Shown here piece after piece: positions 1-64,000 of a DNA stretch of 64,000 nucleotides (position 1 is the first letter of the stretch; every line of letters starts with the position of its first letter). The notes under the pieces were generated by a model that did no database searches, was not told the DNA's origin, and saw only the letters and a program-made list of their open reading frames with translations. The DNA is from Bacteroidia bacterium. Lineage in GTDB: Bacteria > Bacteroidota > Bacteroidia > J057. Made by a program: the position numbers and the translations under genes. The DNA is taken from contig JAWPMV010000001.1 of NCBI GenBank assembly GCA_033391075.1, forward strand, positions 7,254,001 through 7,318,000. The letters run 5' to 3'.

Positions 1-488
1 GTGTCGGGAATTGCTTCAGTGAGGTATTCTCGCATCCGTTTCGAAATGGTTGGAGATTTACCATTGGTGGAAATGGCGATTTTTAGATCTCCTTTTTTTA
101 CGACAGAGCCTAAATAAGCATCGCAAAGTTTTGGGGTGTCGGCTACATTGGTGATTATATTACGATTTCGTGTAATAGTTTTGATGCCTTCATGTAACTT
201 CGGATCATCTGTAGCTAAAATCACCAAATCTTTATGGTCCAAATCCCTTTCTTCGAAAGGCCTTTCTATGAGTTCTACAAAGGGATGAGCTTCTGCCAAT
301 TCACGTATCTCCTCTTGCAAAATTTCTTTAGCAACAAGGGTGATCCGGGCACGAGGACAATTTTTCAACAAAGCTTCCAGTTTTTCCAGTCCTACATAGC
401 CGCCTCCGACCACCAGGGTGTGGATTTGATCGAGTTTGATGAAGATGGGGAAAAGGGTATTTCCGGAATCCTGGTCCATGAAGCTCAT
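1..488 (-). CDS. Precorrin-2 dehydrogenase / sirohydrochlorin ferrochelatase-type protein, 5' part only
   Basis: The reading frame on the minus strand starts near 488 (a second in-frame ATG is at 479) and runs off the left edge, so only about 160 N-terminal residues are visible. They show an early Rossmann glycine motif (VVGGGYVGLEKLEAL), the ATDDP segment, and the signature NVADTPKLCDAYLGS followed by KKGDLKIAISTNGKSPT. These are hallmarks of the NAD-dependent dehydrogenase that converts precorrin-2 to sirohydrochlorin and, in Met8p/CysG-N proteins, also inserts iron to make sirohaem for sulfite and nitrite reductases. The missing end leaves open whether a methyltransferase domain is fused, as in CysG; stand-alone forms of about 190-200 residues are usual in Bacteroidota. 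It is transcribed divergently from the gene at 570. Confidence 0.85.
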   Translation of the reverse strand, partial: MSFMDQDSGNTLFPIFIKLDQIHTLVVGGGYVGLEKLEALLKNCPRARITLVAKEILQEEIRELAEAHPFVELIERPFEERDLDHKDLVILATDDPKLHEGIKTITRNRNIITNVADTPKLCDAYLGSVVKKGDLKIAISTNGKSPTISKRMREYLTEAIPD

Positions 489-530
489 ATGAAATCTTAT
501 TTTATCTCGCTGAGAGGGTTAAGAATTGAA

Positions 531-546
531 AACTTAGTCCTAAGTT
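531..546. promoter_or_regulatory. Palindrome in divergent intergenic region, possible operator
   Basis: AACTTAG, a two-base TC spacer and CTAAGTT form a perfect 7-bp inverted repeat. It lies in the 81-bp gap between the divergent sirohaem gene and the secreted protein at 570, where a repressor or activator site would be expected. No cognate regulator is visible, so the role is inference. Confidence 0.3.
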
Positions 547-569
547 CACAAAAATTAGAAGCTTTAGCT

Positions 570-1454
570 ATGCGAATTCAAATTCTTCTTTTGTCTTTTT
601 TCCTATTGGGCCTGCCTCATCTCTTTGCACAGGAGGAAGCTACAGATTTTAAAAAGCTGACCCGCGTCCCTAAATCAATTCCAGAAATATCCGGGATTTA
701 CATTCAGGGAGATAGCATTTGGTCGCATAATGACAGTGGAGGAGATCCGGTTCTCTTTGCTTTTGACGTAGAAGGAAATTTGCTGGACTCAGTTTATATA
801 GAAAAAACCCAAAATCAGGATTGGGAAGAGTTGACCCACGATGAGCTTGGGAATGTGTATATCTGCGATTTTGGGAATAATAACAACCAAAGGGAAAACC
901 TGAGGATTTTCAAGTACCATCCGGATCAGGGCTGGTTGGGAACCATCTTCTTTAAGTTTGAGGACCAGAAATCTTTTCCACCTGCTTCTGATCAAAGGAG
1001 GTTTGATGCAGAGGGAGCCTTTTGGTATGAAGATTCCATTTATATCTTTAGTAAAAACCGCAGTGGCTTCTATACCTATATGTATGTGATCCCGGATATC
1101 CCAGGCACCTATACGGCCGTTTTAAAGGATAGTATTGATCTTAAAGACCGCATAGTTACGGCAGCTTCTTTGAGCCCTGATAAAAGCAAGATGGCTTTGC
1201 TGGGTTATACCCTGGACAGGAAGCATGGTTTTCCCAAATTTCTATCCAGCCTTTTTGTCTTTACGGCTTTCACTCCCGGTAACTTTTGCGATGGAGAGAT
1301 GCTTCGAATAAAACTTCCGCACCGACAATTTGAGGCGCTAGATTTTAGAACGAATGACCTAATCTACCTTGGGGCAGAAAAAACACCTATTCACAAGCCG
1401 ATACTTGGAGAAGTTGATCTCACCCAATTGAAATACAGTCCTGCAAAAGAGTAG
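570..1454 (+). CDS. Secreted protein of unknown function, probable beta-propeller
   Basis: The 294-residue product starts with a clear signal peptide (MRIQILLLSFFLLGLPHLFA, cleavage near AQ) and is therefore exported. The frame stays open upstream to 234, but that stretch is antisense to the sirohaem gene and the signal peptide fixes the start at 570. The mature part has the elements GIYIQGDSIWSHNDSGG, QDWEELTHDELGNVYICDFG and an FDAEGAFWYEDSIYIFSKNR segment. Repeated short strand-turn units with D-G turns suggest a beta-propeller resembling SdiA-regulated or phytase-like repeat proteins. I cannot name a function. Its stop codon abuts the stop of the convergent gene at 1455. Confidence 0.8.
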   Translation: MRIQILLLSFFLLGLPHLFAQEEATDFKKLTRVPKSIPEISGIYIQGDSIWSHNDSGGDPVLFAFDVEGNLLDSVYIEKTQNQDWEELTHDELGNVYICDFGNNNNQRENLRIFKYHPDQGWLGTIFFKFEDQKSFPPASDQRRFDAEGAFWYEDSIYIFSKNRSGFYTYMYVIPDIPGTYTAVLKDSIDLKDRIVTAASLSPDKSKMALLGYTLDRKHGFPKFLSSLFVFTAFTPGNFCDGEMLRIKLPHRQFEALDFRTNDLIYLGAEKTPIHKPILGEVDLTQLKYSPAKE

Positions 1455-1727
1455 CTACCAGGTCTTATACCAAACGCGGAATACCTGGTACCAGCGTTCG
1501 GTTTGATTGTAGGGAATTTTGAGTTCCGGATCTTCGCTTCCTTCTTCGCTCGGATTATGGATATTGGGGAGAAGAATGGTTTCGATATTGAGGACTTTGA
1601 GATTGGGCTCTGTCTCCATCCATTCATTCATTTTTATCTTGGTTTCTTCCAGGGCTTCCATTTCTCTTTTTCCGAAAATATTGGGCCCTGCAGTTACACG
1701 GGGAACAAAATCTTTGAAGGTGATCAT
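1455..1727 (-). CDS. Hypothetical small protein (90 aa)
   Basis: A 90-residue acidic, soluble protein with no signal peptide, transmembrane segment or recognisable domain. The aromatic-rich C-terminus (TERWYQVFRVWYKTW) suggests a compact fold or an interaction motif. It lies 22 bp downstream of the epimerase gene on the same strand and is probably co-transcribed with it. The overlapping open frames on the plus strand have no coding features, and this frame ends exactly against the convergent neighbour, which supports it as the real gene. Confidence 0.6.
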   Translation of the reverse strand: MITFKDFVPRVTAGPNIFGKREMEALEETKIKMNEWMETEPNLKVLNIETILLPNIHNPSEEGSEDPELKIPYNQTERWYQVFRVWYKTW

Positions 1728-1749
1728 AAGCAGCTAAATTATTGAATAC

Positions 1750-2682
1750 CTATCCGGAAAAATCCTCTTTGATAATTTTGCGAATGCCTTCCAGATAAGG
1801 CGTTGGTTTCATACTAAATTCCAATTCGAATTTACTACTATCAAAAATATAATCGCGATCGTACTGGTAATTCATTTCGGGTAATTCTCGCATGACAGGC
1901 ACAAAGATGCCAATGAGTTTCAGCATGAAATTGGAGATGGTGCGCACTTTCGCCTTTACCCCAAATTCTTTCGCGATCAATTCTACCCATTGCCTTCCCG
2001 TAGGAGGCTGAGGAGCGGTAGGTAAGTGCCAGCTTTCTCCATATGCATCAGGTGTATTCCCGAGTAGGGCTGTAGCTTTAGCTGCATCAGGAACATAGGT
2101 ATAGGAATGCTTATAATCCAGGTCTTTCATCCACATAGCTTTCTTCCCTTTAGACAAGGGAGTAATCACAGTATCTCGCAAGACTCCATTTCTTTCCAAA
2201 CCCGGCCCATAAAAATCAGCTGAACGAGCGATCAGGGCTTCCAAACCCTCTTCTCGAACAGCCATCCAAAGCATATCCACAATTTTCTTTCGAATTTTTC
2301 CTTTTTCACTGCTGGGATTATGTGGCGTTTCCTCATTCATGGGAGCGAGATGACGAGGATCATACATATAGATATTGTCGAAGAAAACCAGTTTCGCTTT
2401 ATGGGCAAGACAGGCATTAATGACATTCTTCATTGTAATGGGCCACATGTCGGCCCAGACTTTTATAGAATAGGGATAGCCGACGATGAGGTAAACAATT
2501 TTGGAGCCTTTTACAGCTTCCATCACTTCTTCAGCTTTTGTCAAATCTGCTTTTAAAACTTCATCTTCGGGATTTACTTTTTGGGGATTTCTGCTAACCA
2601 GTCTGATTTTATCGGTATGTGCTTTCAGGGCTTTCGCCAATTCGTTGCCAACGCTACCGCCGGCTCCAAGGAGGGTTTGCAT
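1750..2682 (-). CDS. NAD(P)-dependent epimerase/dehydratase family protein (extended SDR)
   Basis: The 310-residue product begins almost at once with the Rossmann motif LLGAGGSVG, followed by a basic NADP-preferring-looking segment (SRNPQKV), an acidic residue at the end of a later strand (KADLT) and the YLIVGYPYS strand. SDR superfamily members with this layout act on nucleotide sugars, sterols or polyketides. The active-site Tyr-x3-Lys is not obvious: the expected position reads FFDNIYMYDP, with lysines only later in KGKIRKK, so catalysis may be atypical. The start is placed at MQTLLG because little coding room exists upstream. It is probably co-transcribed with the downstream 90-residue protein. 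Confidence 0.8.
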   Translation of the reverse strand: MQTLLGAGGSVGNELAKALKAHTDKIRLVSRNPQKVNPEDEVLKADLTKAEEVMEAVKGSKIVYLIVGYPYSIKVWADMWPITMKNVINACLAHKAKLVFFDNIYMYDPRHLAPMNEETPHNPSSEKGKIRKKIVDMLWMAVREEGLEALIARSADFYGPGLERNGVLRDTVITPLSKGKKAMWMKDLDYKHSYTYVPDAAKATALLGNTPDAYGESWHLPTAPQPPTGRQWVELIAKEFGVKAKVRTISNFMLKLIGIFVPVMRELPEMNYQYDRDYIFDSSKFELEFSMKPTPYLEGIRKIIKEDFSG

Positions 2683-2795
2683 ATAGAGCTTTTAACATAA
2701 AGACTTTCGCTACTTGCGAGAGTTTGAATTAACAAAATAAAAGCCCGCTGCCTCCAGCTTTTCTGCTGAAAGTTTTATTTTCATATGGGCCAAAG

Positions 2796-4469
2796 CTAAA
2801 GTTGTTTTTCAAATTGATTCTCTTCTGGCCAGGGTTGAAGGTCAACAATATTATCTATCGCTACCTGCCCTTCCTCCATGAGGCCATCCTTCGCATCCCA
2901 GATTCTCCAGTTCATAAAAGGAATCCCCAGAGGCTGAGATTCAACGAAGATGCATCTCAATTCTCCAGACTCCCAATTGCATCGTTTTTGAAGTGCTTTT
3001 AGCATTTGTTCGCTATGGAGATGTCCGTCTCCGAAATTCCATCCCAATGCGACTCCCGCTACTAATTCCCCATCTCTCCAGGTATATTCTTCAATATTAT
3101 CTACTGCCTTGGGGAGTAAGCGATGTAAGGCCCGGGCATGCATATGCATCATGCGAAAACTAATTACCCGTGACAGTAGCATCTCTTTGGTCGATTCATC
3201 ATAAAAGAGGTCTAGCTGCTTACCTACAGTCTTGGAAGCTTTCACCACATGTTCATCTATTTTTTCTTCTGCATTTCCTTTAAACAACCAAATACTATAG
3301 GGCCAGTTACCGGCATAGTACCTCATCGAAATGAGGAAGGAAACAGCTCTGGGGTAAAAATTGCCCAGCAATTGTAGGGCTAAGAGACAGATCAATAAAG
3401 CCGTGATCAAAACAGGCGAACTTATCCCAAATATGCTAAGCTCTGCATGCTGGCCAAATAATACATAGGCGCCATAAACCATCATGAAATTCCATTCTAT
3501 GGGAACTCCCATGGGAATGTTGGAGGTGATAAATAAATGGAAGAGAAACATGACGATCAGGCCGATTTGTACGACTTCCGGACTTCCTCCAAATAAGAGA
3601 AGCAAGGGAAAGCCGTATTCCAGTGCAGTCCCTACATGGGCAAGAAAACCACTAAAGCGACTCGCCCGGAGGTCTTCAGGATAATTTTTATAGAGTTTTT
3701 TCTTGATCCAGTTGATTCGCATGACGGCGCTATTGCTAAGCATGACGCCTATCACGCCTGGAAAATGGCGATTCAGTTTTGAAGTCGCAGCCCAGAACCA
3801 TACGCCCCACCAGACGATTTTTGTGCCTGCTATGGCATCCTCTGGAAAGAGAAAACAAAAAGTTGCGATCCAATAATGCTCAGCCCTGGCTGCGAGGAAA
3901 ATGGTTCTATCTAATAGGCCCAAAAGGGGCAATAGGATCAGTGTGGGAATCAATAGGTCAGGTGTGCCAATGAGATCGGGTGCAATCAGACATCGAATAA
4001 TCAGGCCTATATGCAATAGGTAAAGTCCTACATCGAGGATATTGCGCTTATCTCCCCCAATCAAGGGAGCATCCGCCAGTAATGGCAACTTGATGGTTGA
4101 AGGTCTGGCAAAATGAAGGATTCCGCCAAAAGGGGGAAAGTAGCGAGCGGTCAAGGGTCCACTTCCGGAAGCTAAGCCAATTCCCTCAAACAACATACTC
4201 CAGAGGATGGCTTTCAAAAAGGCTTCGGGATGGTACCACCAGGTCGAAATGGTATCCAGGCCACCTAGTTTAGTTGAGAAGGAACAGAATACGGCCCATA
4301 ACCAGACATAGAGAAGGATCTTCAGGATGTAAAATCCATAAACACTAACAGGGGCACCGTATCCCTGGGTGGCCCAGGCCTGACAGAGCATTTTAACTCG
4401 GATTGGGAAGGGTTTTTTCTTCCATTCATCAAAATCGAAAGGAAAGGGCTGAGGGGCTAGTAGTTTCAT
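2796..4469 (-). CDS. DUF3556-like polytopic membrane protein
   Basis: The 557-residue protein has about ten hydrophobic segments between residues 45 and 380 and a soluble C-terminal domain of about 150 residues. Several stretches recall the DUF3556 family best known from mycobacteria: FPIRVKMLCQAWATQGYG near the N-terminus, AILWSMLFEGIGLASGSGPL, a FARPSTIKLP segment, SKLNRHFPGVIGVMLSN, and in the C-terminal domain GVALGWNFGDGHLHSEQM followed by an aromatic LQPWP motif. The biochemical role of the family is not known to me. The gene follows no obvious operon partner; the epimerase starts 113 bp downstream on the same strand. The family assignment is from memory of motif order. Confidence 0.7.
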   Translation of the reverse strand: MKLLAPQPFPFDFDEWKKKPFPIRVKMLCQAWATQGYGAPVSVYGFYILKILLYVWLWAVFCSFSTKLGGLDTISTWWYHPEAFLKAILWSMLFEGIGLASGSGPLTARYFPPFGGILHFARPSTIKLPLLADAPLIGGDKRNILDVGLYLLHIGLIIRCLIAPDLIGTPDLLIPTLILLPLLGLLDRTIFLAARAEHYWIATFCFLFPEDAIAGTKIVWWGVWFWAATSKLNRHFPGVIGVMLSNSAVMRINWIKKKLYKNYPEDLRASRFSGFLAHVGTALEYGFPLLLLFGGSPEVVQIGLIVMFLFHLFITSNIPMGVPIEWNFMMVYGAYVLFGQHAELSIFGISSPVLITALLICLLALQLLGNFYPRAVSFLISMRYYAGNWPYSIWLFKGNAEEKIDEHVVKASKTVGKQLDLFYDESTKEMLLSRVISFRMMHMHARALHRLLPKAVDNIEEYTWRDGELVAGVALGWNFGDGHLHSEQMLKALQKRCNWESGELRCIFVESQPLGIPFMNWRIWDAKDGLMEEGQVAIDNIVDLQPWPEENQFEKQL

Positions 4470-4572
4470 AGTTCGTAATAGAGTTCCAAACTAATATTAC
4501 GATAATTTGAGGAATCTTTGGGAATTAATTCCGCATATCTGGCTTTTCTTATTTGAAGGAAGGGCTATGTTT

Positions 4573-5142
4573 TGAGGTGTATTTCCACCTTTTTTAATAA
4601 AGGTGGAGCCAAAAATCGCAGAGCCCAAAGCCAGCCGCACAAGCCGCCCCATTTCCCGATGGGCTCTGCAGGGCCAACGCACTTGTGAAGGGATTGGTTT
4701 GTTTCGAATGGTTTATAAAGGCTATTCTAATGGTGTCACAATGAGCGAGGTCGAGCTGTTTCACTCTTCTTTATTTTTTCTTATTGGGTGAAATATAGTC
4801 TGAGGTGTATTTCCACCTATTTTAATAAAGGTGGAGCCAAAAATCGCAGAGCCCAAAGCCAGCCGCACATGCCGCCCCATTTCCCGATGGGCTCTGCAGG
4901 GCCAACGCACTTGTGAAGGGATTGGTTTGTTTCGAATGGTTTATAAAGGCTATTCTAATGGTGTCACAATGAGCGAGGTCGAGCTGTCTCCCTCTTCTTT
5001 ATTTTTTCTTATTGGGTGAAATATAGTCTGAGGTGTATTTCCACCTTTTTTAATAAAGGTGGAGCCAAAAATCGCAGAGCCCAAAGCCAGCCACACATGC
5101 CGCCCCATTTCCCGATGGGCTCTGCAAGGCCAACGCACCTGG
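4573..5142. repeat. Tandem array: 228-bp direct repeat, two full copies and one partial
   Basis: Units begin at 4573, 4801 and 5029, exactly 228 bp apart, and are nearly identical; the third diverges after about 5140. Each unit opens with a hairpin (CCACCTTT and AAAGGTGG around a six-base loop in copies 1 and 3; one arm is altered in copy 2). A second, longer inverted repeat follows (GCAGAGCCCA and TGGGCTCTGC, 10 bp perfect). Short open frames of 61-62 codons recur in copies on both strands, but their products look like translated repeat rather than proteins. The array fills the gap between the DUF3556-like gene and the symporter gene and has no transposase. Confidence 0.85.
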
Positions 5143-5424
5143 GTAATGGGCATGGGGTTATGTTGATTAAAATACAGAAACCTAACACTCAAACACCCTA
5201 ATACATTAACACCTTTCCCCATTCGCGCCGGGGCCAGGCTGCTGGAGGGGGGCGGATTGCGGGAGGCTTTGAAGCAGCTTGATTTTTACGATGTCTGTCC
5301 TGAATTATATTGAAGGATTTCATCTAAGGAAAAGAAGAAGGAAACAAATATCGACCTATCTATATCGACCGACCTAAAGGCCTCACAAATTTCTATGAAA
5401 CCATTTTTTAGAAAACAAGCTTTC
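5143..5424. other. Intergenic spacer downstream of the 228-bp array
   Basis: It contains one short A/C-rich block at 5176-5212 made of CTAACACTC, CACCCTAATAC and TTAACACC units. The same kind of spacer sequence recurs at 10.76-10.83, 31.4-31.6 and, in weaker form, 33.3 kb. A GC-richer stretch at 5225-5280 is unlike its surroundings and could be a fragment of a lost gene. I see no complete gene, tRNA or clear terminator here. Confidence 0.5.
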
Positions 5425-6948
5425 CTATAGCTTAAAGACCTTATCCAAATAACTTTGTTCCGGTATACGATTTTTACTGGCTTTACTTACGACTACATAG
5501 ACCAGGCATGCAAATAGAAAAGCCGGAATAATTTCATGTATATCTTTGAGGCTTTCATAACGAAGCCTGAATCCGAAACGCCAGACGATGGTACCTATAA
5601 TCCCACAAATCATGGATGTAATGGCTCCCAAATCTGTTCCCCATTTGAGGTAAAGTCCTCCAAAAATGGCAGGAAAAAAACTCGCAGCAAATACAGCTCC
5701 TGCAAAAGCGGTGAGTTCAACTATGCCTGCAGGAGGATAGAGGGTGATTAAAAAAACCAGGCCACAATAGCCCAACATCGCCCATTTGGTGTTTTTGATA
5801 ATAGTTTTTTCTGGGATAGGTTTCCAGACATGCCAAATGTCTTTCACAAAGGCAGTTCCTACAATCAAAATAACAGAAGCCAGAGAAGACATGCCTGCAG
5901 CAAAAAGGCCTGCTACACAAATCCCGCTAATAAGTTGATTATCTATTTTCTCCAACATAAATCCAATCACCTCATCTGTATGGTTAATCAGATAGGCTGC
6001 CTCTTCTGCGGTAGCCATACCATGAACCAGGGCTCCCAGGCCCATCACACAGATCAAAGAGACTCCTAGAAATACAGGCGTCCAGATCATGGCGAACTTC
6101 ATGCTTTTGGCATTGTCTACTGAGTAGAAACGGATAAGTGATTTTGGATCGGATATCTGCTTCATGCCGATGGAGAGTCCGATTCCCAGGATATAGAGGA
6201 AAGAAACCAGAGAACCGAAAGTAACCAGACCGGAGCCCATAGGACTTCCATCTTTGCTCACATGGTCGATATCCGAAATTTTAGTCATCAACTCATCCAC
6301 CCCTCCTACATAAATGAAAGGTAGCATGACCATCAGAATCGCGACAGCAAACATAATGATCCCTTGTACAGCATCTGTCCAGAGTACACTATACATCCCT
6401 CCCCACATGGTATAGGCGCAGGTTATGAAAAGGATAAGGAAAGCACCCCAGGCATAAGGGATGTCCATGACGGATTCCAAAACATGCGCACAGCCTTTGG
6501 CTATTCCGACCATGTACCAGATAGTGGCAAAGAGGATGGTGAAAGCAGAAAGGATACGTATGGATTTGGCGAAACCACTCCTATAGCGCAGGTGAAAATA
6601 GTCAGGCACGGTAAAAGATTGGAGGATGCTGGATTGATTTCGCATCCGAGGGCCTAGCAGTAGCCAGGCTATGATACAGAATACGGCCCAGATCATGCCG
6701 ACCCATGCCCAGGAAAGCCCATATTGAAAGGATTTTCCAGACATACCTATATAGGTATTGGTGCTCGCGGAGGTAGAGAAGAAAGCCAGGGAGATAACCC
6801 AGCCAGGAATCTCTCGTTTGGCGATATAGTATTCTTTCAAGCCGCTGGAGGCTTTCTTTTTAAAATACCATCCGACATAGAGACAGAAGAAGATATAAAT
6901 GAGGGTCAGAAGAATGACCAGACCATTTTCAGCCAGATATTCCATCAT
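5425..6948 (-). CDS. Sodium:solute symporter (SSS family)
   Basis: The 507-residue polytopic protein has about 13 hydrophobic segments, the usual size and layout for the SSS/SGLT family of Na+-driven transporters. Family traits include the first helix with LYVGWYFKKK, the EYYIAKREIPGWVISLAFFSTSASTNT region (residues about 40-63, matching the family's Na+-site and substrate helix 1), and the GMSGKSFQYGLSWAW and CAYTMWGGMYSVLWTDAVQG segments. The substrate cannot be read from sequence; sugars, amino acids, urea or carboxylates are all possible. Its start overlaps the stop of a 37-codon gene (ATGA), which points to translational coupling; the start could be 6948 or 6945. Confidence 0.9.
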   Translation of the reverse strand: MMEYLAENGLVILLTLIYIFFCLYVGWYFKKKASSGLKEYYIAKREIPGWVISLAFFSTSASTNTYIGMSGKSFQYGLSWAWVGMIWAVFCIIAWLLLGPRMRNQSSILQSFTVPDYFHLRYRSGFAKSIRILSAFTILFATIWYMVGIAKGCAHVLESVMDIPYAWGAFLILFITCAYTMWGGMYSVLWTDAVQGIIMFAVAILMVMLPFIYVGGVDELMTKISDIDHVSKDGSPMGSGLVTFGSLVSFLYILGIGLSIGMKQISDPKSLIRFYSVDNAKSMKFAMIWTPVFLGVSLICVMGLGALVHGMATAEEAAYLINHTDEVIGFMLEKIDNQLISGICVAGLFAAGMSSLASVILIVGTAFVKDIWHVWKPIPEKTIIKNTKWAMLGYCGLVFLITLYPPAGIVELTAFAGAVFAASFFPAIFGGLYLKWGTDLGAITSMICGIIGTIVWRFGFRLRYESLKDIHEIIPAFLFACLVYVVVSKASKNRIPEQSYLDKVFKL

Positions 6949-7058
6949 GATTCTTCCTCCTCTTCTTCAATGGTGAAGTCCATTCGTGAAACAATGAAGG
7001 CATTTGTAAGTACCAGGAGAAGAATGCCCCAATAGGGAAATCCGGTCCAGAAATCCAT
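6945..7058 (-). CDS. Small membrane peptide (37 aa) coupled to the symporter
   Basis: A 37-codon frame begins with ATG at 7058 (MDFWTGFPYWGILLLVLT...) and ends with TGA at 6947-6945, overlapping the symporter start by four bases. It encodes one hydrophobic helix (about residues 8-24) followed by a highly acidic tail with six consecutive glutamates. Such tiny single-pass peptides encoded just before SSS transporters are known in other bacteria as small accessory subunits, although this sequence does not match one I can name. The tight overlap, helix and absence of any other use for the DNA support a real gene; no expression evidence is available. Confidence 0.6.
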   Translation of the reverse strand: MDFWTGFPYWGILLLVLTNAFIVSRMDFTIEEEEEES

Positions 7059-7131
7059 AGTAGTAGTTTTGGATTAAATATACAGGAATTATTTGAGAGA
7101 CATTTTGACACGAGGTCTTCATCACAAAAAG

Positions 7132-7258
7132 CTGTGTCATCCCGACCAGAGTGGAGGGACCTCATTTTTTCAGCCTAATACTTTCCCCAACATATGAAGA
7201 ATTATGAGAAAGGCGGTGGGTGAGGGCTTAGGTCCTTCACGGGGCTCAGGATGACACG
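7132..7258. repeat. Inverted-repeat element of the GTCATCC...GGACCT type
   Basis: The left arm (from about 7133, TGTCATCCCGA...GGAGGGACCT) and right arm (to 7258, AGGTCCTTCAC...CAGGATGACA) are imperfect inverted copies separated by about 57 bp. The arm sequence belongs to a dispersed hairpin-forming repeat seen in many Bacteroidota and other genomes. It sits upstream of the symporter operon and downstream of endonuclease V, where it may also act as a transcription stop or RNA hairpin. Confidence 0.6.
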
Positions 7259-7305
7259 GATTGTGTAAGACAAAGGCTCAGAAATGAGTATTTAGTATGC
7301 CTGAC

Positions 7306-8001
7306 CTAGGTTAGCAAAATCATAGACTCCTCGATCTCTCCCCTGGAAAATTTCCGTGCTGCCTGATCAGCTCTGCGGATCGGCTCCGGAATTCGGTACT
7401 GCCCCCGTATTGACTGGGCGATCTGAAGGGTCGAGCTTTGATTGATGCGGAAGCCTGCGCTGGGGAAAATGGCTTTGATGCCTGTCTGAGAACGTAGGAC
7501 AGAGCCTATCCATTTGTCTTCTACGATGAGCTTCAGAAAAGCAGTTTCCTTTTCACCCAACTCACTAAAATCCATCTTGACTAAGGTATCTTTTGCAATA
7601 CCCATACTGCAAAGATTTGCCTTGATCCCGACCCAGCTTGCAAGACCCATGCGACGAGGGTGTGCAGTCCCATGTCCGTCGATGATCAATAGCCGAATCT
7701 CATCCGAAATCTTCGCCTGTAGTTTCCGAATGGCTGCCAGCAAAACGGGCCCTTCCCTGAAGGCAAAAAATCCCGGTTTATATGGATGCTTAACCTCTTC
7801 CTTACTCAGGTAAATTTGAAAAATTTCTTTTTCCCATTCCATCAAATCCATTGCAACATAGGCCTCATTATCAAGGTATTGAACATCCAGAGTACAGATT
7901 AGGTCGCCTTTACTAAGTGTGAATTCCTGATCTTCGTCTGGAATTTCCTGAAGAGCTTGTAGCATTTTAAGCTCTTTTTCATAGTTCATATCAGGCTGCA
8001 T
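7306..8001 (-). CDS. nfi: Endonuclease V
   Basis: Endonuclease V cuts DNA (or inosine-containing RNA) one phosphodiester 3' of a deaminated base and starts repair of hypoxanthine. The 231-residue protein has the family signatures: CTLDV with metal ligand Asp39, HPYKPGFFAFREGP with Glu83, and IDGHGTAHPRRMGLAS with Asp108 and His114, plus the MGIAKDTLV segment. The usual ASH after the HPRR motif reads ASW here. The start at 8001 overlaps the stop of the upstream ACT gene by 11 bp; Met5 at 7989 is an alternative start. It is the last gene of an operon with the ACT and TPR genes. Confidence 0.93.
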   Translation of the reverse strand: MQPDMNYEKELKMLQALQEIPDEDQEFTLSKGDLICTLDVQYLDNEAYVAMDLMEWEKEIFQIYLSKEEVKHPYKPGFFAFREGPVLLAAIRKLQAKISDEIRLLIIDGHGTAHPRRMGLASWVGIKANLCSMGIAKDTLVKMDFSELGEKETAFLKLIVEDKWIGSVLRSQTGIKAIFPSAGFRINQSSTLQIAQSIRGQYRIPEPIRRADQAARKFSRGEIEESMILLT

Positions 8002-8392
8002 CTTCGGAGAGCTTTTTAAGGACTTCCAATGCTTTCATGGTATCCTTTTCCCCTACAAAAATATGGTCGTGGTAGTATCCCGCCACTACATTGCAGCTAA
8101 TATTTGCCTCTCCTAAAGCTTGTGAAAAAGCCGCGGTAAGTCCGACAGCGTCCAGGGCAGAATGAATTTCCAGACTGATCCAGGAAGCCAGAAATTCATA
8201 GGCTATTTTGTGCTGCTCAGCTATTGCCTGAGGAAGGATATAAGTGACCCCTTCTTTCTCTATAAAGCTACCGATAGCATGTTTCTGCAAAGCTGGTTTG
8301 GCTTCTGGAAATGAGCAAAAGATATAGCTCCCCTCATTGAGATAAGGTTCCATTGAGCTTAGCATCTTATCGAGATCTTTTTCTCCGGCCAT
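7991..8392 (-). CDS. ACT domain-containing protein
   Basis: The 133-residue protein matches the small tandem-ACT family once labelled DUF2241: GEKDLDKMLSSMEPYL at the start, YIFCSFP, EKEGVTYILP, then HSALDAVGLTAAFSQAL and ISCNVVAGYYHDHIFV. ACT modules bind amino acids or other small ligands and regulate enzymes, but in this stand-alone family neither ligand nor partner is known. It begins immediately after the stop of the TPR gene (no gap) and overlaps endonuclease V, so the three are surely one transcript. Confidence 0.88.
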   Translation of the reverse strand: MAGEKDLDKMLSSMEPYLNEGSYIFCSFPEAKPALQKHAIGSFIEKEGVTYILPQAIAEQHKIAYEFLASWISLEIHSALDAVGLTAAFSQALGEANISCNVVAGYYHDHIFVGEKDTMKALEVLKKLSEDAA

Positions 8393-9382
8393 CTAGCTTT
8401 TCTTTTTTTCCCAGGTTCGTGAACTAATAAAAGCCAGGGGTTTGGTATAAATCAGACTGCGTTTGATCTCCTGATCATCTGGATTGATTTGCAGGGATTC
8501 CTTGAAGTAATTTTTTGCCTCCGCAAAGCGCTTATTTTTACTAGCAATCTTACCCAGAAAGTACAGGGTTTGAGCCAGGTTGTTTCCCGGGTTTTTGCGC
8601 ATGTTTGGCAATACGTAGAGTAAGTCTTCTTTGGCTTCTTTGTACTTTTTGAGATGAAAGTAAATCAGTCCTCGCATGGCTTGCCCTACCTCCAGGCCCG
8701 GGCGCATATCCATGAGTTTATCAATGGATTTCTCTGCTTTTTTATAATCGGCATGATCAAAGGAAATTCTTGCCTGGTAAAAAAGGGCTTTGATGTCATT
8801 GGGATTAAGCCTTAGCGCTGCTTCTACTTCCCTTTCTGCAGCTGCTTGTTCGTCATTTTGCAAGTGGTGCTCACACTGTTTCATATGACGTTCTACTTTG
8901 AAGCTGATGTCAGGACTGCTGGCAGCTGATGCAGTTTTTTGTTTCTGTTCGTATTTATGCTCAAGTGCTGAAAATTTTTCCTTATCCATGAGTTCACCAT
9001 GTACAACAGCATCCATGAATTCTTTTGGAGGTAGATAGCCAAAAGAATAAACGTAGGTACAGATCATCATAGGGGCGGCATAGTGAACCCCTTTGTAACG
9101 AACATGTATTTCTCCATTGTCTCCAGCAAACTTATTCCCTGTATTGTATACATCATCTGCGTACCATGATTCTGATTCCGGGTGTTTTTCGATAGTCGGT
9201 TCATGGAAACCTCTGGTAAAGTTTACGCCATATTTATAAGGTTCTGAACACCAGAAAGATAATTTGTTGAAAAACTCCGGCGGAACTTTCCCCTTGGGAT
9301 ACTCATGAGGGGCTTCGAGCCATCCAATGGCTTTAACAGGAAAAGAATAGTAATAATACTGTTTAAGATCAGGTCTATACAT
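8393..9382 (-). CDS. TPR protein with uncharacterised N-terminal domain
   Basis: The 329-residue protein has two parts. Residues 1-130 contain AIGWLEAPHEYPKGKVP, VNFTRGFHEP and YVYSFGYLPPKEFMDAV; this order of motifs resembles an uncharacterised domain common in actinobacteria (I believe DUF7919, but the number is uncertain). Residues about 165-320 are tetratricopeptide-like helical repeats (EVEAALRLNPNDIKALFYQA and similar units) that would mediate protein contacts. No signal peptide or membrane helix is present, so it is probably cytoplasmic. It is the first gene of the operon with the ACT protein and endonuclease V. Confidence 0.75.
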   Translation of the reverse strand: MYRPDLKQYYYYSFPVKAIGWLEAPHEYPKGKVPPEFFNKLSFWCSEPYKYGVNFTRGFHEPTIEKHPESESWYADDVYNTGNKFAGDNGEIHVRYKGVHYAAPMMICTYVYSFGYLPPKEFMDAVVHGELMDKEKFSALEHKYEQKQKTASAASSPDISFKVERHMKQCEHHLQNDEQAAAEREVEAALRLNPNDIKALFYQARISFDHADYKKAEKSIDKLMDMRPGLEVGQAMRGLIYFHLKKYKEAKEDLLYVLPNMRKNPGNNLAQTLYFLGKIASKNKRFAEAKNYFKESLQINPDDQEIKRSLIYTKPLAFISSRTWEKKKS

Positions 9383-9499
9383 GTGTGAATCAGATTGTGG
9401 GAGGACTGAAGGAAAGATAGCGTAAAATTAAATATTTGGAATGAAAGATGGAGCAAGAAAGTTCAAATGTAAGTTTCAAGTCTAAGCACAATGAAGTAT

Positions 9500-10705
9500 C
9501 TACAAATCTTGAAGAATTTGCTCGTATAGTTCCAGCCATTCGAAAAAATCCGGAACTAATGTGTTTGAGTATGAGCAGGCCGAATTGAATAAAGCGCACA
9601 CAGCCAGTTTACGATCCGGATCGAGAGCAATTTCACTTCGGAACTCATTTACGTAGCCACCATGATAAAGGAGGGGCTTGTCTTTATAACTCAGAAACCG
9701 GAAACCCATAGCATAATGAGAGCTGCTGACGCCCTGCCATTTATTGAAAAAGAGGTCTTTGTCTGAGGTATTGATATAGGGATGGTAAACTTCTGCCAGT
9801 ACATCCGAACTCACTACATCGGGGCGATTGCCAAATAATACCTGTATCCATGCTGCCATATCCGAGATAGAAGCATTGATTCCTCCGGCTGAAATGGCAT
9901 TGTAGTATTTAGGAGTTATGGAATCCTGAACCCAGGCTTCCTGCTTTCGATTATATTTGTGAGGGATGGCCTTGTTTCCATGCTGCTTTATGCCTTTGAT
10001 GTCAGTGGAAGCATCCTGCATACCTGCCGGACCGAGAATTTTCTGTTCGAGCAGGCTTTGGTAGGATAAACCACTGACAGAGTCCAGTACCTCCTCTATC
10101 ATGGCAAATGCCGCATTTTGGTAGGCATAATATTCGCCCGGATTTCCTTGTAGATAGACATATTTAAAATCCTCCGCTACTTCTCTCGGGCTTTTGAGGG
10201 CTTCTATTTGATTGGTGTAAATGTGTCGGGGAAAGCCTATGCTATGGGAAAGCAAATGTTGTACTTCTACTGCTTCCGTTTGTTCCCGGGTTTTGAGTTT
10301 GAAGTAGGGCAATATATCTGTTAGAGGAGTATCCCAATCCAGTTTACCTTCCTCTACCATGATGCCTGCCAATACAGCTGCAAAGGCTTTGGAAAGGCTG
10401 CCAATCCGAAAAACTGTTTCATTATCGATAGAATCAGGTCTTCCTAATTCCTTTAATCCAAAACTTTCTTCAAACCAGATGGAGGAATCTTTGACTACTA
10501 TAATAGCTGCGCCTGGACAAGCGGCATTGTTGAGCTGATTCTGGATATGGTTTCTGTAGTGTTGGAAGAATGTGGCTCTTTGTTGTAGAGAGGCATCTTC
10601 AATTTGCTCAATGAGCTGCTTTTTTTCCTGATTGACCTCCAGCCCCCCAAAAAAGGCGAGTATAATAGCAGCAAGTGCAATCCCTGAAAGAATGAAATAT
10701 CGCAT
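9500..10705 (-). CDS. Serine hydrolase, class C beta-lactamase/PBP4* family
   Basis: The 401-residue protein starts with a hydrophobic anchor or signal (residues 4-21). It has the three family motifs: SxxK at S103-L-S-K106, YxN in EYYAYQN, and an HGG near the C-terminus (LLYHGG). These build the acyl-serine active site used by D-Ala-D-Ala carboxypeptidases, esterases and class C beta-lactamases. Surrounding segments (ETVFRIGSLSKAFAAVL, GKLDWDTPL, VQHLLSHSIGFP) are typical of the periplasmic branch. The physiological substrate cannot be read; a peptidoglycan peptide or ester is likely. It lies downstream of gltD on the same strand but is separated by a repeat-rich spacer. Confidence 0.9.
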   Translation of the reverse strand: MRYFILSGIALAAIILAFFGGLEVNQEKKQLIEQIEDASLQQRATFFQHYRNHIQNQLNNAACPGAAIIVVKDSSIWFEESFGLKELGRPDSIDNETVFRIGSLSKAFAAVLAGIMVEEGKLDWDTPLTDILPYFKLKTREQTEAVEVQHLLSHSIGFPRHIYTNQIEALKSPREVAEDFKYVYLQGNPGEYYAYQNAAFAMIEEVLDSVSGLSYQSLLEQKILGPAGMQDASTDIKGIKQHGNKAIPHKYNRKQEAWVQDSITPKYYNAISAGGINASISDMAAWIQVLFGNRPDVVSSDVLAEVYHPYINTSDKDLFFNKWQGVSSSHYAMGFRFLSYKDKPLLYHGGYVNEFRSEIALDPDRKLAVCALFNSACSYSNTLVPDFFEWLELYEQILQDL

Positions 10706-10756
10706 AGGTTCCGTTCAGGGAAATTAGGGAAAAAAGGGAGTAATGCGAAGTATTTG

Positions 10757-10836
10757 AAGGTGTTAGTGTATTAGGGTGTTAGAGTGAATGTAGATTTTCG
10801 CTAATACCCTAATACTCAAACACCCTAACACCCCTC
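10757..10836. repeat. GTGTTAG-type repeat pair in intergenic spacer
   Basis: The spacer between gltD and the serine hydrolase holds a T/G-rich arm (GGTGTTAGTGTATTAGGGTG) facing an A/C-rich arm (CTAATACCCTAATAC...CACCCTAACACC) across a short loop. The two arms are degenerate inverted copies that could form a long imperfect hairpin and terminate the gltBD transcript, although there is no clean T-tract. Similar sequence occurs at other intergenic sites in the window. Confidence 0.55.
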
Positions 10837-12290
10837 TACGCAAGCTGCGTAAGAGACTCCTGCTTGGAAGGCAAACTGCTACTGCCGGAAAGATAGATAT
10901 CCACGGCTCTGGCAGCTTCTCTTCCTTCGGAAATGGCCCAGACAACCAGAGATTGTCCTCTTCTCATGTCACCAGCAGAGAAAACACCTTTTACAGATGT
11001 TTGGTAAAAGTCTGTGCTGACATTACCTCTTTTGTCCAGTTCTACTCCCAGTTTTTCGAGTAGACCTTCTTTCTGAGGGTTGAGAAAGCCAACTGCCAAG
11101 AGTGCGAGATCACAAGGGAGAACTTTCTCTGTTCCTTCAATTTCTTTGAATTCGCGACTACCGGGTTTCCACTCAATTTCGACCGTACGCAAAGCTTTGA
11201 CATGACCCTTTTCGTCTCCGATAAATTCTTTGCTGAGTATGGCCCAACTTCTATCGCATCCTTCATCATGAGAAGAGGAAGTTCTAAGAACCATCGGCCA
11301 AAGAGGCCAGGGATTGTCCTCAGAACGATTGAGAGGGGGCTTGCTCAGGAGTTCTATTTGGGTGATGGACTTTGCACCGTGACGATTGGATGTCCCTACG
11401 CAGTCCGAACCGGTATCTCCTCCTCCAATGACCACGACATGCTTATCGGCAGCAGATATTTCTCCCAGTTCTTCTGTCCATTCCCCGGATACTTTTTTAT
11501 TCTGGCGCGTGAGGAATTCCATAGCAGCATGGATTCCTGTCAATTCCCTACCGGGAATGGGAAGATCACGAGGGATGGTTGAACCGCCACAAAGGAGTAC
11601 GGCATCGAAATCTTCTTTCAGGCTTTCTATGGAAACATCAACACCTACATTGGTATTGCATTGAAATAGTATGCCGCTTTCTTCCATCAATTTGATCCTT
11701 CTTTCTACTACCCATTTCTCCAACTTGAAATCCGGAATCCCATATCTCAGAAGTCCGCCCGGAGAAGCAGCTCTCTCAAAGACAGTAACTGCATGGCCCG
11801 CTTTTCTCAATTGAGCTGCTGCTGCCAATCCTGCCGGCCCGGAACCTATCACTGCGGTCTTTTTTCCACTTTCTGTGACTTCAATGGGCTTTACCAAATC
11901 CAGTTCAAAGGCTTTTTCAATGATGGATTTCTCAATATGCTCTATAGCTACCGGATCTTTATTGATTCCCAACACACAAGAGCCTTCACAAGGGGCCGGA
12001 CATATCCTCCCGGTAAATTCGGGGAAATTATTTGTGGAGGAAAGGATGGAGTAAGCTAACTCCCAATTGCCTTCATAAACTGCGTCATTGAACTCAGGGA
12101 TATTATTTCCCAGGGGACAACCGCTATGGCAGAAAGGGACTCCACAGTCCATACATCTTGCTGCCTGTTTAAGGGTATTTTCTTCCGGAAATTCTTTATA
12201 GAATTCCTGGTAGTTTTTGATCCGTTCTTCGGGTTTCTCCTGCCTGGGGAGTTCCCGGCCAAATTCCATAAAACCTGTTGGCTTACCCAT
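10836..12290 (-). CDS. gltD: Glutamate synthase small subunit (NADPH)
   Basis: This 484-residue flavoprotein passes electrons from NADPH to the large subunit GltB, which makes glutamate from 2-oxoglutarate and glutamine. The N-terminal Fe-S domain has C46, C49, C54 and C58 (CMDCGVPFCHSGCP) and C97, C101 and C105 (CPAPCEGSC), ligands of the two 4Fe-4S clusters. The FAD motif is VIGSGPAGLAAA (about 147) and the NADPH motif VVIGGGDTGSDC (about 286), ending with the GVFSAGDMRRGQSLVVWAI block. It begins four bases after the gltB stop, so the two subunits are co-translated. Length is normal for the family. Confidence 0.97.
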   Translation of the reverse strand: MGKPTGFMEFGRELPRQEKPEERIKNYQEFYKEFPEENTLKQAARCMDCGVPFCHSGCPLGNNIPEFNDAVYEGNWELAYSILSSTNNFPEFTGRICPAPCEGSCVLGINKDPVAIEHIEKSIIEKAFELDLVKPIEVTESGKKTAVIGSGPAGLAAAAQLRKAGHAVTVFERAASPGGLLRYGIPDFKLEKWVVERRIKLMEESGILFQCNTNVGVDVSIESLKEDFDAVLLCGGSTIPRDLPIPGRELTGIHAAMEFLTRQNKKVSGEWTEELGEISAADKHVVVIGGGDTGSDCVGTSNRHGAKSITQIELLSKPPLNRSEDNPWPLWPMVLRTSSSHDEGCDRSWAILSKEFIGDEKGHVKALRTVEIEWKPGSREFKEIEGTEKVLPCDLALLAVGFLNPQKEGLLEKLGVELDKRGNVSTDFYQTSVKGVFSAGDMRRGQSLVVWAISEGREAARAVDIYLSGSSSLPSKQESLTQLA

Positions 12291-12294
12291 TTTT

Positions 12295-15200
12295 CTAGCT
12301 TACTTTTTGAAAACTTCCGTTGTTGCCGGCATTTAATACGGCCTTGTAATCTCTTGGCATCACTTTGACAAAGTGTCTGAATGCTTCTTCCCAATCTGTG
12401 ATGAGCTTTAGGGCTCTTCGACTGCCGGTGAAGGTATAATGCTTGTCGATCATAGATTTCAATAGTTCTTTATCCTCAAAGGATAAGGGATCCAGATCAA
12501 CGAGTTCTTTATTGCAATTGACTTCGAAATTATTATCCGGGTCATAGATAAAGGCAGTACCCCCACTCATTCCTGCGGCGAAGTTTCTACCTGTTTTTCC
12601 TAAAATGATGGCTACTCCTCCGGTCATGTATTCGCAACCGTGATCCCCAACTCCTTCAACTACGGCTTTTACCCCACTATTTCTCACACAGAATCTTTCG
12701 CCAGCAATCCCTCTGATAAATGCTTCTCCACTAGTGGCTCCATAAAAGGCTACATTTCCAATCAGGATATTTTTAGAAGGCTCAAAAGGAGATATTTTGG
12801 GAGGGTAGACGATGATTTGGGAGCCTGATAATCCTTTGCCCAGATAATCATTGGCTTCACCTTCCAGTTCAAATCGAATTCCCTTAGCTGAGAAGGCGGC
12901 GAAGCTCTGGCCAGCAGAGCCATAAAATTTGTAGTGGAGGGTCGCCTCTTTCAGCCCTTTATCCTTAAATCTTTTACTGATTTCATTGGAAAGCATAGTT
13001 CCAACGGCCCGATCTGTATTCTCAATCTCAAAGCTTTCAAAAATTGGATTAAGAGATTCCATGGCAGGAATTGCCTTCTCGATCAACTGATGATCCAGAA
13101 TATGGGCCAATCCGTGGTCCTGCTCGGTGCTTTTATAGAGTCCTGTCTGGTCAGGATTGGGTTCTTTGTATAAAACCGGGCTTAGGTCAAGTGTTCTAGC
13201 TTTCCAATTGCTGATGTTATCACGCATTTTCAGCACATCCGCCTGTCCGACCATTTCATCTACCGAACGGAAGCCCAACATGGCCATGTGCTCACGAAAA
13301 TCTATGGCGAGGAAGGTGAAGAAATTGATTACATCTTCCGGTTTACCTGTAAAGAGTTTTCTCAGATTTGGGTCCTGAGTTGCTACGCCGACAGGGCAGG
13401 TATTGAGATGGCATTTGCGCATCATGATACAACCTTCGACGATAAGTGCAGCGGTAGCAACGCCCCATTCTTCAGCACCCAACAGAGTCGCGATGGCAAT
13501 ATCTCTTCCAGTACGTATTTGTCCGTCCGTTTGGATACGGACACGACTTCTCAATTTGTTTTTGACCAGGGTTTGGTGAGCTTCTGCGAGACCAAGTTCC
13601 CAGGGAAGTCCTGCATGGCGAACAGAACTGAGGGGAGAGGCACCGGTTCCCCCATCATGTCCGGAAATGAGGATATGATCGGCATGTGCTTTTGCAACTC
13701 CGGCTGCAATGGTTCCAACCCCCGCTTCAGAAACCAGTTTTACACTGATTCTGGCAGCGCGATTGGCATTTTTTAGGTCAAAGATGAGTTGGGCCAGGTC
13801 TTCTATAGAATAGATATCATGGTGGGGTGGGGGGGAAATGAGGCCTACACCGGGAGTAGCATGCCGGACTCTTCCAATCCAGGCATCAACTTTATGACCG
13901 GGCAGTTGGCCGCCTTCTCCGGGCTTTGCCCCCTGGGCCATTTTGATTTGGAGTTCCTCCGCATTGCTCAGGTAAAATGAGGTAACCCCGAAACGTCCGG
14001 AAGCTACCTGTTTGATAGCCGATCGTTCCCAATCTCCATTGCTTTTTCTTTGAAAACGAATGGGGTCCTCTCCGCCTTCTCCGCTATTGCTTTTAGCGCC
14101 TATGCGGTTCATGGCGATGGCAAGTGTGCTGTGAGCTTCGTGTGAGATAGATCCAAAGGACATGGCGCCTGTGGCGAAGCGCTTCATGATGTCCTCTACT
14201 GATTCGACTTCTTCTATAGGAACAGCTGTCCTTTCCGTAAAATCCAGCAAACTTCTCAGCGTAATCGCCTTCTCCATCTGCTGATTGATCTTATTTGCGT
14301 ATTTCTTATAAAGCTGGTAGTCGTTCTTTTTACTGGAATGCTGGAGTAAATGAATGGTTTCCGGATTAAAAAGGTGGGCTTCGCCCATTCTTTTCCACTG
14401 ATATACTCCCCCTACTTCCAGACGAGGAAGCGGTACAGGAGCTTGTGGATAGGCCAGTTTATGGCGAACCAGAATTTCTTTTGCCAACTCTTCAAAGCCC
14501 AAGCCCGATATTCTGGATATGCTACCACTGAAACAAGTATCTACCACTTCTTTATGCAATCCCAGGATTTCGAATATTTGAGCTCCGTGGTAGGACTGGA
14601 GGGTAGAGATTCCCATTTTTGAAAAGACTTTGAGGAGCCCTTTCTGGATCGCATTTGTATAATTTTTATGAAGTTGTTTCTCAGAATATCCTTTGAATGC
14701 AGGATGGGTCTTTTGTAAATGGCTGAGGCTATCAAAAGCCAAATAAGGATTGACGGCGATACTTCCGTATCCAATCAATGTAGCGAAGTGATGGACTTCC
14801 CGCACATCCGCACTTTCGACAATCAAGGCTGTTACGTGCCGGATATTTTCTTTGATCAGGTAATGATGAATAGCTGCTGCTGCCATCAAAGCAGGAACCG
14901 GAGCTTTTTTCTCTCCCGCTTTCCGATCACTCATGATGAGGATATTGGCTCCTCTTTTTAAGGCATCATGGGCTTCTTTACAGATGCGTTTTATGGCATC
15001 TTCCAGCTTTTCATCCAATCCAAAGACCAAATCCACCGTTCTGGCCATGTAGTCTCTGTGATTGATATGCCTGATTTTATGTAGGTCAGAGTTACTAAGT
15101 ACGGGATTGTTGATAGCAATGTGTTTACACTGCTGAGGCGTTTCTGCCAGGACATTTTTTGCACCTCCAATCCAGGTTTGCAATGACATCACCATCTTTT

Positions 15201-16842
15201 CGCGTATGGGATCGATGGGAGGATTACTTACCTGGGCGAACAATTGCTTGAAGTAATTGCTGATGTGTTGACTTTGGTCAGAAAGGGCAGCCAGGGGCGT
15301 GTCAGATCCCATCGAACCGATAGGTTCTTTCCCTGCTTTCCCCATAGGTCCCAGGACAACTTTGAGTTCTTCGGAGGTGATACCAAAGAGTTGTTGTTGC
15401 TGAAGAATATCTCCTTTGAAAGGAGCATATGGTTCTTTGTGATTTTGCTTAGGGAGGTTGGCGAGGGTTTCCTTATGCTCATCCAACCATTCCTGGTAAG
15501 GTTTTCTGGAGCAGATATCCGCTTTGAGTTCTTCATCGCTAATGATCCTTCCCTGAGAAAGGTCCGCTACAAATATTTTTCCAGGCTGCAGCCTGCCTTT
15601 TTTTATCACCTTCTCCGGATCCAGTTTCAGAGCACCTGCTTCTGAGGACATGATGAGTCTATCATCACTGGTTACGGCATATCGGGAAGGTCTGAGACCA
15701 TTTCTGTCAAGGGTGGCTCCAACGATATTTCCATCTGTAAAGCAAATAGAAGCGGGGCCATCCCAGGGTTCCATCAATGTCGCATGGTATTCGTAAAAGG
15801 CTTTTCGAACCGGATCCATCTGTTCATTTCCTTGCCAGGCTTCCGGAATGAGCATCATCATCACATGTGGAAGGGAGCGCCCACTCATCACCAGGAATTC
15901 GACAATGCTGTCCAGATTTCTGGAGTCAGATTGTTTGGGATCACATATGGGCTGCATAGCGGCCATTTCCTCCCGGGTAAAGAGCGGAGATTCCATCAGG
16001 AATTCTTTTGCCTTCATCCAGTTTACATTTCCCTTGATGGTATTGATCTCACCATTATGGGCGATATAGCGAAAAGGTTGGGCCAGGCGCCATTTAGGAA
16101 AGGTATTGGTAGAAAAGCGGGAATGAACCAGAGCCAAAGCTGATTCTACTCTTTCATCCTGTAAGTCAGGGAAATAAGCTCCTACCTGATCCGTACGAAA
16201 TTGCCCCTTATATATGATGGTTTTGTAGGAAATGGAGGCGATATAAAAATCATCGCCTATATTTTCTATACTTCTATTGATTGTATGTGAGGCTACTCTT
16301 CTGAGGATGAATAGCTTTCTTTCCAGTGTCTCTTTATCCCAAGTTTCTTGTCCTTTGAGGAAAAGATGTTCGATTTGGGGTTCCTTTTCGAGTGCTGAAG
16401 CCCCAATCTGAGCTTCTTCTGCCAAGGTAGGTAGCTTGCGATAGGCAAGTAAACTAAATCCCAGTTCCTGCAAGGTCTTATTGAGAATCAATCGCGCTTC
16501 CTCTCTTTGTTCCTGATCTTTGGGAAAGAAAATGACTCCAACACCATATTTACCAAATTCCGGTAGATGAAATTCCATTTCAACAGATAGTTCCCGGAAA
16601 AATCTGTCCGGAACCTGGATGAGGATACCGGCTCCATCTCCAGTTTGGGGGTCATATCCACAGGCTCCTCTATGCTCCATATTTTCGAGCATGAGTAAAG
16701 CATCTGCAACGTTTTGGTGTGATTTCTCTCCCTTCAGATGGGCTACAAAACCAATTCCACATGCATCATGTTCGAAAGACGGATGGTAGAGAGAATGTTC
16801 AGGATTGTTGGAGACTGTAAGTCCGCGTTGATCACTAGTCAT
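12295..16842 (-). CDS. gltB: Glutamate synthase large subunit
   Basis: The 1515-residue enzyme has the full GOGAT order: an N-terminal glutamine amidotransferase domain whose catalytic Cys28 (EHDACGIGF) becomes N-terminal after removal of a 27-residue propeptide; the central domain; the FMN synthase domain with GHDGGTGASPLSS; a 3Fe-4S cluster at C1138, C1144 and C1149 (CIMMRKCHLNTCPVG); and a C-terminal GXGXG beta-helix. Ammonia released from glutamine is channelled to 2-oxoglutarate. It leads the gltB-gltD operon and is divergently separated from nothing, since glnA upstream runs the same way with its own terminator between. The ATG at 16842 gives a propeptide of ordinary length. Confidence 0.97.
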   Translation of the reverse strand: MTSDQRGLTVSNNPEHSLYHPSFEHDACGIGFVAHLKGEKSHQNVADALLMLENMEHRGACGYDPQTGDGAGILIQVPDRFFRELSVEMEFHLPEFGKYGVGVIFFPKDQEQREEARLILNKTLQELGFSLLAYRKLPTLAEEAQIGASALEKEPQIEHLFLKGQETWDKETLERKLFILRRVASHTINRSIENIGDDFYIASISYKTIIYKGQFRTDQVGAYFPDLQDERVESALALVHSRFSTNTFPKWRLAQPFRYIAHNGEINTIKGNVNWMKAKEFLMESPLFTREEMAAMQPICDPKQSDSRNLDSIVEFLVMSGRSLPHVMMMLIPEAWQGNEQMDPVRKAFYEYHATLMEPWDGPASICFTDGNIVGATLDRNGLRPSRYAVTSDDRLIMSSEAGALKLDPEKVIKKGRLQPGKIFVADLSQGRIISDEELKADICSRKPYQEWLDEHKETLANLPKQNHKEPYAPFKGDILQQQQLFGITSEELKVVLGPMGKAGKEPIGSMGSDTPLAALSDQSQHISNYFKQLFAQVSNPPIDPIREKMVMSLQTWIGGAKNVLAETPQQCKHIAINNPVLSNSDLHKIRHINHRDYMARTVDLVFGLDEKLEDAIKRICKEAHDALKRGANILIMSDRKAGEKKAPVPALMAAAAIHHYLIKENIRHVTALIVESADVREVHHFATLIGYGSIAVNPYLAFDSLSHLQKTHPAFKGYSEKQLHKNYTNAIQKGLLKVFSKMGISTLQSYHGAQIFEILGLHKEVVDTCFSGSISRISGLGFEELAKEILVRHKLAYPQAPVPLPRLEVGGVYQWKRMGEAHLFNPETIHLLQHSSKKNDYQLYKKYANKINQQMEKAITLRSLLDFTERTAVPIEEVESVEDIMKRFATGAMSFGSISHEAHSTLAIAMNRIGAKSNSGEGGEDPIRFQRKSNGDWERSAIKQVASGRFGVTSFYLSNAEELQIKMAQGAKPGEGGQLPGHKVDAWIGRVRHATPGVGLISPPPHHDIYSIEDLAQLIFDLKNANRAARISVKLVSEAGVGTIAAGVAKAHADHILISGHDGGTGASPLSSVRHAGLPWELGLAEAHQTLVKNKLRSRVRIQTDGQIRTGRDIAIATLLGAEEWGVATAALIVEGCIMMRKCHLNTCPVGVATQDPNLRKLFTGKPEDVINFFTFLAIDFREHMAMLGFRSVDEMVGQADVLKMRDNISNWKARTLDLSPVLYKEPNPDQTGLYKSTEQDHGLAHILDHQLIEKAIPAMESLNPIFESFEIENTDRAVGTMLSNEISKRFKDKGLKEATLHYKFYGSAGQSFAAFSAKGIRFELEGEANDYLGKGLSGSQIIVYPPKISPFEPSKNILIGNVAFYGATSGEAFIRGIAGERFCVRNSGVKAVVEGVGDHGCEYMTGGVAIILGKTGRNFAAGMSGGTAFIYDPDNNFEVNCNKELVDLDPLSFEDKELLKSMIDKHYTFTGSRRALKLITDWEEAFRHFVKVMPRDYKAVLNAGNNGSFQKVS

Positions 16843-17169
16843 TGCTTCAGATTTGGATATCAGTCAGCCGGTCACTTTCTGAAAAGTTCAAAAAGCGTTA
16901 TGTCTCCACGGAGGAGATCAAAAAAATACCGGATATCTCTGGAGCCTCCGGTCTGTTCTAAATGGGATTTGGGATGAAAATCTTTTAGAGCAAGGAGGCT
17001 CGTAGACCTTATGTTACCTTTGCAAATGCTAATTTATAAAAAAAATACTAAATATTTAAATTATTAATAAAAATGAGTGCATGATATTGTGAAATATGTA
17101 ATGATTATTAAGGCTTTTTTAATTCTTTTCATAGCCTTTTGGATTTACAGGCTTGGGAAGTGAAGCCAT
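16843..17169. other. gltB upstream region
   Basis: No gene is seen. Reading toward gltB, an AT-rich block (17030-17100) precedes TTAGCATTTGC at about 17020-17030, which is close to but one base longer than the Bacteroidota -7 consensus TAnnTTTG. Between it and the start lies an untranslated leader of about 170 bases containing an 8-bp inverted repeat (GAGCCTCC at 16942 and GGAGGCTC at 16994). A structured leader regulating gltBD is possible but unproven. Confidence 0.35.
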
Positions 17170-17196
17170 AAAAAAAGGCCCTCCTTGCGGAGAGCC
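17170..17196 (-). terminator. Rho-independent terminator after glnA
   Basis: On the minus strand GGCTCTCC-GCAA-GGAGGGCC forms a strong stem with one internal mismatch and is followed by seven T residues. It ends the glnA transcript about 40 bases after the stop codon and isolates it from gltBD. Confidence 0.85.
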
Positions 17197-17236
17197 TGAT
17201 ATACTTAAAGATGGTTTTCTTTCTAAAGCATCAGAA

Positions 17237-18250
17237 CTATGCTTTGCTAACTGTTCTGATGATAGCCGCAGCAACTTTGTAAGGATCTGCTGCTGAATTT
17301 GGACGACGGTCTTCCAACCATCCTTTCCAGTCATTTTCTACTGTGGCAATTGGAATACGGATAGAAGCTCCACGGTCAGAAATTCCATAGCTAAACTTAT
17401 CGATAGCCTGGGTTTCGTGCAATCCTGTCAGACGAAGGTGATTTTCAGCACCGTAAACGTCGATACATCTTTGGATCGCTTCATCAGATGCAAAAGATTC
17501 ACATATTCTGTCATAATCTTCTTTCTTACCGCTAGTACGTAGCAGGGTATTAGAGAAGTTTGCATGCATTCCGCTTCCATTCCAGTCTCCCGATACCGGC
17601 TTACAGTGCCAGTTGATGCTGATGCCATATTTTTCAGCAGTTCTTTCCAGCATGAAACGAGCAACCCAGATTTGATCACCTGCTTCTCTTGCTCCTTTTG
17701 CAAAAATTTGGAACTCCCACTGACCTGCAGCAACCTCTGCATTTATTCCTTCTACATTGAGACCTGCTTCAAGGGTAGAATCAAGATGCTCTTCTACAAT
17801 TTCCCTTCCATGTGCATTAGAAGCACCTACACTACAATAGTAAGGTCCTTGTGGTTCCGGATATCCATTTTCTGGAAAGCCTAAAGGCTTATTGGTTTCA
17901 TTGTCCCAAAGAAAATATTCTTGCTCAAATCCAAACCAGAAATCGTCATTGTCATCGTCTCCGATAGTAGCTCTTCCATTCGTAGAATGAGGAGTACCAT
18001 CTGCATTTAGTACTTCAGTCATTACCAGGAATCCATTATTGCGGTCCGGATCCGGGAAGATTGCAACGGGCTTAAGTAGACAGTCCGAAGAGCCCCCTTC
18101 GGCTTGTTGTGTTGAACTTCCATCGAAAGACCACATTGGGCAATCTTCCAATTTGCCACTAAAGTCTTTTAGGATCTTGGTTTTGCTTCTTAAACCTTGA
18201 GTAGGCATTGAACCATCAAGCCATATGTACTCTAGTTTGGATTTTGTCAT
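17237..18250 (-). CDS. glnA: Glutamine synthetase, type II (eukaryotic-like)
   Basis: The 337-residue enzyme condenses glutamate and ammonia to glutamine using ATP. Its length and motifs match GSII rather than the 450-residue GSI or 700-residue GSIII: MWSFDGSSTQQA, FGFEQEYFLWD, GPYYCSVGAS, GINAEVAAGQWEFQI (metal-binding glutamates), SGDWNGSGMHANFS, LTGLHETQAIDKFSYGISDRGASIRIP and EDRRPNSAADPY. GSII enzymes are decameric and lack the GSI adenylylation tyrosine, so control is probably transcriptional or by feedback. It has its own promoter-like sequence and terminator and lies beside gltBD and the ammonium transporter. Confidence 0.96.
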   Translation of the reverse strand: MTKSKLEYIWLDGSMPTQGLRSKTKILKDFSGKLEDCPMWSFDGSSTQQAEGGSSDCLLKPVAIFPDPDRNNGFLVMTEVLNADGTPHSTNGRATIGDDDNDDFWFGFEQEYFLWDNETNKPLGFPENGYPEPQGPYYCSVGASNAHGREIVEEHLDSTLEAGLNVEGINAEVAAGQWEFQIFAKGAREAGDQIWVARFMLERTAEKYGISINWHCKPVSGDWNGSGMHANFSNTLLRTSGKKEDYDRICESFASDEAIQRCIDVYGAENHLRLTGLHETQAIDKFSYGISDRGASIRIPIATVENDWKGWLEDRRPNSAADPYKVAAAIIRTVSKA

Positions 18251-18278
18251 TTTTGAATAAATTTAAATTATGGGACTT

Positions 18279-18310
18279 CAAATTTAACAGATTTATAAAA
18301 TAAATGTCAA
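18279..18310 (-). promoter_or_regulatory. Promoter candidate for glnA
   Basis: On the minus strand TTGACA (18310-18305) is followed by TAAATTTG (18286-18279), an exact match to the Bacteroidota -7 consensus TAnnTTTG with the usual 21-base gap from the TTG. Transcription would start near 18272 and give a leader of about 22 bases before the ATG at 18250. Confidence 0.6.
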
Positions 18311-19086
18311 TTTATTGAATATTTTTCTATTTTCTTTGTGGCAATTATTGACTTTTGCTCTTATTTCAACTTTTGGGATAATTCTTATTATTTATCCTTC
18401 CTTCCCAGCCTCAATGCTCCTATTTAGCTTCTATCTTATATATCTGCGTAAAATAAAGGCGGAAATTACACACTGATTGACTGATATATATTAGATAATT
18501 GGCCTAAATATTTCATATCCGCGCTCTATCATAGCCTTTTTTGAAATTTCGCAACAAAAGAACGCACTTTTTCTTAAATATCCTATACATCAAGGCTTTT
18601 GTGGTGTAAAAAAGTGAAATTGTGAAGAATTGATTGTGTAAAATGGGGTTATTCCTTCAGTTGGTACTTAAAATTGTGAAGAATAGGTCATTATTCTGCT
18701 TGCAAATGACCTTGTATGTAATTTTTTCCTAATCTCCTTATTTCTATTTATTACCCTTTAAATGGGTTTTTTTTCTACAAAAGCTAAGCACTTCTTTCAA
18801 AATCTGTATATATCGGCGTGGAATAATTTCTTATAAATACCTGTTTATCAGATATTTATTTCTGTTTGTGCCTCCAATTCTCATCTAAGCCTTTTTATTT
18901 AATCTGAATTTAGAGGATACACGGATATCCTTACCCGTATTTTAATATTTGCAAAAAAATCATAATAAATTTAAATAATATTAAAAATATGGCTGTATTA
19001 TTGAAAATAATTTATAATATTTGCATTGTGTTAATCGACTATTAACAAATTCATATTAGAACTACAGAATTTTTCAAGAACTCACT
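18311..19086. other. AT-rich divergent intergenic region between glnA and amt
   Basis: This gap of nearly 780 bases has no plausible gene on either strand. It is much richer in A+T than its neighbours. AATTGTGAAGAAT-like words recur at about 18615 and 18672. TAATATTTGCA occurs twice (about 18943 and 19015), the second copy 62 bases before the amt ATG; it is one base longer than the -7 consensus but a likely promoter element. The long upstream space suggests more regulation than a bare promoter. Confidence 0.45.
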
Positions 19087-20415
19087 ATGGACAAATTAGA
19101 TTCTTTACAACAGGTCTATGAAGCTAAGCTGGCTGTACTGGAGCAAGGTATTGGAGCTGCCCAGGAAGCTGCAGCAGTAGCAGACATGACCGCGGACAAC
19201 GTCTGGATGATGTTGGCTACTGCATTGGTTTTTATCATGCACCTGGGATTTGCAGGGGTTGAAGCCGGTTTTGGTCAATCCAAGAATACCGTAAATATCC
19301 TGTTTAAAAATACGCTGACACCTGCAATCGGCCTGGTAATGTATGCCCTATTTGGATTTGCAATGATGTATCCGGGAGCATGGACCCTGGATGGGATTCT
19401 TGCTTTTGGATTTGGTCTGGATGTACCACTTACAGATGAAGGGGCTTTGGATATGACTTATAATGATAGTTATACTTATTGGACTGATTTCCTTTTTCAG
19501 GGAATGTTTGCTGCAACGGCTGCGACCATTGTTTCCGGAGCAGTAGCAGAACGGATTAAACTCAGCAGTTACCTGGTTTTTACGGTATTGTTCGTAGGAT
19601 TTGTATATCCTATTATCGGTTCCTGGCAATGGGGCGGCGGATTCCTTTCGACACTTGGCGGTGATGATGGAGGATTTTATGATTTCGCCGGTTCTACGCT
19701 TGTTCACTCTGTAGGGGGATGGGGAGCTTTGGTTGGTATCGCACTTCTGGGTGCCAGAAAAGGAAAATATGTTGATGGGAAAGTCATTGACAAACCTGGT
19801 TCCAGTGTTCCTTTAGCGGTTATTGGTGTCTTCCTTCTTTGGTTAGGATGGTTTGGATTCAATGGTGGATCTGTACTTTCTGCTGATGCTGCAGGTACTT
19901 CTTTTGTATTGGTTACTACTTCACTTGCAGCTTGTGCCGGTATGTTTACAGCAGTAATTACGGCATGGTTTGTATTTAAAAGACTGGATTTGGGAATGGC
20001 ACTGAATGGAACCCTGGCAGGTCTGGTTGGTATTACCGCCGGAGCTGACCTTATGAGTCCCTGGGAAGCTATGTTTATTGGGGGAGTTGCTGGAGTTCTG
20101 GTCGTATTGTCTGCGATTACGCTGGACAAATTCTACCTGGATGATGTTGTTGGAGCTGTCTCCGTTCACTTGACTTGTGGAATCTGGGGAACACTCGCAG
20201 TGGGTATCCTGGGTAGCAAAGCCGGACTGGATCAGTTTATCTGGCAATTGACAGGTGTAGGTGCCGCAGCCGCTATGGCCTTTGGAAGTGCTTTTGTCAT
20301 CTTCTTTGTTCTCAAGAAAGCCTTTGGAATCAGAGTTACCGAAGAGCATGAAGAAAGTGGACTTGATAGCCACGAGCACGGTATCCGCGGATACACCATT
20401 ATTTATGCAGAATAG
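19087..20415 (+). CDS. amt: Ammonium transporter (Amt/MEP/Rh family)
   Basis: The 442-residue inner-membrane protein has about 11 transmembrane helices and the Amt signature segments: FIMHLGFAGVEAGFGQSKN, the DFAGSTLVHSVGGWGALVG stretch with the first pore histidine, WLGWFGFNGGS, and VHLTCGIWGTLAVG with the second pore histidine. Residues 1-35 form an amphipathic extension. It carries ammonium into the cell to feed the neighbouring GSII and GOGAT. No PII protein gene, the usual partner, is adjacent; a porin gene follows instead. Confidence 0.96.
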   Translation: MDKLDSLQQVYEAKLAVLEQGIGAAQEAAAVADMTADNVWMMLATALVFIMHLGFAGVEAGFGQSKNTVNILFKNTLTPAIGLVMYALFGFAMMYPGAWTLDGILAFGFGLDVPLTDEGALDMTYNDSYTYWTDFLFQGMFAATAATIVSGAVAERIKLSSYLVFTVLFVGFVYPIIGSWQWGGGFLSTLGGDDGGFYDFAGSTLVHSVGGWGALVGIALLGARKGKYVDGKVIDKPGSSVPLAVIGVFLLWLGWFGFNGGSVLSADAAGTSFVLVTTSLAACAGMFTAVITAWFVFKRLDLGMALNGTLAGLVGITAGADLMSPWEAMFIGGVAGVLVVLSAITLDKFYLDDVVGAVSVHLTCGIWGTLAVGILGSKAGLDQFIWQLTGVGAAAAMAFGSAFVIFFVLKKAFGIRVTEEHEESGLDSHEHGIRGYTIIYAE

Positions 20416-20433
20416 TTAGTTTTAAAAATAAGA

Positions 20434-20470
20434 GTAGCAGGGAGAGTAAAGAAAGCTCGCCCCTGTTGCT
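20434..20470 (+). other. Hairpin between amt and the porin gene
   Basis: CAGGG-A-GAG and CTC-GC-CCCTG pair around a nine-base loop shortly after the amt stop. There is no T-tract, so it may be a processing or attenuation stem that lowers expression of the downstream porin rather than a full terminator. Confidence 0.35.
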
Positions 20471-20558
20471 CATCTCCTTTGCCCTTTTCGAGATGTAAAA
20501 ATTAGGCCCTCACCCCAAATTACTCATCACGTAATTAAAGCCTAAAAACTTACATACA

Positions 20559-21569
20559 ATGAAAATCATTAGAACATTACTTCTAATCGGGCTCCTTATG
20601 CCTGTAATTTCCCTCCAGGCCCAAGACGAAGAAGAAGGTAAATTAAACATCTCAGGTTCCGTTGACACTTATTACAAGTACGATTTCTCCGGAAATGCTA
20701 ATATCGGAACCAGTTTCGCAGACGAGCAGAATTCTATCTCCATAGGTATGCTTGATCTGATTTTTGAGAAATCATCTGGAAAATCCTCCTTTGTGGGTGA
20801 AATAGCTTTCGGTCCCAGAAATGCGGCCTCTGCAGGACCCGGCGAAGACGGGAGTTTCGCACCCAGAATTCAAAACCTCTACTTTTCTCATCAGTTGACA
20901 GACGAATTGACCGTGACAGCAGGATACATGGGGACATTTGTGGGATATGAAATCATTTCCCCAACCGGAAATTTCAATTATTCTACTTCCTATCTGTTTA
21001 CAAACGGCCCTTTCCAAAATGCAGGAGTAAAATTTGAATATGAAATCAGCGATGGGGTAAGCATTATGGCAGGTATTTTCAATCCCTGGAATGTATATGT
21101 TGCTCCTTCAGATATCGGTCCCAGTAGCTTTGGTGCTCAACTGGCTCTTTCTCCAGTTGATGGATGGGATGCTTATATCAATTTCGTAACAGGAGGTGAA
21201 AGTGGTACCGAAGTAGATCTGACTACGACTTTTCAATTGAGCGATGACTTCATGATAGGCTTGAATGCTGCCAGTTTTAACAATGGTCTTGAAGGCGATC
21301 TGGAATCTTCCTTTGCTGGCGCAGCACTTTATTTGAATTTGAGTGTTTCAGAGCTCGTTTCCCTGGGTACACGCTATGAGTACTTCAGTACCAATGCAGA
21401 CTTTGATGTAAATGCAATTACGTTTTCGGCAAATATTGGAAAAGGTGCCTTGACCTTTATTCCCGAATTGAGGTTTGATGCCGCCAGTACAGAAGCATTT
21501 TTAGATGCTGATGGGGCAGCTACAAAAACAGCAACTCAAGCGGTTATTGCAGCTGTTTTCGCTTTCTAA
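20559..21569 (+). CDS. Outer-membrane beta-barrel porin (BBP2-like)
   Basis: The 336-residue product has a signal peptide (cleavage after about residue 21, LQAQ) and then alternating amphipathic strands ending in phenylalanine (AVFAF), the C-terminal signature of outer-membrane barrels. SGSVDTYYKYDF, GEIAFGPRN and SLGTRYEYFSTNADF resemble the putative beta-barrel porin-2 family. It lies 143 bp after amt on the same strand and before a terminator, so the two are likely co-expressed. It may let ammonium or another small nitrogen compound cross the outer membrane, which is inference from position. Confidence 0.8.
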   Translation: MKIIRTLLLIGLLMPVISLQAQDEEEGKLNISGSVDTYYKYDFSGNANIGTSFADEQNSISIGMLDLIFEKSSGKSSFVGEIAFGPRNAASAGPGEDGSFAPRIQNLYFSHQLTDELTVTAGYMGTFVGYEIISPTGNFNYSTSYLFTNGPFQNAGVKFEYEISDGVSIMAGIFNPWNVYVAPSDIGPSSFGAQLALSPVDGWDAYINFVTGGESGTEVDLTTTFQLSDDFMIGLNAASFNNGLEGDLESSFAGAALYLNLSVSELVSLGTRYEYFSTNADFDVNAITFSANIGKGALTFIPELRFDAASTEAFLDADGAATKTATQAVIAAVFAF

Positions 21570-21597
21570 ATAAAATATCGGATATCGTTCAGGTTTA

Positions 21598-21628
21598 GGT
21601 TGCCCTTTTATAAGGGCAGCCTTTTTTT
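21598..21628 (+). terminator. Rho-independent terminator after amt-porin
   Basis: GGTTGCCCTT and AAGGGCAGCC form a 10-bp stem (one G-T pair) with a TTAT loop, followed by seven T residues. It closes the amt-porin transcript. Confidence 0.9.
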
Positions 21629-21736
21629 CTTTGGATCAGTAAATATATTTGATTTTTGAAATGGAAAGTACTGTAAGCTGTAGTAAGGGATTGTCCTAGA
21701 TTACTCTGCATCATGCCTTAGATTAGCAAGGTGTAT

Positions 21737-22990
21737 ATGACTCTCAATAATCAGAAATACAAAGTCTTTATTGTTGATGACGATCCATTTATTCGTCGTA
21801 GCCTGGAAATAAAACTCCATGACAACGACCAATACGATTTGCAAAGTTTCAATAGTGGAGAATCTTGTATTCAGGCGCTTGCTGAAAATCCCGATTTAAT
21901 CATCATGGATTACAATATGGGCGAGCATGTGATGAATGGAATGGAGGCAATGATCAAGATCAAAGAACTGAGACCTTCGGTAGAAGTAGCCATTCTATCT
22001 GCTCAGGATGAAATCCCTGTTGCCGTAGATATTCTAAATAAAGGGGCTATTGAATACCTGAGTAAAGAGCATGTGCTGGATTATGGAATAGAGCGCTCTG
22101 TCGCAGAAATAATCCAAAAGAAGGAGTTGCAGGATGAGTTGGTTCGAAAGAATGGAGAAATACGGGAGAAAAACAGGGCGCTGGAAATTGCGCAGGAGGA
22201 AGTCCTCAAGGCCAATAAAGAGTTGAAAGAACTCAATGAAGAACTGGATAGAAGGGTGAAAAAGCGGACAGCCGCTCTCGTAAATTCGCTGAACAAACTA
22301 AAAGACTCAAAAGAGGAACTGGAGAATTTTGTATATCGAGCATCTCATGACCTCAAGGGGCCTACCGCTCGTCTTTTGGGATTGATCCAACTTTCTCAAA
22401 TGCTGCCTGATGATCCCTCCAATTTAGGCTATATGGAGGAAGTCATCAAAGGCATGGATAAGATTGTAGAGAATTTCATTTACGTGCATACCCTGCATAG
22501 AAATCCGCTCAACAAAAAGGCCATTGATCTTGAGGAATTGGTTGTGGAAAGTTTCGAAAAGCTCAAACTTATTCCCAAAGCGAAGGGGATTCAGTTGAAA
22601 TATGAAATAGAAGGGGGAAAATACTTTGCCTCTGATCCGCTCCTTTTGAACATCATCCTTCAGAATTTACTGGAGAATGCAATTCATTTCCATAAAGGAG
22701 AAAACTGTGCAGATCGATTTGTGAATCTTCGACTTATACAGGATACAGAAAAACTGATCCTGGAGATAGAGGACAATGGGCAGGGAATTGGAAATGATAT
22801 TCAGCATAAAATATTCCAGATGTTTTACAGAGGCTCCCAGGAATCTCACGGAAATGGTCTAGGGCTTTATTTGGTCGAACATGCAGTCAAGAAGCTTGAG
22901 GGGAAAATCTCCATTAAGTCTGAAGTTGGTCGATACAGTAAATTTCGAATTCAGCTCCCCTTAAACTTAGCATCAGAATCAACAAGCTGA
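21737..22990 (+). CDS. Hybrid response regulator-histidine kinase
   Basis: The 417-residue soluble protein starts with a receiver domain (FIVDDDP acidic pair, phospho-acceptor Asp58 in IIMDYN, SAQ and SKEH positions). A coiled coil follows (about 130-195), then a HisKA domain with His204 in YRASHDLKGP and an ATPase domain with NLLENAIHF, DNGQGIG and GNGLGLYLVEHA. A phosphorylated receiver thus appears to gate the kinase. The ATG at 21737 is chosen; a GTG two codons earlier is also open. It heads a four-gene same-strand set with two further receivers and a membrane kinase. Confidence 0.92.
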   Translation: MTLNNQKYKVFIVDDDPFIRRSLEIKLHDNDQYDLQSFNSGESCIQALAENPDLIIMDYNMGEHVMNGMEAMIKIKELRPSVEVAILSAQDEIPVAVDILNKGAIEYLSKEHVLDYGIERSVAEIIQKKELQDELVRKNGEIREKNRALEIAQEEVLKANKELKELNEELDRRVKKRTAALVNSLNKLKDSKEELENFVYRASHDLKGPTARLLGLIQLSQMLPDDPSNLGYMEEVIKGMDKIVENFIYVHTLHRNPLNKKAIDLEELVVESFEKLKLIPKAKGIQLKYEIEGGKYFASDPLLLNIILQNLLENAIHFHKGENCADRFVNLRLIQDTEKLILEIEDNGQGIGNDIQHKIFQMFYRGSQESHGNGLGLYLVEHAVKKLEGKISIKSEVGRYSKFRIQLPLNLASESTS

Positions 22991-23047
22991 TTACAATCAG
23001 CAATTCCTTTACCATAAAAGATAATAGTTCTCATCCAAAGCGAATAG

Positions 23048-23464
23048 ATGACTTTCAACAGCAACAAACCGATTCTCCTTCTGGAAGATGACCTGGTGGA
23101 TGTAATGACCTTTAAGCGTGCCGTAAGGGATTTGGCCGTGAAAAATGAATTGATTGTCAAGGGAAATGGGGTGGAAGGCCTCGAATTTCTCGAAAAAGCG
23201 CTTGAAATCCCGTGTATGATCCTATTGGATCTCAATATGCCTAAGATGAATGGGCTCGAATTTTTAGAGGAGATCAAAAAGCATCCTCGATTCAGGCATA
23301 TCCCGGTCATCATTCTCACGACTTCTAAAGAGCAGACAGATCGGATGCAAAGTTTTCAATTGAGTGTCGCGGGTTATATGGTAAAACCAGTAAACTACCA
23401 GAATTTCATAAACATGCTTAATACCATTCATCAATATTGGTCACTAAGTGAGTATCCGGAATAA
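23048..23464 (+). CDS. Single-domain response regulator (Rcp1/CheY-like)
   Basis: The 138-residue protein is one receiver domain: LLLEDDLVD acidic pair, phospho-acceptor Asp61 in ILLDLNMPKMNG, TTS at about 92-94 and Lys114 in GYMVKPV. The FLEEIKKHPRFRHIPVIILTTS segment is characteristic of the branch paired with phytochrome-type and PAS kinases. It has no output domain, so it should pass phosphate onward or bind a partner. It sits three bases before the membrane kinase and is surely co-translated with it. Confidence 0.93.
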   Translation: MTFNSNKPILLLEDDLVDVMTFKRAVRDLAVKNELIVKGNGVEGLEFLEKALEIPCMILLDLNMPKMNGLEFLEEIKKHPRFRHIPVIILTTSKEQTDRMQSFQLSVAGYMVKPVNYQNFINMLNTIHQYWSLSEYPE

Positions 23465-23467
23465 AAC

Positions 23468-25231
23468 ATGTTAAAGTTCTGGGAATTTGCAATCAATATG
23501 GGGAGTTCGGAGGGAATGACCCAACAGGAAAGGGCACAAATCAGCTTCTTTAATCTAATTTGTATCATCAATTCTTTGGTCCTTTTGGGACTAAGTGTCT
23601 TTAACCTCTTCAGCCAGATATACCTTGTCTTGCTCCTTTTGCTTTGGCAAATTTTCGTTTGTGTACTCTGCCTTTACTCAACTGCAAATAATCGATTTGT
23701 ATTTTCCTATAGGTTTTGGGGATTAAACGGAATAATAGGGACCCTTCTAGGTCTTTATTTTTTGGGGGAAAGCTCAAATCTTGAGATGCTGTTTGTACTC
23801 TATTTTTTGATTCTCAGCATTTTCTCTCAATCTCAAAAGGAAACTTTGTTATGGCTGGTGGCTTGTTTTCTGGGAATCTCTTGCAGTTTTCTTATATACG
23901 AATTCTTTTCCCCCATCGTCAAATACCCATCCAGCATACTTGTAAAGCTTCCCAATCTGATTTTCTTCCTGGGAATCATTTGTCTACATAGCCTGTTTTA
24001 CCGAAAAGATACGATCAGAAATCAGCAGCTTTTACAGGAAAATGAAGAGAAATATCAAAGAGAATCAGCCAAACGAAAACAATACTCCCGGGAATTTCAA
24101 CTAGCCCAAATAGAACTAAAAGAAAATGAGGAGAAGTATCAACTCCTTTTCGATAATGCCTCTGATGGGATTATGCTCCTGGATATACTGGCGTTGAGAA
24201 TCATTCTTATGAATGACAGTTTCTCTCGACTTCTGAATAAGGAAAAGAAGGAATTGATGGAACTTCCTCTCTCGGATATCATGGATATCTATTTCCCGGA
24301 GATAGAGAATAAAGAACAGAAGCTGTTGAGTTTGCAAAAAAGCCTTTCTAAAGGAGAAATTCTGGAGGAAAAGATTTGCCTTTCAGATGAGCAAGGGAAG
24401 CGGCTGCATTTACAGCTTTCTGCTATCCCTATGCCGAGATCGCACAAGCACCTCTTAGCCATTTTTATTCGTGATCTCTCTCATGAGGTTCAGGAAGAGG
24501 AAAGAATGAAAGCCACTCTCGGAGAATTACAAGAAGTAAATGAGGAGTTAAAGAATTTTGCTTATATCGTTTCTCATGACTTAAAAGCCCCTTTGCGGGC
24601 CATAGGTTCTCTTGCTGATTGGTTGGAGGAAGATCATAAAGAACAATTGAATCCGGAGGGACAGGAAATCGTACGTTTGGTGAACTCCCGGGTGGAGCGA
24701 ATGCACAATCTATTGGAGGGTGTTCTTGCGTATTCCCGGGTGAGTAGAGATAAAGAGGAGAAAGTAGATATCGATACAAAATTGCTAATTGATCAGGTGA
24801 TTGATAGCCTGGCACCCGAGGAGCATATTGAAATCCTTATTGAAGGAGAATTAGCAGCTTTACATTTTGACCGTACTCGGCTTTTTCAGCTATTTCAAAA
24901 TCTCATTTCCAATGCAATCAATTTTATGGATAAGGCCCATCCGTTTATCCAAATCGGCTGCGAAATACAAACTGAAGAGGTGCGAATTTGGGTTTCAGAT
25001 AATGGACCTGGAATAGAAGAAAGTTATTACCATAAAATCTTTCAGGTTTTTCAAACGCTTCAGGCGAGAGATACTTACGAAAGTTTGGGAATGGGGCTTG
25101 CTATCGTCAAGAAGATAGTAGATCGATATGAAGGAAGGATTAGCCTTCAGTCTGAAATAGGGGCAGGCTGTTGCTTTGAAATATTTTTTCCCCGTGAAAC
25201 CGTAGAGGTCCGATCCAGGGTTTCGGTCTGA
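23468..25231 (+). CDS. Membrane PAS sensor histidine kinase
   Basis: The 587-residue protein has six or so transmembrane helices in residues 30-185, a short coiled linker, a PAS domain (about 215-330, starting YQLLFDNASDGIMLLD), a HisKA domain with His370 in YIVSHDLKAPLRAI, and an ATPase domain (NLISNAINFMD, DNGPGIEE, GMGLAIVKKIV). Lack of a periplasmic loop domain suggests sensing within the membrane or by the PAS pocket. It lies between a single receiver and a receiver-HPt protein, a likely phosphorelay. Confidence 0.92.
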   Translation: MLKFWEFAINMGSSEGMTQQERAQISFFNLICIINSLVLLGLSVFNLFSQIYLVLLLLLWQIFVCVLCLYSTANNRFVFSYRFWGLNGIIGTLLGLYFLGESSNLEMLFVLYFLILSIFSQSQKETLLWLVACFLGISCSFLIYEFFSPIVKYPSSILVKLPNLIFFLGIICLHSLFYRKDTIRNQQLLQENEEKYQRESAKRKQYSREFQLAQIELKENEEKYQLLFDNASDGIMLLDILALRIILMNDSFSRLLNKEKKELMELPLSDIMDIYFPEIENKEQKLLSLQKSLSKGEILEEKICLSDEQGKRLHLQLSAIPMPRSHKHLLAIFIRDLSHEVQEEERMKATLGELQEVNEELKNFAYIVSHDLKAPLRAIGSLADWLEEDHKEQLNPEGQEIVRLVNSRVERMHNLLEGVLAYSRVSRDKEEKVDIDTKLLIDQVIDSLAPEEHIEILIEGELAALHFDRTRLFQLFQNLISNAINFMDKAHPFIQIGCEIQTEEVRIWVSDNGPGIEESYYHKIFQVFQTLQARDTYESLGMGLAIVKKIVDRYEGRISLQSEIGAGCCFEIFFPRETVEVRSRVSV

Positions 25232-25246
25232 TCAAAATTTAAACAG

Positions 25247-25984
25247 ATGAAGATTCTATACATAGAAGACGATCAGATAGATCAGATGGGCTTTAGCCGC
25301 CTCTGCAAAAAGTTGAATGCTGAGATTAGTTATGTTATCGTTGATAGCCTGGAGAGTTTGAAGAAACTGGAAGAGCTGGATTCCTTTGATCTCATTTTCT
25401 CAGATATTTTTCTGGGAGATGGGGATATCAATAAAGTACTGGAATTGTTGGGGGAAATTCAGCCTTATATTTTAAGTGGGGAAGCTGATCCTGGCTTTAT
25501 TCAGGAATTTGTCAAAGCCCCTTTTAAAGGAGTCTATGAGAAACCTTTGACAAAAGAAATTCTGGAAGAGGTCATGGGGCTTAAGTCAGAGGAAACAGAA
25601 TCGCTAGTAGAGGAAATACGGGAAGAAGACTACACGGCCATCAAACTGGCAAATTTACACCGACTCAGTAAGGGGTCTAATAAGGAAATGATTGAGTTGA
25701 TGGAAATTGCGCTAGATCTTTTGCCACAAAGACTTGAAGAATTAGAGGAAGGATTTGAAGAGGAAGATTGGGGGAAAGTCCATTTTAGCGCTCATTCGGC
25801 GAAAGGAGTAAGTCGCCTGGTAGGAATTCCTGTCTATAATGAACTGGCCGAACTGGATCGCAAAGCAAGAGAAGAAGCTCCTGATCCGGAAGAGTTATTC
25901 CATATCTATCAAGGCCTGCTCCCTATCATGAAGCAAGCCTTTGATGAGTTAAATCACTTGAAAAATAAAGTTAGCCTGGCCTGA
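25247..25984 (+). CDS. Receiver-HPt phosphotransfer protein
   Basis: The 245-residue protein has an N-terminal divergent receiver domain (YIEDDQID, phospho-acceptor Asp53 in LIFSDIFL, Lys99 in YEKPL) and a C-terminal four-helix HPt domain with the candidate phospho-histidine His183 in FSAHSAKGVSRLVG. The order receiver then HPt, without a kinase core, is what a phosphorelay intermediate needs. Its gene starts 15 bases after the membrane kinase. The final output protein is not visible. Its stop lies 12 bp from the convergent isomerase gene. Confidence 0.85.
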   Translation: MKILYIEDDQIDQMGFSRLCKKLNAEISYVIVDSLESLKKLEELDSFDLIFSDIFLGDGDINKVLELLGEIQPYILSGEADPGFIQEFVKAPFKGVYEKPLTKEILEEVMGLKSEETESLVEEIREEDYTAIKLANLHRLSKGSNKEMIELMEIALDLLPQRLEELEEGFEEEDWGKVHFSAHSAKGVSRLVGIPVYNELAELDRKAREEAPDPEELFHIYQGLLPIMKQAFDELNHLKNKVSLA

Positions 25985-25996
25985 ACATAAGGCTAA

Positions 25997-26935
25997 TTAA
26001 CGGCTATACACATCATCCATTCGGCGGGAAATGTCAGCCAGTCTCTCGCGATCTCCTCCGCGCATTTCGGCAGATCCCCATCCTGTATACCCCACTTTCT
26101 TGAGTGCGGCATTTACCTTTTCCCAATCGCTATTTCCTTCTCCCAATTCGACATTGAAACCTTTCCAGATTCCTTCATCGGTTTGTTTCTTCCGGCTATA
26201 TTCTTTGATATCCACCTTCATGATTCGGTGTCCCAAAGCTTCCACCCAATGATGGGGCCATCCATAACGAACGATATTACCCACATCAAAATACCAGCCG
26301 ATCATGTCGCTTTCAAATTCGTCGATATAGCGAGCAGCTTCTACCGGGCTGATCAGGAAATTGTTCCAAACGTTTTCTATCGCAATCTTAATTCCGGTTT
26401 CTTTGGCTATGGGTAAGAGTTTTCTGATCTCATCCTGAGAGCGTTTGTAGGCATCAGCATAAGAAATATCATCATTCACCACTCCCGCAACCAGCAAAAC
26501 CGTAGTCCCTCCATACCTTTTACAGGCCTTAAGGGCAGTTTCCATAGAGGCAGCACATTCGGCCCGTACAGCAGCATCCGGATGTGATAAAGGTTTTTTC
26601 CAATGGACAGAATTCACCACACCGGGGATTTCCAGGCCGCTGGCTTCCTTCGCTTCCAAAACTTCTACTTCATCCAAATCATTGGGACTGTCCAGCTCTA
26701 TTCCATCAAAGCCCAGTTCTTTGACCAGTTTGAATTTTTCCATGACGGAGATTTCCTCCTGGATCATTCCCCATTTCAGGCTCTTTTTGGTAAGGCCTTT
26801 TCCTGCCTTTACAGGCATTTCAGTTGTAGAATTTTCGGAGGCTTTTTCTGCTTGAGCTGTCTGGCAGGAATTAAGCAGAAGACTGGCTGAACCCAATCCC
26901 AGGGCAGCCTGTTTGAGGAAAGATTTTCGATCCAT
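25997..26935 (-). CDS. Exported sugar phosphate isomerase/epimerase-like TIM-barrel protein
   Basis: The 312-residue protein begins with MDRKSFLKQAALGLGSASLLLNSC, a leader with both Tat-like and lipoprotein (Cys at residue 24) features. The body is a xylose isomerase-like TIM barrel with ELGFDGIELDSPND, KIAIENVWN, GWYFDVGNIVRYG and a metal-ligand-like VELGEG, so Glu, Asp, His and Glu residues for a divalent metal can be assigned. Such proteins are common next to Gfo/Idh/MocA oxidoreductases in Bacteroidota, where they act on keto-sugars. The exact substrate is unknown. The gene is 54 bp downstream of such an oxidoreductase. Confidence 0.85.
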   Translation of the reverse strand: MDRKSFLKQAALGLGSASLLLNSCQTAQAEKASENSTTEMPVKAGKGLTKKSLKWGMIQEEISVMEKFKLVKELGFDGIELDSPNDLDEVEVLEAKEASGLEIPGVVNSVHWKKPLSHPDAAVRAECAASMETALKACKRYGGTTVLLVAGVVNDDISYADAYKRSQDEIRKLLPIAKETGIKIAIENVWNNFLISPVEAARYIDEFESDMIGWYFDVGNIVRYGWPHHWVEALGHRIMKVDIKEYSRKKQTDEGIWKGFNVELGEGNSDWEKVNAALKKVGYTGWGSAEMRGGDRERLADISRRMDDVYSR

Positions 26936-26953
26936 AGTAGTAGTAGTAAAATT

Positions 26954-26978
26954 AGCCTGCGACCATAAGCCGCAGGCT
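26954..26978 (-). terminator. Hairpin between oxidoreductase and isomerase genes
   Basis: AGCCTGCG and CGCAGGCT form a perfect 8-bp stem with a nine-base loop, followed on the minus strand by AATTTTA. The T-tract is weak, so it may attenuate rather than stop transcription into the isomerase gene. Confidence 0.5.
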
Positions 26979-26989
26979 ATATGCTAATC

Positions 26990-28294
26990 TTATCTAAACT
27001 CAGTTAAACCTGGCTTGGCAACTTCTGCTGTCGGCCAGTCAAATTCCCAGTTGTACTGGTTGATGTTTGGTCCCAGTACTTCTTCAGAATTGAGGGCTTG
27101 TTCCCAGGTAATCGTTTTGCCGGTATAAGCTACCATGCGGCCGATAATGGCGAGCAGGGTACTATTGGCCATATATTTATCCAGGATTTGCTCTCCTTTT
27201 CTGATGGCTGCAAAAAGCTCATCATGCTCTGTTTGGTACATATTGTTGGACTGTCCTCTGTATTTCCAGGTTTCAGTACCTACAATCTCATGTTTACGAC
27301 GGATACAATCTGCGACTGCATGTCCTTTGGTCCCCAACATTTCTACATGATAGGCTCTATCAGTATCTTTTTGCTGTCGGGAGAAATGGAAGCCTTTGGC
27401 TCCATTTTCATACTCATATACAAGGGCAAAGTGATCGTATACATTTCCGTATTTATCTTCGATTCTGCGCTGGCGTCCACCGGTACCGCTTACTTGCTTG
27501 GGAGTAACATCTCCCAAAGCCCATGACATCATATCCAAACTATGAATCGCTTGCTCTGCAATATGGTCTCCACTCAACCAGTTGTAGTAAATCCAGTTGC
27601 GAAGCTTATTCTCCATCTCAGACCAGCCTTCCTTACGGGGTTTTTCCCAAAGGTATCCGGTATTATAGGTATTGTAAATGGCTTTGATGTCTCCAATGCT
27701 TCCATCGAGGATACGAGAGAAAGTCTCTCTTTTTGGTTCGTGATATCTCCAGCAAAAGCCAGACATAAGGGAAAGGCCTTTTTGTTCGGCAGCATCAATT
27801 ACCTTAATCACTTTTCTTACTCCTGCAGCATCAACAGCCATGGGTTTTTCACAGAATACATGTTTGTCTGCATCAATACAGGCTCTGAGATGATCTGGAC
27901 GGAAGGCTGGAGGAGTAGCGAGGAGTACTACATCTACCCCTGATTCCAGGAGTTTTTTATATCCATCAAATCCTATGAACTGTCTTCCTTCATCTACTTT
28001 TACCTTATCCGGGTGAGCTTCTGTCAGGTTTTTGAGAGAGCTTTCCATCCGGTCAGGGAAAATATCTGCCATGGCCCAGAGAACTACATTGGGATCGGCA
28101 TTAAGGGCCTGATTGGCTGCCCCTGAACCGCGACCCCCACATCCGACGAGGCCTACTTTCAGGGTTTCACTATTCATTTCAAATCTGGAAGATCGTCCGA
28201 GTGCAATGTTGACAGATAAACCTGTTGCCGCTGTGGCAACGCCTGCCTTTTTGAGGAAATTCCTACGAGTAGTGGTTACTTTATTTGGTTCCAT
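26990..28294 (-). CDS. Gfo/Idh/MocA family oxidoreductase with Tat-like leader
   Basis: The 434-residue protein opens with TTTRRNFLKKAGVATAATG, a twin-arginine leader, then a Rossmann domain starting VGLVGCGGRGSGAA for NAD(P). The central EKPMAVD motif (HVFCEKPMAVDAAG) carries the conserved catalytic lysine of the family, and AEQAIHSLDMMSWALG the partner histidine. The C-terminal domain is the beta-sheet substrate domain. Members oxidise sugars or sugar derivatives or act as NAD-tethered glycosidases. A LacI-type palindrome lies about 160 bp upstream, so it may be induced by a carbohydrate. Confidence 0.92.
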   Translation of the reverse strand: MEPNKVTTTRRNFLKKAGVATAATGLSVNIALGRSSRFEMNSETLKVGLVGCGGRGSGAANQALNADPNVVLWAMADIFPDRMESSLKNLTEAHPDKVKVDEGRQFIGFDGYKKLLESGVDVVLLATPPAFRPDHLRACIDADKHVFCEKPMAVDAAGVRKVIKVIDAAEQKGLSLMSGFCWRYHEPKRETFSRILDGSIGDIKAIYNTYNTGYLWEKPRKEGWSEMENKLRNWIYYNWLSGDHIAEQAIHSLDMMSWALGDVTPKQVSGTGGRQRRIEDKYGNVYDHFALVYEYENGAKGFHFSRQQKDTDRAYHVEMLGTKGHAVADCIRRKHEIVGTETWKYRGQSNNMYQTEHDELFAAIRKGEQILDKYMANSTLLAIIGRMVAYTGKTITWEQALNSEEVLGPNINQYNWEFDWPTAEVAKPGLTEFR

Positions 28295-28454
28295 GTTAGT
28301 CAGTTATATACATTTTATTACCTAAACTATTAAAAGATTGACTGGACTGCAATAAAAGTCTTTATATACAGAGGCTGTCAGGATCAAAATCCAGGTTGCA
28401 TTTTTGAGAAAAGAACGGGGGCGGGGAAAGGCAAAGTACAATGAAAAACATCTA

Positions 28455-28468
28455 TGTGCACGTGCACA
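28455..28468. promoter_or_regulatory. LacI-family-type operator upstream of sugar genes
   Basis: TGTGCACGTGCACA is a perfect 14-bp palindrome with a central CG, the form typical of LacI-family operators. It lies upstream of the oxidoreductase-isomerase genes and just before a TACTTTGC sequence (about 28437) that resembles a -7 box on the minus strand. No LacI-type regulator is encoded in the window. Confidence 0.6.
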
Positions 28469-28493
28469 CTTGCAAATATAAGATTTTAAAATG

Positions 28494-28523
28494 AAAAAAA
28501 CGCGAGAACTTTCGTCCTCGCGT
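28494..28523 (-). terminator. Rho-independent terminator of the sigma/anti-sigma operon
   Basis: On the minus strand ACGCGAG and CTCGCGT form a 7-bp perfect stem with a 10-base loop, followed by T residues. It lies 45 bp after the stop of the secreted protein gene. Confidence 0.88.
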
Positions 28524-28568
28524 CAATTCTTACGCTTGTTTGTGAATGAAACGTAATAGGTTCGATAT

Positions 28569-29909
28569 CTATTCGTCTTCGTCATGATCCCAATCATCTC
28601 CAAAGTAGAGATAGTTGGAAGAACGAGATTTATCTTTTGCTTGTCCTTTCCCTTTTACATCCATTCTGCTGATGGCTGTATCCAGGCTAATGCTTCGGGT
28701 ATCATAAGCCTCCAGCACTTTTTGCGGGACATTGATTTCGACAGAAGAAGGGGCCTCACATGCGTTACAGCCGGGAATACCAATCTTTACTGAAAGCCAT
28801 TCGTCAGTCCCCAAATCTCTGAGGGTGCGTCCATATTCAATCATCGCCTTCTGGACTGCGGGAACCAAAGCCTGATAAACGCTATCTACAATTTTATCAT
28901 GTCCGCCCGCTTCGATCTTCTTTCCATCAACGATTACCACAGAACCTTTGCCCTTATTTCGGCTTGAATGAAATCCTAGTATGGAACTTTTTACATCAAG
29001 GTTATAAACGGCCCCATAGCCAGATAGAATTTCATAATTGACGTTTGCGCGCGAGCTTCCGGTCAATCCAATGGCATATTGTCCTACGATCTCATTTTCC
29101 TGATTGTTCAAAGTGGGACTTACCCTGTATTCAGAAACTACATCCTGAAGGATTTGACCCAGGATTTGATAGGACATTCTTTTTTTATCATCTGCCGGCA
29201 AGTTCTCAATGCTCAGGGCTTTTTTGAATCCATCTTCAGAGAGATCTTTGCTCCTGAATCTATCTACATCATTTTTGGAAACACTGACGGTTATAGTACC
29301 AGGTTTGCGTTCATTTTTCGTTGTTGTGCTCAGTCTTCCGGTAACTGTTACGCTTGCGACCCGAGCTCTGCTGCTACTTCTACTATTTTTATTTCCATAG
29401 ATCAACATGATCTTCTCATTTTTGGGTAGCTCGCTGGCCAGGTCCCCATAGTTCTGAAGAAAATAGGTCATCAAGTCGATCTTGCTCTGGTCGATTTCGT
29501 CCTGAGACATTTTGTCTGAATCTGAATCTGAATCTGTATCAGCATCTGGGGCAACTGCATCTTCCGATTTTTTTACTTCACCATTTTGCCTGATGTAAAC
29601 GTTCTGCCCGCTCCAGGCTCTGCCATTCAAGCTGATGAAATTTGAGCTATTCCAGTAGAATAGGGGAGTCCGCATAAGGATTCCAAAGCCTTCGATGTAC
29701 TGTGCATCTGTGCTGCTGGTCCGGACATTGAGTTGGTCTGTATTGGGATTACCGCTACGGAATACCTCATTCAATACCTTTTCCATCATCTTGAGATTTT
29801 CTTCCATCCTGGAATCTTTGTCCTGAGCTTGCATCGGCTGCAGTGAGACAAAAGCTAGCATGATGAGAGAAAGGATTCCTGTTCTGCTCATTTTTATTAG
29901 TCTATTCAT
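28569..29909 (-). CDS. Secreted protein of unknown function, third gene of the sigma operon
   Basis: The 446-residue protein has a signal peptide (MSRTGILSLIMLAFVSLQPMQAQ, cleavage near residue 29). A short acidic low-complexity run (DADTDSDSDSD, about 123-133) follows the first domain. A second region is SRARVASVTVTGRLST and later segments are mixed alpha/beta; near the C-terminus a GCNAC pair of cysteines occurs (IPGCNACEAP), possibly a disulfide. No family comes to mind. It begins 18 bp after the anti-sigma gene and is followed by a terminator, so it is probably a periplasmic partner of that regulatory pair. Confidence 0.75.
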   Translation of the reverse strand: MNRLIKMSRTGILSLIMLAFVSLQPMQAQDKDSRMEENLKMMEKVLNEVFRSGNPNTDQLNVRTSSTDAQYIEGFGILMRTPLFYWNSSNFISLNGRAWSGQNVYIRQNGEVKKSEDAVAPDADTDSDSDSDKMSQDEIDQSKIDLMTYFLQNYGDLASELPKNEKIMLIYGNKNSRSSSRARVASVTVTGRLSTTTKNERKPGTITVSVSKNDVDRFRSKDLSEDGFKKALSIENLPADDKKRMSYQILGQILQDVVSEYRVSPTLNNQENEIVGQYAIGLTGSSRANVNYEILSGYGAVYNLDVKSSILGFHSSRNKGKGSVVIVDGKKIEAGGHDKIVDSVYQALVPAVQKAMIEYGRTLRDLGTDEWLSVKIGIPGCNACEAPSSVEINVPQKVLEAYDTRSISLDTAISRMDVKGKGQAKDKSRSSNYLYFGDDWDHDEDE

Positions 29910-29927
29910 TGTTCTGAAGTTTTTCTG

Positions 29928-30722
29928 TTAATCTCCTAATTGAGCTCTAAGCTCGGTAAGCAGGTATTTGGTTTCTTCCTGCTGTATGTCGTTTTGTTCT
30001 ATGATATGATTGAAAGCAACTTCCATAAGTTTGAGGTCCTGTTGCCTTTGTTGTTCAAGAAATTGAGAGAAGTCCGTCAGCAATTGTTCTGTATAAGCTT
30101 GCTGGTATTGCTGGGTCTGACTCAGCATATTGACGACCATCTCATAATTCGCATCTCCAATATCTGTTTTCAGTTGAGCCAATTGTGTCTCGCTCATTCC
30201 GGGAGCTGTATTTCTTCTGGCCAGCTGTTCTTGTCGGCTTTCGAGCTTTTCTAAAGAAGTGCCCAATTGATAGACTGCCTGAAAGAGAGAGTCACTTTGA
30301 TTGCTTTGTAGGAGCATATCATTTTGCATTTCCAGCATAGCAATTTTGTCTTTGAGTTCTTCTTCATTTCCTGTAGGAAGGGGAGCTCCAAATTGTATAC
30401 TAAAGGTCTTTTCTTTGAAACTAACCTGGACTCCAATCAATTTGGCCGATATCATCAAGGCTATACCTGCAGCTGCTGCATGTAGCCAGCGATTCTGGAA
30501 CCATTTTACAGGGCTTTTCTCCTGAATAATGATATTGGGCATAGGAGGTGTTTTGGGATTGGGTACCTCTTGCATCAATTCACGGGTGCGCTGCAGGGCT
30601 TCCCATTCGGCTTGTGCCTCGGGATTTTCCTTCAGGTACTGTTTCATCTGCTCCGCTTCTTTCCCCTCCATTTCCCCGTAGAGAAAACTCATCCATGCCT
30701 CCGGACTCGGTTTAAAAGTCAT
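29928..30722 (-). CDS. Probable anti-sigma factor
   Basis: The 264-residue product starts at the ATG at 30722, which overlaps the sigma gene by 11 bp; an upstream extension of this frame to 30824 lies within the sigma gene and is not used. Residues 1-60 form a helical cytoplasmic domain (WMSFLYGEMEGKEAEQM) in the position of the anti-sigma domain, without the zinc-binding Cys/His motif. One transmembrane helix follows (about 92-108, AAAAGIALMISAKLIGV). The periplasmic remainder is a glutamine-rich coiled coil (IAMLEMQNDMLLQSNQSD onward). Gene order behind an ECF sigma factor makes the role probable. Confidence 0.75.
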   Translation of the reverse strand: MTFKPSPEAWMSFLYGEMEGKEAEQMKQYLKENPEAQAEWEALQRTRELMQEVPNPKTPPMPNIIIQEKSPVKWFQNRWLHAAAAGIALMISAKLIGVQVSFKEKTFSIQFGAPLPTGNEEELKDKIAMLEMQNDMLLQSNQSDSLFQAVYQLGTSLEKLESRQEQLARRNTAPGMSETQLAQLKTDIGDANYEMVVNMLSQTQQYQQAYTEQLLTDFSQFLEQQRQQDLKLMEVAFNHIIEQNDIQQEETKYLLTELRAQLGD

Positions 30723-31314
30723 ATCGTAAACTATCTTGTGTAATCTGTTTTCTTTCCAAATACAGGCGCATATGTTGCAGGCCTGCGTACAATCTCGATT
30801 TGGCTGTATTCTCGGATATCTCAAGAGCTTCCGCTATTTCTCTGAATTTCAATCCCTGGTATTCTTTGAGGATTAAAACGGCTCTTTGCTCCGGCGCCAA
30901 CTGATCCAATGCCCGTAACACCCAGTGTGAAATATCCTTTCGCAATGTATGGCGATACGGCCCTGTGTAGGTGCTCTCCATCTGCTTCAATTCTGAATCC
31001 TCTGCATCGTATTCCCGGATATAGCGGGTATCGCGGGTTTTGTTTCTGCGGTCTTCTTCGTAACAATAATTTGCTGCTATTCGGAAGAGCCAGGATTTGA
31101 ATCTCGATGGATCGCGTAGCTTCTCGATATTCTTATGGACTGATATAAAAGTTCTTTGAGCAACTTCCTCAGCTGGATTGTGCGGATTTTCTGTTCGGCT
31201 TCCTCCTGCAAAGTATTTCCAGGCAAACTGGTAAACATGGGGGTACCAATCCTGCATCAGCTCTTTGAAAGCTGTCTGTGAACCTTTTTTGACTTGAGCT
31301 ATCAGTTGCTCCAT
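30712..31314 (-). CDS. RNA polymerase sigma factor, ECF family
   Basis: The 200-residue protein has sigma region 2 (about 25-95, with EEVAQRTFISVHKNI and FKSWLFRIAANYCYEEDRR) and region 4 (about 138-190, LAPEQRAVLILKEYQGLKFREIAEAL then SENTAKSRLYAGLQHM). It would direct polymerase to a small regulon when released from the anti-sigma factor encoded immediately downstream. The inter-domain stretch is somewhat long and acidic. There are 325 bases between its start and the next gene, with space for an autoregulated promoter. Confidence 0.93.
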   Translation of the reverse strand: MEQLIAQVKKGSQTAFKELMQDWYPHVYQFAWKYFAGGSRTENPHNPAEEVAQRTFISVHKNIEKLRDPSRFKSWLFRIAANYCYEEDRRNKTRDTRYIREYDAEDSELKQMESTYTGPYRHTLRKDISHWVLRALDQLAPEQRAVLILKEYQGLKFREIAEALEISENTAKSRLYAGLQHMRLYLERKQITQDSLRYDF

Positions 31315-31639
31315 GAGAATATCTTCGTAGCGTCGATTTACTTATTGGATGCAGGTACTTGAAAAAAAGTTTGAGTGGAGAGGAAAAAAATTGAAAGTGT
31401 TATGGTTCGGCAGTGTTGTAGTGCTTGGATTATATTAAGATACTAACAACTAAAACACTTCTCAACCCCAACACACCAACACCTCCCCATAACAAAAAAG
31501 CACCGGACAAAGTCCGGCGCCATTTCTAGTTTGGTGTGAATTAAAAGGGTTTCTTAAACGAGCTTGCGTGTTTGGGTGTTAGTGTATTAGTGTTGTTGAA
31601 ATAAACGCTAACACCCTAACACGCGCTCACTCTCATACG
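31315..31639. other. Intergenic region upstream of the sigma gene
   Basis: It holds two blocks of the GTGTTAG/CTAACAC-type spacer sequence (about 31405-31490 and 31568-31625). In the second, GGGTGTTAG and CTAACACCC face each other across about 20 bases. A terminator for the lipoprotein gene lies between the two blocks. No gene or RNA is recognised. Confidence 0.5.
31494..31520 (-). terminator. Rho-independent terminator after the lipoprotein gene
   Basis: On the minus strand GCGCCGGAC-TTT-GTCCGGTGC pairs with one mismatch and runs into six T residues. It lies 120 bases after the stop of the gene at 31640. Confidence 0.85.
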
Positions 31640-32794
31640 CTAATATGCTGCGTAATATCTATTTATATAACGGCTTACCTGGTCAAATATTGGTTTGGTA
31701 AACTCTACGAATAAATCTTGTGGCAGAGGATCAGGAGCTGGTCCACGTTTCTTTACACATCTTCTGTCTTCACTATCCAGGGCTCTTTCATCTCCATTGA
31801 AGAATCCCCATACATCTTCGTAAACAAAGGTTCCTGCGAATTTCTCCTGGTCGATCAATGAACCATCATAGCTTTCTATTCTCACATCCAGCAATCCACT
31901 GGAAGAAACTTCTTTTTCAAAGATGTGTACACTGGCTTTTACGGTACCAAGGACATCTACAACTGAGTCTTCTGCAACTTCTACTTCGCCGATTTTTACA
32001 TCTTCCTTCACTCGTTCAACGATTCTTTCCTTTACATAAGCCTGACCTACTACAAAGTCATCGAAGCGCATACGAAGGATATGGTCTGCATCTACTCCTC
32101 TGCGTCCATAATTATCCGGGGTAATAAAGCGAACAAAAGGTCCTCCTGGATTGTCGCGGATAAAAGCAGACAACTGATTTTCAAAGAATTCATTGCTGAT
32201 TTCAAACATGCGTGAGTGCATGGGGATCGGAGCAATTTGTACCGTTACGGTAGCTAATTCACGTGCTTCTTCGATCAAACTCTCAGCTCTGCGGTAATTG
32301 TCTTGCAGACGAAGTGTTCTTTCAAACTGGTAGAAAGCATCTTTTGCGGCTTGTCTGTCTCCCTCTCTGCCAGCATCCAGGGCATCCTGGCCCAGGGCGT
32401 AGCGTACTTCTGCTGCTTTCAGTTTTGCATCTTCATACTCAGGGTAGAAAGATTCAGCATTGCGAATCACTGACTTGGCTGCGGGAGAGCGTTGGATTTC
32501 TTTATGCACACGATTCAAGCTTGCATAGTGATCCATAACATCTTCCCAACGGTAGGGGGCATTACTAAGCTTATCGTTTCTGATCTGCTCTTTTATATAA
32601 GCCAGGTACTCTGGATAAGCCAGTTTTAGGGTCTCAATAGACTTTTTGTTGCTGGGATTCTTCCGAAGGCGTTCAATGGAATTCAGAACAGCTGTCCGAT
32701 ATTCGCCTTTTTCGTAAGCTTTCTTGGTGCTTTTGCATCCAACAAAAGAAGAGCCTAATAAGAACAAGAGGATAAAGGGTACAATCTGTTTCAT
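31640..32794 (-). CDS. Lipoprotein of unknown function
   Basis: The 384-residue protein has a lipoprotein signal ending in the lipobox FVGC (Cys20), so it should be lipidated and held in the outer or inner membrane. Residues 25-180 are alpha-helical and TPR-like (EKGEYRTAVLNSIERLRKNP, ALGQDALDAGREGDRQAAKDAF). The C-terminal half is beta-rich (VTVQIAPIPMHSRMFEI, HILRMRFDDFVVGQ) and ends in RYINRYYAAY. I do not recognise a named family. It is monocistronic with its own terminator. Confidence 0.8.
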   Translation of the reverse strand: MKQIVPFILLFLLGSSFVGCKSTKKAYEKGEYRTAVLNSIERLRKNPSNKKSIETLKLAYPEYLAYIKEQIRNDKLSNAPYRWEDVMDHYASLNRVHKEIQRSPAAKSVIRNAESFYPEYEDAKLKAAEVRYALGQDALDAGREGDRQAAKDAFYQFERTLRLQDNYRRAESLIEEARELATVTVQIAPIPMHSRMFEISNEFFENQLSAFIRDNPGGPFVRFITPDNYGRRGVDADHILRMRFDDFVVGQAYVKERIVERVKEDVKIGEVEVAEDSVVDVLGTVKASVHIFEKEVSSSGLLDVRIESYDGSLIDQEKFAGTFVYEDVWGFFNGDERALDSEDRRCVKKRGPAPDPLPQDLFVEFTKPIFDQVSRYINRYYAAY

Positions 32795-32948
32795 AGCAAT
32801 TGTCTTAAATGGTGGTTATGATGGGGTGTACCCCGTTTTTGTGTGTGACGTTGCAGTTCGTTTAAGGAATTGAGTATACGTGCCAGAATAGTTCGAATTC
32901 GTGTATCAATTTCAAAAGGGAAACTACGAAATTTACGGAAGACTCATG

Positions 32949-32980
32949 AAAAAACAGGGACAATCTGATGATCATCCCTG
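32949..32980 (-). terminator. Terminator after the small gene at 33024
   Basis: CAGGGA and TCCCTG (minus strand) form a 6-bp stem with a 14-base loop followed by six T residues, 44 bases after the stop of the small gene. The long loop makes it weaker than the other terminators. Confidence 0.6.
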
Positions 32981-33023
32981 CAAGTTAAGGCGTTTAAATA
33001 TGCATTTTTCTTAGGCTACCTTA

Positions 33024-33218
33024 TCATTCGATGTTGTAGAAATCCTTGAGGGATTCGAAACTGACCGGATCTCCGATCTTTTGTACCTCAATCATCATTT
33101 CTGTGTAGTCAGGTCTGCTGGAAGTTGCTTCGCTCATCTGCATAGAGTTTTCCATTTGATTGATGGCCTGAACTTCCTTCTTTTCTTCGCGGGCGATTGC
33201 ATGTGCTAATACTTTCAT
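33024..33218 (-). CDS. Hypothetical small acidic protein (64 aa)
   Basis: The frame encodes MKVLAHAIAREEKKEVQAIN and continues to DFYNIE, a charged, methionine-rich helical peptide with no signal or membrane segment. An in-frame ATG at 33257 would add 13 asparagine-rich residues, but the A/C-rich sequence there looks like an untranslated leader, so 33218 is preferred. A terminator follows 44 bp downstream, which supports a real transcript. No family is recognised. Confidence 0.5.
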   Translation of the reverse strand: MKVLAHAIAREEKKEVQAINQMENSMQMSEATSSRPDYTEMMIEVQKIGDPVSFESLKDFYNIE

Positions 33219-33257
33219 CTGTTTGTTGTTAAATTGTTTGTTGTTGTTTATGTCCAC

Positions 33258-33671
33258 AAGATGCAGGAAGTCTTTTAATGTATTATAGGTAAATGATTAG
33301 CTGGTAGGAGATTTTGAGTGGTTGGTAGGGGTGGCTTAGTGTGTTCAGGTGTTCTGGGGTTCTAGTGTTCAGGTGTTTTTGAAGGGAGAGGTGTTTCAAA
33401 ACTAAACTACCACACTACATTACCACAAAACATCCACGAATTGGCTTCTACAGCAAAGTTGTTGAGAAAACAGGCATAATTAAAAAGCGTAACAATAACC
33501 CTTGCGCACAAGAACACGAGAACACGGCTTTCCCTTTTGCCTATAAAAAAGCTGCTTACATAGTACTTGTCCTATAATATATCGAAGAAGGTAAGCCAGA
33601 CTACTTTTAGCAGAAAAACATTGCGTATTTTCGAAATGTAATTCTAACGATTCTAATCTAAATCAATCCTA
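33258..33671. other. Intergenic region before the metalloprotease
   Basis: The first third contains repeated GTGTTCAGGTGTTC words at about 33340-33380, related to the GTGTTAG-type spacer repeats, followed by an A/C-rich counterpart (33399-33430). The remaining 200 bases hold the presumed promoter of the metalloprotease gene; I find no exact TAnnTTTG match. No gene is seen. Confidence 0.4.
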
Positions 33672-33698
33672 ATGAAGCACTTACTCGAAGCAACCTGG

Positions 33699-36215
33699 AT
33701 GAAATTCCTGATTGCCATTCTATGTCTTGGGCTATTTGCACAACCTCTTAATGCCCAATCCAAAAAGAAAAAGAAGAAAAAGAAAGGAGAACAGACGGCA
33801 GTTACTGTTCCTTCAAAGCCCAAACCTCCTAAGAAAAAGCCTTCTGCCCGTAAGGATAGCATCATGGCTTTTTCCAAAGTTATTCCTAACCACGCTAATA
33901 CTGACGAAGGACTTTTTACTATTCATGAGCTTAATGGAAAGTACTACTTCGAAATCCCTAAGGATATTTTAGGAAAAGAGATTCTGGTAGTTAGTCGTAT
34001 TTCCGGTACAGTAAATGGATTTAGTTTTGGAGGAGCTGGTCAAAAAACCCGCCCACAGCAGGTGATCCGCTGGGAAAAGAAAAACAACAAGATGTTGCTT
34101 CGTTCTGTTTCCTATTCCAGTGTGGCGGATTTAGATGAGCCGGTGTATGAGTCTGTTCGAAATAACAACTTTGAACCTATCGTAGCCGCTTTTCCTATTA
34201 AAGCTTATTCAAAAGATTCCAGTGCATATGTTTTCGAAGTAAATGATCTCTTTGAAAAAGATATCGCCATGATTGGTGCTTTGAATGATGGCCAAAGAAG
34301 AAGGTTCAAGGTGAAAGGTCTTGATCCCAGAACCAGTATGATCAACTGGATGAAAAGTTTCCCTCAGAATACTGAGGTAAGACACATCCTCACCTATCGT
34401 GCTTCTGATGTTCCCACCGGGACACAAACTGACCTGTTAACGGTAGAAATGAACCAATCCTTCATTTTGCTTCCTGAGAAGCCGATGCAGCCTCGCCTAA
34501 GTGATGCCCGTGTTGGATATTTCTCCCTATCTCAACTGAACTATAGTTCTGATAAGCAAAAAGCTGCCAGGCAGACTTTCATTACTCGTTGGAGACTGGA
34601 GCCTAAGGATATGGCTGCCTTTAATAGAGGAGAATTGGTAGAACCTATAAAGCCTATTGTATATTATATCGATCCTGCGACTCCTGAAAAATGGCGTCCT
34701 TACCTTAAGCAGGGGGTTGAAGATTGGCAGCAGGCTTTCGAGCAAGCTGGCTTCAAAAATGCCATCATTGCCAAAGATCCTCCTACAAAAGAAGAAGATC
34801 CGGATTGGAGCCCTGAAGATGTACGTTATTCTGTGATTCGCTATATCACTACCGAGATTCAGAATGCACAGGGACCACACGTTCATGACCCACGTACCGG
34901 AGAAATCCTGGAATCTGATATCATGTGGTACCACAACATCCTCAACCTTCTCAGAAACTGGGGATTTGTACAGACTGCTGCAATCAGTGAAGATACGCGT
35001 AAAGCAAAATTCACAGATGAGTTTATGGGAAGACTGGTTCGATTTGTTGCTGCCCATGAGGTAGGACATACCCTCGGACTTCCTCACAATATGGGATCAA
35101 GTTCTGCTTATCCTGTTGACTCCCTGAGAAGCAAAACTTTCACCGATAAAATGAATACCGCTCCCAGTATCATGGACTATGCACGTTTCAACTATGTTGC
35201 TCAACCGGGTGATGGAGTAACCAGCATTTTCCCTGATATCGGTACCTATGACTTGTGGTCCATCGAGTGGGGATACAAGCCTATCCCCAGTGCAAATTCT
35301 GCGGAAGAAGAAAGAGCTACCTTGAATAAATGGATTATTTCTCATGCCGGAGATAGACTATACCGCTTTGGTCGTGCAGGTACTGATCCTAGTTCTCAGA
35401 CTGAAGATTTGGGAGATGATGCGATGAAAGCCAGTACATATGGTATCGCAAACCTGAATCGTATCCTGGACAATCTGGAAGAGTGGTCAACTACTCCCGG
35501 AGAAGACTATTCAGATATGAGAGAGCTATATAATAATATATATGGCCAATGGCGTCGTTATATGGGCCATGTTGCCAATAATGTAGGAGGAGTGTATGAA
35601 TTCTATAAGACCTCTGAACAAGATGGTGCTGTCTATGAATTTGTGCCGAAAGAGAAGCAAGCGCGTGCGGTAAAATTCCTGAATGAAGAACTCTTCGAAA
35701 CGCCTAGCTGGATCATTCGCGACAATCTTACCAAGAAGTTTGAAAATGCAGGTTCTGTTGAACGTATCACCAATATCCAGAAAGGTGCTTTGAGAAGCTT
35801 GCTGGATCCGGGTCGTTTGGCTCGCCTGATCGAATCAGAAGCCAATAACGGAAACAGCAACTACACCATGATCGATCTATTCAAGGATCTGCGTGGAGGT
35901 ATCTGGTCCGAGTTGAGAACAGGTGAATCGATAGATACTTACAGACGTAATCTTCAGCGTGCACATGTTGAGCAACTGGAGTCGCTGATGACCAGAGAAC
36001 AAACTCCTATTCCTCCGCAATTCCGTGCTTTCGTTAGACGTACCAATGTTGATGTGAGTACCTCTGATATTCGTCCGGTAGTTCGTGCTGAATTACGTAT
36101 TCTTCAAGGACAAGTAAGCCGTGCAGTCAGGAGAACTTCTGATTCTATGACCCGTTATCATTTACAAGATATGGGGGAAAGAATTGAAGCTGTACTGAAC
36201 CCAGATAAAGACTAG
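33699..36215 (+). CDS. Secreted zinc-dependent metalloprotease (DUF5117/DUF5118 type)
   Basis: The product of about 838 residues has a signal peptide (MKFLIAILCLGLFAQPLNAQ); an ATG nine codons earlier at 33672 is also possible. A lysine run of eight residues follows the signal. The catalytic motif HEVGHTLGLPHN (first His at residue 453 from this start) is the extended HExxHxxGxxH zinc site of metzincins, with a downstream Met-turn-like SIMDYARFNY. The upstream ENDLFEKDI-type domain and overall length fit the DUF5118-DUF5117-DUF4953 family of Bacteroidota proteases. It is probably exported to the periplasm or outside and followed by a strong terminator. Confidence 0.93.
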   Translation: MKFLIAILCLGLFAQPLNAQSKKKKKKKKGEQTAVTVPSKPKPPKKKPSARKDSIMAFSKVIPNHANTDEGLFTIHELNGKYYFEIPKDILGKEILVVSRISGTVNGFSFGGAGQKTRPQQVIRWEKKNNKMLLRSVSYSSVADLDEPVYESVRNNNFEPIVAAFPIKAYSKDSSAYVFEVNDLFEKDIAMIGALNDGQRRRFKVKGLDPRTSMINWMKSFPQNTEVRHILTYRASDVPTGTQTDLLTVEMNQSFILLPEKPMQPRLSDARVGYFSLSQLNYSSDKQKAARQTFITRWRLEPKDMAAFNRGELVEPIKPIVYYIDPATPEKWRPYLKQGVEDWQQAFEQAGFKNAIIAKDPPTKEEDPDWSPEDVRYSVIRYITTEIQNAQGPHVHDPRTGEILESDIMWYHNILNLLRNWGFVQTAAISEDTRKAKFTDEFMGRLVRFVAAHEVGHTLGLPHNMGSSSAYPVDSLRSKTFTDKMNTAPSIMDYARFNYVAQPGDGVTSIFPDIGTYDLWSIEWGYKPIPSANSAEEERATLNKWIISHAGDRLYRFGRAGTDPSSQTEDLGDDAMKASTYGIANLNRILDNLEEWSTTPGEDYSDMRELYNNIYGQWRRYMGHVANNVGGVYEFYKTSEQDGAVYEFVPKEKQARAVKFLNEELFETPSWIIRDNLTKKFENAGSVERITNIQKGALRSLLDPGRLARLIESEANNGNSNYTMIDLFKDLRGGIWSELRTGESIDTYRRNLQRAHVEQLESLMTREQTPIPPQFRAFVRRTNVDVSTSDIRPVVRAELRILQGQVSRAVRRTSDSMTRYHLQDMGERIEAVLNPDKD

Positions 36216-36237
36216 ATAATTACTTATTGAAATATCT

Positions 36238-36268
36238 GCCGGGGTCCGTAAGGACTCCGGCTTTTTTT
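36238..36268 (+). terminator. Rho-independent terminator after the metalloprotease
   Basis: GCCGGGGTCC-GTAA-GGACTCCGGC forms a 10-bp stem with one G-T pair followed by seven T residues, 22 bases after the stop codon. Confidence 0.92.
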
Positions 36269-36382
36269 GTGAGCCTCGGGGAACTCACCCCCGTCCCCTC
36301 TCTTAGGAAGAGAGGGGTGGATATTTGGATGCGGATGTTGTTATGAGAGTTGAGTGTGGGGTCTTATGGGGGAAAGGGTTTT

Positions 36383-36751
36383 ATGGATTATAAAAGTATT
36401 AAGAAGTTGGCCAGGGAATTGAGGAAGAGGCAAACTCGAGCAGAGGCTGTTTTTTGGGAAAAGGTGAGGAATAGGAGGTTTAGGAAGTTGAAGTTTAATC
36501 GGCAGTTTGTTATAGGATATGGCTTGGAAGAAGGAGGAAGAGCATATTTTATTGTTGACTTCTATTGCCATGAACTGGAGCTCATTATTGAGATTGATGG
36601 TAAGATTCATGAGAAACAGATAGCGTACGATGCACGTAGGGAAAGCATTTTGGAGAGCTTAGGCTTTCAAATTCTGCGATTTAAGAATGAAGAGGTTTTG
36701 TATTCTTGGGAAGGAGTGAAAAAACGACTATCCACATTCATCGATTCTTAG
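36383..36751 (+). CDS. DUF559 endonuclease-like protein
   Basis: The 122-residue protein belongs to the DUF559 group related to very-short-patch and type II restriction nucleases: KLARELRKRQTRAEAVFWEKVRNRRF at the N-terminus, a VDFYCHELELIIEIDG strand pair carrying the acidic D-x(n)-ExD catalytic motif, then GFQILRFKNEEVL. The ATG at 36383 is chosen; the frame is open to a TTG at 36350. Such genes are scattered and of unknown role, often repeat-associated. The stop codon coincides with the first base of a 103-bp tandem repeat. Confidence 0.85.
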   Translation: MDYKSIKKLARELRKRQTRAEAVFWEKVRNRRFRKLKFNRQFVIGYGLEEGGRAYFIVDFYCHELELIIEIDGKIHEKQIAYDARRESILESLGFQILRFKNEEVLYSWEGVKKRLSTFIDS

Positions 36752-37135
36752 GAATCGGCCTGCCGCGCATTTCCATCCTGAGGGGAATGAGTCCTATGCA
36801 AAGGAGTCAAATAATCTCCAAGAACCTCAAGATTCCTCAACACATCAAATCCTGGGATTGGCCTGCCGCGCATTCCCATCCTGAGAGGAATAGAGCTCGT
36901 ACAAAGGAGTCAAATAATCTCCAAAAACCTCAAGATTCCTCAACACATTAAATCCTGGGATTGGCCTGCTGCGCATTCCCATCCTGAGGGGAATGGGGCT
37001 CGTGCAAAGGAGTCAAATAATCTCTAAAAACCTCAAGCTTCCTCAATACATCAAATCCTGGGATTGGCCTGCCGCGCATTCCCATCCTGAGGGGAATGGG
37101 GCTCGTGCGAAGGGGTCAAATCACCTCCAAAATCT
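36751..37135. repeat. Tandem array of 103-bp direct repeats, four copies
   Basis: Units start at 36751, 36854, 36957 and 37060, exactly 103 bp apart, with about 85-95 percent identity; the fourth is partial and runs into the 3' end of the GreA-like gene. Each unit has a small hairpin (CATTCCC and GGGAATG, changed in copies 1 and 2). The later part of each unit (GTCAAATAATCTCC...AACCTC) resembles the last dozen codons of the GreA-like gene on the other strand. Confidence 0.9.
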
Positions 37136-37568
37136 CGATCTCCCTATTCATAAAGCTGATGCTTTCTCCGGCTTTTTTCCCGAGAAGAGCCTTTCCGAGG
37201 GGAGAGGCAAGTGATAATACGAAACATGAATTTCCTTCAAACTCTACCTTTCCTAGTGGAACAGAAAAGTAATAGAGATTTTCATTGCTTTTTACCAGAC
37301 TGCCCAGCACAATTTCCTCCTGATTCTTCCCCGGCTCACATTTTCTCAGCAAGACTTTCATTTGGTTCAATTGCCTCAACAGTAAATTGTTTTTGTCAAT
37401 CTCCCGCTTATTCATTTCACGCGAAGTCTCAAATTTATCTCCCGCGCTACTTTTGGTATCCTCACTATTTGCCGCCTGAAGCTCGGCCACATATTTCTGG
37501 ATCCGATCTACCTTATCTGCTAAAACCTGCAGGCACTGTTGATGTATATGTTGTTTAAGTGAAAGCAT
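37116..37568 (-). CDS. GreA/GreB-like transcription elongation factor family protein
   Basis: The 150-residue protein has a helical N-terminal coiled coil (about 1-75, with the typical EDTKSSAGDKFETSREM motif) and a GreA C-terminal FKBP-like domain (VLGSLVKSNENLYYFSVPLG, LASPLGKALLGKKAGESISF). Bacteroidota homologues of this length are often annotated as 3-oxoacyl-ACP synthase by error. It likely acts at the secondary channel of RNA polymerase, although the acidic tip of true GreA is not clear here. It starts 38 bp after the stop of the cyclase gene at 37607 and may be co-transcribed with it. Confidence 0.85.
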   Translation of the reverse strand: MLSLKQHIHQQCLQVLADKVDRIQKYVAELQAANSEDTKSSAGDKFETSREMNKREIDKNNLLLRQLNQMKVLLRKCEPGKNQEEIVLGSLVKSNENLYYFSVPLGKVEFEGNSCFVLSLASPLGKALLGKKAGESISFMNREIEILEVI

Positions 37569-37606
37569 CTGAATTTTCAGCTAAATACAATGATACAGAA
37601 GATTCC

Positions 37607-39709
37607 TTATTTCTGCATCATCTCCACTCCCGACCAATTGAGGGGAACGCCTTCTTTGCTCAAAGAAAGGGCGCGAGAGAGGTAGAGCTTACTGGCTTTG
37701 TCTTCGGGATTGAGGGAAAGGACTTCTTTAAAGGCCTGAATAGCCAACACAAAATTCTGTTCATAATAGGCGGTCATCGCTTCCTGAAAAGTTCGGCTGA
37801 GGTTGAGAAATTTCTCCTTTTCTGATGCTGCCAACCAGGATTTGCTCTCATGAACATTTACTGCTTCCTTGCGGCCTTTCACCTGAACTTTACCCAGAAA
37901 CCTCACCAAGTAATCATCAGGCTCTTCTACCCCGGAAAGCGTCTGTTCTGATAGGACAATAGAAGTTCCATAATGCTTGGTCAAGCCCTCCATGCGAGAG
38001 GCTGTATTTACGGTATCGGCCACTACGCTAGCATCCATTCGATCTGCATCTCCGATCACGCCCATCATAAGCTGACCGGTATGTAAGCCGATTCCGATCC
38101 TTAAGGCTTCTTCTCGACTTTCATTGAATTCCTCAAGGGTTTGCAGCATCTCCCGAGCAGCGAGCAAAGCATCTTCTGCTTTTTCCGGGAATAATGCCAT
38201 GATTCCATCCCCATAATACTGATTAACAAAGCCATTATGTTTTTGAATGGCCGGGCCCATTCTGCCTAAATAGGTGTTGAGGAAGTCAAAATTTTCTTTG
38301 GGCGTCATTTTCTCAGATAGGCTTGTATAATCTCTGATATCTGAAAAAAGGACAGTGACTTCCTTTTCCACTCCATCACCCAGATTTACATCCAGCACAT
38401 TGGTATGTCCCAAAGACTTGATAAACTCATGCGGAACAAAGCGTTTGAAGGCTACATTGAGGCTGGAAAGTTTTTCATTGAGGGCTTCCTGAGCGATCCG
38501 TTTTTCTCTTTCTGCATCCACTTTCTCCTGCTCTGTCTTTCTGATTCTATATCCCAGTCCCAATGAAAAGAAGATGATCTCAACGACTATGGTAGAAAGG
38601 AAGATCATAAAGGTATAGGAAAGCTCGAAAATATGTCCGAGCACTGCCAAACTTAACCCCAATACAATTACGCTTCCGGATCCTCCAATGAAATAAAAGG
38701 CCAGGCGATCTTTGGTCCGCGTCAAAGCCACGAAAAAAATGAGGTTGAGGATGACATCCAGCAGCAAAAGGCCAAATTCGATGCCCAATCCTAAGGGGAT
38801 ATTGAAGCTGGTGTAAAAGATCGTTTGTGTGACGATTAGAAATCCACTCTTAATGATAATCACCCAGCTGAGAATTCGGTCCCATTTGGGCAAGAGATTT
38901 TTGAGATCAAGAAAGCTTTTGCCGAAAAGGTAATAGAAGATATTGATGGCCGAAAAAGCCAGATGACCGATGGGTACCAAATAGCGAGGATCTCCAAAAG
39001 AGGGATAAGTCATGGGCCCCACCGCAAAGAGAACAAATGTCCCCACACAAAGCAGATAGAGGGCATAAAAGAGATAGGCCTTAAAACGAACCGTAATAAA
39101 AAGTACCAGATTGTAGAGACACATTATCCCGAAAATTCCCAGAAAAACCAGAATCGTATTTTCCAGGGGAATATGATCATCATCTTTCCACTTAAGCATA
39201 TCATAGAGCTTAAGATTGACCGGTATGGCCTGATGGTCTATTTCCCAAAGTTTCAGGTACAAGGTCTGAGAACTATGTGCTTTGAGGTATAAGGGAAAAT
39301 GAATAAAATCTCCCTCATTTACTTCCTTCATTCTGCCTGGCATATTTCTCCCCGAATGAAATACGCTCTCATTCCCAATGGAATCGATGAGATATAAAGT
39401 AGCCATTCCCATGGCCTCATTAAAGAGCATCCAATCTGTATGCTGATCCCCTGGGTTGGACAGTTCTACTTTCAGCCAATAGGTATAATCCGGAGATAGG
39501 GGAAGGGAGAGTTCGGATAAAGCTTGATAAGAAGAATGATTTTTCGCCTCTTCAATCTCCAGCTTATTCTCTTTGTCCGTGAGAATTTGGACATGCTTAT
39601 TCAGGTATATGACTTCTTCTCCTGCTTTCAATGCGACCTGGGCATGAAGCGACAAGCCTATTGAAAAGAATAGGAAAAAGAGGAGTCCCCAACTGAGTAA
39701 GCGATTCAT
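37607..39709 (-). CDS. 7TMR-DISM receptor adenylate/guanylate cyclase
   Basis: The 700-residue protein has a signal peptide, a periplasmic 7TMR-DISMED2-like beta-sandwich (about 35-165, with YTYWLKVELSNP), seven transmembrane helices (about 185-390), a coiled coil and a class III cyclase domain (about 445-620). The cyclase has both metal aspartates (VLFSDIRDYTS, YYGDGIMALF), and VADTVNTASRMEG with the transition-state Asn and Arg. A TPR-like tail ends in GVPLNWSGVEMM. The product (cAMP or cGMP) is not certain from sequence. Ligand binding outside would control second-messenger synthesis inside. Confidence 0.93.
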   Translation of the reverse strand: MNRLLSWGLLFFLFFSIGLSLHAQVALKAGEEVIYLNKHVQILTDKENKLEIEEAKNHSSYQALSELSLPLSPDYTYWLKVELSNPGDQHTDWMLFNEAMGMATLYLIDSIGNESVFHSGRNMPGRMKEVNEGDFIHFPLYLKAHSSQTLYLKLWEIDHQAIPVNLKLYDMLKWKDDDHIPLENTILVFLGIFGIMCLYNLVLFITVRFKAYLFYALYLLCVGTFVLFAVGPMTYPSFGDPRYLVPIGHLAFSAINIFYYLFGKSFLDLKNLLPKWDRILSWVIIIKSGFLIVTQTIFYTSFNIPLGLGIEFGLLLLDVILNLIFFVALTRTKDRLAFYFIGGSGSVIVLGLSLAVLGHIFELSYTFMIFLSTIVVEIIFFSLGLGYRIRKTEQEKVDAEREKRIAQEALNEKLSSLNVAFKRFVPHEFIKSLGHTNVLDVNLGDGVEKEVTVLFSDIRDYTSLSEKMTPKENFDFLNTYLGRMGPAIQKHNGFVNQYYGDGIMALFPEKAEDALLAAREMLQTLEEFNESREEALRIGIGLHTGQLMMGVIGDADRMDASVVADTVNTASRMEGLTKHYGTSIVLSEQTLSGVEEPDDYLVRFLGKVQVKGRKEAVNVHESKSWLAASEKEKFLNLSRTFQEAMTAYYEQNFVLAIQAFKEVLSLNPEDKASKLYLSRALSLSKEGVPLNWSGVEMMQK

Positions 39710-39797
39710 AATGACGTGAATGGCATGTATTCCTTTCTATAACGATGAAAGTTTATAGTAAGAGGTTGCAAAGGTAGGGAGAAAATGAATGAAAGGA

Positions 39798-40529
39798 CTA
39801 TCGATCTTTATGAACTTCTGTCCTCCATCTGGGATTGGGTTCTGTGACTTTGGGGCCTTCACTGAGTCGGTCAAAACAGACCTCATGGATGTTGTAGTAC
39901 CTACCGGTGGCCGCCGTCATACCCCAATACACCAATTCATTTCCGCCAAAAACATCATTCAAAAGATCCACCTGAGCCGAAATCACTTCTTTGTGATCTA
40001 TCTCAACTGAAAGTTTCTGTTCCTGTGGATTCCAAAGCACCCAAAAGCTGTGGCGGGTGCAGTCCTCGATATTGGGGATGGTATTGGGGCCTGCGAGGTC
40101 ATTGAAATGTCCCACGCGTCCATTGAGCATGATGCTAAGGTGGTCTTCATCCGGATCATTGAGGTGATAATTGAGCCAGGTATCGATCTCGATGCCTACG
40201 GAGGGTCGCAATCCGGAGAAACCGATACCTTCGCCCACATATCCCAGCACATTTCCTTGCGGACAAAAGAGAAATACCATACCATCTGCCCCCAGCTCGT
40301 CCTGACATCCGAGCATAATCGAAAGTTCAACAGCAAAGGGTTCTAGGAGGCTTACAGGTTTTTTGTACCAGATCGAACCGGAAGAATATCGTTGTTCTTC
40401 TGTCAGGCGAAAACAATCCTCATCGGTGAGGTAGGTATCGCCATTGATAGTAAAATCATCCAGAAAAGGACGTTGCGCAAATACGCCCAATGAGAGTAAG
40501 AGGAAACTGATGGAAAGCAGACTTCTCAT
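39798..40529 (-). CDS. Secreted L-type (legume-like) lectin-domain protein
   Basis: The 243-residue product starts at the ATG at 40529 with a signal peptide (MRSLLSISFLLLSLGVFAQ); the frame is open upstream but that stretch lacks coding character. The mature part matches the bacterial L-type lectin fold: GADGMVFLFCPQGN, GEGIGFSGLRPSVGIEIDTW with the metal-binding Asp, NDPDEDHLSIMLNG and NIEDCTRHSFWVLWNP. Such domains bind carbohydrate with bound Ca2+ or Mn2+. There is no sorting domain, so it may be periplasmic or released. It is monocistronic. Confidence 0.85.
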   Translation of the reverse strand: MRSLLSISFLLLSLGVFAQRPFLDDFTINGDTYLTDEDCFRLTEEQRYSSGSIWYKKPVSLLEPFAVELSIMLGCQDELGADGMVFLFCPQGNVLGYVGEGIGFSGLRPSVGIEIDTWLNYHLNDPDEDHLSIMLNGRVGHFNDLAGPNTIPNIEDCTRHSFWVLWNPQEQKLSVEIDHKEVISAQVDLLNDVFGGNELVYWGMTAATGRYYNIHEVCFDRLSEGPKVTEPNPRWRTEVHKDR

Positions 40530-40763
40530 AGCTAAATGGGTTAAGACAGGATGTGTGTGCGGCGGGCAATAGGAAGTTAGTAAATTTTGTGGAATCAGGC
40601 TCAATTATCTGCTTTGCAGGAAGAGGAATTGATGAAGGAAGGGAAGGGGAAATAAAGTAAAAACAAGGAATAAGAAATGATAAGGAAGTGTTCAGGTGTT
40701 CTTCTGCGCTCGTACTCCGGTTGCAGGATGAAACTCATGTGAAGACTTAATTCCTACAAGCTA

Positions 40764-40880
40764 ACAACTCTGTCATTGCGAGCCTGTAATGCAGGCGAAG
40801 CAATCTCCTTCGATCCAATTGCTTTTGTGGTTCAAGGAGATTACTTCGCCCAGAATTTGGGCTCGCAATGACAAAGTTGT
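40764..40880. repeat. Nested inverted-repeat element of the GTCATTGCGAG type
   Basis: Outer arms 40764-40784 and 40860-40880 are 21-base inverted copies with one mismatch (ACAACT.TGTCATTGCGAG). Inner arms 40794-40810 and 40834-40850 are 17-base inverted copies with one mismatch (GGCGAAG.AATCTCCTT). The whole could fold into one long hairpin. This is a dispersed, apparently non-autonomous element common in Bacteroidota and other phyla. The rest of the 40530-40932 spacer has nothing recognisable besides a GTGTTCAGGTGTTC word near 40688. Confidence 0.8.
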
Positions 40881-40932
40881 TTAAGCAAGTTTTTTTTTAC
40901 AAAAAGGGAAGTCGGAAAAAGCTTAAATCCAT

Positions 40933-41568
40933 CTATTGCGAAGAAAAACCGCTGAGAAAACTATGAACCTTACTTTTTGGGGTGCGGGAAAGCTTTTGCA
41001 TAGTCGCAAAAGAAAGGGGAGGAAGAAGGTATTGAGATTGAAGGTCCTCAATCATTTTCAGCCAAAGTCGGGAGGTCATTTCAGAGTCGGCCAGAGCCCG
41101 GTGAAATACATCTTCGGCCTGTATGTTTCGATAGGCGACCAGTGTCCCTAGTTTATGATTGGGAGCTCTTTGGTAGATGCGTCTGGCCAGCAACATGGAA
41201 CAGGCGATGTTTCCTTTGAAATGAATGCCTACTCTTTCCAATTCTGCTTCCAGAAAACGTTTATCAAAAGAAGCATTATGAGCGACCAAATTGTCATCTC
41301 CGATAAAATCTGCAAAGGCTTCCATGACCTCTTCACAGGCAGGTGCATCTCTGAGCAAGTCATTGCTGATGCCGGTATAGCTTTCGATAAAACCGCTGAT
41401 GCGAAAGCCGGGATTCATCAATTGCTGGAAGCGATCTACCACAACTCCCGCTTTGATTCGTACCGCCCCAATTTCTATGGCCCGATCTCCATAATTGGGA
41501 GAAAGGCCCGAGGTTTCGAAGTCAAAAATAACGGCAGTATCAGCAGATGCCTCAGGGAAATGGTGCAT
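40933..41568 (-). CDS. DEDDh 3'-5' exonuclease (DNA polymerase III epsilon-like)
   Basis: The 211-residue protein has the ExoI motif IFDFETSG (Asp16, Glu18), the ExoII region NLVAHNASFDKRF, and the ExoIII motif HRALADSE with His and Asp, the DEDDh set that binds two metals. It hydrolyses DNA or RNA from the 3' end. It lacks polymerase-binding or UvrC-like extensions, so it may act in repair or turnover rather than as the replicative proofreader. It lies between the lectin and the cyclase array and has no evident operon partner. Confidence 0.92.
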   Translation of the reverse strand: MHHFPEASADTAVIFDFETSGLSPNYGDRAIEIGAVRIKAGVVVDRFQQLMNPGFRISGFIESYTGISNDLLRDAPACEEVMEAFADFIGDDNLVAHNASFDKRFLEAELERVGIHFKGNIACSMLLARRIYQRAPNHKLGTLVAYRNIQAEDVFHRALADSEMTSRLWLKMIEDLQSQYLLPPLSFATMQKLSRTPKSKVHSFLSGFSSQ

Positions 41569-41743
41569 AGAGAATCAATTCTGGAACAATATACGAAATC
41601 TGCATACAGAAAGATGCTGGGATTGGGTATGTGTTAAATATAGAACATTATGAAGTAGAATTAACGCTCAAAACAGGAAGGGAATTTTGACCTGAATATT
41701 GGCGCGGCGTAGGAAAGCAGGGGAAAAATGGGCCAGGAAAATA

Positions 41744-43750
41744 TTAGAGTTTTTCAAGTAGTTCCTGGAAGCGCGGATCATCTAAATATGGCTTTAGGAA
41801 TCCCGAATTCCTAATTAACGAAAACCCTAAATCTTTCTCTCGAATGGCCTTGTCAAGGTATACCCATGCAGAATCAGATTCTCCAAAAGCCATATAAATA
41901 TTGGCAATATCCAGGGATATTAAATTGGGCTTATAGGTTTCCAGAATTTTTTGGGCATCCTCTTCCTTTCCCAAATGGAACTTTGCAGCAGCCAGACCAT
42001 AAGCTGCATAGCCTTTTAAAGAAATCAGCTCTTCAAAAATCGCTTCTGCTTCCTTATACCTTTCCAAATGAATAAGCGCTTCTCCCCGGTGCCGCAAAAT
42101 ACTGGACAGCTTGGGATTATCTTCCAAAACGTCATCCGAAATGGCTAATACTTTTTCAAAATCTCCTGTAACCAGGTTCAAGCGGGAGAATTCAATTTTC
42201 TTATTGAGAGAAAAGGGATCATTTTTCGTCATTAGCTCAACTAAACTCAGGGCTTTTTGGGGATTCCCTGCTAAAAGGCTCAGATATGCTTGTATTTCAT
42301 TAGGCTCAACTATTCCCCTTTCAACTGCAGCTTGATATGTTGATTGTGCGGCTTCTTTATCCCCCTTATACCAAAGGAGATATCGGGCATATTCAAGATA
42401 TGCTGTGGGAAGATTTGGGTTTAATTGGATAGCTTTCTCTAAATGTAGAGGCACTAAGTCATAAAAGGCCTTTCCTCCGCCATAAATCCCTTTAGAAAAA
42501 TAGGCCCTCCCGAGCTCAACCCATGCAGAATAATAAAGGGAATCAATTTCAATCGCCTTCTTATAATATTCAATGGTCTTATCTGCATTTCTGGCTCCTT
42601 GATTTGCTGATTCCAGCCCCTTTAGGTACCATTCATGAGCCAGAACATTAGTTGTTTGAGTAGCGAGCAAGGCCTGGCTTTCTCCAGGCAGTAAGGTGAT
42701 TTGTAAACGGTCAATGATTTTATGAGCAATATCTTCCTGAATGGCAAAGATGTCTCCCGGACGCTTATCATATTGGTCGGTCCAAAGGGTAGATTCGTTT
42801 TGCGCATCTATCAATTGAACATTAATTCGGATTTTATCTTTGGTTCTACGGATAGAGCCATCTAGCAAAACCGTAGCTGACAATTTTGATCCAATCTCTT
42901 TCAGCGATATGGATTGGCCTTTGAAGGAAAAAGAAGAACCCCGACCAAGAACGCTTAAGCCTTTAAGGCTTGCTAAAGCATTAAGGATTTCTTCAGCCGT
43001 TCCATCACAAAAATACTCCTGATCTTTTCCCGGACTTAGGTCTCGAAAGGGGAGGACTGCAATGACCGGCTTTTCTGAAACTTTCTGCCTTGCTTTAGGA
43101 CTATTTGGCTTTGTTGGCCAAAAAATATAGCCAACAATTCCCAGCAATAATAGCAAGGAGGATATACCTAATATTGGAAATCGCTTTACTATGCTCCTAC
43201 TTTTTCCCTTCGCCAACTTTCCTTGCATGTCCCGCTTTCGAGGCACCACAAATCCCTCATTGGCCAGCGCAAAAACCTCCATGGGCTTCTCCACATTTTT
43301 GAACTGAAATTTGCCCAAAGAAGCCATCTCAAATTCGGGATGGGATTTGACATCATGGATCACTCTTTCGGTAACGAGGATCGATCCCGGCACACCCATA
43401 GACTCAACACGGGAAGCCAGATTTACGCCATCTCCATAGATGTTGCCCTCAGTGAAAACAATGTCTCCGATATGGATGCCAATGCGTAAAGGAACTTGAG
43501 GTTCTTCTTTAAGACTTTCCTGAATGGATTTGGCCGCGTGCATAGCTTCGACAGCTGAATTGAAAACTGCCAGACAACCATCGCCTCGAAATTCGAGAAT
43601 TTCGCCATTGTTTGCCGAAGCCTGCGCCTCCATGACTTCACTGAATCGATGCACTTTTTTCAGTCCCTCCTTTTCATTTCGCTGCATCATAGCGGTATAA
43701 CCGACAATGTCAGTAAACATGATGGCAGCAAGACGACGGGATTGGGGCAT
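41744..43750 (-). CDS. Class III nucleotide cyclase with TolB-like and TPR domains (array copy 1)
   Basis: The 668-residue protein has a cyclase module at residues 1-165 with metal ligands Asp14 (FTDIVGYTAMM) and Asp57 (FRGDGCLAVF), Asn110 and Arg114 in GDGVNLASR, and Lys151, so it looks catalytically competent. A transmembrane helix follows (about 192-210). Then comes a TolB-like segment (AVLPFRDLSPGKDQEYFCDG, LGRGSSFSFKG) and about six TPR repeats. With the cyclase N-terminal and no signal peptide, the TPR half should lie across the membrane. It is the most downstream gene of the array. Confidence 0.92.
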   Translation of the reverse strand: MPQSRRLAAIMFTDIVGYTAMMQRNEKEGLKKVHRFSEVMEAQASANNGEILEFRGDGCLAVFNSAVEAMHAAKSIQESLKEEPQVPLRIGIHIGDIVFTEGNIYGDGVNLASRVESMGVPGSILVTERVIHDVKSHPEFEMASLGKFQFKNVEKPMEVFALANEGFVVPRKRDMQGKLAKGKSRSIVKRFPILGISSLLLLLGIVGYIFWPTKPNSPKARQKVSEKPVIAVLPFRDLSPGKDQEYFCDGTAEEILNALASLKGLSVLGRGSSFSFKGQSISLKEIGSKLSATVLLDGSIRRTKDKIRINVQLIDAQNESTLWTDQYDKRPGDIFAIQEDIAHKIIDRLQITLLPGESQALLATQTTNVLAHEWYLKGLESANQGARNADKTIEYYKKAIEIDSLYYSAWVELGRAYFSKGIYGGGKAFYDLVPLHLEKAIQLNPNLPTAYLEYARYLLWYKGDKEAAQSTYQAAVERGIVEPNEIQAYLSLLAGNPQKALSLVELMTKNDPFSLNKKIEFSRLNLVTGDFEKVLAISDDVLEDNPKLSSILRHRGEALIHLERYKEAEAIFEELISLKGYAAYGLAAAKFHLGKEEDAQKILETYKPNLISLDIANIYMAFGESDSAWVYLDKAIREKDLGFSLIRNSGFLKPYLDDPRFQELLEKL

Positions 43751-43824
43751 GGCTTAAAGATAGAAAAATATTGAATCGCTTATCAATTGAGCTACTATAA
43801 GTTTTATCGGGAATAGATAGGATT

Positions 43825-46215
43825 TTATTTCTCTTTTTCCGGGAATAGTTGGTTTAATTCCTCCATCCAGTTTTCGACTAACAATAATTCAGATCGTGTG
43901 TGTTTGGTCTCTACACTTTTTTTCATCAGAAATAATTCTCCATCATCCGTGACCTGGAAGGACCTTCCTGAAATATCCAGGTATTCTCCTTCCCATAGCA
44001 CTCGCGGACTCGCCGGATGGAAACCATTAGTCCAATCTATCGCAACAGAGATCATTTGATTAAAATCAGCGGAGCGGAAAAGGATCTCGTTTCCATGGGA
44101 AACCCAAAGAGGTTCCGAGCCTCCATCGTTGGAAATTTTTATTTTTTGGTTATTTCTGGGGAAGGACTGTACATAGATTTCAGAGGTTCCTTCGGATTCG
44201 TCTGATTCATAAACCACATACTCTCCATTGGGAGAAAAGTCCAGGAAAAACTGATTTTTTGGAGAATTAGAAATAAGGAAAGGTTTTGCCTGTGGGTCAG
44301 ATACATTCAATGCCCATAAATCTAACATACTATTGCCATTCACATCTTCATTTTCAAATGCAATATATTTTTTGTCGGAAGACCAGCTACTTGGGAAGAC
44401 ATAATTGTCTTTTTTGATAAGCGTATCTAGCTTTGTGCCATCTAAGGTTTGATCGATAATTGCCCAATGAGATCCCATTTCTATTGAATAGGAAATGGAC
44501 TTAGCTTGGGGAGATAATATAGTATGGAATTTTGTTTTGGTAAGAAAGGATGGAATTTGTCTTTCCAAATCGTATATCCAGATTTCATGCACCTCACTGA
44601 AAAAAGATTTTTGGAATTGGTAAAGCAGGAGATTTTGGTCCTGTGCAAGTATAAAAGGTAAATAATGGTTAGCTGGCAAAGCCAAATTTCCTACTTCTTC
44701 TCCCTGGCGGTTGATATATACAAAGCTTCCTTTATCTACAGAGCTACCCGAGACATATAACAGATCCCCCTCTCTGGAAACCGCATATTGAGCCCCATTT
44801 CTTACTGACTCAGTACGCACACCCTCTATAACGGGTATGGGAGAGCCGATCAGGCTCAATTGATCAGGGTCAAATCTGGCGGCCATTAATCTCCCCCATT
44901 GTGCAAAAATCAAATGTCCGGAAGTCAAATAACTTGGGCTTGAACCTCCAGATAGAACAGGAGTTGATTTTCCTGAAGTAAGATTGATCGCATAGATTTC
45001 ATTTGCACCATTAGAAAGCAGTATATGGTTGGGATCAGGCAGTGAGGCGAGCCAGAGTTTATTTGCAGAAAAAGGAGAAGTATTAAGCTTGGCGGGAATA
45101 ATTAGCTTTTGGGCTTGCTCTTCATGTGCAGAGATGCGGACAAGTTGTTGGCCTTCATAATCTACAAAAACGATTTCATCATTTTCCAGCCAAATGCCTG
45201 AATAGGGATCTGTTACATCAGTAATTGCTACAGGCTGTGTTCCTGAAAGGGCTACTTTGTACAGCTTCTCATTTGCATAAAATCCAACCCAATCACCATC
45301 TGTCGAAAAAAAGGGAAAATACGCACCTTCTGTGCCTGGGATAAGCTGGGTTTCGTAGGAATTCAGCGGTCGTAGTCCCAATTGGGTTCCGTCAGGAGTT
45401 TGAGCAACATAGACGATAATCTTCCCATCAGCAGAGATATCGAATGCACGCTGCCCAATGCTATGATGCACTGAGCCAATGAGTGCCAATGAGGCTTTTT
45501 CAGGAAGGGAAATAGTAGTACGCCTAAGAGGCTTTTCTACAATCCTTCTTGTATCAGGCTGAATAAACCAACCCATAAATCCTCCTAAGAGAATTGACGA
45601 AATCAATAAGCTTATGAGAAAGGTATAAGAAAGCAAAAAGTGGCCTTTCTTGTCGTGGGAAGGGCTTTTGCCTGTTTTGAATTTTCCTGTTAGCTCTGAG
45701 CGCTTTGGAACTGGAAAACCCTTATTAGCCACTGCAAATACGCTTACGGCTTCCTCTACATTTTTAAATTCAAAGGAACCCAGGGATAGCAGCTTAAATT
45801 CTGGCTGGTTCCGTATTTTACTATATATCTCATGGGAGAGCAGAATCGTCCCTGCTATTCCCATTGATTCGATACGAGAAGCTACATTCACACCATCACC
45901 GACGACTTTACCCCCTTCAAAAAAAATCTCCCCTACATGCAGACCTATACGTAAGGGTACGCTTGGCTCCTGTTTCAATTTTTCCTGAATCTGCATAGCA
46001 CAGCTTGCTGCCGCAGATGCGCTATTGAAGATACTCAAGCTTCCATCTCCATAATACTGTAGCACCTCTCCCTGTTTTATCTTCACTTCTTCTTCGAGGA
46101 CACTCTGGTGTCTGTTGAGTGAGACAACTGCCTTTGATTCGTCTTGCTGCATCATAGCGGTATAGCCGACAATATCAGTAAACATGATGGCGGCAAGACG
46201 GCGGGATTTGGGCAT
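43825..46215 (-). CDS. Class III nucleotide cyclase with C-terminal beta-propeller (array copy 2)
   Basis: The 796-residue protein starts at the ATG at 46215 (MPKSRRLAAIMFTD), matching its paralogues; an open extension to 46284 is not used. The cyclase keeps Asp14, Asp57 and GDGVNVASR, but is clearly diverged from its neighbours (YYGDGSLSIF instead of FRGDGCLAVF). After a transmembrane helix near residues 212-232, the rest is a PD40/TolB-like beta-propeller (AFDISADGKIIVYVAQ, YFPFFSTDGDWVGFY, LDFSPNGEYVVYESD), not TPRs. This C-terminal half resembles the sensor part of some bacterial serine/threonine kinases. It replaces the TPR input of the other members. Confidence 0.9.
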   Translation of the reverse strand: MPKSRRLAAIMFTDIVGYTAMMQQDESKAVVSLNRHQSVLEEEVKIKQGEVLQYYGDGSLSIFNSASAAASCAMQIQEKLKQEPSVPLRIGLHVGEIFFEGGKVVGDGVNVASRIESMGIAGTILLSHEIYSKIRNQPEFKLLSLGSFEFKNVEEAVSVFAVANKGFPVPKRSELTGKFKTGKSPSHDKKGHFLLSYTFLISLLISSILLGGFMGWFIQPDTRRIVEKPLRRTTISLPEKASLALIGSVHHSIGQRAFDISADGKIIVYVAQTPDGTQLGLRPLNSYETQLIPGTEGAYFPFFSTDGDWVGFYANEKLYKVALSGTQPVAITDVTDPYSGIWLENDEIVFVDYEGQQLVRISAHEEQAQKLIIPAKLNTSPFSANKLWLASLPDPNHILLSNGANEIYAINLTSGKSTPVLSGGSSPSYLTSGHLIFAQWGRLMAARFDPDQLSLIGSPIPVIEGVRTESVRNGAQYAVSREGDLLYVSGSSVDKGSFVYINRQGEEVGNLALPANHYLPFILAQDQNLLLYQFQKSFFSEVHEIWIYDLERQIPSFLTKTKFHTILSPQAKSISYSIEMGSHWAIIDQTLDGTKLDTLIKKDNYVFPSSWSSDKKYIAFENEDVNGNSMLDLWALNVSDPQAKPFLISNSPKNQFFLDFSPNGEYVVYESDESEGTSEIYVQSFPRNNQKIKISNDGGSEPLWVSHGNEILFRSADFNQMISVAIDWTNGFHPASPRVLWEGEYLDISGRSFQVTDDGELFLMKKSVETKHTRSELLLVENWMEELNQLFPEKEK

Positions 46216-46234
46216 GGATGGGTTTTGTTTGAAG

Positions 46235-48322
46235 TTACGGAAATCCCACGCGATCAAGCAAATTCTTATAGTGGGGATCGTCATGCAAAGGCTTGGTCAA
46301 AGGGTCCATCTTTAGCCAAAGCATTTCGACTTCATGATCCTCGTAGGATTTTTCTAGCCATTCGAAGGCAGTATTCGAATCTCCAATATTTGCATAAATC
46401 AATCCAAGAAAAAATGCAGGACTGCCAACCTTTGTTGTATTCCAATTTTCCTGAAGCTGTTTGATGATCAATTCTGTCTCCTTTCTTTGCCCAACTTTGT
46501 AGTGTGCTATTGCCTTTTCAGCTAACATATAGGGAGTGTTCATATTTACTCGCATCTGTTCTAGTCCATTTTCGAGCACCTGAATAGCTTCCCCGTATTG
46601 ATGCAGTTCTAAGTATATTTTTGCCAGGAATTTATAGGTGTCATATTCAAATATGTTCAAGGATTGAGCATACTTTAATTGTTGGATTGCCTTTTGAAAA
46701 TCTCTTTTGTAAAAAAGACTCATTCCTTTCATTACTTCAAGATGTGGATCAAGTGGGTTGATAATTGAAAGCTCGGCCAGAAGTGTATCTACTTTTCCTA
46801 ATTGGCCAGCATACATATACAACAAACTCCTTGACGCAAAATAATCTTCTTCCTGATGTTTTTTTGCCTTTTCAAGAGCCTTTTCAGCTCCTGCAAAGTC
46901 CCAGTCCAACCATAAGCTTGAATAGGCCTGGTATACATAGGCATCAGAATTATTGGTGTCGAGGGAAATTGCTTTTTGCAGGTAAGGAGATGCTTTTGCT
47001 TTGGCAATACCGGGCGTTAAATCTCCCAATGCGGTTCCCCTACTCAAATAGTAATAACCTAGTTCGCTATAAATTGTAGAGAGAGAGGGAGCCAGTTTAA
47101 GTGCCGTTTCCAATAATTCACTCGCGTGCTCGAATTCTGAAAAATTCCCATTGGTCAAAATCTTGCGTGCTTTCAAAAAGAGGAGATAGGCTTCCGGATT
47201 GAGTTCAATTTCTCGTTTTAAAACCTCCGATTCCTCTGAACTAAGCTTTGCATCAAGTTTTCGGGAGATTTCGTGAGCAACCTCTTGTTGGACTGCAAAG
47301 ATATCCTCCATGCTCCGATTGAACTCTTCCGCCCAAAGGAGGGAACCACTTTCAGCATGTACCAATTGAGTCGTAATCCTTACTTTATCTTTATCCCTTC
47401 TTACACTGCCTTCCAGAATATGGGCCACTCCGAGCTCTCTGGCAATTTCAGTCAAGCTTTTTGCACTCTTTCGGAAAGAAAAGGAGGAAGTCCGGGCAAT
47501 TACCTTCAAATCGCTGATCCTGGCCAGATTGGTCAGGATATCCTCACTGATTCCATCACTGAAGTATTCCTGGGTGGAATCATTGCTCATATTTCTGAAG
47601 GGAAGGACGGCTATAGACTTTTCTATATGGGAAACAGTTTCCCCTTCATTTTTATCCCCAAGATTCAGAAAATTGACCAGTCCCCAAATCAGCAAGCCTC
47701 CAATTACTAGTCCTAATGCTGATTTCAAAATCGGCATACTCGTCTTGGAATAAGAAATCTGATCAGTCGGATTGTCAATAGCGTTAGCCTTGCCTTTCAT
47801 TTGCTCAGCTTTAGGCACCACAAATCCCTCATTCGCCAAAGCAAAAACCTCCATGGGCTTCTCCACATTCTTGAACTGAAATTTCCCCAAAGAAGCCATT
47901 TCAAATTCGGGATGAGACTTCACATCATGGATCACTCTTTCCGTCACGAGGATCGAACCCGGCACGCCCATGGACTCGACACGTGAAGCCAGATTTACGC
48001 CATCTCCGTAGATATTGCCATCGGTAAATACTATATCTCCGATATGGATGCCAATGCGTAAGGGTACATTGGGTTCTTCTTTAAGACTTTCCTGAATGGA
48101 TTTTGCCGCATGCATGGCCTCGACTGCGGAATTGAAAACTGCGAGACAACCATCCCCTCGAAATTCGAGGATTTCACCATTATTTGCTGAAGCATTTGCC
48201 TCCATCACTTCGCTAAAGCGATGCACTTTTTTCAGCCCTTCCTTTTCATTTCGCTGCATCATGGCGGTATAGCCGGCAATGTCGGTAAACATGATGGCAG
48301 CTAGACGTCGGGATTGGGGCAT
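46235..48322 (-). CDS. Class III nucleotide cyclase with TolB-like and TPR domains (array copy 3)
   Basis: The 695-residue protein has the same cyclase module as copy 1 with only a few substitutions over residues 1-170 (Asp14, Asp57, Asn110, Arg114 kept). A transmembrane helix lies near 200-218. The TolB-like segment reads SIAVLPFRNMSNDSTQEYFS and RTSSFSFRKSAK, followed by TPR units (LAPSLSTIYSELGYYYLSRG and others) and a C-terminal DPHYKNLLDRVGFP motif typical of this family. The C-terminal half is only distantly similar to that of copy 1. Confidence 0.92.
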   Translation of the reverse strand: MPQSRRLAAIMFTDIAGYTAMMQRNEKEGLKKVHRFSEVMEANASANNGEILEFRGDGCLAVFNSAVEAMHAAKSIQESLKEEPNVPLRIGIHIGDIVFTDGNIYGDGVNLASRVESMGVPGSILVTERVIHDVKSHPEFEMASLGKFQFKNVEKPMEVFALANEGFVVPKAEQMKGKANAIDNPTDQISYSKTSMPILKSALGLVIGGLLIWGLVNFLNLGDKNEGETVSHIEKSIAVLPFRNMSNDSTQEYFSDGISEDILTNLARISDLKVIARTSSFSFRKSAKSLTEIARELGVAHILEGSVRRDKDKVRITTQLVHAESGSLLWAEEFNRSMEDIFAVQQEVAHEISRKLDAKLSSEESEVLKREIELNPEAYLLFLKARKILTNGNFSEFEHASELLETALKLAPSLSTIYSELGYYYLSRGTALGDLTPGIAKAKASPYLQKAISLDTNNSDAYVYQAYSSLWLDWDFAGAEKALEKAKKHQEEDYFASRSLLYMYAGQLGKVDTLLAELSIINPLDPHLEVMKGMSLFYKRDFQKAIQQLKYAQSLNIFEYDTYKFLAKIYLELHQYGEAIQVLENGLEQMRVNMNTPYMLAEKAIAHYKVGQRKETELIIKQLQENWNTTKVGSPAFFLGLIYANIGDSNTAFEWLEKSYEDHEVEMLWLKMDPLTKPLHDDPHYKNLLDRVGFP

Positions 48323-48368
48323 AGATGGGTGAAGTATCTAAAACGGTATTCTTGGCATTGTTAAATTA

Positions 48369-50408
48369 CTATTTACTGACTTTCTCAACAAATGGGCCCC
48401 ATCGGGGATCTTTATGCATAAAACTAAAGGCTAATTCAAATGGGGCGAAAATGATGCCCGGGTCATATTGCTTAAAAGATCGTTCTAACCATTCAAATGT
48501 TTTTTCTACATCTTTGCGATAGCCATAGACCTGTGCAATTTGATAAGCTAAGGAAGAGGAAGAACCTTCGATAAGCTCCTCAAGATAAGTGTCAGCAGCT
48601 TCTATATCTCTTTTTTCCCAGGCAACAATGGATAGCGCACATTTTCTCGCACCCTCAAATTTCTCCTTTCGGGCAATAACTTCCGCCTCCTCCAATTTTC
48701 CTTGCTCGACCAGGCAGATGGCTAAAGCATAGTTCAAATAACCTGCTTTTGGTTGGAGCATTAACCACTTCCTGAAGGAATCTTCTGCAAGATCAAACCG
48801 ATGTGCGATATTATTTCCCCAGGCTTTGTTGGCAATGCTTATCCAGGATAGTGGATCGAGTTCCTCAGCTTTATCCAGTAAAGCCAGGCCTTCTTCGAAT
48901 TCATGATTGAAGCATTTTGCAAGCCCTGTGATACTTATTGCATTGGCATCACCTGGAGCTAATTCTATAGATTTTAGTGCATAAAACAGCGCAGAATCAC
49001 TTTTGCCTAGCATTTGTATGTAAGTATTAGCCAGGCTTGCGTATGCATATCCTAAGTTTGGACCGAGTTTTATCCCCTTAAGCGCATGTGTTTTTGCGAG
49101 CTCATGTAACTTTTTAAAGTCTCTTATGCCTGTAGGAGAATTGCCTCTTCTGGCAAAATCTCTGTCGATGTGTCCCAAGAGAATCCAGGCAGGCGCATAG
49201 GAAGAATCACGTTCCAGGCTCCTTAGCACAAGTTCCCGGGCTTTACTGGCATTACTCTCTGTATCAAACTGATGTTTGGCTTGCAAAAAAAGGCGGTAGG
49301 CATCTGGAGCCGTTTTTTCGACATTCCATTTATTGGCTTCAATGAGGTTAAGCTTTAGTGATTCCATCACTTCCCGGGCAATATGTTCTTGTATACCGAA
49401 TACATCCTCCAAGGGCTCTTCCCAATTTTCGGCCCATATGGATTTATCCAATTTTGCCTCAATAAGCTGAACAGATATTTTGACCCTGCCTCCGTACTCT
49501 TTGACACTGCCTTCTAAGATATGGTCAACGCCCAGTTTGTTCGCTATCGTAGATAAATCTACCTCTTGTTTTTTGAAGCTAAAGGAGGAAGAGCGAGAGC
49601 TTACCTTAAGTTCTGATTCCTTGCTCAAGAGATTTATAACTTCTTCTGCCATTCCATCTCCCAGAAAAGCTTGATCCTGTTTAGGACTCAAATCCAGAAA
49701 AGGCATGACGGCTATAGAAGGAGTTTTCGTGGTATCAGGAAGTACCTCTTCACTTCCTTTCCAGTAAATATTCATCCATATTCCTCCAGCTATCAATATG
49801 CCAATAAAGCCGGATAAGATGCCTCGAATTAAACGGTGTTTGCCTTGAGTAGCATTTTCTGTTAGGCGTGTTCCTTTACCCGCTAGCTCATCGGGTTTGG
49901 GTACAATGAATCCCTCATTGGCCAATGCAAAAACCTCCATGGGCTTCTCTACATTCTTGAACTGAAATTTGCCCAAAGAAGCCATTTCAAATTCGGGATG
50001 AGACTTTACATCATGGATAACTCTTTCCGTAACCAAAATCGAACCTGGAACCCCCATAGACTCGACACGCGAAGCCAGATTTACCCCATCTCCGTAGATA
50101 TTGCCATCGGTGAAAACGATATCTCCGATATGGATGCCAATGCGTAAAGGAACTTGTGGCTCTTTTTGCAAGTTTTCTTGAATAGCTTTTGCGGCATGCA
50201 TGGCTTCTACGGCAGAATTGAAAACTGCCAGACAACCATCCCCTCGGAATTCGAGGATTTCGCCATTGTTGGAAGCTGCCTTTGCCTCCATCACTTCGCT
50301 AAAGCGATGCACTTTTGCCAGTCCCTCCTTTTCGTTTCGTTGCATCATGGCAGTATAGCCGGCGATGTCGGCAAACATGATAGCGGCGAGACGGCGGGAT
50401 TGGGGCAT
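48369..50408 (-). CDS. Class III nucleotide cyclase with TolB-like and TPR domains (array copy 4)
   Basis: The 679-residue protein again has the standard module (MFADIAGYTAMM, Asp14; FRGDGCLAVF, Asp57; GDGVNLASR). A transmembrane helix near 195-215 (ILSGFIGILIAGGIW) is followed by VMPFLDLSPKQDQAFLGDG and SSRSSSFSFKKQEVD, then TPR units and the tail DPRWGPFVEKVSK. This C-terminal half is closely similar to that of the partial gene at 62547, so the two are recent duplicates. Separation from copy 3 is 46 bp and from copy 5 is 92 bp. Confidence 0.92.
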   Translation of the reverse strand: MPQSRRLAAIMFADIAGYTAMMQRNEKEGLAKVHRFSEVMEAKAASNNGEILEFRGDGCLAVFNSAVEAMHAAKAIQENLQKEPQVPLRIGIHIGDIVFTDGNIYGDGVNLASRVESMGVPGSILVTERVIHDVKSHPEFEMASLGKFQFKNVEKPMEVFALANEGFIVPKPDELAGKGTRLTENATQGKHRLIRGILSGFIGILIAGGIWMNIYWKGSEEVLPDTTKTPSIAVMPFLDLSPKQDQAFLGDGMAEEVINLLSKESELKVSSRSSSFSFKKQEVDLSTIANKLGVDHILEGSVKEYGGRVKISVQLIEAKLDKSIWAENWEEPLEDVFGIQEHIAREVMESLKLNLIEANKWNVEKTAPDAYRLFLQAKHQFDTESNASKARELVLRSLERDSSYAPAWILLGHIDRDFARRGNSPTGIRDFKKLHELAKTHALKGIKLGPNLGYAYASLANTYIQMLGKSDSALFYALKSIELAPGDANAISITGLAKCFNHEFEEGLALLDKAEELDPLSWISIANKAWGNNIAHRFDLAEDSFRKWLMLQPKAGYLNYALAICLVEQGKLEEAEVIARKEKFEGARKCALSIVAWEKRDIEAADTYLEELIEGSSSSLAYQIAQVYGYRKDVEKTFEWLERSFKQYDPGIIFAPFELAFSFMHKDPRWGPFVEKVSK

Positions 50409-50500
50409 GTTGGTTAGTTCTAATTCAAGTTAGTTTTTTCAGTTTATGCCCCCAAATTTTCCTTGAAAATGGAGGAGTAGCCTCTTATTTCATGCTGGAA

Positions 50501-52579
50501 TTACGATCGAATTAATTCCAATATAGCCTCTACATCAGCATCATTCAGCTGTCCAAAAGGAGATTGGCGAAGGTAAGCTTCAAAGCGAGGGTCATCCTGG
50601 AGAATGTCAAAGACAGGATCAATCAGCAAATGAATATCTGTTGCGGGGAGTTTGTTTATAAGTATTGCAAACATGCGGTCAATATCATGATTTGCACGTG
50701 CAAGCAAAAGATCTTCACTCGGAAAGGAATTTCCTTCCACAAGGTACTTCCTCAGCTGAGGAACATTCTCCTGAGTACAGTAACACTTAAATAACATAAA
50801 CAAAGAAGACTGAGTTGAGTCAATTTGCCAATTCTTATAGTATTCAGCTAATTCATCACACTTCCCCTGAGCAGAAAGAATCACTCTTCCATGCCATAAA
50901 ATGGTCTTGTTATTGGGAAAGAGTTTTAAGGCTAGATCAAATTGCTCTTTTGCCAATTCATACTCTTGATTTTGGGCCAACATCCGGATATATACACCAT
51001 GAATGACCGGAGAAAAAGGATTTGTTTCCAATGCTTTCCGAATCAAAAACATAGCTTCCTCTTCTTTTCGAAGCCCGTGAAGCTGTATCGCAGCTCGTTG
51101 AAGGGTGTATCCATCCTGTGGATCGATTTCCAGAGCCCTCTTGAAATATGAAAGGGCTTTATTGAAATGACCTCTTTGCCTGGAAACAGAGCCCATGATT
51201 TCATAGACCCGTGCAATATTTGGATTAAGCTGAAGCACTTCTTGAGACAGCTCGAAAGCTCTATCATAATACTTCAAGGAATCCGGCACAAAATTGTAGT
51301 TTCTTAGCAGATATATAATATTTGCTAACTCGGCTTTTGCATGTGCGAAATGAGAATCTAGTTCAAGGGCCTCTTGAAAGAGTTTTTCTCCAGCTTTCAG
51401 ACTTTCAAAACTTCGGTCTTGTATCACCAGCCTTCCTCTGAGGTATAATTGATATGCTTCAAGATTATCAGTGAGTTGTTCATTCAGTTTCTGTTCCTCT
51501 TCTGGTGAAATCTTGTTTTGAAGCTCTCTTGCAATATTGCGTGCAACTTCCTTTTGGATAGCAAATACATCCTTTAGCTCAAAATCATATTGCTCTGCCC
51601 ATACGTTTACATCTTCTTTAGCATGAACCAATTGAGTGGAAATACGAATCTGATCGCCCTGTTTTCTAATACTGCCACGTACCACATAATTGACATGAAG
51701 TTCCTCTGCAATTTCTCCGAGGTTTTTGTCGCTGCCTTTGTATCTCATGGCAGAAGTCTGGGAAATGACTTTCAGACCACTGAGCTTGGAGAGTTGGATC
51801 AAGATATCTTCCGTAATTCCATCACTGAAATAGTCTGTATCTGCTTCTTGGCTTTTATTGCTGAAAGGAAGAACCGCGATGGATTTTTCCAGCTGTTCTA
51901 TTTCCACATCCATTTGCTTTGTGGAGCGAGAGAAGATTCCCCAGCCAGTAAGGCTCAGAAGTAGCAATCCTATTGCCAAGACACCCATTACTTTGGGCAA
52001 TTTGTGCTTGGGAGTGCTCGAAAATGAAAGATCAACTTTCTCTCCTTTACCCTGCATTTGCTCTGGGCCGGGCACCACAAAACCCTCATTCGCCAGGGCA
52101 AATACCTCCATGGGCTTTTCTACATTCTTGAACTGAAAATTCCCCAAAGAAGTCATCTCAAATTCGGGATGCGATTTTACATCGTGGATGACTCGTTCGG
52201 TAACCAGTATCGAACCCGGCACACCCATAGACTCTACACGTGAAGCCAGGTTTACACCATCTCCGTAGATATTGCCATCGGTGAAAACGATATCTCCGAT
52301 ATGAATACCGATGCGTAGAGGTACTTTGGGTTCCTCTTTAAGACTTTCCTGTATGGATTTGGCCGCATGCATGGCTTCTACCGCGGACTTGAAAACGGCC
52401 AGACAGCCATCTCCTCGAAATTCGAGGATTTCGCCATTGTTGGAAGCTGCTGCTGCTTCCATCACTTCGCTAAAGCGATGCACTTTTGCCAGTCCCTCCT
52501 TTTCGTTTCGTTGCATCATGGCAGTATAGCCGGCAATGTCGGCAAACATGATAGCGGCGAGACGGCGGGATTGGGGCAT
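50501..52579 (-). CDS. Class III nucleotide cyclase with TolB-like and TPR domains (array copy 5)
   Basis: The 692-residue protein shares the module with few changes (FADIAGYTAMM; a lysine in FKSAVEAMH where others have FNSAVEAMH). A transmembrane helix lies near 198-215. The TolB-like segment is SIAVLPFSNKSQEADTDYFS with RYKGSDKNLGEIAEEL, then TPRs including GHFNKALSYFKRALEIDPQD. The C-terminus (FGQLNDADVEAILELIRS) lacks the usual short family tail and is an extra helix. Confidence 0.92.
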   Translation of the reverse strand: MPQSRRLAAIMFADIAGYTAMMQRNEKEGLAKVHRFSEVMEAAAASNNGEILEFRGDGCLAVFKSAVEAMHAAKSIQESLKEEPKVPLRIGIHIGDIVFTDGNIYGDGVNLASRVESMGVPGSILVTERVIHDVKSHPEFEMTSLGNFQFKNVEKPMEVFALANEGFVVPGPEQMQGKGEKVDLSFSSTPKHKLPKVMGVLAIGLLLLSLTGWGIFSRSTKQMDVEIEQLEKSIAVLPFSNKSQEADTDYFSDGITEDILIQLSKLSGLKVISQTSAMRYKGSDKNLGEIAEELHVNYVVRGSIRKQGDQIRISTQLVHAKEDVNVWAEQYDFELKDVFAIQKEVARNIARELQNKISPEEEQKLNEQLTDNLEAYQLYLRGRLVIQDRSFESLKAGEKLFQEALELDSHFAHAKAELANIIYLLRNYNFVPDSLKYYDRAFELSQEVLQLNPNIARVYEIMGSVSRQRGHFNKALSYFKRALEIDPQDGYTLQRAAIQLHGLRKEEEAMFLIRKALETNPFSPVIHGVYIRMLAQNQEYELAKEQFDLALKLFPNNKTILWHGRVILSAQGKCDELAEYYKNWQIDSTQSSLFMLFKCYCTQENVPQLRKYLVEGNSFPSEDLLLARANHDIDRMFAILINKLPATDIHLLIDPVFDILQDDPRFEAYLRQSPFGQLNDADVEAILELIRS

Positions 52580-52602
52580 GGAGGAAAGATATAAAATACT
52601 TT

Positions 52603-54678
52603 TTAATTAGGGCTTTTTAATCTTTCTAGGAGTTGCTGGAATTCTGGATCTTTTCTATAAGGATCAAAAAACATTTCTTTTCGCAAGACGGACTCTAAAG
52701 TCGCCATCAATCCATATTCAGACTTTGTTAAGGATTGAGGTGTTTTTATATATTGAGATACGGCAAGATCGAGGTAGTGGAAGAGACTGTCCTCCTGATT
52801 TAATCCAGCATAAATGACAGCCAAATCTTTATAATAAGTCAATCTGGGTATCGCCGGGAGTTCTTCTATTTTCTTCAAGGCCTTTTCTCTTTGTCCCGTC
52901 TTTCCATAACAATAGCCTAATGGAGCGTGAAGCCAGGGAAGTAAGTAGATAGATTCAAAAAAGGAAATAGCGGTTTCATAATCTCCTTCAGCCTGGGCAA
53001 TCATTCCTTTTAGTTGGGTGATAGATATTTGATCTTCCGGGAATAGTTGAATCACTTTGGAAAGCTGTTTTCTGGCTTCTTCAAATTGCCTGTTTTTGAT
53101 TAATAGAGTTATATAGTTGTATTGATACACATATAATAAAGGATCCAACTCTGCTGCTTTCTTTCGTAATTGCAAGGACATTTCATAATCCCCAATACCA
53201 TCAAAATAGAAGGCAGCTGCATGATTAATACTTGCATCATTCGGTGCAAGCCTTAGTGTTTTCTCAGTCACTTCTTTTTTCTTCTCTAAATCTCCATTCA
53301 TATGAAAAATCCCCCCAAGTACAGAAAGGGCATTCACATTTTGCTTGTCCAGATCAAGTGCTTTCTTTGCCATTTGTTCGGCCAATGCAAACTTCTTTTC
53401 TCTTTCTGAAAAATTGGTTTCTGAAATCTTTGTCGCCTGTATAAAATAAACCGTTGAGAGGTGGGAATAGGCGTTGGTGAAACTACTGTCCAGGGCAATA
53501 GAAGATTGTAAGAGTTTTATACTTCGCTCCAATTCCTCTGGTCTACGATTATCGGCTGCTCTTTTCCCTTTTATATAAAGTTGATAGGCTTCTGGGTTGG
53601 CAGTTGCAGAAGTTTTTAATTCTGAATTTTCTGAAGGAGTAAGATTGATTTGCAATGCCTGCACAATTTGTTGAGCCACTTCGCTTTGCACCTTAAAAAT
53701 ATCAGCTAAATCCCTATCGTAATTCTCCGACCACAATTGTTGATCTTCTTCAACATGTATAAGACGTACATTGATGCGAGCTTTACCTTCATACATTCTG
53801 ACACTTCCCTCTACTATGTGTTCAACCCCCAGTTCTTCAGCTATTTCCGGAATCTTTTTATCTGATTCTTTATAATGCATGATAGAGGTTCTCGATATTA
53901 CCTTTAGCTCCTTAAGTTTAGATAAATAAGTGAGGATATCCTCAGTCATGCCATCAGAAAACATATCGCCCTCGGAATCCTTATTTATATTGACAAAGGG
54001 GAGAACTGCCAATGATACTTCCAGTTTAATATCAGATGTATCTTTTACCTCTTTTGATCCCCATATCCCTATCCCGCTTGCACCTAAAAGGGCCAATAAG
54101 GCAATAAATATTGCTGAGCGGAATTTGGTTTTTTTCTCCGCTAATTTGCCGCTTAGCTGATTCCTGGGAGGCACCACAAAACCCTCATTTGCCAAGGCGA
54201 ACACCTCCATAGGCTTCTCCACATTCTTAAACTGAAATTTGCCCAGGGAAGCCGTCTCAAATTCCGGATGACTTTTTATGTCATGAATCACACGCTCTGT
54301 AAATAAAATCGAACCTGGCACGCCCATAGATTCGACACGAGAGGCCAGATTTACGCCATCTCCGTAGATGTTGCCATCGGTGAAAACGATATCTCCGATA
54401 TGGATACCGATGCGTAAAGGAACCTGAGGCTCTTTTTGCAAGTTTTCTTGTATAGCTTTTGCGGCGTGCATGGCTTCTACGGCAGAATTGAAAACTGCCA
54501 GACAGCCATCCCCTCGAAATTCGAGGATTTCGCCGTGATTAGAAGCTGCTGCTGCTTCCATCACTTCGCTAAAGCGATGTACTCTCTTTAAACCCTCCTT
54601 TTCATTTCGCTGCATCGTAGCGGTATATCCGACTATGTCAGTAAACATGATGGCAGCTAGACGGCGGGATTGGGGCAT
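52603..54678 (-). CDS. Class III nucleotide cyclase with TolB-like and TPR domains (array copy 6)
   Basis: The 691-residue protein is the most upstream of the contiguous array. The module has FTDIVGYTATMQRN, so the usual second Met is Thr; Asp14, Asp57 and GDGVNLASR remain. A transmembrane helix near 188-205 precedes SLAVLPFVNINKDSEGDMFS, ISRTSIMHYKESDKK and TPR units, with the tail DPEFQQLLERLKSPN. Its promoter should lie in the 75-bp gap to the histidine kinase gene, or the array may be read through from that gene. Confidence 0.92.
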   Translation of the reverse strand: MPQSRRLAAIMFTDIVGYTATMQRNEKEGLKRVHRFSEVMEAAAASNHGEILEFRGDGCLAVFNSAVEAMHAAKAIQENLQKEPQVPLRIGIHIGDIVFTDGNIYGDGVNLASRVESMGVPGSILFTERVIHDIKSHPEFETASLGKFQFKNVEKPMEVFALANEGFVVPPRNQLSGKLAEKKTKFRSAIFIALLALLGASGIGIWGSKEVKDTSDIKLEVSLAVLPFVNINKDSEGDMFSDGMTEDILTYLSKLKELKVISRTSIMHYKESDKKIPEIAEELGVEHIVEGSVRMYEGKARINVRLIHVEEDQQLWSENYDRDLADIFKVQSEVAQQIVQALQINLTPSENSELKTSATANPEAYQLYIKGKRAADNRRPEELERSIKLLQSSIALDSSFTNAYSHLSTVYFIQATKISETNFSEREKKFALAEQMAKKALDLDKQNVNALSVLGGIFHMNGDLEKKKEVTEKTLRLAPNDASINHAAAFYFDGIGDYEMSLQLRKKAAELDPLLYVYQYNYITLLIKNRQFEEARKQLSKVIQLFPEDQISITQLKGMIAQAEGDYETAISFFESIYLLPWLHAPLGYCYGKTGQREKALKKIEELPAIPRLTYYKDLAVIYAGLNQEDSLFHYLDLAVSQYIKTPQSLTKSEYGLMATLESVLRKEMFFDPYRKDPEFQQLLERLKSPN

Positions 54679-54753
54679 GGAGACCTAAATTGACAGTATC
54701 CTCCGTGAAGATATATAAAAAACCTTGGATAGAAGAGGACTTCTCTTTTTTCT

Positions 54754-55722
54754 TTAGGAGAACGGAATCGAGAAGAAAAAACTACTCCCTTTTCCTATTT
54801 CACTCTCGACCCAGATTCGCCCTTTGTGATGCTCCACAATTTGCTTGCAAATCGGCAAACCGAGTCCGGTGCCTTTGGGTTTGCCAGTCTGATTGTCTTC
54901 GACTTGTTTGAAACGTTCGAAGACTTTGTCGAGCTGATTGGCGGGGATGCCGGAGCCCGTGTCTGTAAGCTGGAATCGAATATTCTTTCCCTGACCTTCC
55001 GAGGAGGAGGGAAGAGTTACTCTGAGCCTAACCTGACCCGCATCTGTAAATTTTACAGCATTAGAGATGAGGTTGATAAGGACTTGTAGCAAGCGATTCT
55101 GGTCGCCGGTTATCTGAGGTAGATCATGAGGAATTTCTTTAATTAATTTCAGCGAAGGTTTTTGTATAAATAGGGAAGAAGTGGCATTGGTGGCTCTTTC
55201 AATAAGGTCGGAAGGTTGGAATTCGTCCATATTCCAATCCATTTTACCGGACTCGATCTTGGCGAGGTCGAGCAATTCATTGATCAGGGAGGTTAGCCTG
55301 CCTCCTTCAGAGATGATGACTTCATTATTTTTGAGGATTTTTCTCAGGATGTTATGTCGTTTGGGGTCCTCTGTCAAGAAGGGAAGTAGGCGCTTTTCTA
55401 TGCGTTTTTGGTTGATTTTAGCAAATCCTATGATAGAAGTAAGGGGAGTGCGCAACTCATGATTGACAGTTGAAAGGAATACAGATTTTGCCTTATTGGC
55501 TTCTTCAACTGCCTTACGCTTTTCGTCTAATTCATGAATGGTTTCCTCCAGCAAAATGGCAGTAGTTCGCTTGACTCTTTCGGTACGCTGTAGTTTAAAA
55601 TTGGCAATGGTTAGTTCTTTATCAACAGCTTTTAGCGATTTCTCAAGTTCCTGTCGTTCTTCGGGCTCCAGGTTTTCCTGCTTTTCAATCCATTCCAGGA
55701 TTTGTTTGAGGTGCGGATTCAT
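54754..55722 (-). CDS. Cytoplasmic histidine kinase
   Basis: The 322-residue protein has an N-terminal coiled coil (about 15-80), a HisKA domain with His88 (STVNHELRTPLTSIIGFAKI) and an ATPase domain with LLQVLINLISNAVKF, TDTGSGIPANQ and GTGLGLPICKQIV. There is no sensor domain or membrane segment; input probably comes from a partner. It starts one base after the FIST gene stop, so the FIST protein is the likely sensor, as FIST domains are elsewhere linked to signalling kinases. Receiver proteins are encoded at 61.6-62.3 kb. Confidence 0.92.
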   Translation of the reverse strand: MNPHLKQILEWIEKQENLEPEERQELEKSLKAVDKELTIANFKLQRTERVKRTTAILLEETIHELDEKRKAVEEANKAKSVFLSTVNHELRTPLTSIIGFAKINQKRIEKRLLPFLTEDPKRHNILRKILKNNEVIISEGGRLTSLINELLDLAKIESGKMDWNMDEFQPSDLIERATNATSSLFIQKPSLKLIKEIPHDLPQITGDQNRLLQVLINLISNAVKFTDAGQVRLRVTLPSSSEGQGKNIRFQLTDTGSGIPANQLDKVFERFKQVEDNQTGKPKGTGLGLPICKQIVEHHKGRIWVESEIGKGSSFFFSIPFS

Positions 55723-55723
55723 A

Positions 55724-56878
55724 TTACTCTTTTTCTTTTAGGGCAAGCCAGCTACAGGTAACACCATGAAAAGCTGCATGTCCTCCTGTTGGGGTTCCAA
55801 ATTCCCCGCAGGAGAAAAAGCCAATCAAAGGTAAATCCCAAACGGCCTGAATACCCAGAATTTCCTCTTCTACAAGAGGTCCCAGGTTTGCCAACCTTCC
55901 AATGCATGAAAATACCATGAGAGCCTCTGCTTCAGGAAGGGATTTCTTTTGGGCTTCACGAGCACTTTCTATCACAGCCTGAACGATATCAAAGTCGGGG
56001 GGAAGGGAAAATCGAACTTGAGAACCTTGTGGGACATGTCCCCCACATTGAACTGCTCCAGTTTCACGATTGAATAAAAGAGGAGGATTCATAAGCGGAT
56101 CCCCATTTGCCTGGATAACCTGCAAAGGATAGGTGACGCCAATCTGGTGAAAGATGTCTTTTTGGTCTTCCATATTGACTTCCAATCCCGTAAATTTTCT
56201 AAGTACGTCCAGGGCCGGTTGGTCATCTATAGTGTAAATCCAGCTCCCATCGCTTTGGGTTACGGTCTTGGGTGTTCCCACTGCCCTCCAGCCTGATACT
56301 GCCAAGTCTGCAATTTCAATCCTATCCATATCCAGAATCAGACAAATGATCCCTCTTTGGCTTTCCTGTTTTTCGGTAAATACCAGGCAATCATCCTGTA
56401 TAGGTTTGCCTCCAGCAATTCCTCCAATCAGTCGGGCATTTTTTCCTGCAACAGAAGTAATACCTTCTACCAGGGCTTCACCCGGAGTATCTTGAAAAGA
56501 GGCTGCTGAAAGAATATATGCAGGCTGGTCGAAAAAATTCTGGCCTGCTTTTGCAATTAGTTGTGTTTTGGCTATGGTTTGTTCGAATGATTCGCTCTCC
56601 ACCTCTTCCAATACGATACGAAAGTATTCGGGATTTAAATCCATAAGCATCACAACCACCTGCTCATCTTTTATTCCTTCTTCTGAGAACATTCCCGGAG
56701 GATAGGCCCCAAAAATGGCGATCTCTCTTTCCCTCAATACCTGAACGATTTCCTTATGATCGATTTGAGATGGCATAAGGACCATCGCAAGACTTGGACG
56801 AAAGCCATCGTCCATGGCAATTGAAAGTGCCAATTTTAATTCATTTGAGTCCTTCCCAGAAATTGATTTAGCCTTCAT
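55724..56878 (-). CDS. FIST sensor-domain protein (copy 1)
   Basis: The 384-residue soluble protein covers FIST_N (about 20-215: MAVLMP-like strand, AIFGAYPPG, VVVMLMDLNPEYFRIVLE, GKNARLIGGIAGGK) and FIST_C (about 225-370: DDQPALDVLRKFTG, FNRETGAVQCGG, LMVFSCIGRLANLG, LIGFFSCGEFG). FIST domains are thought to bind small ligands such as amino acids. The gene is translationally linked to the downstream kinase. Two more FIST genes follow upstream. Confidence 0.9.
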   Translation of the reverse strand: MKAKSISGKDSNELKLALSIAMDDGFRPSLAMVLMPSQIDHKEIVQVLREREIAIFGAYPPGMFSEEGIKDEQVVVMLMDLNPEYFRIVLEEVESESFEQTIAKTQLIAKAGQNFFDQPAYILSAASFQDTPGEALVEGITSVAGKNARLIGGIAGGKPIQDDCLVFTEKQESQRGIICLILDMDRIEIADLAVSGWRAVGTPKTVTQSDGSWIYTIDDQPALDVLRKFTGLEVNMEDQKDIFHQIGVTYPLQVIQANGDPLMNPPLLFNRETGAVQCGGHVPQGSQVRFSLPPDFDIVQAVIESAREAQKKSLPEAEALMVFSCIGRLANLGPLVEEEILGIQAVWDLPLIGFFSCGEFGTPTGGHAAFHGVTCSWLALKEKE

Positions 56879-56898
56879 AAGGGGTATATATTCTTGTC

Positions 56899-58041
56899 TT
56901 ATTTTTCTTTTAATCCTACCCAGGCGCAGGTCAGGTTATGGTATTCATGGGTTCCGTGGGTCGCTCGACCAAACTCTCCGTAGGTGAATAAACCTGCCAT
57001 AGGTGCATCGTAGGTATTCCGCACGCCCTCTATTTCCTCACTGATTAAGGGACCTAGTGCCGCATGACGTCCAACACAAGAAAACATAATAAGCGCATCT
57101 GCTTCAGGAAATTCATTTTCTTTTACCCACTGACAGTCATTTACCACTTCTTCGATAATGTCAAAATCAGCCGGAAGAGAAAGTTGAATCTGGTTCCCTT
57201 CCGAGACGCTTCCATTGACTTTTATAGCTCCTTTTACCCAATCGATAAGAAGGATGGGTCTGATAATTGGATTTCCTTCATTCCTATGAAGCTGTAAAGG
57301 AAAGACATTTGATTCATCAGGCGAAAGAACATCAATGTCATCCACTCGCTTAATCTGATTACCCGTAAATTTTTGAACAAGCTCAAGTGCAGGCTGATGG
57401 TCAATCTCGTAAATCCACCAGCCCTCAGACTTGGTTATGGTTTTACGGGTCCCAAGTGGTTTCCATCCATTTATGGCTCGACCTTGCATAGAAATTTTGG
57501 TCTGATCAAAGGCCAAAATCAGGATTCCCTGAGAACTGATCCCATCATTGGAAAATACATATGTTTGCTGTACCCGTAAATCATCCCCTGCCATCCCTCC
57601 GAAAATCGTTGTATCCTTTCCTGCTGCTGCTTCTATCCCACTTATGACCAATTCTCCATCAATCGTAAGTCCTGTGGCCATGGAGAGAAAGGAAGGCTTA
57701 GGAATATCCTGCATAAGTTCCTGGGACATTTCTTTCGATTTCAGACGGGCATCTCCTGTTACTTTGTCTTCAAACTTTAGTGAGAAATAGCTGGGATTGA
57801 GTTCCAGCAAGAGCATCACAATGCCTCCATCCAGAATCTCACCATCTATAAATTCTCCTCCTGTTGTAGCCCCAAATATTTGGATGTTTTTTTCATTAAG
57901 CAGTTCACAAACGGACTGAATATCCTGCTTATAAGATAGAAAGACCATTGCCAGGTTGGGGGAAAAGTCTGGAGAGATGGAAGTTTCCACGGCAGAGCGT
58001 ATCTCATCCAGAGAGGTCCCTTTGAGGGATTTCGTTTTCAT
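56899..58041 (-). CDS. FIST sensor-domain protein (copy 2)
   Basis: The 380-residue paralogue has the same two-part FIST layout: NIQIFGATTGGEFIDG, GGIVMLLLELNPSYFSLKF, GKDTTIFGGMAGDD and, in FIST_C, DHQPALELVQKFTG, LIMFSCVGRHAALG and MAGLFTYGEFG. It is more diverged than copies 1 and 3 are from each other, so it is likely the older duplicate with a different ligand. It lies 20 bp upstream of copy 1 and is probably on the same transcript. Confidence 0.9.
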   Translation of the reverse strand: MKTKSLKGTSLDEIRSAVETSISPDFSPNLAMVFLSYKQDIQSVCELLNEKNIQIFGATTGGEFIDGEILDGGIVMLLLELNPSYFSLKFEDKVTGDARLKSKEMSQELMQDIPKPSFLSMATGLTIDGELVISGIEAAAGKDTTIFGGMAGDDLRVQQTYVFSNDGISSQGILILAFDQTKISMQGRAINGWKPLGTRKTITKSEGWWIYEIDHQPALELVQKFTGNQIKRVDDIDVLSPDESNVFPLQLHRNEGNPIIRPILLIDWVKGAIKVNGSVSEGNQIQLSLPADFDIIEEVVNDCQWVKENEFPEADALIMFSCVGRHAALGPLISEEIEGVRNTYDAPMAGLFTYGEFGRATHGTHEYHNLTCAWVGLKEK

Positions 58042-58314
58042 TGAAGGGCGGTTAAAATGAAGTCAATTAAGAAAAGTTTTCCTTTTTAGGACGCTATATC
58101 TTTTTTTCATTAATTTATATTAAATATAGTAAATGATTGAGTCTAATCAGTTGCTTGGGATATACAATCAACCTAATTTTTGTTAAGCTATCTCCGAATG
58201 ATCAGGAAGCTGCCTCACTACCTAATGGGATGAAATTGGGGAGCTATATTTTGTCCTTATTCTTGCACATCTTGCTTTCCTATCGATTCCAGGATCTATT
58301 GAAGTCGTGGATTC

Positions 58315-59466
58315 CTACAATTTCTTTTCTTTAAATGCGACCCAACTGCAGGTTGTACCATGATGGCCTGCATTTCCGCCTATAGGTGTTCCGAATTCTC
58401 CCAAACTGAAAAAGCCAACCATGGGTACCCCCCATACATCTCTTAATCCATCGAGTTCCTCTTCAATCAACGGACCAAGATTACTCAATCGACCTATACA
58501 AGAGAATATCAGCATTGCGTCAGCTTCTGGAAGCCGAGTCTTTTTCACTACATGAGCACTTTCTACCACCGTTTCAACAACCTCAAAATCCGGTGGAAGC
58601 GAGAATAGGACCTGAGAACCCTGCTGGATTGGGAAACCAAAGAGAACAGCTCCATTTTCACGATTAACCATCATCGGAGGATTCATCACCGGACTCCCTT
58701 TGGATTGGATAATTTGCAAAGGATATAAACTGCCTATCTGCTGGAAGATGTCCTTTTGGTCATCCAGGTTAAGCTCCAGACCCGTAAATTTTACCAGCAT
58801 ATCCAGGGCAGGTTGGTCGTCAATTGTAATAATCCATGCGCCTTCACTTTTCGTAACGATTTTAGGGGTACCTGCTGGCTTCCAGCCTGAAACGGCCAAA
58901 TCTGCTACCTCTACTTTATCCTGATCTATTATCAGGCTGATGATTCCCTTATCACTTTCCTGCTCATGACTAAAGACCAGACATTCATTCAGCACCGGTT
59001 TCCCTCCGGCCATTCCTCCAATCAGGGTCGCGTTTTTGCCTGCAATGGAGGTAATGCCTTCTGCCAGCACGGACAAGGGAGTATCATTATAGGAAGCAGC
59101 GGAAAGGATAAAAGCGGGGCGGGAGAAGTTTTCCAGACCTGACTGGGCAATAAGTTGTGCTTTTTCGAAAGCTTGTTCATATGAATCTACCTCTTCCACT
59201 ACGATCCGAAAAAAATCCGGGTTCAAGTCCATAAGGAGGATGACCACCTCATTGCTCGCTAGTCCTCTATCGGTAAATTTACCGGGTGTATTGGCACCAA
59301 AAATGGCTATATCCCTTTTCTTCAAAAATTGAACAATTTCTGTATGGCCTAGTTCAACGGGCATAAAAACCACAGCTAGAGTCGGCTGAAAACCATCAAC
59401 CATGGCTTGCTCAAAAGCTGTCTTAATTTCATCAGGGTTCGGGCCGTAAATAGATTTAGCTTTCAT
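58315..59466 (-). CDS. FIST sensor-domain protein (copy 3)
   Basis: The product of 383 residues starts at MKAKSIYGPNPDE (ATG 59466), matching copies 1 and 2; an ATG three codons earlier is possible. FIST_N and FIST_C motifs are complete (AIFGANTPGKF, EVVILLMDLNPDFFRIVVE, GKNATLIGGMAGGK, DDQPALDMLVKFTG, LIFSCIGRLSNLG, MVGFFSLGEFG). It is closely similar to copy 1, a recent duplication. A 273-bp spacer without a gene separates it from copy 2, and decayed kinase sequence lies just upstream. Confidence 0.9.
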   Translation of the reverse strand: MKAKSIYGPNPDEIKTAFEQAMVDGFQPTLAVVFMPVELGHTEIVQFLKKRDIAIFGANTPGKFTDRGLASNEVVILLMDLNPDFFRIVVEEVDSYEQAFEKAQLIAQSGLENFSRPAFILSAASYNDTPLSVLAEGITSIAGKNATLIGGMAGGKPVLNECLVFSHEQESDKGIISLIIDQDKVEVADLAVSGWKPAGTPKIVTKSEGAWIITIDDQPALDMLVKFTGLELNLDDQKDIFQQIGSLYPLQIIQSKGSPVMNPPMMVNRENGAVLFGFPIQQGSQVLFSLPPDFEVVETVVESAHVVKKTRLPEADAMLIFSCIGRLSNLGPLIEEELDGLRDVWGVPMVGFFSLGEFGTPIGGNAGHHGTTCSWVAFKEKKL

Positions 59467-59506
59467 TATATGCAAGATTTTGTTTGTTATTTCTCTTTTA
59501 GCTTCT

Positions 59507-59707
59507 TCAACAGCAATTCAGCTTGTAGTATTCATAGCCTTTCTTGCCGGTATGGTGCTCTGTGATTTGCTTGCAAATCGGCAAACCGAGTCCGACTTGT
59601 TGGAAATCTTCGAAGATGTCATTGAGTTGGTTGGCAGATATGCCGTAGCCGGTGGCTGCTAGATATATTTGTAGGGAAATCTTATGAGCTTTTCCTACTG
59701 TCTCGCA
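59507..59707 (-). pseudogene. Decayed histidine kinase fragment
   Basis: Between in-frame stops the minus strand reads ...YLAATGYGISANQLNDIF, EDFQQVGLGLPICKQITEHH and a short tail. This matches the end of the kinase at 54754 (TDTGSGIPANQLDKVFERFK through GLGLPICKQIVEHHKGR) but lacks about 11 residues between the two ATP-binding boxes. A 28-base stretch is identical to 54840-54867. It cannot encode a working kinase and is the remnant of a second FIST-kinase unit. Confidence 0.75.
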
Positions 59708-59768
59708 TCAGAACAACTCAAATCAGGATAGATATTCAACCTTTCAGGAAAGTTGAATTAAGGCTAAT

Positions 59769-59815
59769 CCCATAAAAAAACTACTCCCTGTCTACCTGAA
59801 TCTTTCCACTATAAT
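59769..59815 (-). pseudogene. Possible second fragment of a histidine kinase C-terminus
   Basis: GGGAGTAGTTTTTT on the minus strand matches the sequence encoding GSSFFF at the end of the kinase at 54754, and the bases before it resemble the RIWVES codons after a deletion. The frame is broken by a stop. It lies upstream of the larger fragment, so two decayed copies or a rearrangement may be present. Weak because of its shortness. Confidence 0.4.
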
Positions 59816-59834
59816 TCAGCAGGGGAACATGTTA

Positions 59835-61523
59835 TTATTTTGAACTCATCTTTTCCACTCCTGTCCAATTATCCGGAACTCCCCTTTGTAAAAAGCCCTG
59901 GGTTCTATGGAGCAGGAGCTTGGCAGTCATATCGCTCGGATTTATGTCCAGAACAGACTTGAGGGCATCTACTGCCTGCTGGAAATTGCGGTCATAATAC
60001 TCCCGCATAGCTTTTGAGAAGGTTTGTGAGCTCGCGACTTTTTTCTCTACCTGTTCTGGGGAATCTCCATCAAAGCACTCGTACAAGGCTACCGGATCTT
60101 TTTTTCCCTTTACCTGTACCTGGCCGAGGTAGCGAAAGTTGAAACTATCATCACCAGGGACAGCTTCACGAGCCGTGATTTTTTTCATGCTTTCTCCACT
60201 CAATAATATGTTGACCTGATAATATTTGGTCAGGCTTTCGATACGGGCAGCTGTATTGACCGTATCAGATATAGTGGCAGCTTCCATGCGCTGTATATCT
60301 CCAATAATGCCCATGATCAGAGGTCCGGTATGCAGCCCCATGCCTGTACTGACGGCTTTTCGATTTCTTTCTGCCCTTTCCGCATTATAGATGCTAATGG
60401 TTTGCTGCATCTGAATGGCCGCACGCAAGGCATCATAGGGATTCTTGGGGAATATAGCCATGATGCCATCTCCCAGGTATTGGTTGACAAAGCCCTTATT
60501 TTCATAGATGACCGGACCTATACGGCTGTTGTAGGCGCTGACGAAACGGAAGTTATCTTCAGGGCTCATACTTTCAGCCAAGCTGGTATAGCCCCGGATA
60601 TCACTGAAAAATACCGTTACGTCTTTTTGCACCTGATCCCCCAACATGACTTCGGTAAGTTTTTCCCGACCTAAGGCACTGATAAATTCGTAGGGTACAA
60701 ATCGGGTCGTAACCTCATGTATTCTTCGCATGGCTTCTTCTTTTTCCTCGGCTTCCTGAATACGCTTTTGGAATAGCATGGCGCTTTCTATGGCTGAGGC
60801 CGATTGCAAAGCAAGGGTGGTAAGCAGTTTTAAGTGACTGGATTTGTATTCGACCGCTTCATGGGTTACAAGAAGAATCATGCCCAGAAGTCGATGTTTG
60901 ACTTTTAAGGGCGCATAAAGCAAGGAATTAACTGGCTCCTGGTCTTTTCCAAGTGCTGTATGAATATCATTGCGAATATTGGCCTGGCCGCTACTGAGAA
61001 ATTCTGTAAGCAAAGCTTCTGAGTGGAGATCTCCTTTTGTGAAAAATGTCTCTCCTTTCGAAGCCAGGATATGTGGCTCAGCATCCGTTTCAGGAAGGAA
61101 AATTACCGCTCCTCCGCTGGCTTCAATCAATTGTTGTACTTCCTCCAGGGCCGTTTGGGCAATCATTTCTGCATCGAGGGCACTAGCCAGTTTTTCAGAA
61201 AAATTGTAGATGAGGTTGATTTCTCTGTAGAGATCCAGTACTTCACTTCCCATCTGCTTTTTCTCAGATTCTTTTTCGAGCAGGTGATTCAATAAGGCAA
61301 CGATACTCCTTCCATCTGAATTACTGTAGACCCAACCCAGGGTCTCATTTTCATGAATGACAGGGATTTTTTCAGATGAGTCTTCTTGGGGGGCTCCCCA
61401 TACCCATTTTCCCTGTACATCCTGAACACTAATGGAAATATTGAGGTCTTGTACGATCTCTTGGAGGAGAGTCGCAGTTGGCTTGCGTTTATGTAATAAA
61501 GATTTTAGGCTAATTTTGGGCAT
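59835..61523 (-). CDS. GAF-domain class III nucleotide cyclase
   Basis: The 562-residue soluble protein has an N-terminal region of about 115 residues, a GAF domain (about 118-255: YNFSEKLASALDAEMIAQTA, GAVIFLPE, LYAPLKVKHRLLGMILLV), a coiled coil and a cyclase domain (about 300-480) with VFFSDIRGYTS, YLGDGIMAIF and ISDTVNTAARIES. Metal aspartates, Asn and Arg are present. The tail is a short TPR unit ending GVPDNWTGVEKM, the same tail as in the 7TM cyclase at 37607. GAF domains often bind cyclic nucleotides or other small molecules, so feedback is possible. Two receiver genes lie directly upstream. Confidence 0.93.
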   Translation of the reverse strand: MPKISLKSLLHKRKPTATLLQEIVQDLNISISVQDVQGKWVWGAPQEDSSEKIPVIHENETLGWVYSNSDGRSIVALLNHLLEKESEKKQMGSEVLDLYREINLIYNFSEKLASALDAEMIAQTALEEVQQLIEASGGAVIFLPETDAEPHILASKGETFFTKGDLHSEALLTEFLSSGQANIRNDIHTALGKDQEPVNSLLYAPLKVKHRLLGMILLVTHEAVEYKSSHLKLLTTLALQSASAIESAMLFQKRIQEAEEKEEAMRRIHEVTTRFVPYEFISALGREKLTEVMLGDQVQKDVTVFFSDIRGYTSLAESMSPEDNFRFVSAYNSRIGPVIYENKGFVNQYLGDGIMAIFPKNPYDALRAAIQMQQTISIYNAERAERNRKAVSTGMGLHTGPLIMGIIGDIQRMEAATISDTVNTAARIESLTKYYQVNILLSGESMKKITAREAVPGDDSFNFRYLGQVQVKGKKDPVALYECFDGDSPEQVEKKVASSQTFSKAMREYYDRNFQQAVDALKSVLDINPSDMTAKLLLHRTQGFLQRGVPDNWTGVEKMSSK

Positions 61524-61568
61524 GAGGCTGTTTACATTTTTCTGTTAACGCTGGCTGTTCTCCATTTC

Positions 61569-61958
61569 TCAAATTCCCATTACATCTTCTGCGATACTAA
61601 GCAGTGCGTCAGGATCGAAAGGCTTGGTCATGTATAAATCGGCCCCTACTTCCAAGCCTTCCTTTCTATCCATTTCCTGCCCCTTTGCAGTAAGCAAAAC
61701 AATATACACCTCTTCCATTCCCCACTTTTGCTTGACCGTCTGGCAGACTTCGATGCCATTCAGCAAAGGCATCATCACATCCAGAAATACCAATTGTGGT
61801 TGTTTATCCTGGATGATATCTAAGGCTTCCTGACCATTTACAGCCTGAAGGAGTTCGACACCTTCATCCTCCAAATCCTCAAGCGTTTGTTCGAGGAGCA
61901 TTCGGATATGAGGTTCGTCGTCTACGATTAACAATCTTTTTTCCATCATTGATTCCAT
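61569..61958 (-). CDS. Single-domain response regulator (CheY-like)
   Basis: The 129-residue protein is one receiver domain: LLIVDDEPHIR, phospho-acceptor Asp60 in LVFLDVMMPLLNG, LLTAKG, and YMTKPFDPD with the conserved Lys. Start codons at residues 1, 4 and 5 are all possible; the homologue upstream suggests residue 5. It lies between the GAF-cyclase and a second receiver, nine bases from the latter. It probably takes phosphate from the kinase at 54754 or another one and may regulate the cyclase. Confidence 0.93.
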   Translation of the reverse strand: MESMMEKRLLIVDDEPHIRMLLEQTLEDLEDEGVELLQAVNGQEALDIIQDKQPQLVFLDVMMPLLNGIEVCQTVKQKWGMEEVYIVLLTAKGQEMDRKEGLEVGADLYMTKPFDPDALLSIAEDVMGI

Positions 61959-61967
61959 CTTTTGGGC

Positions 61968-62345
61968 TTAAATGCCCAGGATTTCTTCGGCCAGAGTTGA
62001 TACTTCTGTGGGGTCAAAGGGTTTGGTCAGATATCGGTTGGCTCCGGCTTCCAAGCCTTGCTGTCGATCTGCTTCCTGCCCTTTGCCTGTCAGGAGAATG
62101 ATATATATATCGTCCAGATGTAACTCTTTTTTGACCGTCTGACAGACTTCGACTCCACTCATATGGGGCATGTTGAAATCAAGTAAAACCAATTGGGGTT
62201 TTTCTTCCTGAATCGCTGCCAGGGCATCCTTTCCATTGCTGGCAAAGTGTAGTTCTACTCCCTCATCTTCGAGTTCTTCCAGGGTCTGTTCGAGCAGATT
62301 GCGAATGTGTACTTCATCATCTGCGATCAATATTTTTTTCGTCAT
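61968..62345 (-). CDS. Single-domain response regulator (CheY-like), paralogue
   Basis: The 125-residue protein shares the layout of the next gene downstream: ILIADDEVHIRNLLEQTLEEL, phospho-acceptor Asp56 in LVLLDFNMPHMSG, LLTGKG and YLTKPFDPTEV. The two are tandem duplicates, about 60 percent alike by eye. Neither has an output domain. They precede the GAF-cyclase in the same transcript, which suggests a phosphorylation-controlled cyclase module. Confidence 0.93.
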   Translation of the reverse strand: MTKKILIADDEVHIRNLLEQTLEELEDEGVELHFASNGKDALAAIQEEKPQLVLLDFNMPHMSGVEVCQTVKKELHLDDIYIILLTGKGQEADRQQGLEAGANRYLTKPFDPTEVSTLAEEILGI

Positions 62346-62546
62346 GGTTTTGCGGCCAGTTAATTTGGGTGCAAAAGGATCAGCTTATTCTTAGGAAAGG
62401 AATTTACAGCTTCTTTCAAACAGATGGCAGATGCTTGAATAGACTGTATTTTCTATATCATTAAAAGATACAGATTTTTCTGTTCTCAAATCGAAAATTT
62501 AGGGAGCTATGGGAATCTTGAATGATTTATTTTGCAATCCTTCCTA

Positions 62547-64000
62547 CTACTTACTCACTTTCTCAACAAATGGCTCCCATCGGGGGTCGGCTTGAATGGA
62601 ATGAAAGGCTACATCCACAGGAGCATAAAGAGTGCCTGGATCATGATTCTCATAAGATTTTTCCAACCACTCAAAGGCTTTATCAGCATCCTGACGATGG
62701 GCATATACTTGTGCGATCTGATAGGAAGAAGAAGATGAAAAGCGTTCTATAAGTTCCGCAAGATAGCTGTCTGCAGCTTGTTGGTCTCCTTTTTTCCAGG
62801 CAACAATGGATTGTGCACATTTTCTATATCCCCCTAATCTCTCTTTGCTAGCAAGAACTTCCGCCTCCTCCAGTCTTCCTTGTTGAATCAGGCATTGAGC
62901 CAATTGATAATGAACACCCCCCGTATTAGGTTGTAGCCTAATCCATGTTCTGAAGGAAGCCTCTGCAATATCAAAACGATGCGCAGTAGCATTTCCAATG
63001 CCTTTAGCGGCAAAACTTGTCCAGGAAAGGGGATCGAGTCGGGCAGCTCTGTCCAGCAAGGGAAGCCCTTCTTTAAATTGGCTATTCTTGCATTTCGTCA
63101 TTCCCGCTACTCCTAAGGCCTGGGCATCTCCAGGGCCTAGCTCCATGGCTTTTTCCGCATAAAAAAGGGCAGAATCTTTTTTGCCAAACATTCCCGAATA
63201 GATGAGTGCCAGGTTAGCATATCCATAGGCTAGCTTTGGGCCAAGCTCTACTCCTTTGCGCGCATGTTTTATGGCAAGATCATATAAATCCTGATAATCC
63301 CGGATACCCGTAGGAGAGCCTCCTCTGCTTGCGAAATTCCCATCTATTTGGCCTAATAGAATCCAGGAAGCTGCGTAGAGGGAATCTCGTTCTATGCTCC
63401 TTAACACAAGTTCACGAGCTTTACGGGCATTGCTTTCTGTATTGAATTCATGTTTGGCTTGTAAAAAGAGTCGGTAAGCATCTGCTTCTGTTTCTTCGAC
63501 TTGCCACTTCTGCGCCTCAATCAGATTTATCTTCAGCGCTTGCATCACTTCACGGGCAATATTTTCCTGGATGTCAAATACATCCTCCAATTGTTCTTCC
63601 CAACTCTCTGCCCAGATGGTTTTGTCTATTTCTGCCTCGATAAGCTGAACGGATATTTTGATCTTGCCACCATACTCTTTGACGCTGCCTTCTAAAATGT
63701 GGTCAACCCCCAATTTATCCGCTATGGTAAATAAATCTACTTCCTGCTTTTTGAAACTAAAGGAAGACGAGCGGGAACTTACTTTGAGCTCTGATTCCTG
63801 GCTTAAGAGATTGATGACTTCTTCTGCCATGCCATCTCCTAAAAAGGCCTGATCCTGCTTGGGACTCAGATCCAGAAAAGGCATGACGGCAATGGAGGGT
63901 GTTGCTGTGGTATCGGGTTGGACTTCTTCACTTCCTTTCCAGGAAATATTCATCCATATTCCTCCTGCTATGATTATACCCACAAAGCCTACTAATATCC
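62547..64000 (-). CDS. TPR cyclase-family protein, C-terminal part (runs off window)
   Basis: The frame is open to the right edge, and the visible 484 residues start within a transmembrane helix (ILVGFVGIIIAGGIW) and continue VMPFLDLSPKQDQAFLGDG, SSRSSSFSFKKQEVD and TPR units to the tail DPRWEPFVEKVSK. Nearly every block has a counterpart in array copy 4, so this is its recent duplicate. The N-terminal cyclase module is presumed to lie beyond 64000; a GTG at 63983 inside the helix is not a real start. Confidence 0.88.
   Translation of the reverse strand, partial: ILVGFVGIIIAGGIWMNISWKGSEEVQPDTTATPSIAVMPFLDLSPKQDQAFLGDGMAEEVINLLSQESELKVSSRSSSFSFKKQEVDLFTIADKLGVDHILEGSVKEYGGKIKISVQLIEAEIDKTIWAESWEEQLEDVFDIQENIAREVMQALKINLIEAQKWQVEETEADAYRLFLQAKHEFNTESNARKARELVLRSIERDSLYAASWILLGQIDGNFASRGGSPTGIRDYQDLYDLAIKHARKGVELGPKLAYGYANLALIYSGMFGKKDSALFYAEKAMELGPGDAQALGVAGMTKCKNSQFKEGLPLLDRAARLDPLSWTSFAAKGIGNATAHRFDIAEASFRTWIRLQPNTGGVHYQLAQCLIQQGRLEEAEVLASKERLGGYRKCAQSIVAWKKGDQQAADSYLAELIERFSSSSSYQIAQVYAHRQDADKAFEWLEKSYENHDPGTLYAPVDVAFHSIQADPRWEPFVEKVSK

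Follow-up and report, generated by a model that had tools for sequence, protein, structure and literature searches.

Tandem class III cyclase genes of a Bacteroidia bacterium appear to combine array-wise uniform catalytic heads with exchanged sensors

What history could give a row of neighboring signaling genes nearly identical front halves and widely different back halves? The question arises from a 64,000-nucleotide stretch of a contig of a Bacteroidia bacterium (hereafter, the window), in which six co-directional open reading frames (ORFs), together array 1, span positions 41744 to 54678 of the minus strand. The ORF list places them at 41744-43750 (g1), 43825-46284 (g2), 46235-48322 (g3), 48369-50408 (g4), 50501-52579 (g5), and 52603-54678 (g6); for g2, translation likely begins 23 codons into the ORF, at the ATG of position 46215 (MPKSRR), and the gene is taken here as 43825-46215. 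All six carry PF00211 at their N-terminal end above its gathering score (45.5 to 56 bits versus a cut-off of 21.9 in a Pfam scan), which identifies g1 to g6 as class III nucleotide cyclases.

In g1, the head (codons 1 to 170, positions 43241 to 43750; PF00211 and residues) is 91 to 97% identical to the heads of g3, g4, g5, and g6, and the back half (41744 to 43240) combines, according to domain scans, a hydrophobic helix with TolB-like and TPR parts, its top match within the family being 30% identical. Heads of the same type were recognized by PF00211 and identity in g3 (47813 to 48322; also by AlphaFold2), g4 (49899 to 50408), g5 (52070 to 52579), and g6 (54169 to 54678). The back half of g3 (46235 to 47812) is of the TolB-like/TPR type and, judging from identity, tree, and model, sister to that of h4, a gene of a second array introduced below; that of g4 (48369 to 49898) is the counterpart of the h1 back half (identity and tree), and those of g5 (50501 to 52069) and g6 (52603 to 54168), each with a helix, TolB-like, and TPR parts, are sisters (scans and tree). 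The AlphaFold2 model of g3 (mean pLDDT, 89.8) has a cyclase-like fold at residues ~4 to 162, a low-confidence linker stretch (186 to 196), a hydrophobic helix (196 to 219), an alpha/beta domain (236 to 355), and helical repeats (362 to 692). Upstream of g6 and co-directional with array 1, a histidine kinase gene (54754-55722) and two FIST-domain genes (together 54754 to 58041, minus strand; ORFs and Pfam) end 75 nt short of g6, a spacing that would perhaps put them on one transcript with the array.

The first-pass annotation, made from the sequence alone, held that five of the six genes are nearly the same in residues 1 to 170, and this proved correct: protein identity among g1, g3, g4, g5, and g6 is 90 to 98% over codons 1 to ~170 and 26 to 39% thereafter. 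Plotted along the genes, identity shows a break at about codon 170, in the stretch that separates the cyclase domain from the membrane helix, rather than equal divergence throughout. In 20-codon bins, nucleotide identity in the 10 pairs of these five genes is 70 to 100% up to codon 160, 57 to 74% at codons 161 to 180, and 15 to 75% beyond. The sixth gene, g2, stands outside this near-identical set as a relative, with a divergent head (45706 to 46215; identity and residue alignment) that is 52 to 54% identical to the others and close to them at the DNA level in codons 1 to 20 only. Its back half (43825 to 45705) consists of a hydrophobic helix and a PD40/TolB-type beta-propeller (domain scans); it had no blastp relation to the TPR sensors and no match among the family back halves. 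The TolB-like plus TPR plan that had been described for the back halves does not hold for g2.

The simplest account of these profiles is ordinary constraint, i.e., whole-gene duplication followed by slower change of the catalytic domain than of the sensor. Catalytic domains are generally more conserved, and an array at another locus, L055 (front, 67 to 79%; back, 24 to 35%; no conversion tracts), can be read in this way. In array 1, however, silent sites differ between the halves too: in the front half, dN is 0.025 to 0.074 and dS is 0.65 to 1.30, compared with a dN of 0.77 to 1.04 and a dS of 2.4 to 3.1 (or not computable) in the back half, and identity at 4-fold sites is 0.51 to 0.66 in front and 0.18 to 0.35 in back. 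A baseline was drawn from the best 80 of at least 562 loci found in an alignment scan, after dropping rows with front halves of <160 residues and requiring a back-half HSP of ≥250 amino acids (aa); its 2,716 pairs are not independent, as loci L063 and r51 seem to be one contig counted twice and some loci share one genome. Of its between-locus pairs, 1,936 have back halves that are 26 to 38% identical, and none of these reaches 70% identity in front (maximum, 69%), compared with 90 to 98% in array 1. Given this baseline, and since the greater likeness of the front halves extends to silent sites, constraint alone is insufficient to explain the like heads, and we regard it as a highly improbable account, all the more so as several gene pairs (g4/h1 and pairs at loci L094 and L058, below) show the opposite order, with back halves closer than front halves, and as trees of the two halves conflict.

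The metal-binding and transition-state residues are in place. Class III nucleotide cyclases use two metal-binding Asp residues and a transition-state Asn/Arg pair, and the corresponding D14, D57, and N110 are present in 120/120 family rows, with R114 in 119/120. To that extent, all catalytic residues are kept, as had been claimed; the substrate-selecting pair, on the other hand, is not the textbook one, being E/N in g1, g3, g4, g5, and g6, Q/K in g2, and Q/H in h1 to h4. Canonical class III adenylate cyclases have Lys and Asp (or Thr) at these positions, a pair found in none of g1 to g6 or h1 to h4 and, as K/D, in 17 of the 120 family rows; canonical guanylate cyclases have Glu and Cys, and array 1 has the Glu but Asn, not Cys, in second place. 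Among solved structures, the closest to these heads is 3MR7 of Silicibacter pomeroyi (profile E value, 1e-34; Foldseek rank 1), which has K and D at the two positions, unlike array 1 (E/N) and array 2 (Q/H). The title of structure entry 5d0g describes a KDA-to-EGY mutant of Ma1120. Among nine proteins, the best score against TIGR04510 (putative peptide modification system cyclase) was 64.5 bits, below the curated cut-off of 400.

A second array, overlooked in the first-pass annotation, lies on the same 8.16-Mb contig, <10 kb from array 1, and consists of four genes, h1 to h4, with a uniform head type of their own. The window cuts h1: its back half occupies 62547 to 64000 (minus strand; window ORF 62547-63983, with TPR matches), and its head lies just outside (8078-8578 of locus L031, in which the whole gene is ORF 6548-8578). 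The g4 and h1 proteins are 70% identical over 509 aa in the back and 50% identical in the front, while g4 and g3 are 93 to 94% identical in the front and 26% in the back. Correspondingly (NG86), dN for g4-h1 is 0.45 in front and 0.18 in back, and that for h1-h2 is 0.06 and 0.87. The back halves of g3 and h4 (35% identical) form a weaker link than g4-h1. Sensors of the g4 and g3 types occur in both arrays, joined in each to the head type of that array.

Maximum-likelihood trees with AU tests were built for the two halves from 32 rows, namely 14 from the source genome and r52 and 18 from six array loci, chosen for back halves of ≥280 aa (g2, r48 to r51, d39 to d41, d43, d44, and d46 were left out). 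In the front-half tree, g1, g3, g4, g5, and g6 form one clade (100/99) and h1 to h4 another (100/100), and the groupings {g4,h1} (AU P = 4e-44) and {g3,h4} (P = 8.5e-4) are rejected. In the back-half tree, exactly these groupings appear ({g4,h1}, 100/100; {g3,h4}, 97/96), and clades of the five array-1 genes (AU P = 6e-44) and of array 2 (9e-4) are rejected. In each array, then, the heads form one tight clade and the sensors do not. The earlier view of the back halves as mere diversified duplicates is therefore untenable: a common clade of all five is rejected, and two of them group with array-2 back halves whose heads are of another type. In MaxChi tests, 13/13 triplets reached the floor of 2,000 permutations, and the breakpoints fell mostly at the head end or in the linker/helix (codons 157 to 194), with 3 of the 13 elsewhere (codon 140 to 143 or 289); these and the permutation tests below were run with our own scripts, not with GENECONV or GARD. 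Simple copying of an entire array was considered and ruled out, as heads do not follow sensors and as the order of the shared sensors differs: read in the sense of transcription, g4 precedes g3 but h4 precedes h1.

It is scarcely credible that this pattern stems from an error of assembly or binning, or that two arrays acquired separately by horizontal transfer share sensors by chance. The genome does have a contamination estimate of 2.53%, and the loci L094 and L058 stem from binned metagenomes; nevertheless, both arrays lie on a single contig of a five-contig, 99% complete genome, and the array copies are diverged, unlike collapsed repeats.

We consider it probable, instead, that these receptor-like class III cyclases consist of two separately evolving cassettes, with array-wise homogenization of heads and exchange of sensors; the conflict between the half-trees, conversion-like tracts, and a 68-nt relic point to such exchange and homogenization, not mere divergence. 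The first cassette would be the catalytic head at the N terminus (codons 1 to ~165), presumably cytosolic, and the second the back half, which holds a single membrane helix together with a TolB-like/TPR sensor that is presumably periplasmic. Recombination between tandem copies (nonreciprocal conversion or unequal crossing-over) could keep the heads of each array alike, and an occasional crossover or insertion at the linker could fit a head already in place with a new sensor. In this way, the heads of an array might give a single kind of cyclase activity in response to many envelope signals, and relocation might join a sensor to another kind of head.

The earlier inference of duplication with purifying selection or gene conversion on the N-terminal module was borne out in part, as the likeness of the heads exceeds what constraint explains and as a GENECONV-like permutation test detected tracts in 2/10 array-1 pairs and 3/6 array-2 pairs (none in the other 8 and 3). 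The runs of shared polymorphic sites that exceed permutations are in g4-g5, g5-g6, h2-h4, h1-h4, and h3-h4. The candidate g4/g5 tract covers gene nt 47 to 117 (g4, 50292 to 50362; g5, 52463 to 52533; minus strand), with a global P of 0.0006 and 0.049 with silent sites only; the candidate g5/g6 tract covers gene nt 105 to 136 (g5, 52444 to 52475; g6, 54543 to 54574; minus strand) and was equaled in 0/5,000 permutations (global) but not significant with silent sites only (0.21). Besides g4-g5, h2-h4 (0.0016) and h3-h4 (0.020) stay below 0.05 with silent sites only. Two signs of concerted evolution are thus present: significant tracts between paralogs in both arrays, and copies closest within their own genome, with array-1 heads 90 to 97% identical to each other and ≤74% identical to the one relative available for comparison, r48, the nearest head in another genome. 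For most sites, exchange in array 1 cannot be recent, given the front-half dS of 0.65 to 1.30. In g2, nucleotide identity with the array-1 heads is 87% over codons 6 to 23, near the 5' end, and 54% over the rest, and same-residue codons are identical in 63% of 70 cases, compared with 38% of 348 in the rest; as the motif there is conserved, a conversion patch is only suggested.

Downstream of the h4 stop, 68 nt remain in frame from the end of an h2/h3-type gene and match h3 at 57/68 positions; the next 66 nt, a spacer, agree at 66/66 positions with the spacer between h3 and h2. This relic marks a lost or replaced gene copy. It would also have been left if a middle copy had simply been deleted.

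Much of this might also arise if one head had been copied along each array and joined once to preexisting sensors, with nothing but mutation afterwards. Such a course would fit the upstream spacer and head shared by h1, h2, and h3, with a foreign sensor in h1, as well as the relic, which is compatible with in-place replacement of a back half; the spacers before g1 to g6, without homology beyond ~17 nt before the ATG, so that shared array-1 promoters were not seen; and the arrays of L055 and L106, which have like heads in which conversion tracts were sought and none found. We nonetheless judge it unlikely in view of the five pairs with shared-site runs and of h2/h3, a whole-gene pair with heads closer at silent sites than their own sensors (dS of 0.10 versus 0.39).

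Exchange between the two cassettes may even rewire a sensor to another product, as the substrate residues differ between arrays: behind like sensors, g4 (E/N) faces h1 (Q/H), and g3 (E/N) faces h4 (Q/H). That the lineage switches cyclic nucleotide by placing the same envelope-sensor type behind differing heads, each array having one uniform output, is possible but, in our judgment, doubtful. Many inputs may feed one second messenger, as first suggested; each array carries a substrate pair of its own.

Sensor swaps were also found at two other Bacteroidota loci, each with estimated breakpoints. Genes 1 and 2 of L094 are 41% identical in front and 78 to 79% in back, with substrate pairs Q/S and K/D, and genes 2 and 3 of L058 are 41 and 56 to 57% identical, with N/N and K/D; amino acid triplet tests gave one weak breakpoint signal in nine (L058 gene 2, P = 0.013). 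The head occurs at E ≤ 1e-50 in 10/395 genomes of a class census and at E ≤ 1e-35 in 62/395 of a phylum census, the source genome included in both, and no other genome had >3 matches; at most nine candidates were scored per genome, so arrays may be undercounted. No orthologous array was found in relatives (22 genomes of the order, including the source genome, with no second genome of the genus), plasmid records contained no near match to the C4 locus, and no relative was confirmed when named genomes were scanned with the g1 head as a single protein.

The cassette-like behavior of the genes had been called unusual for signaling enzymes, which is too strong. According to the available text of these sources, trypanosomatid receptor-type adenylate cyclases (ESAG4/GRESAG4, rac) lie in tandem arrays (PMC1855330, PMC4413820) and have a sensing part that varies, a single membrane helix, and a conserved class III head that is 83 to 87% identical (PMC6027212), and gene conversion is reported for a Trypanosoma brucei array (PMC1855330). 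Those cyclases differ from the present ones in being eukaryotic, in having another sensor, and in their order, with an N-terminal extracellular sensor first and the head last, whereas the head is N-terminal here; the same portions of text mention no sensor swap onto another head type (PMC1855330, PMC4413820, PMC6027212). In polymorphic toxin systems, as far as the text consulted describes them, C-terminal cassettes are exchangeable (PMC3482391), and recombination, as here, changes the C-terminal part behind another protein part; the variable part is the effector there and the sensor here, and Pfam and NCBIfam scans of the array proteins suggested no toxin or immunity function. Searches of open-access literature revealed no description of bacterial tandem arrays that combine uniform heads with exchanged sensors, which is weak evidence of absence.

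With two adjacent arrays that have sensors in common but distinct heads, sensor shuffling would be caught on a single chromosome, the breakpoints falling mostly in a linker expected to tolerate fusion. The arrays offer natural matched pairs (same sensor with different head, same head with different sensor), which allow one to ask whether the choice of nucleotide is independent of that of input and what the E/N, Q/H, and Q/K heads produce; if products differ, recombination rather than point mutation would have changed which second messenger a fixed sensor controls.

An N-terminal head with a TolB-like/TPR back half is the class III cyclase plan common to 39 family members listed among the best 80 loci, whose alignments with the back half of g3 extend over at least 350 residues. 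CadC/HilA-type regulators, which we take to join a DNA-binding head to a TolB-like/TPR back half, differ in having DNA-binding instead of cyclase output. In NCBIfam, NF007540 (CadC) matches the back halves of g1, g3, g5, and g6, and NF009037 (HilA/EilA) those of g4, g5, and g6, all below the curated cut-offs, and one sensor relative in the source genome carries an AraC-type helix-turn-helix in place of the cyclase.

On the minus strand of the window (positions 7254001 to 7318000 of an 8.16-Mb contig, in a genome of 9.49 Mb on 5 contigs), a histidine kinase gene and FIST-domain genes lie upstream of six cyclase genes, g1 (41744-43750) to g6 (52603-54678), here called array 1. The first-pass annotation had noted that five of these share an almost unchanged class III cyclase half (head) in front of dissimilar TolB-like/TPR halves (sensors), and this was borne out: g1, g3, g4, g5 and g6 resemble one another closely as far as codon ~165, and past codon 180 their identity has dropped to background. 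Their front halves differ by a dN of 0.025 to 0.074 and a dS of 0.65 to 1.30, their back halves by 0.77 to 1.04 and by 2.4 to 3.1 (or not computable), and agreement at four-fold sites is 51 to 66% in front versus 18 to 35% behind. Since the gap extends to dS and four-fold sites, the two halves differ in time since common ancestry and not in constraint alone. As a yardstick, we compared 120 members of the family, taken from this genome and others; 2,716 pairs from different loci had back halves that could be aligned. In the 1,936 of these whose back halves are 26 to 38% identical, the front halves matched at a median of 49 to 50% and at 69% at most, against 90 to 98% for array-1 pairs. One pair just beyond that range, L058 gene 1 and L062 (back 26%, front 84%), shows that the combination of like heads and unlike sensors is also found between two other genomes.

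With the g1 head as query, 36 matches were found in the same genome, of which 20 share at least 41% identity with it; four constitute a second tandem array on locus L031: h1 (6548-8578), h2 (8645-10879), h3 (10946-13174) and h4 (13340-15397). The back half of h1 is the TPR ORF at window positions 62547-63983, its head lying just beyond the window edge; the gap of ~8 kb between the arrays holds the kinase, three FIST genes and a GAF cyclase. The h1 to h4 heads are 89 to 96% alike among themselves and 50 to 53% identical to those of array 1. The back half of h1, however, is 70% identical to that of g4 over 509 residues, and that of h4 finds its best match in g3 (35%); trees of 32 front halves and of 32 back halves are in strong conflict. 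Of the initial interpretation, homogenization of the heads stands, but the sensors have not merely diverged: they have been exchanged as well. Breakpoints had been expected near codon 170, and most MaxChi triplets do fall at 157 to 180: h1 at 157-160 (two triplets), g4 at 161-169 (four), h4 at 178-180 (two) and g3 at 170-175 (two), the three others lying at 140-141 (h1), 140-143 (h4) and 289-290 (g3). The amino acid breakpoints are 157-160, 169-174, 193-194 and 168-171 for h1, g4, h4 and g3, respectively. Separately, codons 6 to 23 (54 nt) are 87% identical between the five array-1 heads and h1 to h4, compared with 55% for the remaining head; as the protein motif is conserved, constraint may explain this.

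Gene conversion, suggested previously as one cause of head uniformity, was supported by a GENECONV-like permutation over polymorphic sites, corrected over pairs. Shared runs were detected in 2 of 10 array-1 pairs (g5-g6, 0 of 5000; g4-g5, P = 0.0006) and 3 of 6 array-2 pairs (h1-h4, 0.0008; h2-h4, 0.0012; h3-h4, 0.024), and silent sites alone still support g4-g5 (0.049), h2-h4 (0.0016) and h3-h4 (0.020). In array 2, homology of the heads continues into the 66-nt upstream spacer of h1, h2 and h3. Past the h4 stop lies a 68-nt in-frame relic (L031 13241-13308) of an h2/h3-type gene end, identical to h3 at 57 of 68 positions (best score in 4,000 shuffled comparisons, 32) and followed by a spacer matching the h3-h2 spacer at 66 of 66. 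Either a back half was replaced in place or a middle copy was deleted.

Multiple family ORFs (at least two) occur at 9 of 80 named loci, these being the best 80 of 562. Like heads with unlike sensors recur at L055 (four genes; front 67 to 79%, back 24 to 35%), L093 (75% and 24%) and L106 (three of four genes; 64 to 74% and 32 to 35%), and the opposite arrangement, with similar sensors attached to dissimilar heads, is seen in L094 genes 1 and 2 (front 41%, back 78%) and L058 genes 2 and 3 (41% and 56%). L084 displays neither pattern, the copies at L064, L115 and L126 are partial or oppositely placed and little informative, and L055 and L106 yielded no conversion tracts when tested. A G004 contig, from the same family of genomes, combines an array-1-type head (73 to 74%) with an h2/h3-type sensor (29%). 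In a phylum sample, 61 other genomes had a strong head match, with 1 to 3 each among the at most 9 candidates scored per genome, by which count arrays of this kind look uncommon. Class III receptor cyclases, domain shuffling and gene conversion are all known ingredients; their combination was not found described for bacteria in the open-access literature searched. The closest parallel is with trypanosomatid receptor cyclases (PMC1855330, PMC4413820 and PMC6027212).

In an AlphaFold2 model of g3 (mean pLDDT 89.8, pTM 0.67), residues 4-162 form the cyclase part and residues 186-196 are of low confidence; residues 196-219 make up a helix, which is followed by an alpha/beta domain (236-355) and an arm of helical repeats (362-692). 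All ten array genes carry a strongly hydrophobic segment starting 18 to 27 residues into the back half, so the helix moves together with the sensor; the head is probably cytosolic and the sensor periplasmic. Relatives lacking the segment (among them d38, d42 and d45 and both swapped pairs, at L094 and L058) show that a membrane anchor is dispensable for the design. Class III heads require a dimer. The sensor is similar to the back half of CadC/HilA, at scores below the cut-off. One of its 12 own-genome matches (g3 sensor as query) is an AraC-type helix-turn-helix protein without a cyclase head, a fusion that marks the sensor as portable. At L040 (8939-10744), a TolB-like/TPR sensor with a C-terminal AraC-type helix-turn-helix adjoins a cyclase of the same family. 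The genome encodes 32 cNMP-binding domains above the Pfam cut-off, candidate receptors for the predicted cyclase products.

Metal and transition-state residues of the heads are intact. At the substrate positions, the five array-1 heads all carry E/N, the four array-2 heads all carry Q/H, and g2 has Q/K; the residue pair switches with the head in each of the four swaps (g4/h1, g3/h4, L094 and L058). K/D, the textbook adenylate pair, occurs in 17 of 120 family rows. Glu at the first position is a guanylate-type residue. For comparison, 5d0g is, by its title, a KDA-to-EGY mutant of Ma1120. Most heads (89 of 120) have Gln at the first position, with nine different second partners, a hint that the way these cyclases select their substrates has been little explored.

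Within array 1, g2 (43825-46215) has a divergent head and a beta-propeller back half unrelated to the others; it most likely starts at 46215, internal to the listed ORF, and its codons 1 to 20 show 83 to 91% nucleotide identity to the array-1 heads. The upstream kinase and three FIST-domain genes (54754-59475) are codirectional with the array. Two more class III cyclases, which differ in architecture (7TMR-DISM and GAF), lie on either side of it at 37607-39709 and 59835-61523, making the region a cyclase cluster.
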